From Actinotalea sp. Marseille-Q4924 (GTDB taxonomy: Bacteria; Actinomycetota; Actinomycetes; Actinomycetales; Cellulomonadaceae), in contig NZ_CAKAKB010000003.1 in the NCBI RefSeq assembly GCF_916618755.1, positions 992,001 to 1,056,000 on the forward strand: a DNA stretch of 64,000 nt. The letters run 5' to 3'. Under the pieces are notes generated by a model. The model saw nothing but the letters and a program-made list of their open reading frames with translations, ran no database searches and was not told where the DNA came from. Below are positions 1 through 64,000 of this stretch, piece by piece (the stretch's first letter is position 1; each line of letters starts with the position of its first letter). The translations under genes were made by a program, and so were the position numbers.

Positions 1-464
1 CCGATGTTCACGCCGACGACGGCGGCGCGGCCCCAGGGCGTGTCCCGCACCCGGCGCAGGCGCTGCGCGACGGCGTCGGCACCCTCGTTGTTGAAGCCCA
101 TGCGGTTGCGCACCGCCCGGCGGTCGAGGACGCGCCACAGCCGCGGCCGCTCGTTCCCGGGCTGCCCGAGCGCCGTGACGGTGCCCACCTCGACGAACGC
201 GAAGCCCAGCATGCCGAGCCCGCGCACCCCGACGGCGTCCTTGTCGAACCCTGCCGCGAGGCCGAAGCGCCCGGGCAGGTCCCGCCCGAGCACGTGGACC
301 GGCGCAGCGCCGGGGGCCGCGGGTCGCAGCGCCCGGGCCACGGCCGCGCGCAGCGGCGGGACGGCGGCGACGGCGCGGACCAGCCCGAAGCCGAGCTCGT
401 GGGCCCGCTCGGGGTCCAGCCGGCGCAGCACGTGGTGGAAGAGGAAGGCGTACGGCGAGGACAC
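1..464 (-). CDS. pyrD: Dihydroorotate dehydrogenase (quinone), N-terminal part
   Basis: This is the first ~154 codons of a class 2 dihydroorotate dehydrogenase, running off the left edge. The enzyme oxidises dihydroorotate to orotate with membrane quinone as acceptor in pyrimidine synthesis. Visible are the membrane-associating N-terminal helices (FLFHHVLRRLDPERAHELGF), the segment GRDLPGRFGLAAGFDKDAVG that starts the barrel and binds FMN, and the GFNNEG-type block NRMGFNNEGADAV. The GTG at 464 is chosen because a TAGGTT -10 element ends 8 nt before it and no Shine-Dalgarno is present. The C-terminal active site (catalytic Ser region) is outside the window. The upstream gene on the same strand ends at 476. 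Confidence 0.93.
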   Translation of the reverse strand, partial: MSSPYAFLFHHVLRRLDPERAHELGFGLVRAVAAVPPLRAAVARALRPAAPGAAPVHVLGRDLPGRFGLAAGFDKDAVGVRGLGMLGFAFVEVGTVTALGQPGNERPRLWRVLDRRAVRNRMGFNNEGADAVAQRLRRVRDTPWGRAAVVGVNI

Positions 465-472
465 AGACGCCG

Positions 473-478
473 AACCTA
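473..478 (-). promoter_or_regulatory. -10 element TAGGTT of pyrD
   Basis: TAGGTT read on the minus strand, 8 nt before the GTG of pyrD. It overlaps the stop codon of the preceding gene. The spacing predicts a leaderless transcript. Confidence 0.45.
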
Positions 479-949
479 CCGGGCGGGCCGGTCCTGCGGT
501 GCGGGACGGCGATCCGTGGTCCTGCTCAGCCACCACAGGCCGAGGGCCGGCAGCACGAGCGGGACGAAGCCGTACCCCGCGCCGAAGGCGGACCACACGG
601 TCGCGTCCGGGAAGAGCTCCGGCCGCACGAGCGAGAGGGTCCCCACGGTGAGCACCCCGACCGCCTCGATGGTCACGGCGGCCCAGGCCACCCGGCGCGC
701 GACCGGACCACCGCGGGCCAGGGCGATCGTCGCCACGACGTACACGACGGCTGCGAAGGCCGACAGGGCGTACGCGACCGGTGCGGCGTCGAAGTCACGC
801 AGGACCTGCACGCCGGACCGGAAGGTCGCCGCGACCGCGAGGACGCCGTAGACGGCGACGAGCGCGCGCCCGGGCCCGGAGGCCGTGCTCGCAGACCCGC
901 GGGCGGCGGAGGAGGCCGCCGGCACCCGCCCACCGTCGGGGCCGCTCAC
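476..949 (-). CDS. Four-TM hypothetical membrane protein
   Basis: A 157-residue integral membrane protein of unknown function. After a ~25-residue Gly/Ser/Ala-rich N-terminus there are four hydrophobic segments: ALVAVYGVLAVAATF, YALSAFAAVVYVVATIALA, VAWAAVTIEAVGVLTVGTL and FVPLVLPALGLWWL. The C-terminal tail is Arg/Pro-rich. The GTG start at 949 overlaps the stop of the upstream gene by 4 bp (GTGA), so the two small membrane proteins are probably co-translated and may form a complex. No catalytic motif is visible and no family was recognised. Confidence 0.75.
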   Translation of the reverse strand: MSGPDGGRVPAASSAARGSASTASGPGRALVAVYGVLAVAATFRSGVQVLRDFDAAPVAYALSAFAAVVYVVATIALARGGPVARRVAWAAVTIEAVGVLTVGTLSLVRPELFPDATVWSAFGAGYGFVPLVLPALGLWWLSRTTDRRPAPQDRPAR

Positions 950-1305
950 GCGCCGGTCCAGACCTGGACGACGCGGTACTGCAGGAACACCACGGTCAGC
1001 GCGGCGACGAGCAGCACCACGGAGCTCCAGCGGGTCCGCTCGGCGAACGCCCAGGCGGCGGCTACCGGCAGGACGAACAACGTCGTGACGAGGTAGCCCC
1101 AGAAGGTCGCCCCGTCGGCCGGGCCGCTGCCCCGCGCGACGGCGACCACGGCGACGACGACCTGCACGAGCAGAAGGGCCTCGACGACGCCGGACGCGAC
1201 GAGCTGCCGCAGGACCACAGGCCGGTCGCGCACCGTGCGCCAGGCGGCCCAGGCCGACACGAGACCGGCGCCGAGGGCCGTGACCAGCACCAGGGGTGTC
1301 CACAC
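946..1305 (-). CDS. Four-TM hypothetical membrane protein
   Basis: About 119 residues, almost entirely four transmembrane segments: PLVLVTALGAGLVSAWAAW, GVVEALLLVQVVVAVVAVA, WGYLVTTLFVLPVAAAWAFA and VVLLVAALTVVFLQYRVVQV. Two in-frame GTG codons exist (1311 and 1305). The second is preferred because a TATCCT -10 ends 7 nt before it. The stop overlaps the start of the next membrane protein. The gene is divergent from pepA and shares its short promoter region. Function unknown. Confidence 0.7.
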   Translation of the reverse strand: MWTPLVLVTALGAGLVSAWAAWRTVRDRPVVLRQLVASGVVEALLLVQVVVAVVAVARGSGPADGATFWGYLVTTLFVLPVAAAWAFAERTRWSSVVLLVAALTVVFLQYRVVQVWTGA

Positions 1306-1312
1306 GGGCACG

Positions 1313-1318
1313 AGGATA
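1313..1318 (-). promoter_or_regulatory. -10 element TATCCT
   Basis: Seven nt before the GTG at 1305 on the minus strand. It serves the small membrane-protein pair and faces the pepA promoter. Confidence 0.45.
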
Positions 1319-1391
1319 CGGCGGGCGGGGACGCCGTCCGCCGCTGCGCTCAGCCTCCTCGCGGGCTCGCGAGCCGGCCGCCGGGCGCGGC

Positions 1392-1397
1392 TACGAT
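1392..1397 (+). promoter_or_regulatory. -10 element TACGAT of pepA
   Basis: Seven nt before the GTG at 1405. There is no Shine-Dalgarno, so a leaderless pepA mRNA is predicted. Confidence 0.5.
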
Positions 1398-1404
1398 CGG
1401 GCGC

Positions 1405-2880
1405 GTGCCTGCACTGACGCTCACCGCCACGGACCTTGCCCGCCTCGACACCGACGTCCTCGTCGTCGGTGCCGCACCGGACGCCGACGGCGGCGTGCGC
1501 CTCGTCGGTGCCGCGGGTCTGCCCGACGCCCTGCGGGGCGAGCTGACCGGGTCGGCGCGCGCGCTCGGCATCACCGGCGAGGCCGACAGCCTGCACCGGC
1601 TGCCCGCGGGGGCCGACCTCGCGGCGAGCGTGCTGGCCGTCGTCGGCCTCGGGACGCTCCCCGCCGACGGTGTCCCGACGCACGAGGCGCTGCGGCGTGC
1701 CGCCGGCGCCGCCACGCGACAGCTCACCGGCGTGCGCTCGGTCACCCTGGCCCTGCCCGCGGAGGACCTGGCGCAGCTCGCCGCCGTCGCGGAGGGCGCG
1801 CTGCTGGGCGCCTACGCGTTCGACCGGTACCGCAAGGACGCGCCGGCTCCCGCGGAGCAGGTCACCGTCGTGACGCCGCGGGCGAAGGACGCAGCGGCCA
1901 AGAAGGTGACGGCCCGCGCGGCCGCCGTTGCCGCCGCCGTCCACGGGACGAGGGACCTGGTCAACGCCGCGCCGGTCGACCTGTTCCCCGCGGCGTTCGC
2001 GGACGCCGCGCGGGCGGCGGCGAAGGGCACCAAGGTCAAGGTCTCCGTCCTCGACGAGAAGGCGCTCGCCGCGGGCGGGTACGGGGGTCTGCTCGCGGTG
2101 GGCCAGGGTTCGGCGCGCCCGCCGCGGCTGGTCAAGGTCTCCTACTCCCCCCTGCGCGCCCAGCGCAGCGTCGCGCTCGTCGGCAAGGGCATCACCTTCG
2201 ACTCCGGGGGCCTGTCGATCAAGCCCGCGAAGGGCATGGAGGCGATGAAGTCGGACATGGCCGGAGCGGCCGCCGTCCTGCACACCGTCGTGGCCGCCGC
2301 CGCGCTCGAGCTGCCGGTCAAGGTGACCGGCTGGCTGTGCCTCGCGGAGAACATGCCCTCGGGCACCGCGCAGCGACCGTCCGACGTCATCACCCAGTAC
2401 GGCGGGAAGACCGTGGAGGTGCTCAACACGGACGCCGAGGGGCGGCTCGTCCTCGCCGACGGGCTCGTCGCGGCGTCCGAGGAGAAGCCGGACGTCGTCG
2501 TCGACGTGGCGACGCTCACGGGCGCGCAGGTCGTGGCGCTCGGCACGCGGGTGTCCGCGGTCATGGGGACCGACGACGCGCGCGCGGCCGTCGTCGACGC
2601 CGCCGGTCGCGCCGGCGAGCAGTTCTGGCCCATGCCACTGCCGGAGGAGCTGCGCGCCTCGCTCAAGTCGTCGGTGGCCGACATGGCGAACATCGGCGAC
2701 CGCTTCGGCGGGATGCTCGTGGCCGGGCTGTTCCTGCGGGAGTTCGTCGGGTCCACGCCGTGGGCGCATCTGGACATCGCCGGCCCGGCGTTCAACGAGG
2801 GCGGTGCGCACGGCTACACGCCGGTCGGCGGCACGGGCGTCGCGGTGCGGACGCTGCTGGAGCTGCTCGAGACCCGCTGA
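1405..2880 (+). CDS. pepA: Leucyl aminopeptidase, M17 family
   Basis: A 491-residue cytosolic dizinc aminopeptidase that removes N-terminal residues from peptides. The N-terminal ~170 residues form the variable macro-like domain. The catalytic domain carries K261 and D266 in GKGITFDSGG, K273 in LSIKP, and the family signature NTDAEGRLVLAD with D343, E345 and R347. These match the metal ligands and the bicarbonate-binding Arg of M17 enzymes. Length is typical of the family. The GTG at 1405 is supported by the promoter spacing. Upstream in-frame sequence up to 781 is low-complexity antisense of the membrane proteins and is not coding. Confidence 0.95.
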   Translation: MPALTLTATDLARLDTDVLVVGAAPDADGGVRLVGAAGLPDALRGELTGSARALGITGEADSLHRLPAGADLAASVLAVVGLGTLPADGVPTHEALRRAAGAATRQLTGVRSVTLALPAEDLAQLAAVAEGALLGAYAFDRYRKDAPAPAEQVTVVTPRAKDAAAKKVTARAAAVAAAVHGTRDLVNAAPVDLFPAAFADAARAAAKGTKVKVSVLDEKALAAGGYGGLLAVGQGSARPPRLVKVSYSPLRAQRSVALVGKGITFDSGGLSIKPAKGMEAMKSDMAGAAAVLHTVVAAAALELPVKVTGWLCLAENMPSGTAQRPSDVITQYGGKTVEVLNTDAEGRLVLADGLVAASEEKPDVVVDVATLTGAQVVALGTRVSAVMGTDDARAAVVDAAGRAGEQFWPMPLPEELRASLKSSVADMANIGDRFGGMLVAGLFLREFVGSTPWAHLDIAGPAFNEGGAHGYTPVGGTGVAVRTLLELLETR

Positions 2881-2893
2881 GCCCCGCCGGGCC

Positions 2894-3244
2894 TCAGCGC
2901 CCCCGCGCCCGGGCCCGCTGGCGCGAGTTCCAGTCGCGCATGCGCTGCGGGTAGCCGGTGAGCTGGACGTCGTACACGGGGATCGCCAGCTCCTTCGCCA
3001 GCTCCCGGGCCGCGCGGGCGTCCGGCACCCGTCGGCGCGTCCACTCCCCCGTGGTCGCGATGAGCAGGACGGTCGTCTGCTGGAACCGCGTCTCCGGCTC
3101 GAGGTAGGCCTCGACGCCGACCCGGGTGCGCACGAACTCCGTCAGGTGCGCCCTCGTCGCCCGTCGCGCGTCGGCGTCCGGCGGGGCGGCAGGGCTGTCC
3201 GCGGGGGCGCCTCGCGCGGCGCGCCGTCGTCGGAACAAGGGCAT
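2894..3244 (-). CDS. Conserved small hypothetical protein
   Basis: 116 residues. It begins with a short basic patch (MPLFRRRRAARG) and a Pro/Ala linker, followed by a compact soluble domain with PETRFQQTTVLLIATTGEWTR and ELAIPVYDVQLTGYPQRM. The ATG at 3244 has a TACGCT -10 element 6 nt upstream. It is convergent with pepA (13 bp between stops) and divergent from lpdA. No cofactor motif or transmembrane segment is present. Function unknown. Confidence 0.7.
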   Translation of the reverse strand: MPLFRRRRAARGAPADSPAAPPDADARRATRAHLTEFVRTRVGVEAYLEPETRFQQTTVLLIATTGEWTRRRVPDARAARELAKELAIPVYDVQLTGYPQRMRDWNSRQRARARGR

Positions 3245-3250
3245 ACCGCC

Positions 3251-3256
3251 AGCGTA
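3251..3256 (-). promoter_or_regulatory. -10 element TACGCT
   Basis: Six nt before the ATG at 3244 on the minus strand; leaderless arrangement. Confidence 0.5.
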
Positions 3257-3390
3257 CGGCGGGGACACTCATAGGATGACTCGTGGGGCCCTCGGCCCTG
3301 CTGCGGTCCTCTCAGGTTCACGCTCGTCTCCGAGTGATGACAGGATGACCGGAGCGTCCCACCCGCCGTCTCCCGGAGGAGCATCGCATC

Positions 3391-4770
3391 GTGGCAGAAC
3401 ACCCCGTCTTCGACATCGTGGTCCTGGGCGGAGGGAGCGGCGGCTACGCCACCGCTCTGCGCGCGTCCGAGCTGGGCATGACCGTCGCGCTCATCGAGGC
3501 CGAGAAGCTCGGCGGCACCTGCCTGCACTGGGGGTGCATCCCCACCAAGGCGCTGCTGCACGCGGCCGAGCTCGCCGACGGCGCCCGCGAGAGCGAGAAG
3601 TACGGCGTGCGCTCGACGTTCGAGGGCATCGACATCGAGAAGGTGAACGCGTACAAGGACGGTGTCGTCGGCCGCCTCTACAAGGGCCTCCAGGGCCTCG
3701 TGAAGGCCCACGGCGTCACCTACGTCGAGGGCTACGGCAAGCTCGTCGGCGCGGACGTCGTCGAGGTCGACGGCCAGCCGTACCAGGGCAAGCACATCGT
3801 CCTGGCGACCGGCTCCTACTCCCGCTCGCTGCCCGGGCTGGAGATCGAGGGCCGGGTCATGACCTCGGACCAGGCGCTGACGCTCGACCGGGTCCCGAAG
3901 TCCGTCGTCATCCTGGGCGGCGGCGTCATCGGCTCGGAGTTCGCGAGCGTCTGGAAGTCCTTCGGCGCCGACGTCACGATCATCGAGGCGTTGCCGAACC
4001 TCGTGCCCAACGAGGACCCCGCCATCAGCAAGGCGTTCGAGCGGGCGTTCCGCAAGCGCGGCATCCAGTTCTCCACGGGCGTCCGCTTCCAGGGCGTGAC
4101 CCAGGACGACGACGGGGTCCACGTCACCCTCGAGGACGGCAAGACGTTCGACGCCGAGATCATGCTCGTCGCCGTGGGCCGCGGCCCGCGCACGGACGGC
4201 CTCGGCTACGGCGAGCAGGGCGTGACGCTCGACCGCGGCTTCGTCATCACGAACGAGCGGCTGCACACCGGTGTCGGGAACATCTACGCCGTCGGCGACA
4301 TCGTCCCCGGCCTGCAGCTCGCGCACCGCGGGTTCCAGCAGGGCATCTTCGTGGCGGAGGAGATCGCAGGCCTCGCGCCCGCGCCGATCGTCGAGTCGGG
4401 CATCCCGCGCGTCACCTACTCCGAGCCCGAGGTCGCCTCGGTCGGTCTCACCGAGGCCAAGGCCAAGGAGACCTACGGCGACGACGCCGTGCAGACGCTC
4501 GAGTACAACCTCGGTGGCAACGGCAAGAGCCAGATCCTCGGGACCACGGGCTTCGTCAAGCTCGTGCGGCAGAAGGATGGCCCGGTGGTCGGCGTGCACA
4601 TGATCGGCGCGCGCGTCGGTGAGCTCATCGCCGAGGGCCAGCTCGTCGTCAACTGGGAGGCGTACCCGGAGGACGTCGCCTCGCTGATCCACGCGCACCC
4701 GACGCAGAACGAAGCGCTGGGCGAGGCCTTCCTGGCCCTGGCCGGCAAGCCCCTCCACGCCCACAACTGA
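3391..4770 (+). CDS. lpdA: Dihydrolipoamide dehydrogenase (E3)
   Basis: A 459-residue FAD-dependent disulfide oxidoreductase that reoxidises dihydrolipoyl groups of 2-oxoacid dehydrogenase complexes with NAD. The N-terminal FAD site is VVLGGGSGGYATA. The redox-active pair is C44/C49 in GGTCLHWGC. The NAD-binding GGGVIGSEFAS lies near residue 175, and the C-terminal HAHPTQNE holds the catalytic His-Glu dyad. The GTG start at 3391 follows a CGGAGGAGC ribosome binding site. The gene lies 24 bp before sucB, and the two are almost certainly one operon. Confidence 0.97.
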   Translation: MAEHPVFDIVVLGGGSGGYATALRASELGMTVALIEAEKLGGTCLHWGCIPTKALLHAAELADGARESEKYGVRSTFEGIDIEKVNAYKDGVVGRLYKGLQGLVKAHGVTYVEGYGKLVGADVVEVDGQPYQGKHIVLATGSYSRSLPGLEIEGRVMTSDQALTLDRVPKSVVILGGGVIGSEFASVWKSFGADVTIIEALPNLVPNEDPAISKAFERAFRKRGIQFSTGVRFQGVTQDDDGVHVTLEDGKTFDAEIMLVAVGRGPRTDGLGYGEQGVTLDRGFVITNERLHTGVGNIYAVGDIVPGLQLAHRGFQQGIFVAEEIAGLAPAPIVESGIPRVTYSEPEVASVGLTEAKAKETYGDDAVQTLEYNLGGNGKSQILGTTGFVKLVRQKDGPVVGVHMIGARVGELIAEGQLVVNWEAYPEDVASLIHAHPTQNEALGEAFLALAGKPLHAHN

Positions 4771-4794
4771 CCCCACCGAAGGAGACGCGAGGTC

Positions 4795-6858
4795 ATGTCT
4801 GACTCCGTGCTGATGCCGGCGCTCGGCGAGAGCGTGACCGAAGGCACCGTCACCCGCTGGCTCAAGCAGGTCGGGGACACCGTCGAGGTCGACGAGCCGC
4901 TGCTCGAGGTCTCGACCGACAAGGTCGACACCGAGATCCCGTCCCCCTTCGCCGGGACCCTGCTCGAGATCCTCGTCCAGGAGGACGACACCGTGGAGGT
5001 CGGGGCTGCGCTCGCCGTCATCGGCGAGGGTGGCGAGTCCTCCGGTGCGGGCGACGGCGGGGCCGGGGCGTCCGACGGCGCGGCGAGCGGCGACGAGCAG
5101 CAGGCCGCCCAGGTCCCCGACGAGGTCACCGGTGGTCCCGTCGAGGAGCCGGACGCCGCAGGCGGCCAGGGCGAGCCGACGCAGCAGGCCGCTGCGCCCC
5201 AGGAGGAGCCGAAGGTCGCCGGCGGCGGCCAGGAGGCCGGCGGTGGTGACGGCGCGTCCGCCGACGAGGGTGCGTCCGACGAGGGTGCGTCCCACCAGGG
5301 CACGTCCGACCAGGGCGCGTCCGACCAGGGCGCGGCGGCCCAGGGCGGCGGCGCGCAGGGGGGCGGCGACACGCAGGACGTCGCGCTCCCGGCGCTCGGC
5401 GAGAGCGTCACCGAGGGCACCGTGACCCGCTGGCTCAAGCAGGTCGGCGACAGCGTGGAGGTCGACGAGGCGCTCCTGGAGATCTCGACCGACAAGGTGG
5501 ACACGGAGATCCCGTCGCCGTTCGCCGGCACGGTGACCGAGATTCTCGTGCAGGAGGACGAGACCGTCGAGGTCGGTACCGTCCTCGCGCGCGTCGGGTC
5601 CGCCGGCTCCGCACCGGCGCAGCAGGAGCAGGGGACGCAGGAGGCTCCCCAGCAGCCGGCTGCCGAGGAGGAGCCGTCCCGGGACGCGGTGCAGCAGAGC
5701 GCGCAGGACCAGCAGGGTGGCGACTACGGCGGCCCGGGCCCCGAGACGGAGGCGGCCCCGGCCGACGACGTGCAGGCACCGCAGCCGTCCGCGGCCGCGC
5801 AGGAGAAGCCCGAGCAGACGCTGGCACCCGGGCAGGCCGCGGACCGTGAGCAGACGCCGACGTCGACGGCCCCGGCCGCGCCGTCGAGCAGCACGCCGAC
5901 CTCGGGCGGCTACCTCACGCCGCTGGTCCGCAAGCTCGCGGCGGAGAAGGGTGTCGACCTGTCGACGCTGTCCGGCACCGGCGTCGGCGGGCGGATCCGC
6001 AAGGAGGACGTGCTCGAGGCAGCGGCGCGCGCCGAGGCGGAGCGCGCCGAGCGGGAGAGGGCGGCCGCGGCGCCGCAGGCCGCACCCGCCGCCGCGTCCG
6101 CACCCGCGCGGGCGGCCGCCGAGCCCGCCGCCGTGTCGCCGCTGCGCGGCACGACCGAGAAGGCGAGCCGGCTGCGCCAGATCATCGCCGAGCGCATGGT
6201 CGACGCGCTGCACTCGATGGCCCAGCTCACGACGGTGGTCGAGGTCGACGTGACGCGCGTGGCCCAGCTGCGCGCCCGGGCCAAGGACGACTTCAAGGCA
6301 CGTGAGGGCGTCAACCTCACCTACCTGCCGTTCTTCGTCCTGGCGGCGACCGAGGCGCTCAAGGCCCACCCGAAGGTCAACGGCGTCCTCGCCGGCAACC
6401 AGATCACCTACCACGGCCACGAGAACGTCGGCATCGCGGTGGACACCGAGCGCGGGCTCGTGGTCCCGGTCATCCGCGACGCGGGCGACCTCAACCTGGC
6501 CGGCATCGCACGGAAGATCAACGACCTCGCGACCCGGACGCGCGACAACAAGGCGACCCCCGACGAGCTGAGCGGCGCGACCTTCACGGTCACGAACACA
6601 GGCTCGGGGGGCGCGCTCTTCGACACGCCGATCGTGCCGGGCGGCACGTCCGCGATCCTGGGCACGGGGGCCATCGTCAAGCGCCCCGTGGTCGCCACGG
6701 ACGAGTTCGGCACCGAGTTCGTCGCGATCCGGTCGATGTGCTACCTCGCGCTGTCCTACGACCACCGGCTGGTGGACGGCGCGGACGCGTCGCGCTACCT
6801 GCAGACGGTCAAGAAGCGCATCGAGGACGGCGCCTTCGAGTCCGAGGTCGGGCTCTGA
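4795..6858 (+). CDS. sucB: 2-oxoacid dehydrogenase E2 (dihydrolipoamide succinyl/acyltransferase), two lipoyl domains
   Basis: A 687-residue E2 core of a 2-oxoacid dehydrogenase complex. There are two near-identical lipoyl domains, with lipoylation sites K43 and K234 in the motif [12 protein letters not shown]. They are separated and followed by long Ala/Gly/Gln/Glu-rich linkers. A peripheral-subunit-binding domain spans about residues 373-415 ([16 protein letters not shown]), and the catalytic acyltransferase domain ends with DHRLVDG (H657). The linker contains imperfect pentapeptide repeats ([15 protein letters not shown]). In actinobacteria this protein can serve both the pyruvate and 2-oxoglutarate complexes, so the substrate is not settled by sequence. 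Lipoate is supplied by lipB/lipA 6 kb away. Confidence 0.93.
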
Positions 6859-6879
6859 CACCGGCCTGAGCCCCGCAGG

Positions 6880-6913
6880 AGGGGCCGTACCGGGAACCGC
6901 GGTGCGGCCCCTT
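6880..6913 (+). terminator. Rho-independent terminator after sucB
   Basis: AGGGGCCG (6880-6887) pairs with CGGCCCCT (6905-6912). The stem extends inward through a T-G wobble and ACCG/CGGT, and TT follows. It lies 22 bp after the sucB stop. Confidence 0.7.
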
Positions 6914-6983
6914 CGCTGTGAGGCGGCTGACCGGCCGCGGGCGGGCCCCCTGCGCACGGCCACGGCCGGCCGCGCGGATCTCC

Positions 6984-6989
6984 TAGGGT
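6984..6989 (+). promoter_or_regulatory. -10 element TAGGGT
   Basis: Six nt before the ATG at 6996; no Shine-Dalgarno, leaderless arrangement. Confidence 0.5.
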
Positions 6990-6995
6990 GCACCC

Positions 6996-7892
6996 ATGCG
7001 CGTCGTCGTCGCCGGTTCCCACGGACTCATCGGCTCCGCCCTGGTGGACCACCTCCGGGACGGCGGTCACGACGTCCGGCGGCTCGTGCGGCGACCGGCC
7101 CGCGGCCCGCAGGAGATCTCCTGGGACCCGGACGCCGACCGGCTCGACCCGGCGGACCTCGCCGGTGCCGACGCGGTCGTGAACCTCGGCGGTGCGGGCG
7201 TCGGTGACCACCGGTGGACCGCTGCGTACCGGCGCACCATCCTGCAGTCCCGCACCCGCCCCACCGCGCTGCTCGCCCGGACCCTCGCCGACTCCGCCGA
7301 GGGTCCGCGTGTGCTCCTGCAGGGGTCGGCGGTGGGCTTCTACGGCGATCGCGGCCAGGAGGTGCTCACCGAGGCCTCCGACGGCGGCACGGGGTTCCTC
7401 GCCGACGTGGTGCGGGCGTGGGAGGCCTCGACGGCCCCCGCCGAGGAGGCGGGCGTCCGCGTGGCACACCTGCGCACCGGGATCGTCATGTCGCGGTCGG
7501 GCGGCTCGTTCGGCCGTCTCCTGCCCCTCCTGCGGCTGGGTGTCGGGGGCCCGCTGGGCAACGGGCGGAACCACTGGCCGTGGATCACCCTGGTCGACCA
7601 GGTCCGGGCGGTCGAGCACCTGCTCACCGCCGCGGTGTCCGGCGCCGTCAACGTCGTCGGCCCCCACCCCGTGCCGCAGGCCGAGGTGGTGCGCGCCGTG
7701 GCCCGCGAGCTCCACCGGCCCGCCGTCGTGCCGGTCCCGCGGTTCGCCCTGCGCCTGGCGGTCGGCGAGTTCGCCGACGACATCCTCGCGTCCCAGCGCG
7801 TGCTGCCGACCGTGCTGCTCGACTCGGGCTTCACGTTCCGGCACGCGGACGTCGCCTCGGCGGCGCGGTGGGTGACGAGCGCCGGGGACTGA
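6996..7892 (+). CDS. TIGR01777 family epimerase (extended SDR)
   Basis: 298 residues. The N-terminal Rossmann motif AGSHGLIGSALVDHL (GxxGxxG) binds NAD(P). LQGSAVGFYGDRG contains the SDR39U1-type Tyr region, and the segment GPLGNGRNHWPWITLVDQV is diagnostic of TIGR01777/YfcH proteins. A C-terminal DUF1731-like part ends in QRVLPTVLLDSGFTFRH. The physiological substrate of this family is not established. The gene stands alone between sucB and a convergent gene. Confidence 0.88.
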   Translation: MRVVVAGSHGLIGSALVDHLRDGGHDVRRLVRRPARGPQEISWDPDADRLDPADLAGADAVVNLGGAGVGDHRWTAAYRRTILQSRTRPTALLARTLADSAEGPRVLLQGSAVGFYGDRGQEVLTEASDGGTGFLADVVRAWEASTAPAEEAGVRVAHLRTGIVMSRSGGSFGRLLPLLRLGVGGPLGNGRNHWPWITLVDQVRAVEHLLTAAVSGAVNVVGPHPVPQAEVVRAVARELHRPAVVPVPRFALRLAVGEFADDILASQRVLPTVLLDSGFTFRHADVASAARWVTSAGD

Positions 7893-7932
7893 CGCCCCGC
7901 TCCCCTGCACCCACCGGGGACGACGCCGCCGG

Positions 7933-9105
7933 TCACCCCTCCCCGGTGCCCTGGGCGGGGGCCACGTCCCGGACCCGCCACACCCCGGACTCCGCGGACA
8001 GGGTGAGGACGACCCCGCGTGCCGTGGTCTCCTGCCCGCGGGTCCCCACGGCCGCGACGAGCCGCACCCGGCTGGAGTCCTCGTCCGACGCGAGGACCGC
8101 GAGCTCCTCCACCCGCACCTCCACCGGCACCTGCCCCGAGGGCCGCCCCGCGGCCGCGGTGCCCGACGGCGACCCGTGCCGACCCGTGAAGAGCGCGAGG
8201 TCCGCGGCGGCAGCGGGTGACCCCGGCTCGGTGACGCGCAGGAGGGGCAGCAGTCGTCCGTGCGTCAGGGCCGCGGCGCGGGCGTGCGTGAGGAGCAGCA
8301 CCTCGCTCTCCAGCCGTGCGCCGAGCGCGGCCGTCCGGTACGGCGCGGCCCGGTCGGGCACGACGTCGTCGGCCCCTCCTGGTGCCAGTACGCCGAGCGC
8401 CGCCAGGCCGACGACCAGCGCCGCGGCTCCCGCGACCACCGGGACCCGGGCGCCGCGGGCGGGTCCGTGGCGGCGATGGCGTGCCCCGGGCGGTCCCGCG
8501 GCCTCACCGGCGCTGCGCACCAGCGCCGCCCGCGCGAGGACGGCGGGATCGGCCCGGCGCACGGGCGCCGGGTCCGCGACGGCGAGGGCCTGCTCCACGA
8601 GCAGCGCGACGGTGGGAGCTCGCCGCGTCCCGTCCGCCGCGAGGAGCAGGACGTGGCGCAGGCGCTCGCGCGGCACGTCGTCGAACGCGCATGTCGGCAC
8701 GGTCGGTACCGTCAGCTCGACCGCCTCGGGACCGGGCTGCCTCGCGGCCGACCACGCGGGCTCATCGCTGATCGACCAGGCCGGCCCACGGTCTCCCGGT
8801 CCGGGCCCGCCGGTGGGGTCCACCGCTACGACGTCCGCCGGGACGTCCGCGCACTCGCCGGGGAGCCGGCCGAGCAGCCCGAGCGCAGCTCCTGCCAGCG
8901 CCCGCACGTCGTCGTCCGCCGTGGCGGCGACGCACCGTGTCGGTCGCAGGGTCACCCGGCCCGAGACGTCGCGCTCCCAGGGCACCGGCTCCGCCAGCCC
9001 GCCGTGCGCCTCCCCCCGGGCGTGGAGCGCGGCGAGGGGCGCGCCCAGCTCGGACAGCAGCCGCACGACCTCGCCGGCGGCCCACCCGCTCGTCTCCCCC
9101 CGCAC
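7933..9105 (-). CDS. Membrane protein with a degenerate protein-kinase-like N-terminus
   Basis: 390 residues, not a clear family member. The N-terminus contains LAALHARGEAHGGLAEPV, which resembles the catalytic loop of Ser/Thr kinases (LHxxGxxHGDLxPxN) but lacks the catalytic Asp and metal-binding Asn. The middle has the pattern VPRERLRHVLLLAADGTRRAPTV. One transmembrane helix (VPVVAGAAALVVGLAALGVL) near residue 235 is followed by a ~140-residue extracytoplasmic domain. By analogy with pseudokinases of actinobacteria it may be a scaffold or sensor, but that is inference. The start is the first available codon of the open frame. The gene is convergent with the epimerase and downstream of the oxidoreductase on the same strand. 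Confidence 0.65.
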   Translation of the reverse strand: MRGETSGWAAGEVVRLLSELGAPLAALHARGEAHGGLAEPVPWERDVSGRVTLRPTRCVAATADDDVRALAGAALGLLGRLPGECADVPADVVAVDPTGGPGPGDRGPAWSISDEPAWSAARQPGPEAVELTVPTVPTCAFDDVPRERLRHVLLLAADGTRRAPTVALLVEQALAVADPAPVRRADPAVLARAALVRSAGEAAGPPGARHRRHGPARGARVPVVAGAAALVVGLAALGVLAPGGADDVVPDRAAPYRTAALGARLESEVLLLTHARAAALTHGRLLPLLRVTEPGSPAAAADLALFTGRHGSPSGTAAAGRPSGQVPVEVRVEELAVLASDEDSSRVRLVAAVGTRGQETTARGVVLTLSAESGVWRVRDVAPAQGTGEG

Positions 9106-9164
9106 AGGCCCATGTCAGCACGGCGACGCGGGCCGTGGTCGTCGTCCACAGGGTGGCGTGCACC

Positions 9165-10202
9165 TCAGCCCAGGGTGACGACCTCGCCGCTGGACGCGCT
9201 GCGGCGGGCGGCGTCGAGCACCCAGGCGGTGGCGACGGCGTCACGAGGGTCGACGGGCACCGGACCGCCGGCCCCGAGCCACCGGCCGACGAGCCGGTAG
9301 TAGTCCTCGTGGCCCCCGGCGGCGCGCGGCACGGGCCGCATCTCGTCGCCGTGGACGAGCCAGCCCTCGTGGTCCGGCCCCGGGTCCATCCCTGCGAACG
9401 GTGTGGCCTCCCCCTCGAACCGCGTGACGAGGAAGGCTGCACGGTCACCGAGGACCCTCGTGCGCGGCCCGGGTGCTCCCACGATGCCGCCGGCCCACAG
9501 GTGGCTCGTCGTGCCGGCCTCGTGCCGCAGGGCCAGGAAGACGTCGTCCTCCGTGGGCGTCGTGATCGCCCTCAGCTCCGCGTAGACGGTCCTCACCGGG
9601 CCGAAGAGCTGGACGGCCGAGTCGACCAGGTGGGCGCCGAGGTCGAGCAGGAGCCCCCCACCCTCGCCGACGGCGTTCTCCTTCCACCGGTCCTTCGGCA
9701 CGGGGCGCCACCGCTCCCATCGCCGCTCGAACCGGTGCACGGTGCCCAGGGCGCCGTCGGCGAGCAGGCCGGCGAGGGTCAGCTGCTCGGCGTCCCACCG
9801 CCTGTTCTGGAAGACCGTGAGCGGCACGCCCGCGGCCTCCGCGGCGTCGGCGACGCGGCGCGCATCCTGCTCGTCCAGGGCGAGGGGCTTGTCGACGACG
9901 ACGGGGACGCCCGCATCGACCGCCGCCAGGGCGTGCTCGACGTGGCGGCCCGTCGGGGACGCCACCACGACGACGTCGAGGTCCCCCGCGTCGCCCAGGA
10001 GCCCCTCGACGTCCCCGTGGACGCGCACCCCGGGCCAGTCCGACCCGGCCAGCGCGGCGCGCTCGTCCGATCGCGTGACGACGGCCGTCACCACGTGACC
10101 CGCCACCCTGAGGAGCCGCGCGTGGATGCCACGTCCCGCGTCCCCGTAGCCGACGACGCCCACCCGCAGGCGGGGGACGTCGTCGGTGGCCGGTGACGTC
10201 AC
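9165..10202 (-). CDS. Gfo/Idh/MocA family oxidoreductase
   Basis: A 345-residue NAD(P)-dependent oxidoreductase. The N-terminal Rossmann fold has VGVVGYGDAGRGIHARLL. The family motif EKP appears as VVVDKPLAL, and a C-terminal substrate domain contains GGGLLLDLGAHLVDSAVQLFG, whose His lies where the catalytic His sits in this family. The substrate is probably a sugar or polyol, but it cannot be assigned. The GTG start overlaps the stop of the MMPL transporter by 4 bp (GTGA), giving a two-gene operon under the MarR-controlled promoter. Confidence 0.88.
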   Translation of the reverse strand: MTSPATDDVPRLRVGVVGYGDAGRGIHARLLRVAGHVVTAVVTRSDERAALAGSDWPGVRVHGDVEGLLGDAGDLDVVVVASPTGRHVEHALAAVDAGVPVVVDKPLALDEQDARRVADAAEAAGVPLTVFQNRRWDAEQLTLAGLLADGALGTVHRFERRWERWRPVPKDRWKENAVGEGGGLLLDLGAHLVDSAVQLFGPVRTVYAELRAITTPTEDDVFLALRHEAGTTSHLWAGGIVGAPGPRTRVLGDRAAFLVTRFEGEATPFAGMDPGPDHEGWLVHGDEMRPVPRAAGGHEDYYRLVGRWLGAGGPVPVDPRDAVATAWVLDAARRSASSGEVVTLG

Positions 10203-12469
10203 CTGCTCGCCACCGGCTCCTCGCGTCGCTGAGGGATCTCCGTGAGGGTGTCGTCCGCCGGGACTCGTCGCTGCCACGGCCACCAGGATGCCCGACCGAT
10301 GTCGTGGATGAGGCCCGGCACGAGCAGGCTCCGCACGACGAGCGTGTCGATGAGCACACCGAGCGCGACGAGGAAGGCGAGCTGCACGAGGAACAGGAGC
10401 GGCAGCACGGCCAGCGCCCCGAAGGTCGCGGCCAGCACGACGCCCGCGCTCGTGATCACGCCGCCCGTCACCGTCAGGCCGCGACGCGTCCCCTCCCGCG
10501 TGCCGTGCCGCAGCGACTCCTCCCGGACACGGGTCATGAGGAAGATCGAGTAGTCGATGCCGAGCGCGACGAGGAAGACGAACGCGTAGAGCGGGACGAC
10601 GGGATCGGCGCCGGGGAACCCGAGGACGTCGTTGAAGACCACCGCCGCGATGCCGAGCGTCGCGCCGAGGCTGAGCAGGTTGGCGCCGAGCAGCAGCACC
10701 GGCGCGACGATCGAGCGCAGCAGGCCGATGAGCACGACCAGGATCACGACGAGGACCGTCGGGACGATGACCTTGAGGTCCCGGACGCTGGTCTCCTGGG
10801 TGTCCAGGCGCTGCGCGGCCGCCCCGCCGACGACGGTCTCCGGCGACACCTCGCTGACGGCGGCTCGGACGTCGGAGACGACCTCGACGGCGTCTTGCGT
10901 CTCGGAGCCGGCGGACGTCACGGCCTGGATCTGGACGACGCCGTCGACGACGCGGGGCGGGGCGTCGGGCGCGGGCGGCGCCCCGGGCGGGCCGGACGCC
11001 TCGGCCACGGGCGCTGCGGAGTCCACGCCGTCGGTCGCGAGGACCGCCTCGAGCACGACGTCGAGGTCGGCCTCGGGCGCGAACACCGTGACCGGCTGCA
11101 CCTGGCCGGCCGGGAAGTGCCGGGCGACGACGTCCTGCCCCGCGACCGACTCGACCTCGGTGAGGAAGACGTCCGTCTCGCTCGTCCCGCTGGCCCGCAG
11201 CTGCGGCACGAACGCCGTGGCGGCGAGGAGGACGACGGCGGTGCTCACCCACACGAGGCGAGGGCGGCGGCCGATGAGCCGCGACACGCGACCCCAGACC
11301 CCGTTGCGCGCCTCGACCTCCGCGAGGCTCTCGACGTGGTCGGCGTCCGCGTCGGCCGACGACGGCCGAGGCACGCGCGGCCAGAAGATGAGCCTCGCGA
11401 AGCGGTGCCCCCCGAGGAGCAGGAGGGCCGGCAGCAGCGTGAGGGAGGCGACGAAGGCCGCGACGATCCCGATCGCCGCGACCGGGCCGAGGCTGGAGTT
11501 CGACGTGAGGTCGGACAGGAGGAGCGTCAGCAGACCGGCGATGACGGTTCCCGCGCTCGCGGCGATCGGCTCGATCGAGGCGCGCAGGGCGCGCCGCATC
11601 GCCGAGTACGGGGACGCCACGCGCGTCAGCTCCTCGCGGTACCGCGCGACGATGAGCAGCGAGTAGTCCGTCGCGGCACCCACGACGAGGATGAAGAGGA
11701 TGCCCTGGCTCTGGCCGTTGAGGACGAGCACCCCGGCCGCCGCCAGCTGGTAGACGCCCAGCCCGGCCGCCGCGAGGGCGAACACCGACGTGAACAGCAC
11801 GGTGAACGGCAGGCTGGGCGACCGGTAGACGAGCACGAGGATGACGAACACGACCACGAGGGCCACGAGCAGCAGGATGCCGTCGATGCCCCCGAACGCC
11901 TCGACCAGGTCGGCGACCGCCCCGGCGGGGCCCGTCACCCACGCCTCGAGCCCGGCGTCGTCCAGGTCGGCGGCCGCCTCCCGCAGTGCGGTGACGACCT
12001 CGTTGAGGACGCGCTCCTCGCCCACGGTCTCCTGGACGGCCGCGCCGTCGAGCGTCAGGGCCAGCAGCACCGCCTCGCCGTCCTCGGACGGCACCGGGAC
12101 GACCGGGGCCAGCAGCACGTCCTCCACCGTCCGGCCGTCGCCGATCTCGAGTGCAGGCACGGCTGCCGCGAGCTCCTCCACGGCGACCAGCTGCTCGGGG
12201 GTGAGCTGCCCGTCGCCCTCGACGACGACGATCGCCGGCAGCACGTCCTGGTCGGAGAAGCCCTTCGCGAGCTCGGCAGCCCTGGTCGACTCGGCGCTGC
12301 GGGGCAGGAACGCCGCGGCGTCGTTCTCCTGCACCTCGGACAGCTTGCCGATGGACTGGCCGCCGACCCCCGCGAGGGTCAGCCACACCAGCAGGACACC
12401 CAGGACGGCCGACCCGCGCAGGAACCCGCGCCGTCGGCCCCTCGAATCGCTCAGCATGCTGAGTATCAT
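10199..12469 (-). CDS. MMPL/RND family transporter
   Basis: About 756 residues with the duplicated RND layout. One helix (GSAVLGVLLVWLTLAGVGGQ) is followed by an extracytoplasmic loop of ~150 residues, a six-helix bundle starting IDGILLLVALVVVFVILVLVY, a second loop around residues 395-540, and a second bundle. It resembles actinobacterial MMPL drug or lipid exporters (YdfJ type) driven by the proton gradient. Start codons at 12469 and 12457 are both possible, and neither has a strong ribosome binding site. A perfect 14-bp palindrome covers the second. The gene is divergent from the marR gene at 12548 and is probably its target. Confidence 0.88.
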   Translation of the reverse strand: MILSMLSDSRGRRRGFLRGSAVLGVLLVWLTLAGVGGQSIGKLSEVQENDAAAFLPRSAESTRAAELAKGFSDQDVLPAIVVVEGDGQLTPEQLVAVEELAAAVPALEIGDGRTVEDVLLAPVVPVPSEDGEAVLLALTLDGAAVQETVGEERVLNEVVTALREAAADLDDAGLEAWVTGPAGAVADLVEAFGGIDGILLLVALVVVFVILVLVYRSPSLPFTVLFTSVFALAAAGLGVYQLAAAGVLVLNGQSQGILFILVVGAATDYSLLIVARYREELTRVASPYSAMRRALRASIEPIAASAGTVIAGLLTLLLSDLTSNSSLGPVAAIGIVAAFVASLTLLPALLLLGGHRFARLIFWPRVPRPSSADADADHVESLAEVEARNGVWGRVSRLIGRRPRLVWVSTAVVLLAATAFVPQLRASGTSETDVFLTEVESVAGQDVVARHFPAGQVQPVTVFAPEADLDVVLEAVLATDGVDSAAPVAEASGPPGAPPAPDAPPRVVDGVVQIQAVTSAGSETQDAVEVVSDVRAAVSEVSPETVVGGAAAQRLDTQETSVRDLKVIVPTVLVVILVVLIGLLRSIVAPVLLLGANLLSLGATLGIAAVVFNDVLGFPGADPVVPLYAFVFLVALGIDYSIFLMTRVREESLRHGTREGTRRGLTVTGGVITSAGVVLAATFGALAVLPLLFLVQLAFLVALGVLIDTLVVRSLLVPGLIHDIGRASWWPWQRRVPADDTLTEIPQRREEPVASR
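12450..12463. promoter_or_regulatory. Palindrome CTCAGCATGCTGAG, candidate MarR operator
   Basis: A perfect 14-bp palindrome over the first codons of the MMPL gene, in the region divergent from marR. It is a candidate binding site for that regulator; the assignment is inference from position. Confidence 0.45.
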
Positions 12470-12493
12470 GGCGCGCACTAGCCTCGAGGGACA

Positions 12494-12515
12494 AACCAGC
12501 CTCCCTGTGCTGGTT
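12494..12515. promoter_or_regulatory. Inverted repeat AACCAGC-N8-GCTGGTT, candidate MarR operator
   Basis: A perfect 7-bp dyad with an 8-bp spacer, midway between the divergent MMPL and marR starts. Its 22-bp extent fits a MarR dimer and would allow autoregulation. Confidence 0.5.
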
Positions 12516-12547
12516 CTCAGGAAGCACTCGGGGCACGCGGAGGTGAC

Positions 12548-13117
12548 GTGGAGCGCACGGGGCACTGGCCGACCGGCCGCCTGCTGTCCGCGGTCGCGCG
12601 ACGCATCGAACGGGAGTGGAACGCGCACCTCGACGCGTGGGACCTCAACCACGCGAGCCTGCCGGTGCTCTTCCACCTCGCCCGGGGCCCGCACTCCCAG
12701 CGCGACCTGGCGCGCGCCAACGGCGTGACGGAGCAGACGATGAGCCGGATCCTCGCGCGGATGGAGCGCTCGGGGTACATCGCACGCGAGCAGCACCCGA
12801 CGGACCGTCGGCGCCACGAGGTCGCGCTGACGCCGGCGGGCCGGGCGGTCATGGTCGAGGCGGGCGACCCGCGCCCGGCCGAGGAGATGAGCGTCCGCGG
12901 CCTGGAGCCGCACCAGGTGGAGCAGCTGCGGGAGCTCCTGGCCCTCATGCTGGCGGCGCACCCCCACGACGAGGGCTGGGACGACCCGACCCCCCACGGA
13001 CCGGCCACGGACGGCCACGCCTTCCGCCCACCGGCCCGCGAGAGCGTCCCGAGCCGGCCTGGTGCACCGCGGGACGGCCGCCGGGCGCCTGAGAACCCGC
13101 GCGCTGACGTACCGTGA
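12548..13117 (+). CDS. MarR family transcriptional regulator
   Basis: A 189-residue winged-helix regulator. The HTH is [34 protein letters not shown] (positions about 56-91), followed by the wing [14 protein letters not shown], all typical of MarR. The last ~50 residues are a Pro/Arg-rich tail outside the usual fold. The GTG start has GGAGG 4 nt upstream. It is divergent from the MMPL exporter operon, the usual arrangement for a ligand-released repressor of an efflux pump. Confidence 0.88.
13110..13115 (+). promoter_or_regulatory. -10 element TACCGT of lipB
   Basis: Six nt before the GTG at 13122. It overlaps the end of marR and fixes the lipB start. Confidence 0.5.
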
Positions 13118-13121
13118 CGGT

Positions 13122-13898
13122 GTGCCCGACCTCGCCCCCGTGACCCCCCACCTGGCTCCCCCGCCGCTGGACGGAGACACGCTCGAGGTCGACGGTCTGC
13201 TGACCGTCGACCTGGGTCTCGGCGTCCGTCACCTGCCCTACGAGCCGACCTGGGCCCTGCAGCGGGCCGTCCACGCTGACGTGGTGGACGGCTCGCGTCC
13301 GGACACGGTCCTCCTGCTGGAGCACGAGAGCGTCTACACCGCCGGGAAGCGGACGGCGTCATGGGACCGCCCGGTCGACGGCACGCCCGTGGTCGACGTC
13401 GACCGGGGCGGGAAGATCACGTGGCACGGCCCCGGGCAGCTCGTCGCCTACCCGTTGGTGCGGCTGCGCCAGCCCGTCGACGTCGTCGCCTACGTGCGGG
13501 CGCTGGAGGCCGCCGTCATGGCCGTGTGCGCCCGCCTCGGGGTGACCGCCGGCCGCGTCGAGGGCCGCAGCGGCGTGTGGGTCGCCGCCGACGACCCGCA
13601 GGACGTCGCCGACGGCATGGTTCCGCGGCGCGACCGCAAGGTCTGCGCCATCGGCGTGCGGGTCGCCAAGGGCGTCACGATGCACGGCCTCGCGCTCAAC
13701 TGCGACCCGGACCTCGGGGCGTTCGGGCGCATCGTGCCGTGCGGCATCGACGACGCGGACGTGACGTCCCTCTCGGCCGAGCTGGGTCGCGACGTCACGG
13801 TGCTCGAGGTGCTCCCGCTGCTGCGGGAGGAGCTCGCTGCCGCGCTGCGGCCGCTGCGCGCGGTCACCGACGCCGCGGCACCGTCGGCCGCCGTCTGA
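13122..13898 (+). CDS. lipB: Octanoyl-[acyl carrier protein]:protein N-octanoyltransferase
   Basis: A 258-residue enzyme that moves octanoate from ACP to lipoyl-domain lysines, the first step of de novo lipoylation. Conserved blocks are [25 protein letters not shown] and KVCAIGVRV. The catalytic Lys is K173, and the acyl-enzyme Cys is C207 in IVPCGIDD. The N-terminus is longer than in Escherichia coli by about 30 residues ([18 protein letters not shown]). lipA follows after 64 bp. Confidence 0.95.
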
Positions 13899-13949
13899 GC
13901 GCCTCCTGCGAGCGGTGCGGCGGGCCGGGAGGTCGTCCGACGACTGACG

Positions 13950-13955
13950 TAGAGT
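13950..13955 (+). promoter_or_regulatory. -10 element TAGAGT of lipA
   Basis: Seven nt before the GTG at 13963, so lipA has its own leaderless promoter in addition to possible read-through from lipB. Confidence 0.5.
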
Positions 13956-13962
13956 GGTCGGC

Positions 13963-14967
13963 GTGACGATCGCACCCGAGGGCCGCCGCATGCTCCGCGT
14001 CGAGGCGCGCAACGCCGCGACACCGATCGAGAAGAAGCCCGAGTGGATCCGCACCCGGGCGACGATGGGTCCGGAGTACACCGAGCTGAAGAAGCTGGTC
14101 CAGGGCGAGAAGCTGCACACGGTCTGCGAGGAGGCGGGCTGCCCCAACATCTTCGAGTGCTGGGAGGACCGCGAGGCCACGTTCCTCATCGGCGGCGACC
14201 AGTGCACCCGACGGTGCGACTTCTGCCAGATCGACACCGGCAAGCCCGCCGACGAGGACCGTGACGAGCCGCGGCGCGTGGCCGAGTCCGTCCGGGCGAT
14301 GGGCTTGCGGTACTCCACGATCACCGGCGTGGCCCGCGACGACCTGCCCGACGGCGGCGCCTGGCTCTACGCCGAGACCGTGCGGCAGATCCACACGGTG
14401 AGCCCCGGGACCGGCGTCGAGCTGCTCATCCCCGACTTCAACGCCCGCCCGGAGCAGCTGGCGGAGGTCTTCTCCTCCCGGCCGGAGGTGCTCGCGCACA
14501 ACGTCGAGACGGTGCCGCGGATCTTCAAGACCATCCGACCGGCCTTCCGCTACGACCGGTCGCTGTCGGTCATCCGGTCGGCCCGGGACGACGGCTTCGT
14601 CACGAAGTCGAACCTCATCCTCGGCATGGGTGAGACGTACGACGAGGTCGTCGCGGCGCTGCAGGACCTGCACGACGCCGGCTGTGACCTGCTCACGATC
14701 ACGCAGTACCTGCGGCCCTCGGTCCGCCACCACCCGGTCGAGCGGTGGGTCAAGCCGGAGGAGTTCGTGGCCCTGTCCGAGGAGGCCGAGCGGATCGGCT
14801 TCCTCGGCGTCATGTCGGGGCCGCTGGTGCGGTCGTCCTACCGCGCCGGCCGCCTGTGGGCGCAGGCGATGACGCGCCGCGGGGAGACGATCCCCGAGGC
14901 GCTCTCCCACCTCGCGACGCCGGGCAGCGCCCGGCAGGAGGCCTCCAGCCTGCTCAGCCGTCGCTGA
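13963..14967 (+). CDS. lipA: Lipoyl synthase
   Basis: A 334-residue radical SAM enzyme that inserts two sulfurs into octanoyl groups on E2 and GcvH proteins. The auxiliary [4Fe-4S] cluster motif is [12 protein letters not shown]. The radical SAM CxxxCxxC motif is C81, C85, C88 in CTRRCDFC. The conserved C-terminal RSSYRAG supplies the Ser ligand to the auxiliary cluster. The GTG at 13963 is preferred over one 9 bp upstream because of its spacing to the TAGAGT -10 element. It works with lipB and serves the sucB product. Confidence 0.97.
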
Positions 14968-14975
14968 ACGGCCAG

Positions 14976-14981
14976 TAGACT
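14976..14981 (+). promoter_or_regulatory. -10 element TAGACT
   Basis: Eight nt before the ATG of the DUF4191 gene; no ribosome binding site is present. Confidence 0.5.
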
Positions 14982-14989
14982 CGTGGCCC

Positions 14990-15730
14990 ATGGCCCGCTC
15001 TCGATCCACCACGCCCTCGTCCGCCGCTGACGCGGCCGGAGGCACGCCGAAGAAGGTCAAGAAGGTCCGGTGGTACCACCGGGTCTGGGAGGCCTTCCAG
15101 ATGACGCGGCGGGTCGACCCCGCCGTGACGTGGTGGGTGCTCCTGGCGTTCGTGGGCGTGCTCGCCGCGGGCATCGGCATCGGGCTGGCGTTCGGTCGCC
15201 CCGTCTACGCGACGATCGTCACGCTGCCCTTCGCCTTCCTGGCGGCGCTGTTCCTCCTGGCCCGGCGCGCCGAGTCGGCCGCGTACCGGCAGATCGAGGG
15301 CCAGCCGGGCGCGTCCCTCTCCGCGCTGCGGACCATCCGGCGCGGCTGGGAGTTCCCGGAGGAGCCGGTGGCGGTGGACCCGCGCGGGCAGGAGATCGTC
15401 TTCCGCGGTCTCGGCCGACCGGGCATCGTGCTGGTGGCCGAGGGCAACCCCCACCGGGCGCAGCGGCTGCTCGAGGCGGAGCGGAAGAAGGTGGCCCGCG
15501 TGCTGCCCAACGTGCCGATCACCCTGCTGCAGTCCGGCAACGGGGAGGGCCAGGTGCCCTTGCGCAAGCTGCCCGGTGCCGTGAAGAAGCTCAAGCCGAC
15601 GCTGACGAAGCAGGAGGTCGCAGAGGTCGGGAAGCGCCTGCGGGCCCTCGGTGGGGCACGCCTCCCCGTGCCCAAGGGCATCGACCCGTTCAAGGCACGG
15701 CCGGACCGCAAGGGCATGCGCGGACGCTGA
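14990..15730 (+). CDS. DUF4191 domain membrane protein
   Basis: A 246-residue protein of the actinobacterial DUF4191 family, function unknown. A basic N-terminus (KKVKKVRWYHRVWEAFQM) precedes two transmembrane helices (WWVLLAFVGVLAAGIGIGLA and ATIVTLPFAFLAALFLLA). A cytoplasmic domain of ~165 residues follows, with RRGWEFPEEPVAVDPRGQEI and VLPNVPITLLQSGNGEGQV. Its place directly after lipA and next to the RDD gene and glnA is conserved in many Micrococcales, from memory of such genomes. Confidence 0.88.
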   Translation: MARSRSTTPSSAADAAGGTPKKVKKVRWYHRVWEAFQMTRRVDPAVTWWVLLAFVGVLAAGIGIGLAFGRPVYATIVTLPFAFLAALFLLARRAESAAYRQIEGQPGASLSALRTIRRGWEFPEEPVAVDPRGQEIVFRGLGRPGIVLVAEGNPHRAQRLLEAERKKVARVLPNVPITLLQSGNGEGQVPLRKLPGAVKKLKPTLTKQEVAEVGKRLRALGGARLPVPKGIDPFKARPDRKGMRGR

Positions 15731-15736
15731 CCGTCG

Positions 15737-15753
15737 CCGGGCCCTCGGCCCGG
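15737..15753. terminator. Convergent terminator hairpin
   Basis: CCGGGCC-CTC-GGCCCGG, a 7-bp stem with a 3-nt loop, sits in the 27 bp between the convergent DUF4191 and RDD stops. There is no T-run, so it is a weak bidirectional candidate. Confidence 0.45.
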
Positions 15754-15757
15754 ACCG

Positions 15758-16300
15758 TCAGCGACGGACGATGACGGTGCCCGCGGCGACGTCGTGCAGC
15801 CCGCGGCCCGAGCCGTCCCACACGACCGCCGGGATGACGAGGCACAGGAGCACCGTCCGCACGAGGCCCAGCACGGGTCCGGGCGGAGGCAGGGTTCCCG
15901 GGAGGCCGGCCGACGGCGTCGCCGACGCCGGGCCGCGACGTACGGACCGCTCCCCCAGGGCGCTCGTCACGTCGACGAGCCGGGCCACCTGGATCCCGGC
16001 GACCCGGTGGCCGATCGTCGTGCCGAGCGTCGACACGAGCACCGCGGTGGAGACACCGAAGATCGCGAGCGTGGCCCACTCGTCGCGGCCGAAGAAGGCC
16101 GCGCTGATGAGCGACGCGAGCCCCCAGTCCACGACGATCCCGACCACACGGCGACCGAGTGCCGCCATCGAGCCCGGGCCCGTGGCGGGCAGGCCGAGGT
16201 CGCGCCGAGCGGTCGTGTCCTCGGCCCGGCCGCCCTCGGAGGCCCCACCGCCGGGCGCGCCCTCGAGCCACGAGCCGATGTCACCACGTCGCGCTGCCAC
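15758..16300 (-). CDS. RDD family membrane protein
   Basis: A 180-residue RDD protein. After a ~45-residue soluble N-terminus comes LGRRVVGIVVDWGLASLIS, which carries the Arg-Asp signature of the family, then two more hydrophobic segments (LAIFGVSTAVLVSTLGTTIGHRVAGI and LVRTVLLCLVIPAVVW). It ends with GRGLHDVAAGTVIV, the typical closing motif. Molecular function is unknown, and transport has been proposed for the family. The GTG at 16300 has TACCCT 6 nt upstream. It is divergent from glnA. Confidence 0.87.
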   Translation of the reverse strand: MAARRGDIGSWLEGAPGGGASEGGRAEDTTARRDLGLPATGPGSMAALGRRVVGIVVDWGLASLISAAFFGRDEWATLAIFGVSTAVLVSTLGTTIGHRVAGIQVARLVDVTSALGERSVRRGPASATPSAGLPGTLPPPGPVLGLVRTVLLCLVIPAVVWDGSGRGLHDVAAGTVIVRR

Positions 16301-16306
16301 GACAGC

Positions 16307-16312
16307 AGGGTA
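16307..16312 (-). promoter_or_regulatory. -10 element TACCCT of the RDD gene
   Basis: Six nt before the GTG at 16300 on the minus strand. Confidence 0.5.
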
Positions 16313-16376
16313 TCGGCGGCCCCTGTGGCGGTTCTGTGGTGCGCGCACGGCCGCTCGGCGCCGCGGGGTCCCCTCG

Positions 16377-16414
16377 GTAACGCGACGGAAACATGAGGTA
16401 CACCGCCGGGAAAC
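16377..16414 (+). promoter_or_regulatory. GlnR-type operator upstream of glnA
   Basis: The sequence reads GTAAC-N6-GAAAC-N6-TACAC-N6-GAAAC with exact 11-bp periodicity. The actinobacterial GlnR consensus is a tandem of GTnAC-N6-GAAAC. Three of the four half-sites match fully and the third matches only in its AC. The site ends 82 bp before the glnA start and just upstream of a TAGGTT -10, as expected for nitrogen control. The glnR gene itself is not in this window. Confidence 0.72.
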
Positions 16415-16424
16415 CGCGCCCGCC

Positions 16425-16430
16425 TAGGTT
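16425..16430 (+). promoter_or_regulatory. -10 element TAGGTT of glnA
   Basis: It lies 10 bp after the last GlnR half-site and 66 bp before the ATG, giving a leadered transcript. Confidence 0.4.
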
Positions 16431-16496
16431 CGTCACCGTCGCCCATCCCCCCGCATGCCTGCGCCTGCGCGAGCACCGAATCGAGGAGAGCACTGC

Positions 16497-17921
16497 ATGT
16501 TCAGTTCCGCAGACGAGCTCATGGCTTTCATCCAGGAGGAGGGCGTGCAGTTCGTCGACGTCCGCTTCTGCGACCTGCCCGGCGTGATGCAGCACTTCAA
16601 CGTGCCGGCGTCCACCGTGGACACGAGCTTCTTCACCGAGGGCCAGATGTTCGACGGCTCCTCGATCCGTGGCTTCCAGGCCATCCACGAGTCCGACATG
16701 AAGCTGCTGGCGGACATCTCGACGGCGTACCTCGACCCGTTCCGGGACCGCAAGACGCTCATCATCAACATGTCGATCGTCGACCCGTACACGGACGAGC
16801 CGTACAGCCGTGACCCGCGTCAGATCGCCGCGAAGGCGGAGGCCTACCTCAAGTCCACCGGCATCGCGGACACCGCCTTCTTCGCCCCCGAGGCGGAGTT
16901 CTACATCTTCGACGACATCCGGTTCCACACGAGCCAGTCGGAGAGCTACTACCACATCGACTCCATCGAGGCCGCGTGGAACACCGGCCGCAAGGAGGAC
17001 GGCGGCAACCTCGGGCACAAGACCCCGTACAAGGGCGGCTACTTCCCCGTGCCCCCGGTCGACCACTTCGCCGACCTGCGGGACGAGATCTGCGAGGAGC
17101 TCGACAAGGCGGGCCTGCAGGTCGAGCGCTCCCACCACGAGGTCGGCACCGCCGGCCAGGCGGAGATCAACTACCGCTTCGACACGCTGGCCAAGTCCGC
17201 GGACAAGGTCATGCAGTTCAAGTACATCGTCAAGAACGTCGTGCACCGCAACGGCCGGACGGTGACGTTCATGCCCAAGCCGCTCTTCGGTGACAACGGC
17301 TCGGGCATGCACTGCCACCAGTCGCTGTGGAAGGACGGCGACCCCCTCTTCTACGACGAGAAGGGCTACGGCGGCCTGTCGGACATGGCCCGCTGGTACA
17401 TCGGCGGCCTGCTCAAGCACGCACCGTCCCTGCTCGCGTTCACCAACCCGACGGTGAACAGCTACCACCGCCTGGTGCCCGGCTACGAGGCCCCGGTCAA
17501 CCTGGTCTACTCGGCGCGCAACCGCTCCGCGTGCGTGCGCATCCCCGTGACGGGCTCGAGCCCCAAGGCCAAGCGGATCGAGTTCCGCGTCCCGGACGCG
17601 TCCTCGAACCCGTACCTGGCGTTCGCCGCGATGCTCATGGCGGGCCTCGACGGCATCAAGAACAAGATCGAGCCGCCGGAGCCCGTCGACAAGGACCTGT
17701 ACGAGCTGCCCCCCGAGGAGCACGCCTCCATCCAGCAGGTCCCGGCGTCGCTGACCGAGGCGCTCGACGCCCTCGAGGCCGACCACGACTACCTCACCGA
17801 GGGCGGCGTCTTCACGCCCGACCTCATCGAGACGTGGATCGACTTCAAGCGGACCCACGAGATCGACCCGATCCGCCTGCGCCCGCACCCGCACGAGTTC
17901 GAGCTCTACTTCGACTGCTGA
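16497..17921 (+). CDS. glnA: Glutamine synthetase type I (beta, adenylylatable)
   Basis: A 474-residue GSI that makes glutamine from glutamate, ammonia and ATP as a dodecamer. Visible are the beta-grasp N-terminus, the metal/ATP block PEAEFYIFD, the latch [11 protein letters not shown], and the signature [17 protein letters not shown]. The adenylylation site is Y402 in DLYELPPEE, the GSI-beta hallmark and the target of the glnE product encoded at 57,199-60,225. The ATG at 16497 follows GAGGAG. The GlnR-like box upstream indicates nitrogen-dependent transcription. Confidence 0.97.
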
Positions 17922-17957
17922 GCCTCGGAGGGCGTCTGACGTGCAGTAACGCTGCGT

Positions 17958-18104
17958 TCAGGCCTTCCCAGGCCGCAGAGAGTCCGCACGGGCCGTCAGG
18001 ACGACATCGACGGCGGCCCGTGTGGACTCTTCTGTGTCCGGCCACAGGTGCGCGTAGGTGTTGAGCGTCGTCGTCGCCGAGGCGTGCCGGAGGCGCGCCT
18101 GCCA
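17958..18104 (-). pseudogene. Tyrosine recombinase, C-terminal remnant
   Basis: Only the last ~46 codons of a phage-type integrase remain: LRHASATTTLNTYAHLWPD followed by a short C-terminal tail. The nucleophilic Tyr lies in NTYAHL. Intact relatives read LGHASATTTLNTY, so the Gly is also changed to Arg. No catalytic Arg or box I precedes it in any frame. It lies 36 bp beyond the glnA stop and marks an old integration at this locus. Confidence 0.8.
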
Positions 18105-18139
18105 CGGCCCCACCTGACCCCCCAGCGGTCGGCGAGGTA

Positions 18140-18425
18140 TCAGGCGTCGAACCCCGTGGTGCGGATGAGCCGTGCCGGTACACCGGCGACGATCGCGTTG
18201 GCCGGTACGTCCTTGGTGACGACCGCGCCGGCGCCGACGATGGCCCCGTCGCCGATCGTCACCCCGGGCACGACCGTGACAGCGGCGCCGAGCCATCAGT
18301 CGCGTCAGCAGGACGCGCACCTCGGCCGGTGCGCGATAACCGGTGTTCAGCTCAGCGACGGCCTGCATCGCGTCCTGGGCGACACGGATCATGAACAGGT
18401 GCTGCTCCGAGCTGCCCTCAGCAGC
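18140..18425 (-). pseudogene. Acyltransferase of the left-handed beta-helix family, internally deleted
   Basis: The upstream part in one frame encodes SSEQHLFMIRVAQDAMQAV and then LNTGYRAPAEVRVLLTRL, the N-terminus of a galactoside/maltose O-acetyltransferase-like protein. The downstream part, in another frame, encodes [20 protein letters not shown] and then [20 protein letters not shown], the C-terminal hexapeptide-repeat coil. About 100 residues of the middle are missing. The junction near 18,295 also shifts the frame, so this is a non-functional remnant. Confidence 0.8.
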
Positions 18426-18558
18426 AGAGACATTCCGGCTCTGCCGACGAGCGGGGTGGTGCGAGGCGCTGGATTCAACCTGCGTCGAGGGGTTGTCGGC
18501 GCGGCCTCAGGCATGCTGGTGTTGCGCTCGACCCCCGGCTCTGGGCGGCTGGTGCCGC

Positions 18559-19038
18559 TCACCCAGGAGCAGAGCCCGCGTCTCGCTCGAACGATGCCTT
18601 GAGCGCGTCGACCGTGATGGTGCGTTCTCTGACGGCCATACGCCGCCAGATCGGCGCGCCCAGACGCCACAGGCCGTACGACACCAGCTGGCCGCGATGG
18701 CGGACCAGCGTCTCGCTCTCGCCGGACGGCTGCAGGTGGTAGCTGGGCCAGCCCTCGAACTTCAGCCGGCCCGACGCCGAACTGTCCCACCAGTGGTACA
18801 CGAGCGTGTGCGGGGCTTCCATCTCGACGATCTCACCGGGCACGGTGCCCTGGCTCGTCTCGTCGACGAACGTCGTACCGACCCCGGGCTTCCCAGGGGA
18901 GGTCTGGCGGGTGTGCTTGAGCATGCTCCCCGTGTCGGCCATCCAGTCGTTGTGCCCGTCGATGTCGACGAGCCGTGCGAACACCTGGTCGATCGGTGCC
19001 CTGATCGTGCGCTCGAGCTCGAACTCGATGGGCCTCAT
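18559..19038 (-). CDS. SRPBCC/START-like family protein
   Basis: 159 residues with the pattern of the polyketide-cyclase-like SRPBCC fold. The N-terminal strand and helix are FELERTIRAPIDQVFARLVD. A central VGTTFVDETSQGTVPGEIVE and TLVYHWWDSSASG are followed by a C-terminal helix (RRMAVRERTITVDALKASFE). Such proteins bind hydrophobic ligands in a helix-grip cavity, and the ligand here is unknown. The ATG at 19038 is chosen because the fold begins there; codons upstream read into non-conserved sequence. Confidence 0.75.
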   Translation of the reverse strand: MRPIEFELERTIRAPIDQVFARLVDIDGHNDWMADTGSMLKHTRQTSPGKPGVGTTFVDETSQGTVPGEIVEMEAPHTLVYHWWDSSASGRLKFEGWPSYHLQPSGESETLVRHRGQLVSYGLWRLGAPIWRRMAVRERTITVDALKASFERDAGSAPG

Positions 19039-19473
19039 ACGAGCCAGGGTCCTCGAACGGTGGAGACACGACAAGGCCATCAGCTGCCTCGAGGCCCATG
19101 ACGCCCGGGAGCGCACGGCCATCCGCTCATGCCGCGCTGAGGGCGGCTACGCTCGCCCGGATCTGCCGCGATGCGCTCCGGAATCTCGCCGAGGTGGCAA
19201 TCCTGTCCTCGGCCACCTCGGTGGTGTCGGAGGCCAGGGCCCGCCCTACGGCGGCCCGGACCCACCGACCTGCGCGGCACCAGCTCTGCGTCGATTGGCC
19301 CTCGAGGCACCACCCGACCTCCTCGCCCGCGGGCGTGGGTGGTGCGGTGAGTTCGTCCGGATTTGCGACAGCGAGGCGCCGCGTGCCTGGTCACCCGGGT
19401 GAAAACCTGTGAGTAAAGTCACCCGCACCCCCGTCACTCCGCGGGGTCTGGACCTCACAAGGGGAAGCACCAC
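19039..19473. other. Intergenic region without recognisable gene
   Basis: 435 bp with no convincing coding potential. It probably holds decayed sequence from the same integration event and, at its right end, the promoter of the first S8 protease. Confidence 0.6.
19408..19423. promoter_or_regulatory. Crp-like dyad TGTGA-N6-TCACC
   Basis: TGTGAGTAAAGTCACC matches the Crp-family pattern TGTGA-N6-TCACA at nine of ten positions, 50 bp before the first S8 protease. It contains TAAAGT, which could be the -10 element. Confidence 0.45.
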
Positions 19474-22206
19474 ATGGCATCACGCACCACGAGGAGCCGG
19501 GGCGCAACGGCGCGTCGTCGGCTCGGTGCCGGCATCGGGACGATGGCCGTCCTGGTCGCCGGCGCGACAGCACCCATGGCAGCGGCGACCGAGTCGCCGG
19601 AGCGCGACCTCGGCACGGCCGCCGACTACGGCGTGGACGTACCCACCGCCGGCGGGCTGGAGGACGCGACGGTGACGTCGCCCACCGGCCGCTGGTTCGT
19701 CGAGCTGGCCGCAGCTCCGACCACGCAGGGCGGCAGCAAGGCCGCCCTGGACCGCGCAGAGCGCTCGTTCAAGGCCGAGGCCGCAGGCAAGGGTGTCAGC
19801 GTCGAGGTCCGGCAGTCGTTCCGGTCGGTCTGGAACGGCGTCTCGGCGGAGATCGCCGACGAGGACGTGGTCACGGTCGAGGGCCTGCCCTCCGTCCGGG
19901 CGGTCTACCCCGTCCTGCGGATCCAGGCGCCCGAGCCCCAGGCCGCCACGTCGCCGGACCTGGCGACGGCGCTCGCGATGTCCGGTGCCGACGCCGCGCA
20001 GAGCGAGCTCGGGTTCACCGGCGAGGGCGTCAAGGTGGGCATCATCGACACCGGCGTCGACCTCGACCACCCCGACCTGGGTGGCTCCGGCACGGACGAC
20101 ACGACCGCGTTCCCGAGCGACGTGATCGTCGCGGGCTACGACTTCGTCGGTGACTCGTACAACGCCGACCCCAGCTCCGACGCCTACCAGCCGGTCCCCC
20201 AGCCGGACGGCAACCCGGACGACTGCCAGGGTCACGGCACGCACGTCGCGGGCATCGTGGGCGCACGTCCCGCGGCGGAGGGTGGCGCCCTCGGCGTGGC
20301 CCCGGACGTCCAGCTCGGCGCCTACCGCGTCTTCGGCTGCGACGGCTCGACCGAGTCCGACATCATGGTCGCCGCCATGGAGCGCGCGCTCGCGGACGGC
20401 ATGGACGTCGTCAACCAGTCCATCGGTGCGGCCTTCCAGACCTGGCCCGGCTACCCGACCGCCGTCGCCAGCGACAACCTGGTCGACGCCGGCGTGGTGA
20501 TGGTGGCCTCGATCGGCAACAGCGGTGCCTCCGGCACCTGGTCGGCCGGCGCCCCGGGTGTCGGCGAGGACGTCATCGGCGTGGCCTCGTTCGACAACAC
20601 CCACGTCAAGGCGCAGATGCTCGAGGTGGACGGGGTCGAGTTCCCGTTCATGCCGGCGAGCAGCGCCCCTGAGCCGCCGACGACCGGCACCGAGGACCTC
20701 GTGTCCGCCGGGGCCCCGAGCAGCGCACAGGCGCAGTCGTGCAACGCCAACCCGGTCGCCTCCTCCGTGGCCGCCGGCAAGGCCGTCCTGATCCAGCGCG
20801 GCGCCTGCACCTTCTACGAGAAGGCGCTCAACGCCCAGAAGGCCGGCGCCACAGCGGTCGTGCTCTACAACAACGTGCCGGGGCTCTTCTCCGCCACCGT
20901 GGCCGGCGCCGAGCCGATCACGATCCCGGTCGTCGGCGTGAGCCGGGACCACGGCGTTCAGATGGTCAACGCGACCGCCGACGGCGCCACGCTCGCCTGG
21001 ACCGACCGTGTCGGCACGGCGGTCAACCCGACGGGCGGCCTGATCTCGAGCTTCAGCTCCTACGGCATGACCGCGGACCTGCAGCTCAAGCCCGACCTGG
21101 GTGCCCCGGGCGGGAACATCTGGTCGACGTACCCGCTGGAGAAGGGTGCGTACTCCACGCTCTCCGGCACCTCGATGTCCGCCCCGCACGTCGCGGGCGC
21201 CGTCGCCCTCCTCCTGGAGGCGCGCCCGGGTACCGAGGCGCACACGGTGCGTGACCTGCTGCAGAACCACTCCGACCCGGCCGCGTGGTCGCTCAACTCG
21301 GGCATCGGCCTCGCCGACTCGGTCCACCGTCAGGGCGCGGGCATGATCGACATCGACGACACCATCCTGTCGACCACGTCGGTCCTGCCGGGCAAGCTCT
21401 CGCTCGGCGAGAGCCAGGGCGGCCCGGTCGAGCGCACGCTGACGCTCACCAACGCTGCCGAGACGGACGTCACCTACGCGACGTCCTTCGACGACGGCAT
21501 CTCCACGCACCGCAACCCGGACGCACCCTCGTACGCCTGGGCCGAGAGCGTCGTGGACATGCCCGCGTCGGTCACCGTCCCGGCCGGGGGCTCCGTCGAC
21601 GTGACGGTGTCCATCGCACCGGGCTCGGGCCTGAACCTGGCCCAGTACGGCGGCTGGCTGTTCTTCACCCCGGAGGAGGGTGCGGCGCTGAGCGTGCCGT
21701 TCGCGGGCTTCGCGGGTGACTACCAGGCGCTCGAGCTCTTCGGCGACCTGGGCGACCTGCCGCTCCCGGCCATGGGCGTCCTGCTGGGGTGCGACCGGTT
21801 CATCGGAGCGGACTGCGTCGCCGGGGGCGAGTACGACCTCGCCCCGACGGGTCACTCCTACACGATGGCCGACGGCGACATCCCCCAGGTGATCCTGCAC
21901 ATGGAGCACCCGGCACAGCGTCTGACCATCGAGGTCATCGAGACCGTGCAGGGCAAGAAGGGCGCGGTCGAGAAGGTCGCGACCCTCGTGCACGACGAGC
22001 CGTACGTCGGCCGTGACTCTGCCGGCATCAGCGTCCGGGTCTGGGACGGGCGAGTGCCCACGACGAACGGCAAGTCCACCCGCGCGGTGGGTGACGGCGT
22101 CTACCAGCTCCGCGTCACGGCGCTGAGCCCGATGGGTGACCCCGCGAACCCCGACCACGTCGAGGTCTGGACGAGCCCGGAGTTCCGGGTCGACCGCACC
22201 GACTGA
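19474..22206 (+). CDS. Secreted S8 family serine protease with PA domain
   Basis: A 910-residue subtilase. A signal peptide with a twin-Arg-like basic start (RSRGATARRRLGAGIG) leads to AMAAAT-type cleavage near residue 38. A propeptide/I9-like region runs to ~150. The triad is D192 (GIIDTGVDLDHP), H254 (GHGTHVAG) and S567 (GTSMSAPHVAG), with oxyanion-hole N349. A PA domain (IQRGACTFYEKALNAQKAGA) is inserted between His and Ser. The C-terminal ~270 residues include a beta-sandwich. There is no transmembrane or LPXTG anchor, so it is probably released. It is the first of two S8 proteases in tandem. Confidence 0.93.
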   Translation: MASRTTRSRGATARRRLGAGIGTMAVLVAGATAPMAAATESPERDLGTAADYGVDVPTAGGLEDATVTSPTGRWFVELAAAPTTQGGSKAALDRAERSFKAEAAGKGVSVEVRQSFRSVWNGVSAEIADEDVVTVEGLPSVRAVYPVLRIQAPEPQAATSPDLATALAMSGADAAQSELGFTGEGVKVGIIDTGVDLDHPDLGGSGTDDTTAFPSDVIVAGYDFVGDSYNADPSSDAYQPVPQPDGNPDDCQGHGTHVAGIVGARPAAEGGALGVAPDVQLGAYRVFGCDGSTESDIMVAAMERALADGMDVVNQSIGAAFQTWPGYPTAVASDNLVDAGVVMVASIGNSGASGTWSAGAPGVGEDVIGVASFDNTHVKAQMLEVDGVEFPFMPASSAPEPPTTGTEDLVSAGAPSSAQAQSCNANPVASSVAAGKAVLIQRGACTFYEKALNAQKAGATAVVLYNNVPGLFSATVAGAEPITIPVVGVSRDHGVQMVNATADGATLAWTDRVGTAVNPTGGLISSFSSYGMTADLQLKPDLGAPGGNIWSTYPLEKGAYSTLSGTSMSAPHVAGAVALLLEARPGTEAHTVRDLLQNHSDPAAWSLNSGIGLADSVHRQGAGMIDIDDTILSTTSVLPGKLSLGESQGGPVERTLTLTNAAETDVTYATSFDDGISTHRNPDAPSYAWAESVVDMPASVTVPAGGSVDVTVSIAPGSGLNLAQYGGWLFFTPEEGAALSVPFAGFAGDYQALELFGDLGDLPLPAMGVLLGCDRFIGADCVAGGEYDLAPTGHSYTMADGDIPQVILHMEHPAQRLTIEVIETVQGKKGAVEKVATLVHDEPYVGRDSAGISVRVWDGRVPTTNGKSTRAVGDGVYQLRVTALSPMGDPANPDHVEVWTSPEFRVDRTD

Positions 22207-22235
22207 CACGTCGGCCGGCGGAAGAGCAGTGACCG

Positions 22236-22272
22236 GCGGGCCCGGGTCGTCCACGTGACGGCCCGGGCCCGC
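22236..22272 (+). terminator. Hairpin terminator after the first S8 protease
   Basis: GCGGGCCCGGG (22236-22246) pairs perfectly with CCCGGGCCCGC (22262-22272). No T-run follows, as is common in actinobacteria. Confidence 0.6.
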
Positions 22273-22452
22273 GCTGTCGTCGGCGCGGGATGACACCGCG
22301 GGTCACCCGAAGGAGGGGTGCTGCACGTGCGCGCGTTCATCCCTTCCGGGGCGTTTCGAGATGCAGAGACGGCGATCGTGGCCTATGTCACATCCGCTGC
22401 GTAGAGTGCAGCAATCACGGGCAACGGCGCCCGTGGGACCGAAGGGGACACG

Positions 22453-24549
22453 ATGCTCCGCAGACTTCTCGTGACGACAGCAGGGGCCGCACTGGTCCTC
22501 GCGCCCGTCACAGCGTTAGCAGCGCCGCCACAGCAGGCGTCGAGCAGCACCGGCTACGCGATCGTGACGTTCACCGACGCTCCGCTCGCGACCTACACCG
22601 GGGGGACCAAGGGCCTCGAGCGCACCAAGCCGCTCAAGGGCCGCCTCGACCCGGCGAGCCCGGCCTACCAGGCCTACGAGCGCTTCCTCGCGAACGAGCG
22701 CGCGAGCTACAAGGCGTTCCTCGCGAAGCAGGTCCCCGGCGTCGCCGTGGTCGCTGAGTACGACACCGTGCTCAACGGCGTCGCCGTCCAGCTGAACGGC
22801 GCCGGCCTTGCGGCTCTGAAGAGCCCCAAGGTGGCCGACGTCCAGGAGAGCTGGACCTACCGCCCGACGATGAACCTCAGCCCGGACATCATCAACGCGC
22901 CCGCCGTCTGGCAGGGCCAGGTGGGCGCCGCGACGGACGGCACCGGCGTCGACGTCGGCATCATCGACAGCGGAATCCGTGAGGACCACGCGTTCTTCGC
23001 GTGCAAGGACGACATCCCGCACAAGGTCTACGCCTCCGGCGTGGCCGGATTCGGTGAGGACATCGTCTTCAACCACGGCACGCACGTCGCCGGCACGGTC
23101 GCCGGCTGCGAGACGGACCTCTCCGTCGTCGACCCCGACGGCGCCGTCGAGGGCATGATCAGCGGGGTCGCGCCCGGCGCGGACCTGTACGACTACAACG
23201 TCTTCCCGGGCTTCGGCGCCGGGTTCGTCGCCTATGGCGGGTCGGCGTTCAGCCACGACATCGCGCGAGCGGTCGAGGACGCCGTCGACGACGGCATGGA
23301 CGTGGTCAACATGAGCCTGGGCGGGACGATCCAGGGTCCGCACGACTACCTGGCGGAGGCCGTCGACGCGGCAACAGCGGCTGGTCTCGTCGTCGCCGTG
23401 TCCGCCGGCAACGAGGGCCCAGGGCCGAGCACCATCGGCTCGCCGGGCAACGCCGTCGGCGCCCTCACGTCGGGCGCCACGACCAACCGTCACTACGTCG
23501 GCGTCCTGGTCGACAGCTCGGCAGGCGACTTCGGCGGCGCCGTGGGCGACTTCGACCCGTTCGCCGAGCACCCGGTCTCGGGCGTCCCGCTCGTGGCCTG
23601 GCCCGGCGACGCGACGGCCTGCACCCCGACGAGCCAGGACCTCACGGGGAAGGTCGTGCTCATCCAGCGCGGGGCCTGCACCTTCGAGACGAAGGTGGCC
23701 TCCGCTGCGGCCGCCGGCGCGCTCGGGGTCCTCGTCTACAACAACACCGGCGGCGACCCGATCGCCATGGGCGGCACGGGGACCATCCCGGCCCTGATGG
23801 TGAGTCAGCAGGACGGCGCGGCGCTGAAGGCAGCCGTCGCCGCTGGGCCCGTCACCGTGAGCATCGACGGCAGCAACCCGGTCGAGGTCGTGACGGACAA
23901 CGCGGACATCGTGGCGGGTTTCAGCTCCCGCGGCTTCGCGCGCTTCACCGAGAACCTCAAGCCCGACGTCGTCGCCCCTGGGGTCAACATCTACTCCTCG
24001 GCCTTCGACGAGGCGACCGGTCAGCTGGGCTGGGCCATGATGCAGGGCACGAGCATGGCGAGCCCGCACACGGCAGGCTCCGCAGCGCTCCTGCTGGCCC
24101 AGCGCCCGGCGCTCAGCCCGGCCGACGTCAAGTCGCTGCTCGGCAACAACGCCGAGCGGAAGGTGTGGAGCGACGTCGTCGGCGGGAAGCTCGCCGGTGT
24201 CATGGAGCGTGGTGGCGGCCGGATCGACCTGGCACGTGCCGCCGGGGCGACGGTCACCTTCGACCCGATGTCGCTGAGCTTCGGCACCAGCAAGGGCAAC
24301 CGGGCGGTGACGAAGACCCTCACGGTCACCGTCTCCAACCTCGGTGAGGCGGCGCGCACGCTGACGCTCGCGGAGGACGATGATCAACTGACCCTGAGTG
24401 CGACCACCCTGGCGCTGCCGGCGAACGGCACGGCGACCTTCACGGTCACGATGAGCGCTCGTGGTGCCGCCACCGCGGAGGGCGACGTGACGATCACCAG
24501 CGGGGACGACACGTTCCTCGTCCCGTTCTGGTACGCCACCGGCGCCTGA
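22453..24549 (+). CDS. Secreted S8 family serine protease with PA domain
   Basis: A 698-residue subtilase with a classical signal peptide (LLVTTAGAALVLAPVTALAA, cleavage after AxA near residue 24). A propeptide containing YQAYERFLANERASYKAFL resembles plant-subtilase-like I9 propeptides. The triad is D172 (GIIDSGIREDH), H208 (NHGTHVAG) and S534 (GTSMASPHTAG). A PA domain again begins IQRGACTFETKV. The C-terminus is a fibronectin-like sandwich. It differs clearly from its upstream neighbour in size and in the Asp-region sequence, so it is a paralogue rather than a recent duplicate. Confidence 0.93.
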   Translation: MLRRLLVTTAGAALVLAPVTALAAPPQQASSSTGYAIVTFTDAPLATYTGGTKGLERTKPLKGRLDPASPAYQAYERFLANERASYKAFLAKQVPGVAVVAEYDTVLNGVAVQLNGAGLAALKSPKVADVQESWTYRPTMNLSPDIINAPAVWQGQVGAATDGTGVDVGIIDSGIREDHAFFACKDDIPHKVYASGVAGFGEDIVFNHGTHVAGTVAGCETDLSVVDPDGAVEGMISGVAPGADLYDYNVFPGFGAGFVAYGGSAFSHDIARAVEDAVDDGMDVVNMSLGGTIQGPHDYLAEAVDAATAAGLVVAVSAGNEGPGPSTIGSPGNAVGALTSGATTNRHYVGVLVDSSAGDFGGAVGDFDPFAEHPVSGVPLVAWPGDATACTPTSQDLTGKVVLIQRGACTFETKVASAAAAGALGVLVYNNTGGDPIAMGGTGTIPALMVSQQDGAALKAAVAAGPVTVSIDGSNPVEVVTDNADIVAGFSSRGFARFTENLKPDVVAPGVNIYSSAFDEATGQLGWAMMQGTSMASPHTAGSAALLLAQRPALSPADVKSLLGNNAERKVWSDVVGGKLAGVMERGGGRIDLARAAGATVTFDPMSLSFGTSKGNRAVTKTLTVTVSNLGEAARTLTLAEDDDQLTLSATTLALPANGTATFTVTMSARGAATAEGDVTITSGDDTFLVPFWYATGA

Positions 24550-24563
24550 CGCCCGACGTCGGA

Positions 24564-24600
24564 GGGCGGCGCTGCGGGGGCTCCCCGCAGCGCCGCCCTT
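24564..24600 (+). terminator. Strong Rho-independent terminator
   Basis: GGGCGGCGCTGCGGGG (24564-24579) pairs over 16 bp with CCCCGCAGCGCCGCCC (24583-24598) across a GCT loop. TT follows, and it starts 15 bp after the protease stop. Confidence 0.85.
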
Positions 24601-24644
24601 CGCATGTCCCGGCGACCGGACGGAGCGCTCAGCGCCGCGCCGGG

Positions 24645-24670
24645 TCCGGCGGGACATTCCGGCGGGACAT
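24645..24670. repeat. Tandem 13-bp repeat TCCGGCGGGACAT
   Basis: There are two exact copies, 24645-24657 and 24658-24670. Further GGGACA cores occur at 24754 and 24772, and an inverted copy (CATGTCCC) at 24603-24610. All lie in the 306-bp gap before the 5'-nucleotidase gene. Confidence 0.6.
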
Positions 24671-24735
24671 GCACCGGTGTCACCCACGTGGTGGCCGGGA
24701 TGTCGCTCGTCAGGGCGGCCGGCGGCCCCCAGGTA

Positions 24736-24764
24736 TTGACCACGGCACCGACCGGGACAAAGGT
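24736..24764 (+). promoter_or_regulatory. Candidate promoter TTGACC-N17-AAAGGT
   Basis: A -35-like TTGACC (24736-24741) lies 17 bp before AAAGGT (24759-24764), about 90 bp before the nucleotidase start. One GGGACA repeat overlaps the spacer. Confidence 0.35.
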
Positions 24765-24855
24765 GGTCGACGGGACACATGCCCCGCCCGAACCCTGACA
24801 GGGGACGGGTGCCGGCGCGGCTCAACGAGGAGCCGCACCACCACGGAGGACTTCG

Positions 24856-26550
24856 ATGACCCGAACCGCCCCATCCGGCCTGCGCCGGCTCCTCACCGCG
24901 GCACTGGCCGTGGCGACCGCCGGCGTGATGCTGGCACCCGCCGCGACCGCGTCGCGCCCACCGGACCCGATCGAGTTGCAGATCCTCAGCGTCTCCGACT
25001 GGCACGCCCAGCTCGACCCCATCTCCAGCGGCGGCCAGCAGGTCGGCGGCGCGGCCGTCCTGTCGACCTACTTCCAGCAGGAGCGCGCCGCGAATCCGCG
25101 CACCCTCACGCTCACGGCCGGTGACGCCTTCGGGGCGAGCCCGCCGCTGTCGGCGTTCTTCGAGGAGGAGCCGGCCGTCCGCGCCATGAACCTCATGGGG
25201 TTCGACGCGGACACCCTGGGGAACCACAACTTCGACCGGGGCGTCGACCACCTCCAGCGCATGGTGGACCTCGCCGACTTCCAGTACGTCTCGGCCAACC
25301 TCCTGAACCTTGACGACAACCTGCAGGGGGTCGAGGACTTCACGATCTTCGACCTCGACGGGGTGAAGGTCGCCGTCATCGGGATCACGAACCCCGAGGC
25401 TCCCACGCTCGTCTTCCCGGGCAGCTTCGGCACCATCGAGGTGACCGACCCGGTCGTCGCAGCGAACAAGGCTCGCGCCGCCGCGCAGCGCGCGGGGGCG
25501 AAGGTCTTCGTCGCCATCACGCACATGGGGATCACCGGGTTCGACCCGGCGACCGGCGATGCGTTCGGCCCGCTCGTCGACTTCGCCGACTCCGTCGGCG
25601 GCTACGACCTCATCGTCGGCGACCACACCGACTTCCAGTACGAGGGTGTGCACGGCAGGGCGCTCGTGGTCGAGAACCGCAGCAAGGGCGCCACCTACGC
25701 CCGGACGACCCTGTCGGTGAACCCGCGCAGCGGCCGGGTCGCCTCCTCCTCGGTGGAGTTCGTCACGCCGACCGTCGCGGGCGTCACGCCGGACCCGGCC
25801 GTCGTGGCGATGCTGGACGAGTACCGGGCGGAGCTCGGTCCGATCTTCAACACGAAGCTCGGGGACTCCGACCGTGCGATCCCCCGCAGCGACAGCTGTG
25901 GACGTGGGGACGGACGGCTCTGCGAGTCGCTCGTGGGCAACGTCGTCACGGACGCCTTGCGCGCCCGCTACGGGACCGACGTCGCGATCACCAACGCCGG
26001 GGGCCTGCGCGCCAACCTCACGTGCCCGACTACGGACAACCCGGCGGACTTCTGCGCACCGTTCACCCCCCCGCCGTACCCGATCACCCGGGGACAGGTG
26101 CTCAGTGTCCTGCCGTTCGGGAACATCGCGGTCACCGGCACGGTCACCGGCGCCCAGCTCAAGCAGATGCTGGAGAACGGCGTCTCGGCGATGCCCGGCG
26201 CCAACGGTCGCTTCGCGCAGGTCTCCGGTCTGTGCTTCACCTACGACGTCGCGGCGCCCGCCGGCTCCCGTGTCGTCGGTGCGGTGCGGCAGGCCGCGGA
26301 CGGCTCGTGCACCGGCGCTCCGATGGACCTGACGGCAGCCTCCACCTACTCACTGGCTCAGAACGACTTCATGGCCAGCGGCGGTGACGGCTACCCGAAC
26401 CTCATCGGCAACTTCACCAGCCGGGAGATCCTCGACCAGGTCCTCGCGGACCACGTCACGGCCGCAGGGGTCCTGACCCCTCGGATCCAGGGCCGCATCA
26501 CCTGCACCAGCAGCGGCAGCGCCGTCTGCCCCACGGTGGTGGCACCCTGA
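24856..26550 (+). CDS. Secreted bifunctional metallophosphatase/5'-nucleotidase
   Basis: A 564-residue extracellular phosphoesterase that releases phosphate and nucleosides from nucleotides. The signal peptide is LLTAALAVATAGVMLAPAATA. The metallophosphatase domain has SVSDWHAQLDP (a DxH motif in modified form), GDAFGASPP, GNHNFDRG, ITHMG and GDHTDF. The 5'-nucleotidase C-terminal domain includes NAGGLRANL and YSLAQNDFMASGGDGYPN. GGAGG stands 6 nt before the ATG. Gene order and the GGGACA repeats suggest separate regulation from the proteases. Confidence 0.92.
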   Translation: MTRTAPSGLRRLLTAALAVATAGVMLAPAATASRPPDPIELQILSVSDWHAQLDPISSGGQQVGGAAVLSTYFQQERAANPRTLTLTAGDAFGASPPLSAFFEEEPAVRAMNLMGFDADTLGNHNFDRGVDHLQRMVDLADFQYVSANLLNLDDNLQGVEDFTIFDLDGVKVAVIGITNPEAPTLVFPGSFGTIEVTDPVVAANKARAAAQRAGAKVFVAITHMGITGFDPATGDAFGPLVDFADSVGGYDLIVGDHTDFQYEGVHGRALVVENRSKGATYARTTLSVNPRSGRVASSSVEFVTPTVAGVTPDPAVVAMLDEYRAELGPIFNTKLGDSDRAIPRSDSCGRGDGRLCESLVGNVVTDALRARYGTDVAITNAGGLRANLTCPTTDNPADFCAPFTPPPYPITRGQVLSVLPFGNIAVTGTVTGAQLKQMLENGVSAMPGANGRFAQVSGLCFTYDVAAPAGSRVVGAVRQAADGSCTGAPMDLTAASTYSLAQNDFMASGGDGYPNLIGNFTSREILDQVLADHVTAAGVLTPRIQGRITCTSSGSAVCPTVVAP

Positions 26551-27059
26551 GCGATCACCGCTCCTCCGGCGGGGCGTCCCGGGTCTCCCGGGGCGCCCCG
26601 CTGGGCCTCCTCGTCCTCGTCCTCCTCGTCCTCGGCCCGGCGCCGGCGGCGCTCGCCCACGACGGGGAGGTGACGGTCGACGTCGTGCCCGCCGAGGCGG
26701 TCGCGGGTGAGTCCGTCGAGGTCCTCGGTGACGGCTTCGCGCCGAACGGGACGGTCCGGGTCGTGCTCCGGACCGGCGACGGCGACCGACCGGTCGCGGA
26801 GGCGGTCGCCGACGACGACGGTCATGTCGCGGTGGCCGCCGTGCTGCCCGACGACCTGGGCACGCGCTACTACGAGGTCCGGGCGGACGGGGCCGACGGC
26901 GCCACGGCGTCCGGCTCCGTGTCCGTGACGGCCGCCGAGGACGGTGAGCCGTGGCTGGTGCCCGTCCTGGCCGCCGGGGTCACCGCCCTCGCCGTCGCCC
27001 TGGTGCTCGGTGTGGCCCGACGACGCCCGGCCGGACGGTCGACGGTCGACCGGCGGTGA
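26547..27059 (+). CDS. Membrane-anchored Ig-like protein, probable CTG start
   Basis: About 170 residues. A clear signal peptide (LGLLVLVLLVLGPAPAALA) precedes HDGEVTVDVVPAEAVAGESV and one Ig-like domain (VLGDGFAPNGTVRVVL). A C-terminal transmembrane helix (LVPVLAAGVTALAVALVLGV) is followed by RRRP. No ATG or GTG lies upstream of the signal peptide in frame. The only candidate is CTG at 26547, overlapping the TGA of the nucleotidase gene (CTGA). The first GTG, at 26670, would remove the signal peptide. Function unknown. It is probably translationally coupled and cell-surface located. Confidence 0.65.
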   Translation: MSDHRSSGGASRVSRGAPLGLLVLVLLVLGPAPAALAHDGEVTVDVVPAEAVAGESVEVLGDGFAPNGTVRVVLRTGDGDRPVAEAVADDDGHVAVAAVLPDDLGTRYYEVRADGADGATASGSVSVTAAEDGEPWLVPVLAAGVTALAVALVLGVARRRPAGRSTVDRR

Positions 27060-27119
27060 CGTTCGTCCGTTGTGGACGGATCGCGCCGGGGGAAGGTTCG
27101 GGGTGACGAAGGAGCCCCG

Positions 27120-27707
27120 ATGCATGCCGCGCACGACGCCCCCATCCTCGCCCCCGCCGCGCCGTACCGGTACGCGAGGACGATCGACCTCAAGGCCGAC
27201 CGCCGGGCGGCGGTCGGCGTCAACGTGGCCTTCGCCGTGGTCGCGGCCGGATTCGTCGGGGCGGCGCTGCTGCTGGACGTCCCGGTCCGTGGCACGTGGC
27301 CGCCGGCGCTCGTCGTGGCCGTCACCCTCGTGGCCTGCCTGGCGTACATGTGGGCGCACGAAGCCACCCATGGAGTCCTGCTGACCGTCTTCTCCGGAGC
27401 ACCGTCACGGTACGCGCTCCGGCCGCCGTACCTGACCTGTGGCAACGACGCGTTCGTCGGCCGAGGTGCGTTCCTCGCGGTCGCCCTCGGCCCCCTCGTG
27501 CTATGGGGTGCCGTCCTGGCGTTCCTCAGCGCGGTGGCTCCCCCGGACCTCGCACTGACCGTGTACGTCCTGACCGCGCTCAACCTGGCGGGTTCCGCTG
27601 GAGACCTCTACCAGGCACGCGTCGCGCTCGCGCTTCCTGTGCACGCCCTCCTCCGGGACGACGGCACGGTGACGACGATCCTGGTGGCCGACGACCACCC
27701 GGCGTAG
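27120..27707 (+). CDS. DUF3267-type membrane metalloprotease-like protein
   Basis: A 195-residue membrane protein. The helix VALVVAVTLVACLAYMW-like region leads directly into HEATHG, an HExxH zinc-binding motif at a membrane boundary, as in the DUF3267 family related to site-2 proteases. Other helices are AFLAVALGPLVLWGAVLAFL and LTALNLAGSAGDLY, where the Asp could be the third ligand. The ATG at 27120 follows AAGGAG. The substrate is unknown. It is convergent with narI. Confidence 0.75.
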   Translation: MHAAHDAPILAPAAPYRYARTIDLKADRRAAVGVNVAFAVVAAGFVGAALLLDVPVRGTWPPALVVAVTLVACLAYMWAHEATHGVLLTVFSGAPSRYALRPPYLTCGNDAFVGRGAFLAVALGPLVLWGAVLAFLSAVAPPDLALTVYVLTALNLAGSAGDLYQARVALALPVHALLRDDGTVTTILVADDHPA

Positions 27708-27743
27708 CCGGACGGCGGGACCGAGCACGTCGTCGGACGGCGG

Positions 27744-28508
27744 TCAGCGGCGGCCTGTGCGCTCCGGACGTCGCTCCACACGGTCCCAGCCGGGTCGCGA
27801 CGCCCGCGACCCGAGACGGTCCGGGCGGGAGCGGTAGACGACGTACGGGCGCCACAGGTACCCCAGGGGCACGCTGAACACGTGGACGAGCCGCGTGAAC
27901 GGCCACAGCGCGAAGAGGAAGAACGCCGCCAGCGCATGGAGCTGGAAGCCGATCGGGGCGTCCGCCATGAGCTCGGGGCGGATGTCGAACCGGAAGATGC
28001 CGCGGAACCACACCGAGACGCCGTCGCGGTAGTCGTAGTGGCCGCCGAGGTTGAGGATCGAGCCGGCGATGGTGTTCCACATCCCCAGGAAGATGACGGT
28101 CGCGAGGACGAGGTACATGAACTTGTCCATGCGCGTGGTCGCGCTGAACACCGGTCCGACCGTCCGACGCCGGTAGATGAGCAGCACCATGCCGAGGACG
28201 GTGCACACGCCGGCGACGACGCCGATGGTGATGGCGAGGAAGTGGTAGATCTCGTCGCTCATCCCGACGGCACGCGTCCAGGCCTTCGGGATGCCCAGGC
28301 CCATGACGTGGCCGAGGAAGACCGCGAGGATCCCGAAGTGGAACATCGGGCTCGCCCAGCGCAGGAGCTTGCTCTCGTACAGCTGTGAGGACCGCGTCGT
28401 CCAGCCGAACTTGTCGTAGCGGTACCGCCACACGTGCCCGAGGACGAACACGGCGAGGCAGACGTAGGGGAAGACGACCCACAGGAGGATGTCGGCGGTC
28501 GTGGTCAT
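27744..28508 (-). CDS. narI: Respiratory nitrate reductase gamma subunit (cytochrome b)
   Basis: A 254-residue membrane cytochrome b that anchors NarGH and passes electrons from quinol through two hemes b. Five helices are visible: ILLWVVFPYVCLAVFVLGHVWRY region, FHFGILAVFLGHVMGLG, FLAITIGVVAGVCTVLG, YLVLATVIFLGMWNTIAG and FQLHALAAFFLFALWPFTRLVH region. His residues in the second and last helices are where the heme ligands lie. The C-terminal tail is Arg-rich. The ATG overlaps the narJ stop (ATGA). Confidence 0.96.
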   Translation of the reverse strand: MTTTADILLWVVFPYVCLAVFVLGHVWRYRYDKFGWTTRSSQLYESKLLRWASPMFHFGILAVFLGHVMGLGIPKAWTRAVGMSDEIYHFLAITIGVVAGVCTVLGMVLLIYRRRTVGPVFSATTRMDKFMYLVLATVIFLGMWNTIAGSILNLGGHYDYRDGVSVWFRGIFRFDIRPELMADAPIGFQLHALAAFFLFALWPFTRLVHVFSVPLGYLWRPYVVYRSRPDRLGSRASRPGWDRVERRPERTGRR

Positions 28509-29182
28509 CGGCGGGCTCCCGTCAGGGGCATCTCGGGTGAGGGGGCGAACGGCTCGAGGCCGACGTCCTCGTCGGGTGGGCCTTCGGCCGCGAGCCGGGC
28601 GACGGCCTCGCGGTCCTCGCCGGCCAGCGGCGGCAGCGTCGCGCTGACGGCGACGAGCACGTCCGCCCACGGCGATCCGGCGTCCAGCAGCGCGAGGCGC
28701 AGCAGCTCCAGACCGGCGCGGTGGGCGAGGAGGAGCGCGATGCCCGCCGCACGGCCCTCGTCGTCGGTGGTGGCGGCGAACTCCAGCACGACGGCGAGGT
28801 GGTCCGGCAGCTCCGCCTCGGCGAGCTCGAAGCCCGCCCGGCGGTAGGCCTGCTTGAACTCCACGAGGGCGACGCCACGCTTGCGGGTGTCCCCGTACGC
28901 GAAGTAGGTGAGGAACAGGCTGCACCGGCGCTTGAGGTCGAACGTCGCGACGTACTCGCTCTCCAGGCTCTCGAGCGGGCTGCCCGCGAGGTGGTCCACC
29001 GCCCGCCGCAGCGGGGCGGCGAGCTCCGGACGCACCTCGTCCAGGGCGGCGCGCACCGTGGGGAGGAGCTCGAGCAGGTCGGCGCTCGGGTAGTCGAGCA
29101 GCAGCGCAGCGGCCCGGTGGACGACGGCGTGCTCGCGTGTCGAGCACCGACGCGCGACCGCCAGACGCTCGACGCGGTTCAC
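28505..29182 (-). CDS. narJ: Nitrate reductase molybdenum cofactor assembly chaperone
   Basis: A 225-residue all-helical TorD/NarJ family chaperone that holds NarG until Mo-bis-MGD and FS0 are inserted. Typical are AALLLDYPSADLLELLPTVR, ESEYVATFDLKRRCSLFLTY and YGDTRKRGVALVEFKQAYR. The GTG start overlaps the narH stop by 4 bp. It is the third gene of the narGHJI operon. Confidence 0.95.
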   Translation of the reverse strand: MNRVERLAVARRCSTREHAVVHRAAALLLDYPSADLLELLPTVRAALDEVRPELAAPLRRAVDHLAGSPLESLESEYVATFDLKRRCSLFLTYFAYGDTRKRGVALVEFKQAYRRAGFELAEAELPDHLAVVLEFAATTDDEGRAAGIALLLAHRAGLELLRLALLDAGSPWADVLVAVSATLPPLAGEDREAVARLAAEGPPDEDVGLEPFAPSPEMPLTGARR

Positions 29183-31044
29183 GAGGTCCCGCCCGTCGGT
29201 CCGGGCGGGCCACCCGCCGTCGAGCCGCCCGACGCGCCACCGCCCCGTGCCGGACCGTCGTCGGCGCGCGGCTCCGTGCCGGTGCCGGCCGGGCCGGGCA
29301 CGCTCCCGCCTGCCGGGAGCGGCTGCACGATCTCGGCGCCGGTGGACGAGCCGTCCCGCAGCTGGGGACCGCCCGAAGGGTCACCGTCCTCGTCACGCGG
29401 CGGGAACATCCCCGACGGACGGCCCTTGCCGTCCCAGTTGAGGAGGTTCACCCGCGCCTTGCGCGTCGACGGGTCGGCCACCGTGTCCGACGTCTGCCGC
29501 TGCTGGAGCATGTGGAAGTTCTCCACCGCGATCGGCTCCGCGAAGCCGGGACCGGAGCCCTCGCCGAACGGGCCGGACCCGCCCATGCCGGGGCCGCCCT
29601 CGTAGTCCAGCGAGCACTCGGTCGCGAGCTCCTCGAGGCTGTGCGCCTGCTCCGCGTGCGCGCTCGGGATGACGTACCGCTCGTCGTACTTGGCGATGGC
29701 CAGCAGCCGGTACATCTCCTGCATCGCGGACTCGGTCATGCCCACGGCCGCCGGGATGGCGGGGTCGGGCTCGCGGCCGAGGTTGATGTCCCTCATGTAG
29801 GAGCGCATCGCCGCGAGCCGCTGGAGGACCGCCGTCACCGGGGCCGTGTCGCCCGCCGTGAAGAGCTCGGCGAGGTACTCCACCGGGATCCGGAGCGTGT
29901 CGATGGCGGCGAAGAGGTTCCGTGCCGCCTCCGAGTCCTCCCCGGTCTCCGCGATCGCGTCCACCACCGGCGACAGCGGCGGGATGTACCAGACCATCGG
30001 CATGGTGCGGTACTCCGGGTGCAGCGGCAGCGCCACCTCGTAGTCGTGGATGAGGCGCCAGATCGGTGACCGCTGAGCCGCGTCCAGCCAGTCCCGCGGG
30101 ATGCCTGCGCGCTCGGCCTCCCGGACGACCTGCGGGTCGTGCGGGTCGAGGAGCACGCTGCGCTGGGCGGCGAGGAGCTTGTGCTCGTCCGGCTCGGAGG
30201 CCGCCTCGAGCACCCGGTCCGCGTCGTAGAGGACCAGGCCGATGTACCGCAGGCGCCCGACGCACGTCTCGGAGCACACCGTCGGCAGTCCGACCTCGAT
30301 CCGCGGGAAGCAGAAGGTGCACTTCTCGGCCTTGCCGGTGCGGTGGTTGAAGTAGACCTTCTTGTACGGGCACCCGGTGACGCACTTGCGCCAGCCGCGG
30401 CAGCGGTCCTGGTCGACGAGCACGATGCCGTCCTCGGCCCGCTTGTAGATCGCGCCCGAGGGGCAGGACGCGGCGCACGACGGGTTGAGGCAGTGCTCGC
30501 AGATCCGCGGCAGGTAGAACATGAACGTCTGCTCGAACTCGAGCTTGATCTTGTCGGACACGCGCTGGAGCACGGGGTCCTGAGCGGTGACCGCGGGTCC
30601 GCCACCGAGGTTGTCGTCCCAGTTCGCCGACCACGAGACGCTCATGTTCTCGCCGGTCAGCAGCGACTTCGGCCGCGCCACAGGGGTGTGCTCCTGCAGC
30701 GGCGCGTTGGTGAGGTTCTCGTAGTCGTACGTCCACGGCTCGTAGTACTGGTCGATCGACGGCTGCTTGGGGCTCGCGAAGATCGTGAGGAGGTTCTTGA
30801 GCCGGCCGCCGGCCTTGAGCTGGAGGCGCCCGCGCTTGGACAGCGTCCAGCCGCCCTGCCACACCTCCTGGTCCTCGTAGGTCCGGGGGTAGCCCTGACC
30901 GGGCCGCGTCTCGACGTTGTTGAACCAGACGTACTCCGTGCCGGCGCGGTTCGTCCACGCCTGCTTGCACGTGACGGAGCAGGTGTGGCACCCGATGCAC
31001 TTGTCCAGGTTCATCACCATGGCCATCTGGGCCATCACCCTCAT
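29179..31044 (-). CDS. narH: Respiratory nitrate reductase beta subunit, with C-terminal extension
   Basis: A 621-residue iron-sulfur subunit relaying electrons from NarI to NarG. Four Cys clusters are visible: CIGCHTCSVTC, CEHCLNPSCAASCP, CRGWRKCVTGCP (Trp replaces one Cys, giving the [3Fe-4S] site) and CTFCF...CSETC. The fold ends near residue ~510 in relatives of E. coli size. Here ~100 extra residues follow, ending in a Gly/Ser/Pro-rich tail (GGGASGGSTAGGPPGPTGG). The ATG overlaps the stop of a mini-ORF bridging it to narG. Confidence 0.95.
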   Translation of the reverse strand: MRVMAQMAMVMNLDKCIGCHTCSVTCKQAWTNRAGTEYVWFNNVETRPGQGYPRTYEDQEVWQGGWTLSKRGRLQLKAGGRLKNLLTIFASPKQPSIDQYYEPWTYDYENLTNAPLQEHTPVARPKSLLTGENMSVSWSANWDDNLGGGPAVTAQDPVLQRVSDKIKLEFEQTFMFYLPRICEHCLNPSCAASCPSGAIYKRAEDGIVLVDQDRCRGWRKCVTGCPYKKVYFNHRTGKAEKCTFCFPRIEVGLPTVCSETCVGRLRYIGLVLYDADRVLEAASEPDEHKLLAAQRSVLLDPHDPQVVREAERAGIPRDWLDAAQRSPIWRLIHDYEVALPLHPEYRTMPMVWYIPPLSPVVDAIAETGEDSEAARNLFAAIDTLRIPVEYLAELFTAGDTAPVTAVLQRLAAMRSYMRDINLGREPDPAIPAAVGMTESAMQEMYRLLAIAKYDERYVIPSAHAEQAHSLEELATECSLDYEGGPGMGGSGPFGEGSGPGFAEPIAVENFHMLQQRQTSDTVADPSTRKARVNLLNWDGKGRPSGMFPPRDEDGDPSGGPQLRDGSSTGAEIVQPLPAGGSVPGPAGTGTEPRADDGPARGGGASGGSTAGGPPGPTGGTS

Positions 31045-31133
31045 CGGGACACCGTCCTCTCGGCCGTGCGGGCTGCTGCGGGCAGTGCTGTGATCAGCGG
31101 GACCAGCGGGTCCGGGGCGGGGACGGCGGGCAT
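31041..31133 (-). CDS. Thirty-codon bridging ORF between narG and narH
   Basis: A 30-residue ORF (MPAVPAPDPLVPLITALPAA, then ARTAERTVSR). Its ATG overlaps the narG stop (TGATG) and its TGA overlaps the narH start (ATGA). The perfect fit at both ends suggests it is translated and serves to couple NarH synthesis to NarG. A functional peptide is also possible. It is too short for homology. Without it there would be an 88-bp gap and narH would have no obvious ribosome binding site. Confidence 0.45.
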   Translation of the reverse strand: MPAVPAPDPLVPLITALPAAARTAERTVSR

Positions 31134-34100
31134 CAGTACTGCACCTCCTGGCTGCGACGACGGATCACGGTGACCTCGTCGCGCTGGTTCCCGGTCGGGC
31201 CGAGGTAGTTGAACGCGTAGGACAGCTGGGCGTACCCGCCGATGAGGTGGCTGGGCTTGACCAGCAGCCGGGTCAGCGAGTTGTGGATGCCGCCACGCTT
31301 GCCCGTCGTCTCCGACAGCGGCACGTCGATGAGGCGGTCCTGGGCGTGGTGCATGTACACCGTGCCCTCGGGCATCCGGTGCGACACGATCGCGCGGGCC
31401 ACGACGACGCCGTTGCGGTTGACCGCCTCGATCCAGTCGTTGTCCGCGACCCCGACCTTCGCGGCGTCCTTGTCGCTCATCCAGATCGTGGGGCCGCCGC
31501 GCGACAGCGACAGCATGAAGAGGTTGTCCTGGTACTCCGAGTGGATGGACCACTTGTTGTGCGGCGTCAGGTACCGGACCGTCACCCCGGACGCGCCGGC
31601 CGGGCCGGACCCGTCGAGGTCCGGCTCCCCGAACAGCGCCCCCATGTCGAGCGGTGGTCGGAAGACGGGGAGGTTCTCCCCCAGCTCGGTCATCCAGTCG
31701 TGGTCGAGGAAGAAGTGCTGGCGTCCGCTGAGGGTGTGCCACGGCCGCAGGCGCTCGACGTTGATCGTGAACGGGGAGTACCTCCGACCTCCGTGCTCGG
31801 AACCGGACCACTCGGGCGACGTGATGACCGGCACGGGCGCCGCCTGGGTGTCCGTGAAGGTGATCTGCTTGCCCTCGTGCTCGGCGGCCATGTCCGCCAT
31901 CGGGCGACCGGTCCGCTTCTCGAGCGTGTGGAAGCCTTGCACGGCGAGCCGGCCGTTCGTCGTCCCGGACAGCGCCAGGATCGCCTCGCACGCGTGGATG
32001 TCGCGGGTCAGGGCCGGCCGGCCGTCCGCGACGCCACCGGGGGTGTTCCGCACGACGCCGTTCTTGCGGGCGAGGTAGTCCACCTCCTTGTCCACCTGGT
32101 ACGTGATGCCCTTCGTCGTCGTGCCGAGCTTCTCCAGCAACGGCCCGAGCGCGCCGAGCTTCGCCGCCACGGCGCCGTAGTCGCGCTCGAGGACCACGAG
32201 CTTGGGCATCGTGCGCCCGGGGACGGGTTCGCACTCCCCCGTCTTCCAGTCCTTGACGCGACCGTGCGGCGTGGCCAGCTCGTCCGGGGTGTCGTGCATG
32301 AGGGGCACGGCCACGACGTCCTTGCGGACCCCCAGGTGCTGGGCCCCGAGCTCGCTGAACCGGCGCGCGAGGGTGTGGAAGATGTCGAAGTCGGTGCGCG
32401 TCTGCCACGGCGGTGCGATGGCAGGGCTGAACGAGTTCACGAACGGGTGCATGTCCGTGGTGTTGAGGTCGTGCTTCTCGTACCAGGTGGCCGCCGGCAG
32501 GACGACGTCGGAGTACACCGTCGTGCTGGTCATGCGGAAGTCCAGGGACAGCAGCATGTCGAGCTTCCCGGTGGGTGCCTCGTCCCGCCAGACGACGTCG
32601 CGGGGCCGCGCGGCCGGGGGCGCCTCGGTCGCCCGCATGTTCGAGTCCGTCCCGAGCAGGTGGTGCAGGAAGTACTCGTTGCCCTTGCCGGAGCTGCCGA
32701 GGAGGTTGGCGCGCCAGACGGTCAGCACGCGGGGGAAGTTCTCCGGCGCGTCCGGGTCCTCGGCCGCGAACCGCAGCTCGCCGGCCTTGAGGCGGGCCGG
32801 GACGTACTGGTCGACCGGCACACCGGCCCGGTCGGCGTCGTCGGCGAGGTCGAGGGGGTTGCGGTCGAACGTCGGGTAGGACGGCATCCAGCCCAGGCGG
32901 GCGGACATCGCGATGACGTCGGCCGTCGTCATGCCGGACAGGCGGCTGCGCGCCGGGTCCGTCGTCGCGGACGACAGGGCGTCGGCGCCGAACGGGTCGT
33001 ACCGGAACTGGTCCGTGTTGAGGTACCAGTACGCGGTCTGGATCATCGTGCGACCCGGTCGCGCCCAGTCCAGGGCGAAGGCGTAGTGACCGTGCCCGGT
33101 GACGGGACGGCACTTCTCCTGCCCGACGTAGTGCGCCCAGCCGCCTCCGTTGACGCCCTGGCACCCCGTGAGGGTGGTCAGGGCGAGGAACGCCCGGTAG
33201 ATGGTGTCCGAGTGGAACCAGTGGTTCGTCCCGGCACCCATGAGGATCATGGAGCGCCCGCGGGAGTCCTCCGCGTTCTGGGCGAACTCACGCCCGATCC
33301 GCTCCGCCTTGACGGCCGGGACGCCGGTGAACCGCTCCTGCCAGGCGGGCGTGCACGGCTCGCTCGCGTCGTCGTAGCCGGTCGGCCAGCGACCCGGCAG
33401 CCCCGGACGCCCCACGCCGTACTGCGCGAGGACCAGGTCGAAGACGGTGGTGACGAGGTGCCCACCGACACGCCGGACGGGCACGCCGCGGGTGACGGTC
33501 CGCGCGTCGCCGTCGAGGGTGTCGAAGCGCGGCAGGTGCACCTCGACGGCACCCTCCGTCTCGGCGTCGTCGGCCATCGTCAGGAGCGGGTCGACGTCCC
33601 CGAGGTCGAGGTTCCAGCGGCCCGCGCCCGCCTCGCCGTAGTGGAACCCGAGCGAGCCACCGGGGACGACCGGCTTGCCCGTGACCCGGTCCACCAGGAC
33701 GGTCTTGAACTGCGCGTTCTCGCTGTCCGCCTCGGCGCCTGGCAGGTCCGACGCGGTGAGGAACTTGCCGGGCACGAAGGCGCCGTCGGCCTCGTCCAGG
33801 CGGATGAGGAAGGGCAGGTCCGTGTACCTCTTGACGTACTCGGTGAAGTACGGGACCTGACGCTCGACGAAGAACTCACGCAGCGTCACGTGGCCCATCG
33901 CCATGGCCAGCGCGCCGTCGGTGCCCGGGGCGGCAGCGAGCCACTCGTCGGCGAACTTGACGTTGTCCGCGTAGTCGGGAGCGACCACGACCACCTTCTG
34001 GCCGCGGTACCGCGCCTCGGTCATCCAGTGCGCGTCCGGTGTGCGGGTCACGGGGACGTTCGAGCCCCACATGATCAGATAGCCGGCGTCCCACCAGTCG

Positions 34101-34882
34101 CCGGACTCCGGCACGTCCGTCTGGTCGCCGAAGACCTGCGGGGAGGCGACCGGCAGGTCGGCGTACCAGTCGTAGAAGGACAGCATCGGTGCCCCGAGCA
34201 GCGCGTGGTACCGCGCCCCCACCCCGTGGGAGACCATCGACATCGCGGGGATCGGGGAGAAGCCGGCGACCCGGTCGGGGCCGTAGGCGCCGATCGTGTA
34301 GACCTGCGCCGCGGCGGCGATCTCCGTCGCCTCGTCCCAGGTCGCGCGGACCAGCCCGCCCTTGCCGCGGGCCGCCTTGTAGCGGCGTGCCTTCTCCGGG
34401 TCCTCCACGATGCTGGCCCACGCCGCCACCGGGTCGCCCGTCGCGGCCTTCGCCTCGCGGTACATCTGCAGCAGCAGGCCACGCACGTACGGGTACCGGA
34501 TCCGCGTGGGCGAGTACGTGTACCAGCTGAAGGCGGCGCCACGGGGACACCCGCGCGGCTCGTACTCCGGCCGGTCCGGGCCCACCGACGGGTAGTCCGT
34601 CTGCTGCGACTCCCAGGTGATGATCCCGTCCTTGACGTAGACCTTCCACGAGCAGGAGCCCGTGCAGTTCACGCCGTGGGTCGACCGCACCACCATGTCG
34701 TGGCTCCACCGGTCCCGGTAGAACCCGTCGGCGTCCCGACCACCGATCTGGTGCAGCGTGCGCAGGTCGTGCGAGACCTCGCCCTTGCGCAGGTACCTGC
34801 CCAGCCGCAGGAGGACGTCCGACGCCGGGCCGTCGAGCCCCGCCTGTCCGGTCCCCTCGGTCGGCGTGACGGTCCGGTTCAT
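31133..34882 (-). CDS. narG: Respiratory nitrate reductase alpha subunit
   Basis: A 1249-residue catalytic subunit holding Mo-bis-MGD and the FS0 [4Fe-4S] cluster; it reduces nitrate to nitrite at the cytoplasmic face. FS0 ligands are H69, C73, C77 and C112 (THGVNCTGSC ... RGCPRG). GDQTDVPESGDWW is the conserved block around the Mo-ligating Asp region, and WGSNVPVTRTPDAH follows. Length equals that of E. coli NarG. The ATG at 34882 begins the conserved N-terminus; upstream in-frame codons are non-conserved. narK ends 52 bp upstream. Confidence 0.97.
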   Translation of the reverse strand: MNRTVTPTEGTGQAGLDGPASDVLLRLGRYLRKGEVSHDLRTLHQIGGRDADGFYRDRWSHDMVVRSTHGVNCTGSCSWKVYVKDGIITWESQQTDYPSVGPDRPEYEPRGCPRGAAFSWYTYSPTRIRYPYVRGLLLQMYREAKAATGDPVAAWASIVEDPEKARRYKAARGKGGLVRATWDEATEIAAAAQVYTIGAYGPDRVAGFSPIPAMSMVSHGVGARYHALLGAPMLSFYDWYADLPVASPQVFGDQTDVPESGDWWDAGYLIMWGSNVPVTRTPDAHWMTEARYRGQKVVVVAPDYADNVKFADEWLAAAPGTDGALAMAMGHVTLREFFVERQVPYFTEYVKRYTDLPFLIRLDEADGAFVPGKFLTASDLPGAEADSENAQFKTVLVDRVTGKPVVPGGSLGFHYGEAGAGRWNLDLGDVDPLLTMADDAETEGAVEVHLPRFDTLDGDARTVTRGVPVRRVGGHLVTTVFDLVLAQYGVGRPGLPGRWPTGYDDASEPCTPAWQERFTGVPAVKAERIGREFAQNAEDSRGRSMILMGAGTNHWFHSDTIYRAFLALTTLTGCQGVNGGGWAHYVGQEKCRPVTGHGHYAFALDWARPGRTMIQTAYWYLNTDQFRYDPFGADALSSATTDPARSRLSGMTTADVIAMSARLGWMPSYPTFDRNPLDLADDADRAGVPVDQYVPARLKAGELRFAAEDPDAPENFPRVLTVWRANLLGSSGKGNEYFLHHLLGTDSNMRATEAPPAARPRDVVWRDEAPTGKLDMLLSLDFRMTSTTVYSDVVLPAATWYEKHDLNTTDMHPFVNSFSPAIAPPWQTRTDFDIFHTLARRFSELGAQHLGVRKDVVAVPLMHDTPDELATPHGRVKDWKTGECEPVPGRTMPKLVVLERDYGAVAAKLGALGPLLEKLGTTTKGITYQVDKEVDYLARKNGVVRNTPGGVADGRPALTRDIHACEAILALSGTTNGRLAVQGFHTLEKRTGRPMADMAAEHEGKQITFTDTQAAPVPVITSPEWSGSEHGGRRYSPFTINVERLRPWHTLSGRQHFFLDHDWMTELGENLPVFRPPLDMGALFGEPDLDGSGPAGASGVTVRYLTPHNKWSIHSEYQDNLFMLSLSRGGPTIWMSDKDAAKVGVADNDWIEAVNRNGVVVARAIVSHRMPEGTVYMHHAQDRLIDVPLSETTGKRGGIHNSLTRLLVKPSHLIGGYAQLSYAFNYLGPTGNQRDEVTVIRRRSQEVQY

Positions 34883-34934
34883 CGGTGCTCCCTCGCGTGG
34901 TCGTGCGTCGTGCGGGCGGTTCGTCGTGCGTCGG

Positions 34935-36254
34935 TCAGCCGGGCTTGGGGGCTCCCGGCCGGGCGTAGTACACCCAGGCGAGGACGGTGCAGACGGCGAA
35001 GTAGACGGCGGCACCGAGGAAGAAGGTCCGCGGCGGCATCGCCGCGAGGGCCATGCCGACGAGGAACGGCCCGAACGCCGCGATCGACGCGGTCCAGCCG
35101 ATGACGCCGCCGGCCTGACGCTTGGAGAAGATCATCGGCATCTGCTTGAAGGTACCCGCGTTACCGACGCCCGCGAAGAAGAAGAGCGAGAGCATCCCGA
35201 CGAGGAACCAGGTGAACTGGCCGCGGTCCGTCGGCGACAGGAAGAAGGCCGCGAACACCGTGCTGATCGTCATCCCGACGCCCGCGACGAACGTCCACAG
35301 CGCGCCGCCGAAGCGGTCGCACAGCGGGCCCATGAGCGCCCGGACGAGCGAGCCCACGAGCGGGCCGAGGAAGGCGAACTTCAGCGGGTCCGGGGCGTCC
35401 GCGAAGCTGCCGTACTCGCTGCGGATGATGAGGGCGAGCTGGGCGGCGAACCCGCTGAACGCGCCGAAGGTCATGACGTAGATCGCCGTCATGATCCAGG
35501 TGTGCTTGTCGCTGAAGATGTCCAGCTGCTCGCGGAAGTTCGCCGTGACCGGCACCCGCTTGAGGAACAGCGCCGACAGGATGACGCCCAGGATTACCCA
35601 CGGGATGAGCACCAGGGCGGCGTTGTGCAGCCAGACCTGCCCGCCGTCGACGGTCTGCTGCGGGGCGAAGAGCGACGACGTGCCGAGCAGGGCGAACCCG
35701 ATGACCCACGGCGTGAGGAACTGGATGAGGCTGACGCCGAAGTTGCCGAGGCCCGCCTGCAGACCGAGTGCCGTCCCGGCGAGCCGCTTGGGGAAGAAGT
35801 AGCTCGTGGAGGGCATGAAGCCGGAGAAGGCGCCACCGCCGATCCCGACGGCCGCGGCGAGCACCATGAGCACCCAGTACGGCGTCGTGGGGTCCTGCAG
35901 GGCGAGCATCCAGCCGACCATGGGGATGACCATGAGAGTGGCGGTGCCGCCGACCAGCGTCTTCGTCCCCAGCATGGCCGGCAGGAACATGTAGACGATC
36001 CGCAGGAGCCCACCGGCGAGCCCCGGGATGGCGACGAGCCAGTAGAGCTGGGAGTCGGTGAGGCCGAAGCCGATGAGGTTGAGACGTGGCGCGATCGCGC
36101 TGACGAGGAACCACAGCGCGAAGCACAGCGTCAGGTTGAACGTCGTGATCCACAGCGTGCGCCACGCGAACCCGCTGTCCCACGCCTCCGGGTGCTCCGG
36201 GTCCCACTGCGAGAGGTCCGCGCGGGTCCTCTTCGTCGTCCGGGGCATCACCAT
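34935..36254 (-). CDS. narK: Nitrate/nitrite MFS transporter, first copy
   Basis: A 439-residue, 12-helix MFS transporter of the NarK/NNP family. Features include the first helix TTFNLTLCFALWFLVSAIAP, a substrate-region GAFSGFMPSTSYFFPK matching the nitrate signature, and GNAGTFKQMPMIF in the second half. It heads the narKGHJI operon and probably imports nitrate or exchanges it for nitrite. AGGAGG precedes the ATG at 36254; a second ATG 6 bp downstream is also possible. A Crp-like site lies 125 bp upstream. Confidence 0.93.
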   Translation of the reverse strand: MVMPRTTKRTRADLSQWDPEHPEAWDSGFAWRTLWITTFNLTLCFALWFLVSAIAPRLNLIGFGLTDSQLYWLVAIPGLAGGLLRIVYMFLPAMLGTKTLVGGTATLMVIPMVGWMLALQDPTTPYWVLMVLAAAVGIGGGAFSGFMPSTSYFFPKRLAGTALGLQAGLGNFGVSLIQFLTPWVIGFALLGTSSLFAPQQTVDGGQVWLHNAALVLIPWVILGVILSALFLKRVPVTANFREQLDIFSDKHTWIMTAIYVMTFGAFSGFAAQLALIIRSEYGSFADAPDPLKFAFLGPLVGSLVRALMGPLCDRFGGALWTFVAGVGMTISTVFAAFFLSPTDRGQFTWFLVGMLSLFFFAGVGNAGTFKQMPMIFSKRQAGGVIGWTASIAAFGPFLVGMALAAMPPRTFFLGAAVYFAVCTVLAWVYYARPGAPKPG

Positions 36255-36378
36255 GGCTCCTCCTCGATGCGGGGACCGCCGACCGGTCCTGTCGCCGAGT
36301 GTGGGCGTGTCGAGCGCGTCGCACCTACCACCGAGCGCCGTGTCAAAGGTCTCTCCCCCCGAGGAGCCGAAGATCGTC

Positions 36379-36394
36379 TGTGATCCGCATCACG
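36379..36394. promoter_or_regulatory. Crp/Fnr-family dyad upstream of narK
   Basis: TGTGA-TCCGCA-TCACG, with a perfect inner palindrome GTGAT-N4-ATCAC, lies 125 bp before the narK start. It is the natural place for activation of the nar operon by a Crp/Fnr-family protein. The rest of the 36,255-36,500 gap shows no gene. Confidence 0.55.
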
Positions 36395-36500
36395 ACGCTA
36401 TCGCGGACCTGCACCGATGCAAGCCTTTCCCGCCGACGACGCCGCGCGTCGCCCGGGGACGGGCACCACGAGGTGCCCTGGGGTCACACGCGGTCGGCTG

Positions 36501-37220
36501 TCAGCGGCTGAGGTGCAGCACGCAGTGCCCGGGCCCGACGAAGGGCTCCAGGCGCTCGGCACGCACAGGCCCCTCCTCGCACGCGAGCACACCCCGTGCG
36601 ACGCCGAGGTGGACGCTGCAGACCATCTCGGTGCGCTCCTGCGCGAGGGGGAGGAACGGGCAGTCGCGCAGGTGCACGCGACGTCCGTCGGCGTCCAGGT
36701 CGGGCGCCAGACCGAGGTCCTCCAGGTGCGTCTCCAGGAGCGCGAGCTGACGCCGCGCGGCCGCGTCCTCGGCGTCAGGGCCCGGAGGGCTCGCCTGGAC
36801 GTCGTGCGCCGCGGGCGGCACGGGAGCCCGACGGCGCTCCGCGTGCTCGCGGGCCCACGCCTCGCCCGCGCGCTCCGCGGCCGCCGTCGAGGCGCCGACC
36901 TCCCCGCCGTACCCCTGCAGGACCGCGGCGAGGAGGTGCTCCCGGAACCGCTCGTCGAGCGTCGCCGCGGCCGGTCGGTCGACCGCCAGCCACAGGATGC
37001 GCGGGCGCCCGCGCGTCCCGCGCCGCTCGACGGTGCGGTCGACGAAGCCGGCGACGCGGAGCCGCTCGAGGTGCTCGCGGGCCGTGTTGACGTGGACCTG
37101 GGCCGCGGCGGCGAGGTCGTCGACGCCGAGGGGCGCGCCCGAGCGCTGGAGGGCGTGCAGGATCGCGAGCCTGCTGGGCGAGGCCAGCGCCCGGGCGGCC
37201 GACGTCGTGCGCTGCACCAT
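36501..37220 (-). CDS. HTH regulator with putative Fe-S ligands (SufR/ArnR-like)
   Basis: A 239-residue winged-helix regulator (ArsR-like HTH: SPSRLAILHALQRSG ... VHVNTAREHLERLRVAGFV; wing RRGTRGRPRILW). The C-terminal half has C187, C201, H204 and C233, the pattern C-x13-C-x2-H-x28-C, shared exactly with the regulator at 40,065. SufR and the corynebacterial nitrate-reductase repressor ArnR combine an HTH with a C-terminal Fe-S cluster, so a redox or NO-sensing repressor is inferred. The start could also be the ATG at about 37,253. It is divergent from mog, with a DosR-like box between. Confidence 0.72.
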   Translation of the reverse strand: MVQRTTSAARALASPSRLAILHALQRSGAPLGVDDLAAAAQVHVNTAREHLERLRVAGFVDRTVERRGTRGRPRILWLAVDRPAAATLDERFREHLLAAVLQGYGGEVGASTAAAERAGEAWAREHAERRRAPVPPAAHDVQASPPGPDAEDAAARRQLALLETHLEDLGLAPDLDADGRRVHLRDCPFLPLAQERTEMVCSVHLGVARGVLACEEGPVRAERLEPFVGPGHCVLHLSR

Positions 37221-37256
37221 GCTGATGATTTTTGACGGTCGGGGCCGGGGCATCCC

Positions 37257-37269
37257 GGGACCTAGGGCC
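37257..37269. promoter_or_regulatory. DosR/DevR-like box GGGACCTAGGGCC
   Basis: Matches the DosR consensus GGGACYTNNGNCC over 13 positions. It lies in the divergent region between the HTH regulator and mog, 14 bp upstream of the mog -10 element. Confidence 0.5.
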
Positions 37270-37282
37270 GGGGTCGGGTGGG

Positions 37283-37288
37283 TACCGT
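37283..37288 (+). promoter_or_regulatory. -10 element TACCGT of mog
   Basis: Seven nt before the GTG at 37296. It decides between several in-frame GTG codons. Confidence 0.5.
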
Positions 37289-37295
37289 GGCGCGC

Positions 37296-37808
37296 GTGGA
37301 CGAGGACACGACGGCACGCCACGCGGCCATGCGTGGGATCACGGTCGCCGTCGTGGTGGCCTCCGACCGGTGCGCGCGCGGCGAGGCCGAGGACCGGTCC
37401 GGGCCTCGCGCGGCCGGGCTGCTGCGGGCGGCGGGCCACGACGTCCGGGAGGTGGTCGTCGTCCCTGACGGCGCCGCCAGCGTCCGCGACGCCGTCGTCG
37501 CCGCGGCGCGGACGGCCGACGTCGTGCTGACGAGCGGCGGCACGGGCGTGGCGCCGCGTGACGAGACGCCGGAGGGGACGCGCCCCCTGCTGGCCCGGGA
37601 GCTGCCGGGCCTGGCCGAGGCCCTGCGGCGGCACGGCGAGGCGCACGTGGCGACGGCGGTCCTGTCCCGCGGCCTCGCGGGCGTCACCGCGGACGGGGTG
37701 CTCGTCGTGAACCTCCCCGGCAGCACCCGGGGCGTCGAGCAGGGGCTCGAGGTGCTCCTGCCGCTCCTGGGCCACGTCGTGGACCAGGTGCGCGGCGGCG
37801 ACCACTAG
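37296..37808 (+). CDS. mog: MogA/MoaB family molybdopterin adenylyltransferase
   Basis: A 170-residue protein that adenylylates molybdopterin before molybdate insertion. The family core is TSGGTGVAPRDETPEGTRPLL, with the N-terminal strand AVVVASDRCARGEAEDRSGP and a final VNLPGSTRGVEQGL. GTG 37296 is chosen from four candidate starts because of the -10 spacing. It supplies cofactor for NarG encoded nearby. The rest of the moco genes here run on the opposite strand and converge on it. Confidence 0.87.
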   Translation: MDEDTTARHAAMRGITVAVVVASDRCARGEAEDRSGPRAAGLLRAAGHDVREVVVVPDGAASVRDAVVAAARTADVVLTSGGTGVAPRDETPEGTRPLLARELPGLAEALRRHGEAHVATAVLSRGLAGVTADGVLVVNLPGSTRGVEQGLEVLLPLLGHVVDQVRGGDH

Positions 37809-37816
37809 GACCCCGT

Positions 37817-38056
37817 TCAGCCTCCGGCGAAGGGCGGCAGCACGTCGACCGTGGTGCCATCGGGCAGGGGCGTGGCGCCGTCGTCGGCGCGCCTGCCCGC
37901 CACGAGGAACGAGCACCGGTCCAGGACCCGGTCCAGGTCGGCCCCGTGGCGGCCGACGACGTCCCGGCGCAGGTCGGCCAGCGTCCCCGCGACGACCTCC
38001 TCGGTGTCCCGCCCCGCGGCCTCGGCCGCCGCCGCGAAGTACCGGACGGTGATCAC
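37817..38056 (-). CDS. moaD: MoaD/ThiS family sulfur carrier
   Basis: A 79-residue ubiquitin-like small subunit of molybdopterin synthase, ending in the required GG (DVLPPFAGG), which becomes a thiocarboxylate after adenylylation by a MoeB-type enzyme (encoded at 40,811-42,010). The GTG start gives ITVRYFAAAAEAAGRDTE. It overlaps the stop of the mobA fusion by 4 bp. Confidence 0.88.
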   Translation of the reverse strand: MITVRYFAAAAEAAGRDTEEVVAGTLADLRRDVVGRHGADLDRVLDRCSFLVAGRRADDGATPLPDGTTVDVLPPFAGG

Positions 38057-38973
38057 GAGTGGCCCTCGCCGCCGCCCCACCCGGCGACCAGCGCGGTCAC
38101 CTGCTGCGTCACGCTCTCGAGCGCGGCGCGGTCGGCCCCGCGGACGGCGACGGCGTAGCCGGAGAGGAACGCGGTGATGGGCACGGCGGGGCGACCGACC
38201 CCGTGCGCCGTGTCCCGCGCGAGGTCCAGCAGCACGTCGATGTCCACCGCGTCGGGGTCCACGTCGAGCTCCTCGACGACGTGGGCGACCCAGCGGTGCA
38301 GCTCGTCACCGCCGCTGGGCGGGGTCGCGGGTGGGGTCGTGGCGGGCACATCGGTCACGTCGGTCCTCCGGCGGAGCGTCCTGGCCAGGTCCGCCACAGC
38401 CTGCCACGTGTCCACGTCGGCCGCCTCGCCCCCGGGCAGGTCGACAGTCACCGCCGTCATCCCGGCGACGAGGCGCCGCATGGAGCAGTCCCGCACGCCA
38501 CCCTCGCCGTGACGGCGCGCCAGCGCGGCGAGCAGCCGGTCCCGGCGGTAGAGCGCGAGCAGCGGCTGACCACGGCCGTCGCCGTCGACCGCCCAGGCGA
38601 CGTCGGCGTCGGGTGCCCCCGCGGCCGCGGCCAGGAGAGCCGGGACGACCTCGACGGCGAGAGGCACGTCGCAGGCGAGCACGAGCACGTGGCCGGGCCG
38701 GGGCGCCGTCCCGTCGTCGAGCGCCCGCAGGCCGGCGTCGATGCCCGCCACCGGACCACCGTCGGGCGGGTCCTCGAGCGCGATGACCACCCCCGCACGC
38801 GCCAGCTCGGGCGGGCCGACGACGACGACGCGGTCCGCCGCCGCGGTGCCCTCCAGGACCCGGTCCAGCAGCGACCGCCCGGCCACGCGGACGTCCGGCT
38901 TGCTCACGGCGCCCAGCCGCCGTCCACGGCCGCCGGCGAGCACGACGGCGTCGTGGGCGACGGCGGAGGTCAC
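38053..38973 (-). CDS. mobA: Molybdenum cofactor guanylyltransferase fused to DUF6457
   Basis: 306 residues. Residues 1-~190 are a MobA-like nucleotidyltransferase (VVLAGGRGRRLGAVSKPDV; Asp in LVLACDVPLAV; CSMRRLVAG), which attaches GMP to Mo-molybdopterin to form the MGD needed by NarG. Residues ~215-306 are a separate helical domain (LHRWVAHVVEELDVDPDAVD) of the DUF6457 type, usually encoded alone next to moco genes. A short Pro/Thr linker joins them. The GTG overlaps the moaC stop. Pairing of the two in one chain supports a moco role for DUF6457. Confidence 0.85.
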   Translation of the reverse strand: MTSAVAHDAVVLAGGRGRRLGAVSKPDVRVAGRSLLDRVLEGTAAADRVVVVGPPELARAGVVIALEDPPDGGPVAGIDAGLRALDDGTAPRPGHVLVLACDVPLAVEVVPALLAAAAGAPDADVAWAVDGDGRGQPLLALYRRDRLLAALARRHGEGGVRDCSMRRLVAGMTAVTVDLPGGEAADVDTWQAVADLARTLRRRTDVTDVPATTPPATPPSGGDELHRWVAHVVEELDVDPDAVDIDVLLDLARDTAHGVGRPAVPITAFLSGYAVAVRGADRAALESVTQQVTALVAGWGGGEGHS

Positions 38974-39494
38974 GTGGGGCCCAGGAGGCCGTCGGCGGCG
39001 TCGCGGTCGTCGGACCTCCAGTCCCCGGACCTGCCGCCGGACTTCGCGACGACCCGGACACCGTCGATCCGCGCGGTGCGGTCGATGCCCTTGACCATGT
39101 CCACGACGGCGAGGGCGGCGACGCACACGGCCGTCAGCGCCTCCATCTCGACACCCGTGCGGTCGGCGGTCCGGACGGTCGCGGAGACCTCCACGCCCTC
39201 GTCGGTCACCTCGAGGTCGACCACGACCCCGTGGACCCCGATGACGTGGGCGAGGGGCAGCAGCTCCGGGGTCCGCTTCGCCGCCGCGATGCCCGCGACC
39301 CGCGCGACCGCCAGGACGTCGCCCTTGGGGACCGTGCCGGACCGCAGCGCCGCCACCACCTCGGGCGCGCAACCGACGCGGCCGCGCGCGGTCGCGCTGC
39401 GCACGGTCGGCTGCTTCGCCGTGACGTCGACCATCCGCGCACGCCCGGCCGGGTCCAGGTGGGTGAACGGGTGGGCGTCCTCCGGTGGCGTCAT
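38970..39494 (-). CDS. moaC: Cyclic pyranopterin monophosphate synthase accessory protein
   Basis: A 174-residue MoaC that converts the MoaA product to cyclic pyranopterin monophosphate. Diagnostic blocks are KGDVLAVARVAGIAAAKRT, LPLAHVIGVHGV and MEALTAVCVAALAVVDMVKG. A GAGGGG ribosome binding site precedes the ATG at 39494. moaA, moaE and moeA are not in this window, so the cluster is incomplete on its own. Confidence 0.95.
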   Translation of the reverse strand: MTPPEDAHPFTHLDPAGRARMVDVTAKQPTVRSATARGRVGCAPEVVAALRSGTVPKGDVLAVARVAGIAAAKRTPELLPLAHVIGVHGVVVDLEVTDEGVEVSATVRTADRTGVEMEALTAVCVAALAVVDMVKGIDRTARIDGVRVVAKSGGRSGDWRSDDRDAADGLLGPT

Positions 39495-39508
39495 GGTCCC
39501 CTCGTCGT

Positions 39509-39973
39509 TCAGCAGCAGGTGTCGCGGCTGACCAGGACGCGCCAGACGTCCGGTCCCTGCGCAAGGTACTGCCACCCGAGGTGCCCGAGGTCCTGCTCCT
39601 CGAGCTGGCGGCGCAGCCCGACCGGGTCGTGGTCGTTCGCGAGGACCACGCCCTCACCGGGCAGCAGGCCGCCGACGACGGCGAACACCCGCGCGTGCCG
39701 CTCCGGCCGCGGGAGCGATCGCAGGTCCAGGTCACCCGGCTCGACCAGCGCGTCGCTCGTCCCGAGCGCGTCGGCGACGGTGCCCGTCGCCGCCGTCGTG
39801 CCGCGGTCCGGGCCGGCGACGATCTGCAGGCCCTCCTGGCGCTCGCCCCGGGTCCCCGAGCCGGCGTCCTGGGCGGCCCCGCCGCAGCCGCACCCGCCGC
39901 AGCCGCACCCGCCGGCCTCGCTCGACCCGGTCTCCTCCGGGGCGCCGGTCACCTGCTGGGTCGTGTCCGTCAT
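39509..39973 (-). CDS. Cys-rich DUF2249 protein
   Basis: 154 residues. The N-terminal ~40 residues carry a compact Cys/Gly cluster (GGCGCGGCGCGG). The middle is a DUF2249 domain: DLRSLPRPERHARVFAVVGG, LANDHDPVGLRRQLEEQ and YLAQGPDVWRVLV. The chain ends in Cys-Cys. DUF2249 occurs beside nitrite/NO genes and in hemerythrin-like proteins; its chemistry is unknown. The Cys cluster could bind a metal or Fe-S centre. GAGGAG precedes the ATG at 39973. The gene is divergent from the second Fe-S-type regulator, its likely controller. Confidence 0.75.
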   Translation of the reverse strand: MTDTTQQVTGAPEETGSSEAGGCGCGGCGCGGAAQDAGSGTRGERQEGLQIVAGPDRGTTAATGTVADALGTSDALVEPGDLDLRSLPRPERHARVFAVVGGLLPGEGVVLANDHDPVGLRRQLEEQDLGHLGWQYLAQGPDVWRVLVSRDTCC

Positions 39974-40064
39974 CACAGCTCCTCACGATCTCGCGGCGCC
40001 GCACCGGCCGCCGGGCCGTCGTCGGCCGCTTGCTTTCTACACCTCTTCCGAGGGAAAATCCACC

Positions 40065-40817
40065 GTGCCCATCCCCCGCTCCGAACCGGCCCTGCGCCTG
40101 CCCCCCGGGGCACGCCGAGCGGCCCTGCTGGCGGCCCTCGAACGCGCCGTGGAGCCGACGACGGCGGCGGAGCTCGCCCAGGCCGCGGGCCTGCACCCGA
40201 ACACCGTGCGCGCGCACCTGGAGGTCCTCGTGCGGGAGGGCCGCGCCACCCGCCGGACCGAGCGCCGGGGCACCCGCGGCCGCCCGCGGGAGCTGTACGA
40301 GGCGACCGGCGCGCCGGACCCCGCGCAGGCGTACGCGGCGCTGGCGCTCCTCCTCGCCGAGCAGCTCGCGACCGCGACGAGCGACCCGGGCGCCGAGGGC
40401 GAGCGGATGGGACGGCGATGGGCGACGCGGGGCGACGACGCGCAGGAGGCGACCCGCGACGGGCGACCCCCGGGCCCCGAGGTCGTGGACAGGGACGGGG
40501 TCGCGGAGGTCATGACCGTGCTCCGCCGCGCGGGCTTCGCACCGGAGCTGACCACGGACGGAACGCAGGTGCTCCTGCACAGCTGCCCGGTGCGGGACGT
40601 CGCCCACGCGCAGCCCACGGTCGTCTGCCAGGCACACCTCGGGCTCATCCGCGCCACGCTGGAGGCGGCCGGCTCCGACGTCGTGGCGACCCGCATCGAG
40701 CCGTTCGTGGCCCCCGACCTCTGCGTCGCCTCGTTCGACCGGCCGGCCGACGCCGCGCCCGGCCCGGTGCCCGCCGCCGCGTCAGCGCTCGGCGACCCCG
40801 GCGACGTCGCTCAGTAG
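40065..40817 (+). CDS. HTH regulator with putative Fe-S ligands, second copy
   Basis: A 250-residue paralogue of the regulator at 36,501. The HTH is EPTTAAELAQAAGLHPNTVR with wing RRGTRGRPREL. The conserved C-terminal ligands are C174, C188, H191 and C220, again C-x13-C-x2-H-x28-C. It has an extra ~25-residue C-terminal tail. The GTG at 40065 has no strong ribosome binding site. It is divergent from the DUF2249/moaC/mobA/moaD operon. Convergent overlap of 7 bp with the ThiF gene. A redox or NO role is inferred from context. Confidence 0.72.
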   Translation: MPIPRSEPALRLPPGARRAALLAALERAVEPTTAAELAQAAGLHPNTVRAHLEVLVREGRATRRTERRGTRGRPRELYEATGAPDPAQAYAALALLLAEQLATATSDPGAEGERMGRRWATRGDDAQEATRDGRPPGPEVVDRDGVAEVMTVLRRAGFAPELTTDGTQVLLHSCPVRDVAHAQPTVVCQAHLGLIRATLEAAGSDVVATRIEPFVAPDLCVASFDRPADAAPGPVPAAASALGDPGDVAQ

Positions 40818-42010
40818 CGGGCCTGGCTCGGGTCCACCTGGTCCACCCACGCCAGCACGCCGCCCTCGAGGTGCGCCACGTCGGACCACCCCGCGGCGAG
40901 CAGTGCCCGCGCCGCCTGCTCGGAGCGCACACCGCTGCGGCAGTGGAGGACCACGGGCACGTCGCGGCGCACGAGCCCCCGCCCGCTGCCGTCCAGGATC
41001 CCCGCCAGCGGGACGGCGTCGGCACCGGGGATCGCCACGATCGCCCGCTCGCCCGGCTGGCGCACGTCCACGAGCTGCAGCCCCGGCCCGCCGTCGTCCC
41101 GCGCGGTCAGCCGGTCCGCCAGCTCGCGGGCGGTGACCACGGGCACCACAGGCTCGGGTGCCGCTCGCTCGGGAGGTGCGCCGGCGTGGGCCGGCGTACC
41201 GGGCGGGCGCGCTGCCGCGACGAGCGGGACCTCCGTCCATCGTGCCGCCAGGGCGTCCATGACCAGGACGCGGCCCAGCAGCGGCCTCCCCACGCCTGTG
41301 AGCAGCTTGACCGCCTCGGTCGCCATGACGGAGCCGACCTGCCCGCACATGGCGCCGAGGACGCCGCCCTCGGCGCAGGACGGCACGCTCCCGGGCGGCG
41401 GCGGCGAGGGGAACAGGTCGCGCAGCTGCACCGGGGTCACGCCGCTCCCCGCCGGCGGGCTCCCCCAGAACACGGCGACCTGGGCATCGAAGCGGAAGAC
41501 CGAGCCCCACACCTCCGGTACGCCGAGGCGGACGCAGGCGTCGTTGACGAGGTACCGGGTGGGGAAGTTGTCCGTCCCGTCCACGACAAGGTCGTAGTCG
41601 GCGAGCAGGTCGACGGTGCCGGCCTCGAGGCGCAGCCGGTGCGTCACCACCTCAACGTCGGGGTCCAGGGCACGGACGGCGTCGGCGGCGGAGTCCACCT
41701 TGGGCCGGCCCACGTCGGCGACGCCGTGGAGCACCTGCCGCTGGAGGTTCGAGGCCTCGACCACGTCGTCGTCGACGACGCCGAGGCGACCCACCCCGGC
41801 CGCCGCGAGGTAGAGCAGGACCGGGGCGCCCAGACCACCGGCGCCGACCACGCAGACGCGCGCGTTGCGCAGGCGCCGTTGCGCGGACTCGCCGAGCTGG
41901 GGCAGCAGCAGGTGTCGCGACCAGCGCTCCCGCTGCGCGGCGGTGAGCGGCGGGCCCGGCTCGACGAGCGCGGGGACGCTCGGCGCGGAGGCGGAGCCCG
42001 GTGACGTCAC
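40811..42010 (-). CDS. moeB: ThiF/MoeB adenylyltransferase with rhodanese domain
   Basis: A 399-residue E1-like enzyme. The ThiF domain has the nucleotide loop VVGAGGLGAPVLLYLAAAGVG, SNLQRQVLHG, DGTDNFPTRYLVND and the catalytic-loop PSCAEGGVLG. The C-terminal rhodanese domain (~290-399) carries its sulfur-binding Cys in LHCRSGVRSEQAA. Such proteins adenylylate MoaD/ThiS and deliver sulfur to form the thiocarboxylate. The 79-residue MoaD encoded at 37,817 is the likely partner. The role in thiamine or cysteine synthesis instead cannot be excluded. Confidence 0.88.
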   Translation of the reverse strand: MTSPGSASAPSVPALVEPGPPLTAAQRERWSRHLLLPQLGESAQRRLRNARVCVVGAGGLGAPVLLYLAAAGVGRLGVVDDDVVEASNLQRQVLHGVADVGRPKVDSAADAVRALDPDVEVVTHRLRLEAGTVDLLADYDLVVDGTDNFPTRYLVNDACVRLGVPEVWGSVFRFDAQVAVFWGSPPAGSGVTPVQLRDLFPSPPPPGSVPSCAEGGVLGAMCGQVGSVMATEAVKLLTGVGRPLLGRVLVMDALAARWTEVPLVAAARPPGTPAHAGAPPERAAPEPVVPVVTARELADRLTARDDGGPGLQLVDVRQPGERAIVAIPGADAVPLAGILDGSGRGLVRRDVPVVLHCRSGVRSEQAARALLAAGWSDVAHLEGGVLAWVDQVDPSQARY

Positions 42011-42026
42011 GGTGCCAGGGTAGGCG

Positions 42027-44711
42027 TCACGGCCCGACCCGCAGCAGGCCGGAGGCGCCGCGCTCGGCGTCCACCATCCGGTGGGAGACGAAGGGGTAGG
42101 TGCCCGCCTCGGGCAGCACGAGCTCGACGAAGCCCCCCTGTGCGGGCTCGAGCGCCAGCACCTGAGCACCGCCGGTCGGGTCACCCCCGACGGCGGACGG
42201 CCCGCCCAGCAGGTACGCACCCTCGCTGTAGACGGTGTCGAACTGCCCGCCCACGACGTGGAAGGCGGAGGACCGGTTCGGCCCGGCGTCCAGCACCCAG
42301 AACCGCACGCGCTCCCCCACCCGCGCCTCGAGCGGGCGGTGCCGGTACTGCGACGCGTGCCCGTTGAAGACGACGCCGTCGGGCTGCTCCAGCAGGAGCT
42401 TCTCCGTGTCGGTGAGCAGGCCGGCGATCCCGTCGGTCCGGCCGTCGGTCGTCGCGTCGTCCGGACCGGGGTCCGCGGTGACGTAGAGCTCGGACTGCAC
42501 GACGAGGTACTCGCGGTCCACCGGGGGCAGTCCCGGCGGGTCGATGACGACCGCCCCGAACATCCCGTTGGCGATGTGCAGCGACATGGGCATGGTCGAG
42601 CAGTGGTACATCCACACCCCGGAGCGGTTCGCCGTGAAGGTGTAGGTGAGGCTCTCCCCGGGTTCGATCGTGCGCATCGGCCGGTCCGGCGCCAGGGCAC
42701 CGGCGTGGAAGTCGATGGAGTGGCCGAGCGAGCCGTCGTTGACGAGCGTGATCTCGAACGTGTCCCCGACCGTGCCGCGCAGCGTCGGTCCGGGGAACGT
42801 GCCGCCGAAGGTCCAGACCGTCCGACGGACGCCGGGCGCGACCTCCTGCTCCTGCTCCGTCACCGCGAGCGTGACCCGGTGGACGGTGCCCGACCGCGCG
42901 GGCGGCAGGGCGGCGTCCCGGATCGCGACTCCCGGGCCGGGCGGCGCCAGGAGGTCCATGGGTACGCGGGCACCGGAGGACCCGACGGCGTGGTCGGCGC
43001 CCGCTGCGGGGTCGGTCGTCCCCGCTGCCGTGGCCGCCGCCGGTCCCCCGGTGACGACGACGTCGAAGGTCATGCCCATCTGCCGGTGACCGGCCACGGA
43101 GCACCACCCGGCGAGCGGGCGACCGACGACGCCGACGTCGACGCGCGTCGTGGCACCGGCGGCCAGGCGCCCGCTCGCCGCTCCGGAGTCGAGCACGAGG
43201 TCGTGCACCGTGGAGTCGACGTTCGTCACCACCAGGACGAGGCGGTCGCCCGCGGCGACCTCGACCGAGGCCGGCTCGAACCGCATGTCCTGCGCCTCGA
43301 CCTCCACCTCGACGACGCGACCGCTGGCCGTGACGCCGCCCGAGGCGGCGGCGCCGAGACCGACCGCGGCCGGGTCGGCGGCCACCCCGGCGGCCACGAC
43401 GAGCACGAGGGCGACCCCCGCCGCGAGGGCCGGGCCCCCGGAGGCCCGGCGGGTCGCGAGCACCTCCGCCGGGGTGATCGTCACGGGCGCCGCTCCCGCC
43501 GCGCGCACCGGCGCGGTCCGGCGCACCCGCCGGGACACGACGGCGGCACGGACGAGCAACACGGGCGTGACGACGAGGCCGGCGAGGGCCAGGGCGGACG
43601 CCCCGACCCGGACCAGGCTCGGTGCGGGCAGCGCGAAGAGGACCAGCCCACCGTTGACGAGGACGAGGCGCGCCCCGGCCCCGCGCTCCATGACGGCCCG
43701 TGCGGTGCGGACGGCAGCCGGACCGCCGCCGAGGATCATCGGTCCCAGGTGCGAGAGCGCGCCCAGGAGCACCTGGGCCGCGAAGCCGGCCGCGAGGAGG
43801 GGCAGCGCGAGACGCAGGCCGGCCTGCACCCCCGGCCAGTCCGGTGCCGCGACGACGGCCACCACGGCCGCGGTCACCGCGACCCCGTACCAGAGCACCG
43901 CGGCGGCGACGGACCACGGCGCGAAGCCCTCGGGGCGGCGCCGGCGGGCCTGCTCGATCCAGGGGCCCACGGCGACGGCGAGCCCGGACAGGTACAGCAG
44001 GAGCCCGGCGGCAGCCACGGCGCGCGAGCCGGCGAGGGCTCCGGCGACCGTCACGGCGACACCGCCCACGAGAGGGCCCAGCGCGCGGCGGGCGGCGGGG
44101 AGCGCACCGTCGGCCACGGTCACGCGCAGCATCGTCGGCCAGAGCGTGACGAGGGTCCCCAGGACCGTGACGCCCACCCAGCCGAGCAGCATGACGACGA
44201 CATGGGCGACGTACGCCCGCGCAGCCAGGGCTCCGGTCGTCTCCGGCCGGGCCATGAACGCCCCGAGAGCCGCCCCCACGGGCAGGCACGCGGCGGCCGC
44301 CACGAAGTACCAGCTGGTCCAGCCGAGCCGCACGCCGAGGCCGCGGCGGCTGACCTCCACGAGGACGACGGCGTGCCACACCGCCCCCGCCGCCACGGCG
44401 AGCGCGCCGGAAGCGACCACCGACCACGTGCCGGACAGCAGTCCCGACACGACGGCCAGCGCGCCGGCGGTGTGCAGTCCGAGGCGTTTCGCCTGCCCCC
44501 GGTGACCACCGCGCAGCGGCCGACGACGCACCGCCTCCGCGAAGTGCGCCGACCAGATGAGGATCGCCGTGCTCACCGCGCCGAGCAGCAGCAGGTGGAC
44601 CATGAGCCATCCGGCGGCCGGGAACCACCGGTGCCCGCCGGCCACGACGGCGGCGGCGGCCAGCCACGCGACGACGAGCAGGTTGACGCGGACGTGCCAG
44701 CGCGCCCTCAT
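42027..44711 (-). CDS. nirK: Membrane-fused copper nitrite reductase (NirK) with extra cupredoxin
   Basis: An 894-residue, three-part protein. Residues 1-~440 contain about ten transmembrane helices (e.g. WLMVHLLLLGAVSTAILIWS, VVMLLGWVGVTVLGTLVTLW). Residues ~465-555 are a cupredoxin with H503 and C537 (WCSVAGHRQMGM). Residues ~600-894 are a complete copper nitrite reductase: type 1 Cu H664, C704, H712, M717; type 2 Cu H669, H703, H877; catalytic D667 and H818. It should reduce nitrite to NO outside the membrane, with the cupredoxin feeding electrons. The ATG overlaps the stop of the NnrS-like gene. Confidence 0.88.
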   Translation of the reverse strand: MRARWHVRVNLLVVAWLAAAAVVAGGHRWFPAAGWLMVHLLLLGAVSTAILIWSAHFAEAVRRRPLRGGHRGQAKRLGLHTAGALAVVSGLLSGTWSVVASGALAVAAGAVWHAVVLVEVSRRGLGVRLGWTSWYFVAAAACLPVGAALGAFMARPETTGALAARAYVAHVVVMLLGWVGVTVLGTLVTLWPTMLRVTVADGALPAARRALGPLVGGVAVTVAGALAGSRAVAAAGLLLYLSGLAVAVGPWIEQARRRRPEGFAPWSVAAAVLWYGVAVTAAVVAVVAAPDWPGVQAGLRLALPLLAAGFAAQVLLGALSHLGPMILGGGPAAVRTARAVMERGAGARLVLVNGGLVLFALPAPSLVRVGASALALAGLVVTPVLLVRAAVVSRRVRRTAPVRAAGAAPVTITPAEVLATRRASGGPALAAGVALVLVVAAGVAADPAAVGLGAAASGGVTASGRVVEVEVEAQDMRFEPASVEVAAGDRLVLVVTNVDSTVHDLVLDSGAASGRLAAGATTRVDVGVVGRPLAGWCSVAGHRQMGMTFDVVVTGGPAAATAAGTTDPAAGADHAVGSSGARVPMDLLAPPGPGVAIRDAALPPARSGTVHRVTLAVTEQEQEVAPGVRRTVWTFGGTFPGPTLRGTVGDTFEITLVNDGSLGHSIDFHAGALAPDRPMRTIEPGESLTYTFTANRSGVWMYHCSTMPMSLHIANGMFGAVVIDPPGLPPVDREYLVVQSELYVTADPGPDDATTDGRTDGIAGLLTDTEKLLLEQPDGVVFNGHASQYRHRPLEARVGERVRFWVLDAGPNRSSAFHVVGGQFDTVYSEGAYLLGGPSAVGGDPTGGAQVLALEPAQGGFVELVLPEAGTYPFVSHRMVDAERGASGLLRVGP

Positions 44712-45940
44712 CGGGAGACCTCCAGGGACGTGGTCGCCCCCGACGGGGCGTCGGGGGCCGGTGGGGCGGACGTGGGGACGTCGGGTGGCGCCGGGGTCGA
44801 CGGCCCGGAGGTGCTGTCGGGGTCGCGGCCGGCGCCGGCACGCGGAGTCCTCCGCCGGACGCGCGTGGCGACGACGAGGACGACCGGGAGGAGCAGGACG
44901 GCGGCGACGCCGAGAGCGCCGCCGGTCCGCAGCGCCCAGAACTGACCGTGGGCGTCGCCGCCCACGAGCCGCAGCACGAGGGACGCCTGGAGGAGCGCCA
45001 CGGGTGCGTAGAGGGCGCGGTGGTACGGCACGGGGCGGCGGAGCACGGCAGGGAGGATGACCGGGGCGTGGGCCATGATCATCGTGATGACGAAGCCCAC
45101 GAAGACCGCGTGGACGACGGCGTCGTAGGCCGGTCCCTCGGTCGCGGCACCGCCGACGAGCCAAGCGGCACCGGCGACGGCCAGCCACCCGTAGCCGCAG
45201 AGCAGGCACACGGCCACGTACCGGGGCAGGCCGGTCGACCTCACGGTGCGCCGGGCGACGTCGACGGCGAGGAGCCGGGCGACCAGCGCCAGCAGCGCGA
45301 GGCCGAGCAGCGCATGGCCGGCGCCGGGCCACAGCGTCGCCGCGCCCAGACCGGCGAGCACGGCCACCGCGAGGAGCACCGCGGCCGACCCGTCCGCACC
45401 GCCGCCGAGCCGGCCGCCGATCCTGCCCAGCTCCTCACGCTCCGCCGCGATGACGAGCACGAGGAAGACCGCCAGCCACGGCACGAGTGCGGGGACGGGG
45501 ACACCCGCCCACCAGAGGACGGCGGCGCCGAGCCCCACCGTGGCCCCGAGGACCTCGACCGCCATGGCGGCGCAGGGCCGTCGCTGCCACAGGCGCACCT
45601 CGACGACGAGTGCGGCGGCGCACCCGGCGGCCAGGACGGCCTGGCCCACCGACAGCGGGACGGCCCCGGCGAGGAGGACCAGCCCGCCCGTCCCGAGCAG
45701 GGCCGGTGCCACGACGGCGCGCCGCCGTCGCAGCGCCACGGCGCGTTCCAGGGCGACGAGCGTGCCGACGAAGCCGAGCACGAGGAGCGGCCCGTGCACC
45801 TGCAGGAGCCTGGCCGTGGTCACCGGTGCCGGCAGGCCGAGGAGCAGCAGACCCCCGTCCAGCCCCGCGAGCAGGGCCACGCCGCCGCCGGCGAGCAGCG
45901 CCACACGCGTCCGCAGGCCCGGCACCGCCCTGTTTTTCAC
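44708..45940 (-). CDS. NnrS-like polytopic membrane protein
   Basis: A 410-residue protein with about 12 helices. RLLQVHGPLLVLGFVGTLVA and AVVHAVFVGFVITMIMAHAP carry His residues inside helices, as in heme/copper-containing NnrS proteins linked to NO metabolism. Pro/Ser/Thr-rich C-terminus of ~45 residues. The GTG at 45940 is in an unusually AT-rich stretch. It overlaps nirK by 4 bp, so the two are co-expressed, and it may protect against NO or assemble NirK. A DosR-like box lies 36 bp upstream. The NnrS label is tentative. Confidence 0.7.
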   Translation of the reverse strand: MKNRAVPGLRTRVALLAGGGVALLAGLDGGLLLLGLPAPVTTARLLQVHGPLLVLGFVGTLVALERAVALRRRRAVVAPALLGTGGLVLLAGAVPLSVGQAVLAAGCAAALVVEVRLWQRRPCAAMAVEVLGATVGLGAAVLWWAGVPVPALVPWLAVFLVLVIAAEREELGRIGGRLGGGADGSAAVLLAVAVLAGLGAATLWPGAGHALLGLALLALVARLLAVDVARRTVRSTGLPRYVAVCLLCGYGWLAVAGAAWLVGGAATEGPAYDAVVHAVFVGFVITMIMAHAPVILPAVLRRPVPYHRALYAPVALLQASLVLRLVGGDAHGQFWALRTGGALGVAAVLLLPVVLVVATRVRRRTPRAGAGRDPDSTSGPSTPAPPDVPTSAPPAPDAPSGATTSLEVSR

Positions 45941-45975
45941 ACCGTCAACGTTAGGAAATGGAGCATCGGCGGCAC

Positions 45976-45989
45976 AGGACCTAGGTCCC
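45976..45989. promoter_or_regulatory. DosR/DevR-like box (full consensus match)
   Basis: On the minus strand GGGACCTAGGTCCT fits GGGACYTNNGNCCY at all 14 positions; the core GGACCTAGGTCC is a perfect palindrome. It lies 36 bp before the NnrS-like/nirK operon. Confidence 0.6.
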
Positions 45990-45996
45990 TTGACGC

Positions 45997-47403
45997 TCAG
46001 GCGCGCGAGCCGATGTGGGCCGGCGACTCGGTACCCGCCTCCCGAGCCGGCGGCTCGGTACCCGCCTCCCGAACCGGCGGCTCGATGCTCCCGCTCAGCT
46101 CCGGCGACCGCACCTGCAGCATCCGGTGGATCGTCAGGTGCATCCAGATGGCGCTGACGAGCGTGAGCACGAAGAGCACGAAGAACGTCGACTGCGGCAT
46201 GCCGGTCCACGCCTGGAGGTAGGCGAACATCGGCGGCAGGAAGAACCCGCCGAGCGCGCCGAGGGTGCCGACGAGCCCGCCGACAGCGCCGACGTCGTTC
46301 GGGAAGTACTCCGGGATGTGCTTGAACACCGCGGCCTTGCCCACGCCCATCGCGACACCCACCAGGAACACCAGAGCCGTGAAGGTCACGACGTTGAGCT
46401 CGTACGGCAGCACCTCGCGTGCGCCGCCCGGCTCCACGCTCTCCGAGACACGGATGACGATGTAGCCGTACGGCATCATGAGGATCCCGGAGGCGACGAG
46501 CATGACGCCGAACGTGCCGTACATGACGACCCGCGCCCCGAAGCGGTCGGCGAGGTGGCCGCCGAGGGGTCGCAGGAGGCTGGCCGGGAAGATGAAGAGC
46601 GCCGTGAGCAGCGCGGCCGTCGCGAGGGGCACGTCGAACACGTCCACGTAGTACTTGGGCAGCCAGGCCGACAGCGCGACGTAGGCCCCGAAGACGACGA
46701 CGTAGTAGAGGCTGAAGCGCCAGACGCGCACCTCCCGCAGGGGCCGGAGCATCTCCCGCAGCGGACGTCCCCGTCCGGGGGTGCGGTCCTGACGCGGGGT
46801 GAGCAGCCACACGGCGGCGGCCATCGTGACGAGCAGCACCGTGTAGACGAGCGGCACGAAGCGCCACCCGCCGAAGGACAGCCCGGCGATGGTCAGCGAC
46901 GGCACCGCGACGATGAGCGCCGGGCCGATGAGCTTGGTGACCGACGCGCCCACGTTACCCGCGCCGAACACGCCGAGCGCGAAGCCCTGGCGCTCGCGCG
47001 GGAACCACGCCGAGTTCCAGGCGATGCCCACGCTGAACGCGTTCCCGGCGAACCCGGCCAGGAAGGCGAGGACGAGGAGGAGCGCGAAGCTGTCCGCCTG
47101 CGAGACGAGGAACGTCGGGACGGCCGTGGCGAGGAGCATCGTGATGAAGACCTTGCGGCCGCCGAACCGGTCGGCCAGCAGACCGGCCGGCAGCCGCCAC
47201 AGCGCACCGTTGAGGATCGCCGTCGCCGTGAGCCACGAGAGCTCGACGTCGCTGAGGCCGAACTCCTCCCGGATGGGGATGCCGAGCACGCCGAACATCA
47301 GCCAGACCGCGAACATGAGGGTGAAGCCCACGGTGGACAGGACGAGGACGCGGCGCCGGGCGCGATCGGTGCCGACCTCGGTCGGTGCGGTGACGGACTC
47401 CAT
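45997..47403 (-). CDS. narK2: Nitrate/nitrite MFS transporter, second copy
   Basis: A 468-residue, 12-helix MFS protein of the other NarK subtype, clearly diverged from the copy at 34,935. It has LSWLTATAILNGALWRLPAG, GIAWNSAWFPRERQGFALG with the GNVGAS signature, and FKHIPEYFPNDVGAVGGLVG in the second half. The cytoplasmic C-terminus contains a tandem EPPxREAGT repeat. GGAGGGG precedes the ATG at 47403. Probably nitrite export or nitrate/nitrite exchange. In Mycobacterium tuberculosis narK2 is a DosR target, matching the box upstream here. Confidence 0.88.
   Translation of the reverse strand: MESVTAPTEVGTDRARRRVLVLSTVGFTLMFAVWLMFGVLGIPIREEFGLSDVELSWLTATAILNGALWRLPAGLLADRFGGRKVFITMLLATAVPTFLVSQADSFALLLVLAFLAGFAGNAFSVGIAWNSAWFPRERQGFALGVFGAGNVGASVTKLIGPALIVAVPSLTIAGLSFGGWRFVPLVYTVLLVTMAAAVWLLTPRQDRTPGRGRPLREMLRPLREVRVWRFSLYYVVVFGAYVALSAWLPKYYVDVFDVPLATAALLTALFIFPASLLRPLGGHLADRFGARVVMYGTFGVMLVASGILMMPYGYIVIRVSESVEPGGAREVLPYELNVVTFTALVFLVGVAMGVGKAAVFKHIPEYFPNDVGAVGGLVGTLGALGGFFLPPMFAYLQAWTGMPQSTFFVLFVLTLVSAIWMHLTIHRMLQVRSPELSGSIEPPVREAGTEPPAREAGTESPAHIGSRA
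46027..46080. repeat. 27-bp tandem repeat in the narK2 C-terminus
   Basis: Two 27-bp units (46027-46053 and 46054-46080) differ at one base and encode nine-residue repeats in the cytoplasmic tail. A partial third unit follows. Confidence 0.75.
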
Positions 47404-47476
47404 GGCTCCCCTCCGGGTTTTCCCCGGGCGCTCCCGGCTCAAACCCGAACGGTAGGGCCCCGCGCCGGCTCGAACG

Positions 47477-47490
47477 GGGACCAAGGGCCT
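47477..47490. promoter_or_regulatory. DosR/DevR-like box GGGACCAAGGGCCT
   Basis: Matches the DosR consensus at 13 of 14 positions and lies 74 bp upstream of narK2. Confidence 0.5.
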
Positions 47491-47513
47491 GGGGCGGTGC
47501 CCTGACGCGCCGC

Positions 47514-49001
47514 TTACGACAGGCCGACGACGACGCCGTCGCCGAGCAGGACCGGGCGGCCCGCGACCTCACCCAGCGCGACGTGCGGGAAGTCGTGGCG
47601 GCGCTCGCTCAACGGCGCGATCCCCGGCGCGGGCGTCTCCCACCGGACGGCACCGGAGTCCAGGTCGACGGCGACCAGCTGGGCGCGACCACGGGCCTCT
47701 GCGACGACGACCGCGGCGACCCCGTCCGTCACCGCGCCGCTGCCCGCCACGAGACCCGGTACCGACACCGACCACCGGACGGCACCGGTCCACAGGTCCA
47801 GCGCCCGCACCTCCTCCCCCGTGGCCAGGACGGCTTCGCCGGCTCGGCGCACGAGCAGGTGCGCGCCGCGCGCGGGGGTGCGCCACAGCTCTCGCCCGCC
47901 GGAGAGGTCGGTGGCCACGAGCTCGCCGGTGTCCGACCGCGCCGTCAGACGGACGTCCGGTGCCGACCCGTCGGACACGGGAGGCTCGACGAGGACGCCG
48001 TCGAGCATCCCGACCGGCTGCCCCGAGCGGTCGAACCACGTCCCGGTCTGCCCTCGGGCGCCCGAGGCGGCCTGGCTCCAGGCGCCGAAGCCGTCCGGCG
48101 CTGTCCGCACGTCCGCGCCGTCGAGCCCCGGCACCGAGCCCACGGCCGTGTAGCCGCCGGGGTACCAGGTGCCCAGGACCGTCCCGTCGTCGGCGTCGAG
48201 CACCGCGGTCGTGCTGCCGCCCAGGACGACGAAGCCGTTCTCCACCCGCAGGACGCCGGCGCCGGCGCCGGCCTGCCGGCCGCCGTCGAGCGGCACCCGC
48301 GTCGCCCAGACCGTCGACCGGTCCACCGCCCGCGAGCGGACCACCACCAGGCTGCCGTCCTCGCCCATCTCCGCGGAGACGACGTCGCGCCCGACGACCA
48401 CCTGGCCGTGCGAGGCGAGGTGCGCGGGGTACTGGCGCAGCACCGTGCCGTCGGCGGCGTCGAGGACGACCCGGCTCACGGTCCCCGGGGGCCCGCCGTC
48501 GGAGCGACCGCGGGCGCACACGACGACCGGGGCACGCCGCGCCTCCCGGTCCGCCAGGCACCGCTGGACGGGCGCCGCACCGCCGCGGTCGAGGGTCCAG
48601 ACCTCGCGGCCGTCCCCGGGGTCGACGGCCCGCACGGCGGAGCCCTCGCCGTCGCCGACGAGGACCAGGTGACCGGCCCGCCACACCTGGTCCGCGCGCA
48701 TCGACCACGCCTCGCCGAGCGGCCGGTCCAGGGACGGCACCGTGCCGGCGAGGTCGGCGAACGCGGCGACGCGCTCCGCGAGGCGCCGCTGCTCGACGGC
48801 GTTGACCGAGACGACGACCGCGAGCGACGCGAGGACCGCCACGAGGACGAACGACGGTCGCCGGCGCGCCGGGGCGCTCGGGCGCCGCGGGTGGGGGTCG
48901 TCGACAGGCCCCGGGTCGTCGGTCTCCAGCTGGACGTCGACGAGCCGCTCGGGTGCGCGGTCGCGCCCGCCGAGCCCACGCCGACGCCGGGGGGCCTGCA
49001 C
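47514..49001 (-). CDS. PQQ-like beta-propeller protein, membrane-anchored
   Basis: 495 residues. A ~45-residue Arg/Pro-rich cytoplasmic N-terminus precedes one helix (FVLVAVLASLAVVVSVNAVE). An extracytoplasmic beta-propeller with repeated blades (AVDPGDGREVWTLDRG, VLDADDGTVLGTWY, ALDLWTGAVRWSV, AVDLDSGAVRWETP) follows. The blades resemble PQQ-binding repeats, but no quinoprotein active site is recognisable, so a structural or binding role is likely. The GTG at 49001 has TACCCT 6 nt upstream. It is not obviously part of the nitrate block. Confidence 0.8.
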   Translation of the reverse strand: MQAPRRRRGLGGRDRAPERLVDVQLETDDPGPVDDPHPRRPSAPARRRPSFVLVAVLASLAVVVSVNAVEQRRLAERVAAFADLAGTVPSLDRPLGEAWSMRADQVWRAGHLVLVGDGEGSAVRAVDPGDGREVWTLDRGGAAPVQRCLADREARRAPVVVCARGRSDGGPPGTVSRVVLDAADGTVLRQYPAHLASHGQVVVGRDVVSAEMGEDGSLVVVRSRAVDRSTVWATRVPLDGGRQAGAGAGVLRVENGFVVLGGSTTAVLDADDGTVLGTWYPGGYTAVGSVPGLDGADVRTAPDGFGAWSQAASGARGQTGTWFDRSGQPVGMLDGVLVEPPVSDGSAPDVRLTARSDTGELVATDLSGGRELWRTPARGAHLLVRRAGEAVLATGEEVRALDLWTGAVRWSVSVPGLVAGSGAVTDGVAAVVVAEARGRAQLVAVDLDSGAVRWETPAPGIAPLSERRHDFPHVALGEVAGRPVLLGDGVVVGLS

Positions 49002-49007
49002 AGCGCG

Positions 49008-49013
49008 AGGGTA
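49008..49013 (-). promoter_or_regulatory. -10 element TACCCT
   Basis: Six nt before the GTG at 49001 on the minus strand. Confidence 0.5.
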
Positions 49014-49057
49014 ACCCCGCCTCCGCGCGCCACCCCGGCCGTGCGGTCAGCCGGCGC

Positions 49058-50113
49058 TCAGCCGTGCCGACCCGTCCATGCGAGCAGCCGTTCGACCGGC
49101 CAGGTCGTCACCACGCGGTCCGGGTCGACGCCGTGCGCGGCCAGGCGGTCGCACCCGTCGACGAGCCAGTCGAGCTGCCCGGGCGCGTGCGCGTCGGAGT
49201 CCACGGTGAACAGGCACCCCGCCTCGACCGCGAGCGCGAGGAGCGCGTCGGGCGGGTCCTGCCGGTCCGGGCGGCTGTTGACCTCGACCGCGACCTGCGC
49301 CTCGGCGCACGCCGTGAAGACGGCGTGCGGGTCGAAGTCGCTCGGCGGGCGGGGCCGGCCGACCACCCGCTGCCCGGTGCAGTGGCCGAGCACGTCGGTC
49401 CAGGGCTGCCGCACCGCGGCCACCATGCGTCGGGTCATCGCGTCCCGCTCCATGCGGAGCTTGGAGTGCACCGAGGCGACGACGACGTCCAGACGCCGCA
49501 GGAGCTCCGGCTCCTGGTCCAGCTCGCCGTCGTCGAGCACGTCGACCTCGATGCCCGACAGCACCCGGAACGGCCGGGGCGCGACGTCCGCGAGCGAGGC
49601 GTTGAGCTGGTCGATCCGCGTCAGCTGCGCCCTCAAGCGCGCCGGGGACAGCCCGTTGGCGACGGTCAGCCGCGGTGAGTGGTCGGTGATCGCCTGGTAC
49701 TCGTGACCGATCTCGACGGCCGCGAGCGCCATGTCCGCCAGGGGCGCCCCACCGTCGCTGGCGTCCGTGTGCGCGTGCAGGTCACCGCGCAGCAGGTCCC
49801 GCAGGGCCTGCCCGGCGGGCGTCGCCGCGCGGTTCCGCTCCGCGAGCTCCCCCTCGAGCTGGGTGAGGACGCGGGGCTGGTCCCCCGCCAGCACCGTCGT
49901 GATGACTCCTGCCGTGCGGTCGCCGATCCCGGGCAGCTCCTGCCACCGGCCGTCCCGCACGTGGCCACGCCAGGCGTCGTCGTCGAGCCCCCGCAGCGTG
50001 TCCCCGGCAGCGCGGTAGGCGCGCGAGCGGTAGGTCGACTCCTGCTTGCGCTCCATGAGGAACGCGACCCGGTGCAGGACGGCGACGACGTCGTCCCGGT
50101 CCGGCCCCGCCAC
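49058..50113 (-). CDS. PHP domain protein with PolX-like helix-hairpin-helix
   Basis: A 351-residue protein resembling the C-terminal part of PolX. The N-terminal ~100 residues hold a helix-hairpin-helix (ELPGIGDRTAGVITTVL). The PHP phosphoesterase domain carries the metal motifs DLHAHTDASDGG, TDHSPR, VASVHSK, EVNSRPDR and VDSDAHAPG. It may be a DNA-end-processing phosphoesterase; it lacks a polymerase palm. Its GTG directly follows the ku stop codon, so it forms an operon with ku and may supply a nuclease or phosphatase function missing from the LigD proteins. Confidence 0.82.
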   Translation of the reverse strand: MAGPDRDDVVAVLHRVAFLMERKQESTYRSRAYRAAGDTLRGLDDDAWRGHVRDGRWQELPGIGDRTAGVITTVLAGDQPRVLTQLEGELAERNRAATPAGQALRDLLRGDLHAHTDASDGGAPLADMALAAVEIGHEYQAITDHSPRLTVANGLSPARLRAQLTRIDQLNASLADVAPRPFRVLSGIEVDVLDDGELDQEPELLRRLDVVVASVHSKLRMERDAMTRRMVAAVRQPWTDVLGHCTGQRVVGRPRPPSDFDPHAVFTACAEAQVAVEVNSRPDRQDPPDALLALAVEAGCLFTVDSDAHAPGQLDWLVDGCDRLAAHGVDPDRVVTTWPVERLLAWTGRHG

Positions 50114-51310
50114 TCAGGACGCCCGGCGCCGGGTCGTCCTGCGCGCGGTCTGCGCAGGGGCGTCGTCGCCCTTCGCCGCACCCTTCCGCGCCGACGCGGA
50201 TCCCGCGGCCTCGCCCGTCGTCCCGGTGGCGGCCTTGGTGGTGCTGGTCTTCGCGGTGCCCGTCTTCGCGGTGCCCGTCTTCGCCGTGCCAGTCTTCGCC
50301 GTGCCAGTCTTCGCCGTCCCGGTCTTCGCCGCGCTCGCCTTCGCCGTGCTCGCCTTGGTCGTGCTCGCCTTGGTTCCGGTCCTCGTGCCGCGCGGCGACG
50401 GCGTCTCCGCGACGTCGTCGTCGGCCGACGCCTCGCGCGCCGGCTCGTCGTCGGTCGCCGGCTTGCGGCGGCTCGACCGCCGCGGGGCGGGTGCCTCCGC
50501 CTCCTCGGGCGCCGGTGCGTCCCCCCGCCGGCCACGCGCCCGCTCGACGCTGCGCTGCAGGGCCGACAGCAGGTCCACGACCTCCCCGCCCGTGTCCTCG
50601 TCCCGCTCCGGCTGCTTCACGGAGACCGTCCGGCCCGTCGTCACCTTGGCCTCGATGACGGCCTCGAGCGCCTCGCGGTACGCGTCGGAGAAGTCCGACG
50701 GGTCGAAGTCACCGGCGAGAGACTCGACGAGGGACGCGGCCATCTGCAGCTCCTGCGGGCGCACCTGGACGTCCGCCTCCAGGATCGGGAAGTCCGCCGC
50801 CCGGATCTCGTCCGGCCACAGGAGCGTCTGCAGGCAGATGACGTCGTCCCGCACGCGCAGGACCGCCATCGTCTCCTTCTGCCGCAGCGCGACCTTGACC
50901 ACCGCCATCCGGTCGGTCGTCTTGAGGGCCTCGCGCAGCAGCGCGTACGGCTTGGCCGCCGTGCGTTCGGGCTCGAGGTAGTAGGTCTTGCCGAGCATGA
51001 TCGGGTCGACCTGCTCGGCGGGGACGAACTCCTCGACGGCGATCTCCCGCTCCGTCGCGATCGGCAGCTCGTCGAGGTCCTCGTCCGTGAGCACCACCAT
51101 GCGGCCGTCGTCGGTCTCGTAGCCCTTGGCGATCTGGTCGTACGGGATCTCCTCGCCGTCGACGCTGCACACCTTGCGGTAGCGGATCCGCCCGCCGTCC
51201 TCGGCGTGCACCTGGTGCAGGGGGACGGAGCGCTCCCCCGTGGCGGCGTAGAGCTTGACGGGCACGTTCACCAGGCCGAAGGCGACGGCGCCCTTCCAGA
51301 TCGCGCGCAT
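50114..51310 (-). CDS. ku: Ku DNA end-binding protein with repetitive C-terminal tail
   Basis: A 398-residue bacterial Ku. The core (residues 1-~250) begins MRAIWKGAVAFGLVNVPVKL and includes KVCSVDGEEIPYDQIAKGYE and MLGKTYYLEP; it rings DNA ends and recruits LigD for non-homologous end joining. The last ~140 residues are a low-complexity Lys/Ala/Thr/Ser tail, with five KTGTA-type pentapeptides in a row and then a basic end (RRTTRRR). Divergent from the LigD genes 94 bp away. Confidence 0.95.
   Translation of the reverse strand: MRAIWKGAVAFGLVNVPVKLYAATGERSVPLHQVHAEDGGRIRYRKVCSVDGEEIPYDQIAKGYETDDGRMVVLTDEDLDELPIATEREIAVEEFVPAEQVDPIMLGKTYYLEPERTAAKPYALLREALKTTDRMAVVKVALRQKETMAVLRVRDDVICLQTLLWPDEIRAADFPILEADVQVRPQELQMAASLVESLAGDFDPSDFSDAYREALEAVIEAKVTTGRTVSVKQPERDEDTGGEVVDLLSALQRSVERARGRRGDAPAPEEAEAPAPRRSSRRKPATDDEPAREASADDDVAETPSPRGTRTGTKASTTKASTAKASAAKTGTAKTGTAKTGTAKTGTAKTGTAKTSTTKAATGTTGEAAGSASARKGAAKGDDAPAQTARRTTRRRAS
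50244..50348. repeat. 15-bp tandem repeats in the ku tail
   Basis: Successive 15-bp units (reading CGTCTTCGCSGTGCC on the + strand, with variants) encode the KTGTA/KASTA pentapeptides of Ku. Boundaries are approximate. Confidence 0.75.
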
Positions 51311-51403
51311 GGGTCCTCCTCGGTCCGGGCCGCCGTCCGTGGTGCTCGACGGGCGTGCGGCAGTGCAGGTGCTCGTGATCACCGTCGTGTGCAGGATGGA
51401 CCC

Positions 51404-52396
51404 GTGCAGCCCATGCTCGCCACCCGAGCCGCCCCTGGCGCGGCCCCCGGCACCCCGCTGCCCCGGGGGGCGGACTGGGTGTACGAGGTGAAGTGGGACG
51501 GCGTCCGCGTCCTCGCGGACACGACGGGCGACCGGCTGCGGCTGTGGGCGCGGTCCGGCCGGGAGGTGACCGCCGCCTACCCCGAGCTGGCGGGCCTGGC
51601 CGCCGTGCAGGGCGCGGTCCTCGACGGCGAGGTGGTGGTCATGGCGGGCGGCGTGCCGTCCTTCGAGGCCCTCGCCGAACGGATGCACGTGCGCGACCCC
51701 GCCCGCGCGCAGCGGCTCGCGGCCCGGCTGCCGGCCACCTACATGGTGTTCGACGTCATGGTGCTGTACGGCGTGGACCTGACGCGCAGCCCGTGGCAGG
51801 AGCGGCGGGGCACGCTGGAACGGCTCGCGCTCCCGGACCGCGCCCAGCTGTCGCCGGTGTACGACGACGCCGACGCGCTGTGGGAGGTGACGCTCGAGCA
51901 CGGTCTCGAGGGGGTCGTGGCGAAGCGCCGCACGTCGACCTACCAACCGGGCCGACGTTCACCCGACTGGGTCAAGGCGCCGCACCGCGCGTCGCGCGCC
52001 GCTGCCGTCGTGGGGTGGCGGCCCGAGACCGGCGCCTCGGGCGTCCCCGCCGCGGGCCGCGGCCGGACGACGGCGCCCGGGGCGCGCCTCGGGGCGGTGC
52101 TGCTCGCCGCGCCGCAGGAGGACGGGACGTGGCGGTACCTCGGCAAGGCGGGCAGCGGGCTCGCAGGCCGCCGCGGGGAGGACCTCGCCCGCGTCCTGCG
52201 CCCCCTCACCCGCTCGGAGCCCGTCCTCGAGCCCGACGACGTGCCAGCGGCCGACGCCCGCGGGGCGGTCTGGTGCGACCCTGCGGTCGTGGTGGACGTC
52301 GCGTACCTGCACCGCACCCGGACCGGCCGGCTGCGCCACCCGGTGGTGCGCGGACGACGCACGGACGTCGTCGTCGACCCCTGGGAGGCGCCGTGA
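51404..52396 (+). CDS. ligD: ATP-dependent DNA ligase (LigD ligase domain as separate gene)
   Basis: A 330-residue ligase. The nucleotidyl acceptor is K30 in EVKWDGVRV; further motifs are LDGEVVV, MVFDVMVLYG, EGVVAKR and SPDWVKAP. An OB-fold domain ends with PVVRGRRTDVVVDPWE. It seals DNA ends bound by Ku. The GTG at 51404 follows CAGGAT, a poor -10-like element, by 6 nt; a GTG 15 bp upstream is in frame. The stop overlaps the polymerase gene start (GTGA). Confidence 0.92.
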   Translation: MQPMLATRAAPGAAPGTPLPRGADWVYEVKWDGVRVLADTTGDRLRLWARSGREVTAAYPELAGLAAVQGAVLDGEVVVMAGGVPSFEALAERMHVRDPARAQRLAARLPATYMVFDVMVLYGVDLTRSPWQERRGTLERLALPDRAQLSPVYDDADALWEVTLEHGLEGVVAKRRTSTYQPGRRSPDWVKAPHRASRAAAVVGWRPETGASGVPAAGRGRTTAPGARLGAVLLAAPQEDGTWRYLGKAGSGLAGRRGEDLARVLRPLTRSEPVLEPDDVPAADARGAVWCDPAVVVDVAYLHRTRTGRLRHPVVRGRRTDVVVDPWEAP

Positions 52397-53295
52397 GCCC
52401 GCGCGGGCGCGACGACGCCCAGTACGTCGAGGTCGCCGGTCGCCGGGTCCGGCTGACCAACCTGGACCGCGTGCTCTACCCGGGCACAGGCTTCACCAAG
52501 GCCGAGATGATCCAGTACTACAGCCAGGTCGCGGACGTGATCCTGCCCCAGCTGAAGGACCGCCCGGTCACCCGGATCCGGTTCCCGGACACGGTCGAGG
52601 ACGAGCGGTTCTTCGAGAAGAACGTGCCCGCCGGCGCGCCCGACTGGCTGCGGCACCGCGTGCTCCACGCGAACCCCGACGACGAGGACGCGACCGAGGT
52701 CGACTTCCCGTTCCTCGACGACCTCGCCGGCCTGGTGTGGGCGGCCAACGCCGGGGCGGTCGAGCTGCACACGCCGCAGTGGCGGGTCGGCCCACGCGGC
52801 AAGGTCCACCACCCCGACCGGCTCGTCATCGACCTGGACCCCGGGCCGCCCGCGGGGCTGGACGAGTGCGCCCGGGTGGCGCACCTCGTCGCGGACCGGC
52901 TCGAGGAGGACGGCCTCGTCGACACCTACCCGGTGACGAGCGGGAGCAAGGGCATGCAGCTCTACGCGCCGCTGGACGGGAAGCGCACCGCGACGCAGGT
53001 CCGCGAGTACGCCCGGGAGGTCGCGGGGGCCCTGGCCGCCGCGCACCCGAAGCTCGTCCTCGCGAACATGAAGCGGGACCTGCGCCCCGGGAAGGTGCTG
53101 CTCGACTGGAGCCAGAACCATGCGGCGAAGACCACCGTCACGCCGTACTCGCTGCGCGGCCGGGCGCTGCCGATGGTCGCCGCACCGCGGGACTGGGAGG
53201 AGATCGAGCCGGGCCTGCGCCAGCTGGGGCCGGACGAGGTCGTCCGCCGGCTCGAGGACGACGGTGACCTGCTCGCCGACCTCCGCCGGACCTAG
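52393..53295 (+). CDS. LigD-type NHEJ polymerase/primase (separate gene)
   Basis: A 300-residue archaeo-eukaryotic primase-like polymerase that fills ends during NHEJ. Features are RVRLTNLDRVLYPGTGFTKA, the metal pair D147/D149 in VIDLDPGPP, TSGSKGMQLYAPL, and DWSQNHAAKTTVTPYSLRG. It is normally the N-terminal domain of LigD in mycobacteria; here the two are separate, translationally coupled genes. No phosphoesterase domain is encoded. Its stop shares CTAG with the convergent AlaX gene. Confidence 0.93.
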   Translation: MSPRGRDDAQYVEVAGRRVRLTNLDRVLYPGTGFTKAEMIQYYSQVADVILPQLKDRPVTRIRFPDTVEDERFFEKNVPAGAPDWLRHRVLHANPDDEDATEVDFPFLDDLAGLVWAANAGAVELHTPQWRVGPRGKVHHPDRLVIDLDPGPPAGLDECARVAHLVADRLEEDGLVDTYPVTSGSKGMQLYAPLDGKRTATQVREYAREVAGALAAAHPKLVLANMKRDLRPGKVLLDWSQNHAAKTTVTPYSLRGRALPMVAAPRDWEEIEPGLRQLGPDEVVRRLEDDGDLLADLRRT

Positions 53296-54161
53296 GTCGC
53301 CGTCGTCCGCGTCTCCATGCTCAGCTCGAGCCCGCCGTCGACCTCTCGGGTGGTCAGGGACGTGGTGACGTCCGAGAGCTCCGCGACGTCGCGGACATGG
53401 GTACCGCCGCATGGGATGTCGGTGAGGCCGGTCGGGAGCTCGCAGACCCAGGTGCGCCGCGCAGACAGCGCGTCGTCGGCTCGTTCGATCCTCACCGGAC
53501 CGCCGACGGCGACCCACCGGGCCAGCTGAGCGTTGACGCGCTCTGCGACCGCCGCCGGGTCGTCCAGGGCGCTGGTCGTGAACCCCTTGCGGCGCAGGGA
53601 CCTGCCGATGCGGTAGGTGTCGGTGGACCGAAGGGGGTGGATGCGCGAGCGCTGGATGGCCAGTGCGTCGAAGGCCGGGTTGCCGAGCGCGTCGGTGGGT
53701 GCGGCCTTGCTCCACGCCGCCGACAGTGCCGCGTCGAGCGCGAGGGCGGCGAGGTGGCAGGCGGTGTGGGCGGCGGAGAGCGCCGCCCGGTAGCCCCGGT
53801 CGACGTCGACCTGCACGTGGTCACCCACCGCGGGCGGTGGACCGTCGATGACGTGGGCGACGACGAAGGTCCACCCGTCGGCTCCCGTGCGGACGGGGAG
53901 GGCCGCGCCGAGGTGCAGCACGCCGTCGTGGATGCCGCCCGTGACGGCGTCCAGGATGAGCTGTGGGCCCTGGTCGGTGGTGAGGGTGCCTCGGTCGGCG
54001 GGCTGGTCGGGCCACGCGGTGTCGACGGGGTGACATGCCGTCGTGTCGAGGAGGACCGCCGACCGCTCGTCGGCGAGGGGTTCGACGTGCAGGACCGTTC
54101 CGGTGGACGTGGTCGCGCCGTCGGGGTACGTGACGACGGTGTCCGTCGTGGGGAGGGTCAT
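53292..54161 (-). CDS. AlaX-type alanyl-tRNA editing protein
   Basis: A 289-residue trans-editing hydrolase that deacylates mischarged Ser-tRNA(Ala) or Gly-tRNA(Ala). The zinc site HxxxH is H132/H136 ([10 protein letters not shown]), with the later CGGTH supplying Cys and His. GGTHV and the C-terminal DVAELSDV match the threonyl/alanyl-tRNA synthetase second-additional domain. The N-terminal beta-barrel contains [20 protein letters not shown]. An SD-like GAAGGGACGG precedes the ATG at 54161. Confidence 0.88.
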
Positions 54162-54213
54162 GCAGCCGTCCCTTCGTCGGGCTGAGGGCAGACGTCGGTG
54201 CGACGCAGGCGCG

Positions 54214-54777
54214 TCAGTCGCGCACCCACTCCTGCTCGAGGATCGCCATGGTGTGCGCGTCGGCCCAGGCGCCGTCAAGACGGAACGCCTCCCGGCGGGT
54301 TCCTTCGAGCACGAAGCCGAGCTGCTCGTAGACGTGGCGTGCTCGGGGGTTGAAGTCGAGCACCTCGAGCTCGACCCGGTGCAACCCGACCGTGCGGAAC
54401 GCATGGTCGAGCACCAGACGGAGCGCTTCCGTCCCCAGCCCGCGCCCTCGGCCAGCAGGTCCGACGAGGATCCGTACGTTGCTGCTCCGGTTCTCGGGCT
54501 GGAGCTCGTTGAGCACGACCTCACCCACGACCACCCCGCTCGACCGGTCGACGACGGCGAGGTCGAGGCGGTCCGTCTGCTCCGCCCGCGTGCCGTACCA
54601 CTGCACCAGGACGTCGGGGTCCTCGACCTCGTCGGTGTCCGAGCGGTGCGTGCTGCCGGTGAGGACGAGGACGTCGCGGTCGGAGAGGACCTGGAGCATC
54701 GCATCGGCGTCGGCGACCGTGAACGGTCGCAGCAGCACGCGGTCCCCGTGGAGGGTCGGCTGCGGGAGCGTGAACAT
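54214..54777 (-). CDS. GNAT family N-acetyltransferase (RimJ/RimL type)
   Basis: 187 residues. The N-terminus [20 protein letters not shown] is typical of RimJ/RimL-like acetyltransferases. The acetyl-CoA loop reads [20 protein letters not shown], and the C-terminal [19 protein letters not shown] closes the fold. The substrate is unknown. GGAGGG precedes the ATG at 54777. Divergent from the AAA ATPase gene. Confidence 0.88.
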
Positions 54778-54921
54778 CGGCCCTCCGAGACGTGCGGCAC
54801 GCCGGGCGCCGGATCCCGGGCCGGCGTCCGACCGCTCCATCGTACGAGGCGCCGCACGACGCCGGGCCCGCGGCCGTGCCACGACGCCCTGACAGGTCGG
54901 GCACGTGCGAGGCGCGGCCCT

Positions 54922-54927
54922 TACGCT
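54922..54927 (+). promoter_or_regulatory. -10 element TACGCT
   Basis: Six nt before the ATG at 54934; leaderless arrangement. Confidence 0.5.
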
Positions 54928-54933
54928 CGCCCC

Positions 54934-55947
54934 ATGGCTTCCCACCGCAAGCCGCTCGAGGACCTCCGTGCGACTGTGGAGCGCCTCGGCGAGCAGATCC
55001 CGCGGTCGGGACTGCGCGGCGTGGACGACCTCTTCGCCGGCCGCCCCGGCCCGGCTCGGCCGCTCTCGGCGGTGCAGGCGGAGCTCGACGGGCTCGTCGG
55101 GCTGGGCACCGTGAAGGAGCAGGTGCAGGCACTCGTCGCCTTCCTGCAGGTGCAGGCGCGCCGCAAGGCGCACGGCCTGCCCGAGGTGGCGACGTCCCAG
55201 CACCTCGTGTTCCTGGGGAACCCGGGCACGGGCAAGACGACGGTGGCGCGGCTCCTGGCCGAGATGTACCGGGCGGTCGGCCTGCTGCAGAAGGGCCACC
55301 TCGTCGAGGTCGACCGGGCGGCCCTGGTCGGGCAGTACGTCGGTGCGACCGCGCTCAAGACCGACCGGGTGATCCGCCGGGCGCTCGACGGGGTCCTCTT
55401 CATCGACGAGGCGTACTCGCTGGCTCCGGAGGGCGACGGCCGCCCGGACTTCGGACCCGAGGCGATCGAGATCCTGCTCAAGCGCATGGAGGACCACCGT
55501 CATCGCCTCGTGGTGATCGTGGCCGGCTATCCGCGGCTGATGGAGTCGTTCCTGCTCTCGAACCCCGGGCTGCGCTCCCGGTTCGCTCGTGAGCTGAGCT
55601 TCCCCGACTACTCGACGGACGAGCTGGAGGCGATCTTCGCGACCATCCTGGTCCAGCACGAGTACGCGCTGGAGCCCGGCGCCGAGGCGACGCTCCGCCG
55701 CATCCTCGAGAGCCTGCGCCACGGTGAGACCTCCGGCAACGCGCGGTTCGCCCGGACGCTGTTCGAGCAGGCGCTCAACCGCCAGGCCCTGCGGCTGATG
55801 CGGGGCGAGGAGCGGAGCGTGGACACGCTCGACCGTGCCGCCGTCACGACCCTCACCGCCGACGACCTCGCCGAGGCCGCCCGGGCGCTGGGCGAGGGGT
55901 CGGCGCCGGAGACGCAGCTGTCCCGATGGCGACGCTGGCTCGGGTGA
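54934..55947 (+). CDS. CbxX/CfxQ-type AAA ATPase
   Basis: A 337-residue AAA+ protein of the CbxX/EccA ATPase group. Walker A is GNPGTGKTT (K101), Walker B is VLFIDEAYS (D158/E159), with VIVAGYP as sensor 1 and NPGLRSRFA carrying the Arg finger. A ~60-residue N-terminal helix region is specific to this protein. Members remodel partner complexes such as Rubisco or type VII secretion substrates; neither partner is visible nearby, so the target is unknown. Confidence 0.88.
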
Positions 55948-55966
55948 CCTGCGCAGCGCCGGCACG

Positions 55967-55984
55967 GCGGCGAACCCCCGCCGC
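55967..55984. terminator. Weak convergent terminator
   Basis: GCGGCG (55967-55972) pairs with CGCCGC (55979-55984) in the 45 bp between convergent stops. The stem is short. Confidence 0.3.
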
Positions 55985-55992
55985 ACCGCGGC

Positions 55993-56649
55993 TCACAGCG
56001 GGAGGTCGTCGTCGTCCTCCCCGTCGCCTGCCCAGCCCTCGCTGAGGCGGACCCCCGCCGCTCCGGTCTCCTCCACGAGCGTGGCGAGCAGCTCGGCGGC
56101 GGTCCTCGACCTCAGCAGCGCGTACTGGTCCAGGGAGCCGAGCGGTGCGATGCCGGCGACCTGCCAGATGCGCTCCGCCGGGTCGGTGGACAGCTCGACG
56201 TCGGCCGACCAGGGCAGCTCGACGAACTCGCTGGCCCGCGCGATCGTCGTGCGCACCAGCGCCTCGGCCGCGCCCAGAGCACCGACGGCCTCGGCGTCGA
56301 GCTCCAACGGGCCCAGCTCGCGGACCTCCGCCCGCGGGAAGGGGTCCTCCTCGAGCCACCGCACGACCTCGAACCGTCCTGCTCCGGTCGCGACCAGGAC
56401 GATCAGCCCCTCGGAGATCTCCACCGACGCGATCCGCGCCACGGTGCCGACCTCGAACCGGACGTCGCCACCGCCGACCTCCCAGCCACGCTCGATGAGC
56501 ACCACGCCGAACTCCCGGTCGGCCTCGCCCAGCACCGACGCCAGCATCGCGACGTAGCGCGGCTCGAAGACGCGCAGCGGCAGCGGCATGCCGGGCAGGA
56601 GCACCGAGCCGAGCGGGAACATCGGGAGCACACGCGTCGCGGCGGACAT
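55993..56649 (-). CDS. LON substrate-binding domain protein
   Basis: 218 residues corresponding to the N-terminal domain of Lon protease without ATPase or protease. It starts LPMFPLGSVLLPGMPLPLRV and FEPRYVAML, the family hallmark, and continues with VGTVARIASVEISEGLIVLV. The C-terminus ends in a very acidic stretch (GDGEDDDDLPL). Function of the stand-alone domain is unknown. ATG at 56649; the upstream GAGGAT hexamer is a possible -10. Confidence 0.87.
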   Translation of the reverse strand: MSAATRVLPMFPLGSVLLPGMPLPLRVFEPRYVAMLASVLGEADREFGVVLIERGWEVGGGDVRFEVGTVARIASVEISEGLIVLVATGAGRFEVVRWLEEDPFPRAEVRELGPLELDAEAVGALGAAEALVRTTIARASEFVELPWSADVELSTDPAERIWQVAGIAPLGSLDQYALLRSRTAAELLATLVEETGAAGVRLSEGWAGDGEDDDDLPL

Positions 56650-56707
56650 GCCTGCGATCCTCGCGCGCCGCGGTCCGGGCCCGCGACCACCGGGCGGTGC
56701 CCGTTCC

Positions 56708-57133
56708 TCAGCCGAGACCGCGGGCGCGCCCCTCGATCGCGGGGCACCGGTCGACGACGACGAGGAGGCCGGCCTGCCGGGCGCGGACCTCGGCGGCCGG
56801 GTCCCGCACGCCGAGCTGGAGCCAGACGGCACGCGCCCCGACGGCGATCGCCTCGTCGACGACCTGCCCCGCCCGGGCGGAGTTGACGAAGACGTCCACC
56901 ACGTCGACAGGACCCGGGACGTCCGCCAGCCGGGCGTACCCCGTCGCGCCGTGCACCGTCTCGGCGCGCGGGTGGACCGGGACGATCTCGTGGCCCAGCT
57001 GCTGCACGTAGGCGGCGACCCCGTGCGCCGGCCGGGCGCGGTTCGTCGAGAGCCCGACGACGGCCCACCGCCCGGGCGTGGTCAGCACCGCGCTGATCTG
57101 CTCGTCGGTGGTGCCGTCGCCGTCCGTCCCCAT
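56708..57133 (-). CDS. CoA-binding protein (YccU-like)
   Basis: A 141-residue single Rossmann domain of the CoA_binding family. It shows WAVVGLSTNRARPAHGVAAY, EIVPVHPRAETVHG, VDVVDVFVNSARAGQVVDEA and WLQLGVRDPAAEVRARQAGL, the conserved order of YccU-type proteins. It binds CoA in known relatives, and the role is unknown. ATG at 57133. Confidence 0.9.
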   Translation of the reverse strand: MGTDGDGTTDEQISAVLTTPGRWAVVGLSTNRARPAHGVAAYVQQLGHEIVPVHPRAETVHGATGYARLADVPGPVDVVDVFVNSARAGQVVDEAIAVGARAVWLQLGVRDPAAEVRARQAGLLVVVDRCPAIEGRARGLG

Positions 57134-57198
57134 GATCCCCACACAAGCACACGGTCCCGTCGGTCCGCCCGCCGGAGGTCCCGCCCTGCCGCGCCGGC

Positions 57199-60100
57199 TC
57201 AGCCGTAGAAGACGCGCTCGACGACGGCGCGGGCCCGCCGTCCGGACCGCAGGTACTGCTCCTCCAGCTCGCCGCCCGAGCCGGGCGGCATCCCGAGCAG
57301 CCGCGCCAGCCCGGCCAGCGCGTGACGGTCGTGCGGGAGCACGTCCCCCGACGGTCCACCGGCGCGCCCCGTCCACAGGACGAGGACGTCACGCAGCTGC
57401 GAGCACAGCGTCCACGCGTCCCGCAGCGTCAGCGCGTCGTCCGTCTCGAGGAGGCCGGCGTCCTCCGCGGCGCCCAGCGCGTCGAGCGTCGAGGTCGTGC
57501 GCAGGCCCGGGACCTCGTGGCCGTGGCGGAGCTGGAGGAGCTGTGCGGTCCACTCCACGTCGCTGAGGCCGCCGCGACCGAGCTTGAGGTGGCGGGCGGG
57601 GTCCACGCCGCGCGGCAGCCGCTCCGCCTCCATCCGCGCCTTGAGCCGGCGGACCTCGCGCAGGACGCCCGGACCCGCCCCACCGGCCGGGTACCGCACC
57701 GGCTCCACCATCGTGGTGAAGCGCTCGCCGAGGTCACCGTCCCCGGCGACGGCCCGGGCACGCAGGAGCGCCTGGCTCTCCCACGGCGAGGACCACCGCT
57801 CGTAGTACTCGCCGTACGCCGCGAGGGTGCGCACGAGGGGACCGTTGCGGCCCTCGGGGCGCAGGTCGGCGTCGACCTCCAGGGCCGGCTCCGGTCCCAG
57901 CTCGCCGAGCAGCGTGCGGACCCGCATGGCGATCGACACCGCCTGCGCCTGGGCGGCAGCCGGGTCCGCGTCCGGCAGCGGGTCGTGGACGAAGAGGACG
58001 TCGGCGTCCGAGCCGTACCCCAGCTCGCGGCCCCCGAGCCGGCCCATCGCGATGACGGCGAACCGGGTGAGCATGCCGTCCGGCCCGCTGCGCGCCTCGT
58101 GCTCGGCGATGCGCAGCGCACCCGCCAGGACGACGTCGGCCGCGGCGGTCAGCGCCTCCTGCGACGCGCGCGACGTCGTGCGCCGCAGGACCTGGGCCAC
58201 GGCCGTGCGGGCCATCTCCCGGCGGCGCAGCGCGCGCAGCAGGGTCGCGGCGGCCTTCGCGTCCGAGGCGCGCGTCAGCAGGGCGTCGACCTCGGCGCCG
58301 AGCCGTTCGACACCGCGCGGCTCCAGGTCCGCGTCGGAGTCCAGCCACGTGACCGACTCCGGGGACCGGGCCAGCGCGTCGGCGGCGTACCTCGAGGTGG
58401 ACAGGACGCACGCGAGCCGGTTCGCCGCGACGCCGGAGTCGCGCAGCAGCTTGAGGTACCAGTGGGTGGTGCCGAGCTCGTCCGAGACCCGCCGGAACGC
58501 GAGCAGGCCGGCGTCCGGGTCGCTGCCCTCCGCGAACCAGCCGAGCAGGACCGGCAGGAGCTGCCGCTGGATGGCGGCCCGGCGCGAGACCCCCTCCGTC
58601 AGCGCGGCGATGTGCCGCATCGCGCCCGCGGGGTCGCGGTAGCCGATCGCCGCCAGCCGGGCGCGCGCGGCGTCGGGGGCGAGGCTGGCCTCCTCCCGCG
58701 TGAGGTGTGCCGTCGCCGGCAGCAGCGGGCGGTAGAAGAGCTCCTCGTGCAGGTCGCGCACCTCCCGCCGGACCGACCGCCAGCGCTCGACGAGCGCCTC
58801 GTGCCCGGCCGGCTCGAGGCGCATCGCGCGCGCCAGCCGTCGCAGCTCCGGCTCGGTGGACGGCATGAGGTGGGTGCGCCGCAGGCGGTGCAGCTGGATG
58901 CGGTGCTCCATCGCGCGCAGGAGCCGGTAGCACACGGCCAGGCGGGCGGCGTCCTCGCGGCCGACGTAGCCCCCGGCGGAGAGGGCCGCGACAGCCCGCA
59001 GCGTGTTGGGGCTGCGGATCGTCTCGTCCGCACGGCCGTGCACGAGCTGGAGGAGCTGCACAGTGAACTCGACGTCCCGCAGCCCGCCGACCCCGAGCTT
59101 GAGCTGACGGTCGGCCTCGGCCGCCGGGACGTTCTCCTCGACGCGCCGACGCATCGCCTGGGAGTCCTCGACGAAGTTCTCCCGCTCGACCGCCGACCAC
59201 ACCATCGGCCCCATCGCGGCGACGTACTGCTGAGCGACGTCCGCGTCGCCGGCGACGTGCCGTGCCTTGAGGAGCGCCTGGAACTCCCACGTCTTCGCCC
59301 AGCGCTCGTAGTACGCGCGGTGGCTCGCGACGGTGCGCACCAGCGGGCCCTGCCTGCCCTCCGGGCGCAGCGCCGCGTCGACCGGCCACAGGGCGGGCTC
59401 GGTGGAGGCGACGGAGCACGCGCGGGCGAGCGCGGTGGCCAGGCGCGCCCCCACCGCGACAGCCTCCGCCTCGTCGTGCCCGGGGGCGGGCTCGACCACG
59501 TAGACGACGTCGACGTCGCTGACGTAGTTGAGCTCGCGCCCGCCCGTCTTGCCCATGCCCAGGACGGCCAGCCGCGCCGCCCGGTGGTCCGGGTGCTCGG
59601 CGCGCGCGAGGGCGAGCGCCGCCTCGAGGGCGGCCGCGGCGAGGTCAGCGAGGGCGGCGGCGACACCGGGGAGCAGCGACAGCGGCTCCGCCCCGACGAG
59701 GTCGGCACCGGCGATCATCATCAGCCGGCGCCGGTACGCCCGGCGCATCGCGTCGATGCCTGCCGTGCCCGCCAGCCCGGCGACCGGGGCGCCGTCGTCG
59801 TCCCGGGCGCCGACCGCGTGCAGGAGCTCCGCGACGACGACGTCCTCGGGAGCGCCCAGCGGGTCGTCCTCCGCGAGGGCGGCCACGTCCTCGGGGTGCC
59901 GCGCGAGGTGGTCGCCCAGCGCGGTCGAGCCGCCGACGACGGCGAGCAGCCGGTCGCGCAGGGGCCCCGGCGCGGTGAGCGCCTCCCGGACGCGGCCCTC
60001 GTGCTCCGTCCCGCGGGCCGCCGTCGCCAGCCGCGTCAGCGCGAGCAGCGCGTCGTCCGGGGAGGCGACGTGGGTGAGGCCGTCGAGGAGGTGGTCCACG

Positions 60101-60225
60101 GGGCCGTCCGACGGCCCGTCCGCCGCCAGCACCGCGAGCAGGTCGGCCTCCCCGAGCAGCGTCGTCGCGCGACCCGGTTCCACGAACCCCACGCGCACGA
60201 GGCGCGCGAGCGGGCTGACCCTCAC
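57199..60225 (-). CDS. glnE: Bifunctional glutamine synthetase adenylyltransferase/deadenylase
   Basis: A 1008-residue enzyme that attaches AMP to, and removes it from, the Tyr of GSI-beta. Two nucleotidyltransferase domains are visible: LGMGKTGGRELNYVSDVDVV and IAMGRLGGRELGYGSDADVL, each with its DxD pair. The matching HLKLGRGGLSDVEWTAQLLQ and LKLGVGGLRDVEFTVQLLQL follow each. Its target is Y402 of the glnA product encoded 40 kb away in this window. The GTG overlaps the stop of the second glutamine synthetase gene (GTGA). Confidence 0.96.
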   Translation of the reverse strand: MRVSPLARLVRVGFVEPGRATTLLGEADLLAVLAADGPSDGPVDHLLDGLTHVASPDDALLALTRLATAARGTEHEGRVREALTAPGPLRDRLLAVVGGSTALGDHLARHPEDVAALAEDDPLGAPEDVVVAELLHAVGARDDDGAPVAGLAGTAGIDAMRRAYRRRLMMIAGADLVGAEPLSLLPGVAAALADLAAAALEAALALARAEHPDHRAARLAVLGMGKTGGRELNYVSDVDVVYVVEPAPGHDEAEAVAVGARLATALARACSVASTEPALWPVDAALRPEGRQGPLVRTVASHRAYYERWAKTWEFQALLKARHVAGDADVAQQYVAAMGPMVWSAVERENFVEDSQAMRRRVEENVPAAEADRQLKLGVGGLRDVEFTVQLLQLVHGRADETIRSPNTLRAVAALSAGGYVGREDAARLAVCYRLLRAMEHRIQLHRLRRTHLMPSTEPELRRLARAMRLEPAGHEALVERWRSVRREVRDLHEELFYRPLLPATAHLTREEASLAPDAARARLAAIGYRDPAGAMRHIAALTEGVSRRAAIQRQLLPVLLGWFAEGSDPDAGLLAFRRVSDELGTTHWYLKLLRDSGVAANRLACVLSTSRYAADALARSPESVTWLDSDADLEPRGVERLGAEVDALLTRASDAKAAATLLRALRRREMARTAVAQVLRRTTSRASQEALTAAADVVLAGALRIAEHEARSGPDGMLTRFAVIAMGRLGGRELGYGSDADVLFVHDPLPDADPAAAQAQAVSIAMRVRTLLGELGPEPALEVDADLRPEGRNGPLVRTLAAYGEYYERWSSPWESQALLRARAVAGDGDLGERFTTMVEPVRYPAGGAGPGVLREVRRLKARMEAERLPRGVDPARHLKLGRGGLSDVEWTAQLLQLRHGHEVPGLRTTSTLDALGAAEDAGLLETDDALTLRDAWTLCSQLRDVLVLWTGRAGGPSGDVLPHDRHALAGLARLLGMPPGSGGELEEQYLRSGRRARAVVERVFYG

Positions 60226-61559
60226 AGGACCGGGAGGTACCGCCGGAGCTCGTACGGGGTCACCTGCGCACGGTACGCCGCCCAGTCCTCCCGCTTGTTC
60301 CGCAGCACGAAGTCGAACACGTGCTCGCCCAGGGTCTCGGCGACGAGCTCGGACTTCTCCATGATCGCCAGCGCGCGGCTCAGCGACTCGGGCAGCGGCT
60401 GGATGCCCAGCGCCCGGCGCTCCGCGTCGGTGAGCTCCCAGACGTCGTCCTCGGCGCCCTCCGGCAGCTCGTAGTCCTCCTCGATGCCCTTGAGCCCGGC
60501 GGCGAGCAGCAGCGCGTACGCCAGGTACGGGTTCGTGGCGGAGTCGACGCCGCGGTACTCCACGCGCGTCGAGTTGCCCTTGCCGGGCTTGTACATCGGG
60601 ATGCGCACCAGGGCGGAGCGGTTGTTGTGGCCCCAGCAGATGTAGCTGGGCGCCTCGGCGCCACCCCACATGCGCTTGTACGAGTTGACGTACTGGTTGG
60701 TCACCGCCGTGATCTCCGCCGCGTGGTGCAGCAGGCCCGCGATGAACTTCCGCCCGATGGCCGACAGCCCCAGAGCCGCGCCCGGCTCGTGGAACGCGTT
60801 GCGGTCGCCCTCGAACAGCGACAGGTGGGTGTGCATGCCGGAGCCGGGGTGGTTCGCGAGGGGCTTGGGCATGAACGTCGCGTAGAGGTTCTGCTCCAGC
60901 GCGACCTCCTTGATGACGCCCCGGAACGTCATGATGTTGTCCGCGGTGGTGAGGGCGTCCGCGTAGCGCAGGTCGATCTCGTTCTGCCCCGGGCCGGCCT
61001 CGTGGTGGGAGAACTCCACCGAGATGCCCATGGACTCCAGGATGGTGATCGCGGCGCGGCGGAAGTCGTTCGCGGTGCCGCGGGGCACGTGGTCGAAGTA
61101 CCCGCCCTGGTCGACGGGCACGAGCGGCTTGTCGGGGTCCGCGGGGTTCTCGAAGAGGTAGAACTCGACCTCGGGGTGCGTGTAGAAGGTAAAGCCCTTC
61201 TCGCTGGCCTTGGCGAGGGTGCGCTTGAGGACGTGCCGGGAGTCCGCGAGGGAGGGCTCGCCGTCGGGCGTGTGGATGTCGCAGAACATCCGGGCCGTCC
61301 CGTGCCGCTCGCCGCGCCACGGCAGGACCTGGAACGTCGAGGGGTCGGGCTTGGCGAGCATGTCCGCCTCGTACACGCGCGTCAGGCCCTCGATCGCGCT
61401 CCCGTCGAAGCCGATGCCCTCCGCGAAGGCCGACTCCAGCTCGGCCGGCGCGACGGCGAGGGACTTGAGCGACCCCAGCACGTCGGTGAACCAGAGCCGG
61501 ATGAACCGGATGTCCCGCTCCTCGACGGTGCGGAGCACGAACTCCTGCTGCTTGTCCAT
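60222..61559 (-). CDS. glnA2: Glutamine synthetase, non-adenylylated type (GlnA2)
   Basis: A 445-residue GSI-type synthetase lacking the NLYDLPPEE adenylylation segment (the region reads YELPEGAEDD without a candidate Tyr context). Motifs include FIRLWFTDVLGSLKSLAV, EVEFYLFE, GSGMHTHLSLF and NQYVNSYKRMWGGAEAP. The same gene pair order glnE-glnA2 occurs in Mycobacterium tuberculosis. It may make glutamine or act on another amine such as polyamines, as shown for other actinobacterial GlnA-like enzymes. ATG 61559; a CAGGAT hexamer lies 6 nt upstream. Confidence 0.93.
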   Translation of the reverse strand: MDKQQEFVLRTVEERDIRFIRLWFTDVLGSLKSLAVAPAELESAFAEGIGFDGSAIEGLTRVYEADMLAKPDPSTFQVLPWRGERHGTARMFCDIHTPDGEPSLADSRHVLKRTLAKASEKGFTFYTHPEVEFYLFENPADPDKPLVPVDQGGYFDHVPRGTANDFRRAAITILESMGISVEFSHHEAGPGQNEIDLRYADALTTADNIMTFRGVIKEVALEQNLYATFMPKPLANHPGSGMHTHLSLFEGDRNAFHEPGAALGLSAIGRKFIAGLLHHAAEITAVTNQYVNSYKRMWGGAEAPSYICWGHNNRSALVRIPMYKPGKGNSTRVEYRGVDSATNPYLAYALLLAAGLKGIEEDYELPEGAEDDVWELTDAERRALGIQPLPESLSRALAIMEKSELVAETLGEHVFDFVLRNKREDWAAYRAQVTPYELRRYLPVL

Positions 61560-61627
61560 GGCGACATCCTGCCGCACCCGCATGTCGATCAGGTGAACCC
61601 TCCCGTGGCGCGGACACCCGGCGTCGT

Positions 61628-61633
61628 TAGGGT
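61628..61633 (+). promoter_or_regulatory. -10 element TAGGGT of nadE
   Basis: Seven nt before the ATG at 61641; leaderless arrangement, divergent from glnA2. Confidence 0.5.
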
Positions 61634-61640
61634 GACAGCC

Positions 61641-63290
61641 ATGGCGCCGCTGACCTTCGCCCTGGCCCAGATCGACACCCGAGTGGGGGACGTGGCCGGC
61701 AACGCCGACCGGGTCGTGGAGTGGAGCCGCACCGCCGCGGACGCTGGTGCGCGCCTCGTCCTCTTCCCGGAGATGACCCTGACGGGCTACCCCGTCGAGG
61801 ACCTCGCGCTGCGCGACTCGTTCGCCCGGGCGGCCGACCGTGCCCTGCAGGACGTGCTGCGCCGGCTCGTCGACGAGGGGCTGGGCGACCTCACCGTCGT
61901 CCTCGGCACGCTCGGCCGTACCGGGCAGGGCCGGGCGACCAACCAGGCCGTCGTCGTGCGCGGCGGGGAGGTGCTGGCCCGGTACGACAAGCACCACCTG
62001 CCGAACTACGGCGTCTTCGACGAGTACCGGATCTTCGCCGCGGGGTCGCAGCCGTGCGTCGTCGAGGTCGAGGGCCGTCGCGTGGGCGTCGTCATCTGCG
62101 AGGACATCTGGCAGGACGGCGGACCGGTCGCGCAGCTCGCCGACGAGGGCATCGACCTGCTCGCCGTGCTCAACGGCTCGCCGTACGAGGAGGGCAAGGT
62201 CCACCTGCGCGGCGAGCTCGCGCGCCGCCGGGCGCCCGAGGTCGACGCCCCGGTCGCCTACGTGAACATGGTCGGCGCCCAGGACGACCTCGTCTTCGAC
62301 GGCGGCTCGTTCGTCGTCGCGTCCGACGGCACCCCCGTCGCCGGGTCCCCCCAGTTCGTCGAGCACCTGCTCCTGTGCGACCTGCCCGACGACGGCGACC
62401 CTCGGCCCGGCGTGCTCGCGCCGCCGCTGCACCCCGACGAGGAGGTGTACTCCGCGCTCGTCACCGGCCTGCGCGGGTACGTGCGGAAGAACGGCTTCTC
62501 CTCGGTCGTGCTGGGCCTGTCCGGGGGGATCGACTCCGCGCTCGTGGCCGCCATCGCCGCCGACGCGATCGGCGGCGCGAACGTGGTGGGCATCGGGATG
62601 CCGTCGCGGCACTCGTCCGAGCACTCCAAGGACGACGCCGCGGACCTCGCCCGCCGCATCGGTGCCGACTACCGCGTCCAGCCCATCGCGCCGATGGTCG
62701 ACGCCTTCGAGAGCCAGATGGACCTGCCGGGTGTCGCCGGGGAGAACCTCCAGGCACGTGTGCGTGGCGTGATCCTCATGGGCATCTCCAACGTCGAGGG
62801 CCACCTCGTCCTCGCGACCGGCAACAAGTCCGAGCTCGCGGTCGGCTACTCGACGATCTACGGCGACGCCGTCGGGGGGTTCGCCCCCATCAAGGACGTC
62901 GACAAGTCGCGGGTGTGGCAGCTGGCCCGCTGGCGCAACGACGCGGCCACCGACGCCGGCCAGGTCCCGCCGATACCGGAGAGCTCGATCACGAAGCCGC
63001 CGTCGGCGGAGCTGTCCCCCGGCCAGGTCGACTCCGACTCGCTGCCGCCGTACGACCTGCTCGACGAGGTGCTGGACGCGTACGTCGAGCACGCGGAGGG
63101 CCGGGAGGAGCTCCTGGCCCGCGGTTTCGACGAGGCGGTCGTCGACAAGGTCCTGGCGCTCGTGGACCGCGCCGAGTGGAAGCGGCGCCAGTACCCGCCG
63201 GGTACCAAGGTCACGGCCCTGGCGTTCGGACGGGACCGTAGGCTTCCCGTGACCAGCGCCTGGCGTGAGCCGAAGGGAACCGATCGATGA
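61641..63290 (+). CDS. nadE: Glutamine-dependent NAD+ synthetase
   Basis: A 549-residue two-domain enzyme that converts deamido-NAD to NAD with glutamine as nitrogen donor. The N-terminal nitrilase-like glutaminase carries the Glu ([15 protein letters not shown]), Lys ([14 protein letters not shown]) and Cys ([12 protein letters not shown]) triad. The C-terminal synthetase has the PP-loop [15 protein letters not shown] and [20 protein letters not shown]. It is shorter than the ~680-residue mycobacterial type. It uses glutamine made by the neighbouring synthetases. The stop overlaps panB (ATGA). Confidence 0.95.
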
Positions 63291-64000
63291 GCGAGTCGTC
63301 CGGCACGCCGCTGCGGCGTGTGCGGGTCCATCACCTGCGCCAGGCGAAGGAGCGCGGGGAGCGGATCACCATGCTCACCGCGTACGACGCCCCGACCGCC
63401 CGGATCCTCGACGAGGCCGGCACGGACGTGCTGCTCGTCGGCGACTCCGTCGGGGACAACATGCTCGGCCACACGACCACCGTCCCTGTCACCGTGGAGG
63501 ACATGGTCCACCACACCCGCGCCGTGGCCGGTGCGGTGCGGCGCGCGCTCGTCGTCGCCGACCTCCCCTTCGGCTCCTACGAGGCCTCGCCGCAGCAGGC
63601 GCACGCGACGTCCGTCCGCCTCATGAAGGAGGCCGGCGCCCACGCCGTGAAGTTCGAGGGCGGCCGACGGGTGGCCGAGCACGTCCACCTGCTCACCTCC
63701 ACCGGCATCCCCGTGATGGGGCACGTCGGGTTCACGCCCCAGTCGGAGAACGTGCTCGGCGGCAAGCGGGTCCAGGGCCGCGGCGACGAGGCCGCCCAGC
63801 GGCTCACCGAGGACGCGGTCGCCCTGCAGGAGGCCGGCGCCTTCGCGGTCGTGCTCGAGATGGTGCCGGCGCCCGTCGCCGCCCGGGTCACCGAGGTGCT
63901 GGCCATCCCCACGATCGGCATCGGCGCGGGTCCGGAGTGCGACGGCCAGGTGCTCGTGTGGACCGACATGGCGGGCCTGTCGGACTGGTCGCCGCGGTTC
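63287..64000 (+). CDS. panB: 3-methyl-2-oxobutanoate hydroxymethyltransferase, N-terminal part
   Basis: The first 238 codons of PanB, running off the right edge. It transfers a hydroxymethyl group from methylenetetrahydrofolate to 2-oxoisovalerate in pantothenate synthesis. The Mg-binding and substrate motifs are [59 protein letters not shown] and the general-base Glu in [13 protein letters not shown] leader of ~25 residues precedes the barrel. Translationally coupled to nadE. Confidence 0.95.

Follow-up and report, generated by a model that had tools for sequence, protein, structure and literature searches.

Judged from their sequences, the two regulators RegA and RegB encoded in the DNA analysed here, a 64,000-nucleotide window of Actinotalea sp. 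Marseille-Q4924 (contig NZ_CAKAKB010000003.1, positions 992,001 to 1,056,000; Table 1), are best read as ArnR-type repressors that probably recognise related operators and control each other's genes, instead of dividing the pathway cleanly between them. This suggests a two-sensor NO circuit, rather than a wholly new system. What is new here is that a matrix built from the regB promoters of other genomes picks out the regA and narK2 promoters of the window; among the open-access papers searched, we found none on a paired ArnR-type circuit.

Table 1. Genes and candidate promoter elements discussed in the text (window coordinates)
Feature	Position	Strand	Remarks
narK-narG-narH-narJ-narI	27744..36254	-	Presumed main RegA target; order kept in relatives
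Candidate box upstream of narK	36336..36349	-	CCTTTGACACGGCG; reverse test weak, rank 156
CRP/GlxR-like site upstream of narK	36379..36393	+	TGTGATCCGCATCAC; little above chance over all loci
RegA	36501..37220	-	wHTH regulator, 239 aa, C187/C201/H204/C233
Candidate RegA/RegB box, regA promoter	37227..37240	+	GATTTTTGACGGTC; matrix ranks in text
GGGACC-type box (other regulator)	37257..37269	+	Between regA and mog
mog/moaB	37296..37808	+	MoCF_biosynth; divergent from regA
DUF2249-moaC-mobA(DUF6457)-moaD operon	37817..39973	-	Divergent from regB
Candidate box, regB promoter	40048..40061	-	GGATTTTCCCTCGG
RegB	40065..40817	+	wHTH regulator, 250 aa, C174/C188/H191/C220
moeB-like ThiF + rhodanese gene	40811..41968	-	Start approximate; 40838-41965 scanned
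nirK-like gene	42027..44711	-	Long N-terminal part with cupredoxin domain fused to copper nitrite reductase-like part
Gene adjoining nirK in relatives	44708..45940	-	Kept position beside nirK
narK2	45997..47403	-	MFS nitrate/nitrite transporter
Candidate box just upstream of narK2	47416..47429	+	GGTTTTCCCCGGGC

RegA and RegB align by BLASTP with 75 of 210 columns identical (36%; E = 2e-18), have the wing sequence ERRGTRGRPR in common and carry exactly the same C-x13-C-x2-H-x28-C arrangement, confirming the initial annotation, which had described them as paralogues with this signature and had placed both ORFs correctly. Their N-terminal part is a winged HTH (wHTH) of the ArsR/MarR type (HTH_20, 39.3 and 31.0 bits, cut-off 27). 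Conservation of the Cys and His residues in orthologues had been set beforehand as a test, and it held: among 100 aligned homologues all three Cys are kept in 99 and the His in 91, being replaced by Asn in six, Leu in two and Arg in one. The looser pattern C-x13-C-x2-H-x(25-34)-C is matched by 89 of the 104 homologous ORFs in the loci fetched from 99 genomes, a set that counts one locus twice in duplicate readings and leaves a few weak matches outside; the 15 ORFs lacking the pattern include two truncated ones, a clade of six rows that has Asn in the His position and the two Leu proteins. On these counts the spacing is a property of the family, more than chance. In our earlier 40-row alignment (A1) the Cys and His were invariant, but its rows were hand-picked and included none of the 15 pattern-lacking ORFs, and for that reason we rely on the 100-homologue count. 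An AF2 model of RegA (four-row alignment, mean pLDDT 77.5) consists of the wHTH, helices and an alpha/beta domain. Foldseek searches with this model gave no match at E<=0.001; the top-ranked entry was a wHTH regulator, and human TPC6 (TRAPP) took fifth place (E 0.013, TM 0.60 by target length), the latter in agreement with the TRAPPC3-like domain described for ArnR. A sequence search of solved structures returned NmtR and ArsR-type HTH chains first, followed by weak, chance-like matches.

The initial annotation had treated the two regulators as a pair. They are more than a simple pair, since the genome holds further members of the family: besides RegA and RegB there are a clear third copy at C2:285810-286445 (46% to RegA) and a distant relative at C2:221165-221788 (29%), and a profile search gave five matches at E<=1e-8. 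In quick SH-aLRT trees, from which four of the 104 ORFs were left out (two duplicates and two truncated), RegA falls in a group of 36 rows (support 100), RegB in one of 11 (99) and corynebacterial ArnR-like proteins in one of 15 (98); the latter, standing in for C. glutamicum ArnR, cluster with neither RegA nor RegB. Nor is the pair recent: a recent tandem duplication is contradicted both by the separate clades and by the identity between RegA and RegB, 38-43% within six genomes compared with 50-74% among orthologues.

The gene positions agree with the proposal that one regulator is divergent from mog beside narKGHJI and the other from the DUF2249/moco operon. regA precedes narK-narGHJI and shares its strand, about 4 kb separate RegB from narK, and the identified neighbours of the two genes are nar, moco and nirK-like genes. 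The nirK-like gene scores 165.2 bits with TIGR02376, under the 296.3 cut-off; the gene next to it has no Pfam match, and the name NnrS is unsupported for it. The genome has no PF00042 (globin/Hmp) match, which rejects hmp as a RegA/RegB target, and neither a PF00115-type NO reductase nor Hcp was detected in it. The presence of a nirK-like gene without any of these detected fits NO sensing.

In other genomes, where the genes of each locus were called by tblastn and a home-made caller, the two orthologue groups have different divergent partners: mog for 13 of the 25 main RegA-clade genes and DUF2249 for eight of the 11 RegB-clade genes, window genes included in both counts. nar genes lie within 7 kb of 13 of the 25 main RegA-clade genes. 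Over the same distance, the partner sets overlap (DUF2249 near RegA in 7/25, moco near RegB in 8/11) because paired clusters put both within 7 kb. By comparison, none of six Asn-clade genes has any of these genes within 7 kb, and nar, nir or moco genes are found in this range in none of the six members of the third copy's group and none of four other RegA-clade genes. The RegA orthologues L065-L068 have moco-only contexts, two of them with Leu for His. A family member is present in 37 of the 38 genomes with DUF2249 and in 15 of the remaining 61, and in 35 of the 38 with NirK and 17 of the remaining 61, both comparisons being uncorrected for kinship.

The regA, regB, narK and narK2 promoters appear to carry related motifs, which we consider candidate operators. 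With the matrix derived only from the regB promoters of other genomes, the regB, regA and narK2 promoters of the window rank 1, 2 and 3 of 127,974 positions; in 1000 column permutations of this matrix the regA rank was reached 12 times, the narK2 rank four times and both together never. The narK promoter ranks 68th, sites before the nirK-linked gene 115th and 30th, and the DUF2249 side 1141st. Applied to 12 regA promoters (window included), the regB matrix gave ranks 1-3 in six and 6, 12, 15, 17, 126 and 485 in the others, which include L047 and L060, probably with miscalled starts. A narK matrix from other genomes placed the best site of the regA promoter at ranks 1-6 in 11 of 14 loci (10 of them 1-3) and failed in three (75, 222 and 237). 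The reverse tests were weaker than the regB-matrix test: with the regA matrix the window regB promoter ranks 32nd, its narK site 156th, and five of 10 regB promoters reach the top four. The sites for these matrices were picked by eye or by EM; the regA matrix and the first test used eight of the 14 regA promoters, and the narK-matrix test was repeated with all 14. Shuffled motif controls overstate significance, since orthologous promoters share ancestry, and part of the conservation may reflect promoter elements, because the candidate box falls partly on the probable -10 regions that serve leaderless starts and TTGACC is present in some narK sites. Searching for the single regA sequence with three mismatches allowed gave a chance-level result (2 found, mean 1.11).

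A further element, the GGGACC-type box, sits 27-37 nt ahead of many RegA-clade starts (66 nt in L049), the promoters from which the pattern was drawn. Independently of these, it precedes narK or narK2 in six loci, of which four belong to another family group, and it also occurs elsewhere in the genome, making it doubtful as a RegA operator and a separate regulator more likely. The box was found 43 times over all loci compared with 26-31 in a Markov control, 27 times near reference gene starts (0-2 in the control) and 12 times in the genome (7 for the reversed pattern). The CRP-like pattern was weak, with five occurrences near gene starts and 1-3 expected.

Starting from the paralogy, the conserved ligand positions, the genomic partners and the related motif, we infer a cluster, a dimer, an NO response, a direction of regulation and cross-regulation as follows. 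RegA and RegB would each be a probable dimer, with the N-terminal wHTH and a C-terminal sensor domain holding a [4Fe-4S] cluster by three Cys and, as the likely fourth ligand, the conserved His. With the cluster intact, they would bind a box related to GATTWTTCMCGG, which overlaps the start regions of their own genes and also stands upstream of narK and narK2, and would hold down both nitrate respiration and the making of molybdenum cofactor. As oxygen falls, NO made by the nitrate reductase or the nirK-like enzyme would attack the cluster, and the regulators would leave the DNA, inducing nar, moco, narK2 and the regulators themselves. RegA may be specialised for nar and moco and RegB for DUF2249 and the nirK-like genes, and, the boxes being related, each may regulate the other. 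We regard this reading, two ArnR-type [4Fe-4S] NO-responsive repressors with related boxes and mutual regulation, as fairly probable as a whole.

Another arrangement, possible although on the unlikely side, is that of clean regulons, in which RegA would control mog and narKGHJI, RegB would control DUF2249-moaC-mobA-moaD and itself, and the likeness of the motifs would be inherited or due to promoter elements, with no cross-regulation. The different divergent partners of the two clades and the weak reverse tests are in line with it, as is the finding that the window has a single GGAAAAT, placed in the regB promoter, and that RegB starts are 3-7 nt away from six of the seven GGAAAATnCA sites of the loci (the pattern being drawn from those promoters). 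However, only regB itself outranks the regA and narK2 promoters under the regB matrix. Of the split of control that the initial annotation had envisaged, the different divergent partners stand, but a clean split is doubtful, given the related motifs of the four promoters. An elaboration of mutual regulation, which we think unlikely, is that both repressors recognise operators of one class but differ in cluster sensitivity, perhaps acting also as heterodimers, and through mutual and self repression stage the pathway, so that nitrate reductase and cofactor come before the nirK-like step that produces NO; the setting would be an actinobacterium in which Hmp, a PF00115-type NO reductase and Hcp went undetected.

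The sensed signal could also be another one. That RegA and RegB are SufR-like or sense O2, redox or iron state instead of NO, losing the cluster under oxidative stress or iron shortage, seems improbable: RegB does match TIGR02702 (SufR) weakly, and SufR likewise employs three Cys in a C-terminal domain of similar kind (PMC6034842), but the scores (RegB 23.8 and RegA 13.4 bits) are so far from the cut-off of 178.8 that SufR membership was rejected, the Cys spacing is x13 and not x12, the neighbours are nitrate and nitrite genes, and the ArnR cluster is described as degrading only very slowly with O2 (PMC12343034). More improbable still is structural zinc on the Cys/His set, with nitrate, nitrite, molybdopterin or something else as the ligand. 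Zinc-bound TRAPPC3 is a template for the TRAPPC3-like sensor domain of ArnR, and ArnR preparations carry some Zn (PMC12343034); the moco-only contexts, including the Leu variants, also point this way. Against it, the ligand set is close to that of ArnR, where single Cys-to-Ala variants lose both the cluster and DNA binding (PMC12343034).

In the genomes sampled, family members often neighbour nitrate and nitrite reductases. Conservation of their His comes close to that of the Cys, with Leu and Asn occurring as natural replacements, and the pair offers defined candidate operators; these variants, contexts and operators make the fourth-ligand question of ArnR and the timing of the nitrate-to-NO steps in such actinobacteria testable.

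Among known systems, SufR shares with RegA and RegB the wHTH and three conserved Cys in the C-terminal domain, but in M. tuberculosis SufR (Rv1460) these are C203, C216 and C244, with gaps of x12 and x27, and the context is the suf operon (PMC6034842); SufR, one of the models named initially, fits worse. The DUF2249 proteins DrpA and DrpB of Thermus thermophilus are linked to nitrate respiration and have been put forward as nitrate sensors (PMC6282519; PMC11218638), but the master regulators there are DnrS and DnrT, as described in these sources, whereas here DUF2249 is divergent from an ArnR-type gene. The other initial comparison, ArnR, agrees in the C-x13-C and the conserved His. According to PMC12343034, ArnR of Corynebacterium glutamicum binds [4Fe-4S] through Cys179, Cys193 and Cys223 (C-x13-C-x29-C), represses narKGHJI and releases the DNA on NO; a conserved His lies nearby, its role unproven and the fourth cluster ligand unknown. 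Common to both systems are the wHTH, the C-terminal three Cys with the His, the C-x13-C gap, the gene at narKGHJI and a CRP/GlxR-like site upstream of narK. The last gap is x31 in RegA and RegB compared with x29 in ArnR, the tree clades are separate (with other corynebacterial proteins standing in for ArnR), and hmp, the second ArnR target, has no detected counterpart in this genome, where PF00042 gave no match, so that half of the ArnR regulon is missing. The Rv2621c-type proteins named in the same source have a predicted ArnR-like sensor domain, and we liken them to RegA and RegB by description only. Unlike ArnR, RegA and RegB are two regulators in one cluster, with nirK-like, DUF2249 and moco neighbours.

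Open reading frames lie exactly where the initial annotation had placed the two winged-helix (wHTH) regulators RegA and RegB, and its view of them as paralogues is borne out by 36% identity over 210 columns (E 2e-18). The signature C-x13-C-x2-H-x28-C is, as claimed, present in both, and they have the wing ERRGTRGRPR in common; in a Pfam scan only HTH models reached their cut-offs. When 99 genomes were searched at E<=1e-5, family matches were found in 52 with RegB and in 55 with RegA as the query. The fetched loci contained 104 homologous ORFs, 89 of which matched C-x13-C-x2-H-x(25-34)-C. Conservation of the putative ligands, proposed earlier as a check, was clear in an alignment of 100 of these, from which two duplicates and two truncated ORFs were excluded: 99 rows retain each Cys and 91 the His, the latter being replaced by Asn in six, Leu in two and Arg in one. 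The sole aligned row without the Cys, L098:6034-6828, lacks all three and the His, and by its sequence is a possible cluster-free derivative of the family; it sits between narG and narK-type genes. Two RegA orthologues with Leu for the His, in moco clusters without nar (L066, L067), are natural variants bearing on the fourth-ligand question. The Asn belongs to a related clade (L140 and L043, L126, L128, L129, L132, the last five with a nearby gene from a cluster represented by Pyr_redox_2/Reductase_C).

In the window, the surroundings of the two genes comprise narK-narGHJI, mog, moaD, a MobA/DUF6457 fusion, moaC, DUF2249, a ThiF-rhodanese protein, a nirK-like fusion, a gene without Pfam match and narK2. 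The nirK-like protein scored 165.2 bits with TIGR02376, under the curated cut-off of 296.3. Cys-rich coding like that of the window DUF2249 gene was also seen upstream of several regB orthologues.

Genes and candidate control sites in the window
Feature	Position	Strand	Description
CRP/GlxR-like site	36379		upstream of narK; pattern match
RegA	36501-37220	-	wHTH regulator, divergent from mog
GGGACC-type box	37257		between regA and mog
DUF2249 protein	39509-39973		Cys-rich GGCGCGGCGCGG segment, CC at C-terminal end
RegB	40065-40817	+	wHTH regulator, divergent from DUF2249
nirK-like protein	42027-44711		894 aa; N-terminal stretch of ~430 residues followed by cupredoxin and copper nitrite reductase-like parts
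nirK-linked gene	44708-45940	-	beside nirK in relatives
GGGACC-type box	45976-45990		before nirK-linked gene
GGGACC-type box	47477		before narK2

We counted partner genes within 7 kb of each family member, window genes included; since contig ends interrupt several loci, the counts are lower bounds. In the main RegA clade (n=25) at least 17 members have moco genes, 13 nar, 7 DUF2249 and 2 NirK, and in the RegB clade (n=11) at least 10 have DUF2249, 8 NirK, 8 moco and 3 nar. The two sets overlap because paired clusters put both within reach, and the clades are best separated by the divergent neighbour, which is mog for at least 13/25 of the former and DUF2249 for at least 8/11 of the latter. Elsewhere in the family, nar was present in at least 7 rows of an 8-row group, NirK in at least 11 of a 12-row group, and some partner in at least 19 of the 28 remaining rows. 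No such partner was found within 7 kb in the Asn clade, taken for comparison (0/6), nor around four other RegA-clade genes and the six genes of the group that includes a third copy in the window genome. This third copy (G000 C2:285810-286445; L042:8810-9520), whose group has members in five further genomes of the genus, adjoins a DUF488 gene, with methyltransferase and ArsR-type HTH genes close by and nar, nir and moco genes absent within 7 kb. With kinship ignored, a family member is present in 37/38 genomes with DUF2249 versus 15/61 others, and in 35/38 with NirK versus 17/61; by position, 32/47 DUF2249 genes lie <=3 kb and 27/43 NirK matches <=6 kb from one. As for joint occurrence, which the initial annotation had suggested looking for beside nar/nir genes, both clades share one contig, in the same order, in 6/19 genomes of the window's genus (G000, G002, G003, G011, G015, G017), and among ten more distant loci, picked for having >=2 members, four have one member at NarG and one at DUF2249 (L208, L210, L212, L213), the division not being clean in the other six. 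Some relatives keep RegA by moco genes without nar (L065-L068), and nar is likewise missing where relatives of RegB occur at DUF2249 and nirK-like genes (L052, L061, L081).

Strong conservation marks the stretch that overlaps the regB start. When the upstream regions of ten narK genes were put through EM, a motif TTnACCCGGCG emerged 55-110 nt before the start; including 14 regA promoters in the input yielded GATTnnnCCCGG. With narK-site matrices from other genomes, regA promoters had their best site at rank 1-3 in 10/14 loci and at rank 6 in another; in the remaining three the matrices failed, with ranks of 75, 222 and 237. A matrix from nine regB promoters, the window left out and the sites chosen by eye, placed regB (40048), regA (37226) and narK2 (47415) as the top three of 127,974 window positions; in 1000 column permutations the regA rank was reached 12 times, that of narK2 four times and both never. 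On 12 regA promoters, window included, this matrix put six at ranks 1-3 and the other six at ranks 6-485; among the lower six, L047 and L060 probably have miscalled starts. Against a shared operator, the regA matrix put the window regB promoter 32nd and the narK site 156th and reached the top 4 for only 5/10 regB promoters, and the regB matrix put the narK promoter 68th and the sites before the nirK-linked gene at 115 and 30. Promoter elements may also account for part of the motif. An operator common to RegA and RegB is thus a good candidate from these sequences, not proof.

The GGGACC-type boxes hint at an additional layer of control, which may respond to oxygen or energy state. They numbered 27 near reference gene starts versus 0-2 expected; the pattern was derived from regA promoters, so the independent share consists of the six that precede narK or narK2 and the one that precedes narG. 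Those in the window we take to resemble DosR/NarL-type boxes. Such boxes also lie, in L228, L232 and L233, by genes that read as qcrC-, ppdK- and ndh-like from their translations only; L233 has a Rex-like palindrome as well. In the loci, CRP/GlxR-like sites barely exceed chance (5 near gene starts versus 1-3).

The window genome (99.99% complete) yielded no globin and no hybrid-cluster protein, and the one gene matching PF00115 encodes subunit I of an aa3 oxidase (1022 bits with NF050116, cut-off 880); thus NO from the nirK-like enzyme would meet no recognised sink among globin, hybrid-cluster protein and PF00115-type NO reductase, a situation in keeping with NO as the signal.

Taken together, we read RegA and RegB as a doubled set of ArnR-type repressors that control nitrate/nitrite respiration and probably regulate each other; the biochemical steps we infer. 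According to the published account (PMC12343034), Corynebacterium glutamicum ArnR binds a [4Fe-4S] cluster, with Cys179/193/223, represses narKGHJI and hmp, leaves DNA upon exposure to NO and is degraded only very slowly by O2; it also contains a conserved His, the role of which is unproven. Its order of domains and its ligand positions are matched by RegA and RegB. Models built with AF2 on alignments of four rows had mean pLDDT 77.5 (RegA) and 73.2 (RegB); Foldseek with the RegA model gave nothing at E<=0.001, ranking a Pyrococcus wHTH regulator first and human TPC6 fifth, the latter consistent with the TRAPPC3-like domain reported for ArnR in the same paper. A comparison genus with at least one family match in 151/151 genomes (E<=1e-15) is very probably Corynebacterium, since a queried member matched C. 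lubricantis and C. pacaense. In a 141-row tree, the corynebacterial proteins (15 rows, support 98), RegA (36 rows, support 100) and RegB (11 rows, support 99) form separate groups; by this tree, with other corynebacterial proteins standing in for C. glutamicum ArnR, RegA and RegB are therefore ArnR-type regulators, yet not ArnR orthologues.
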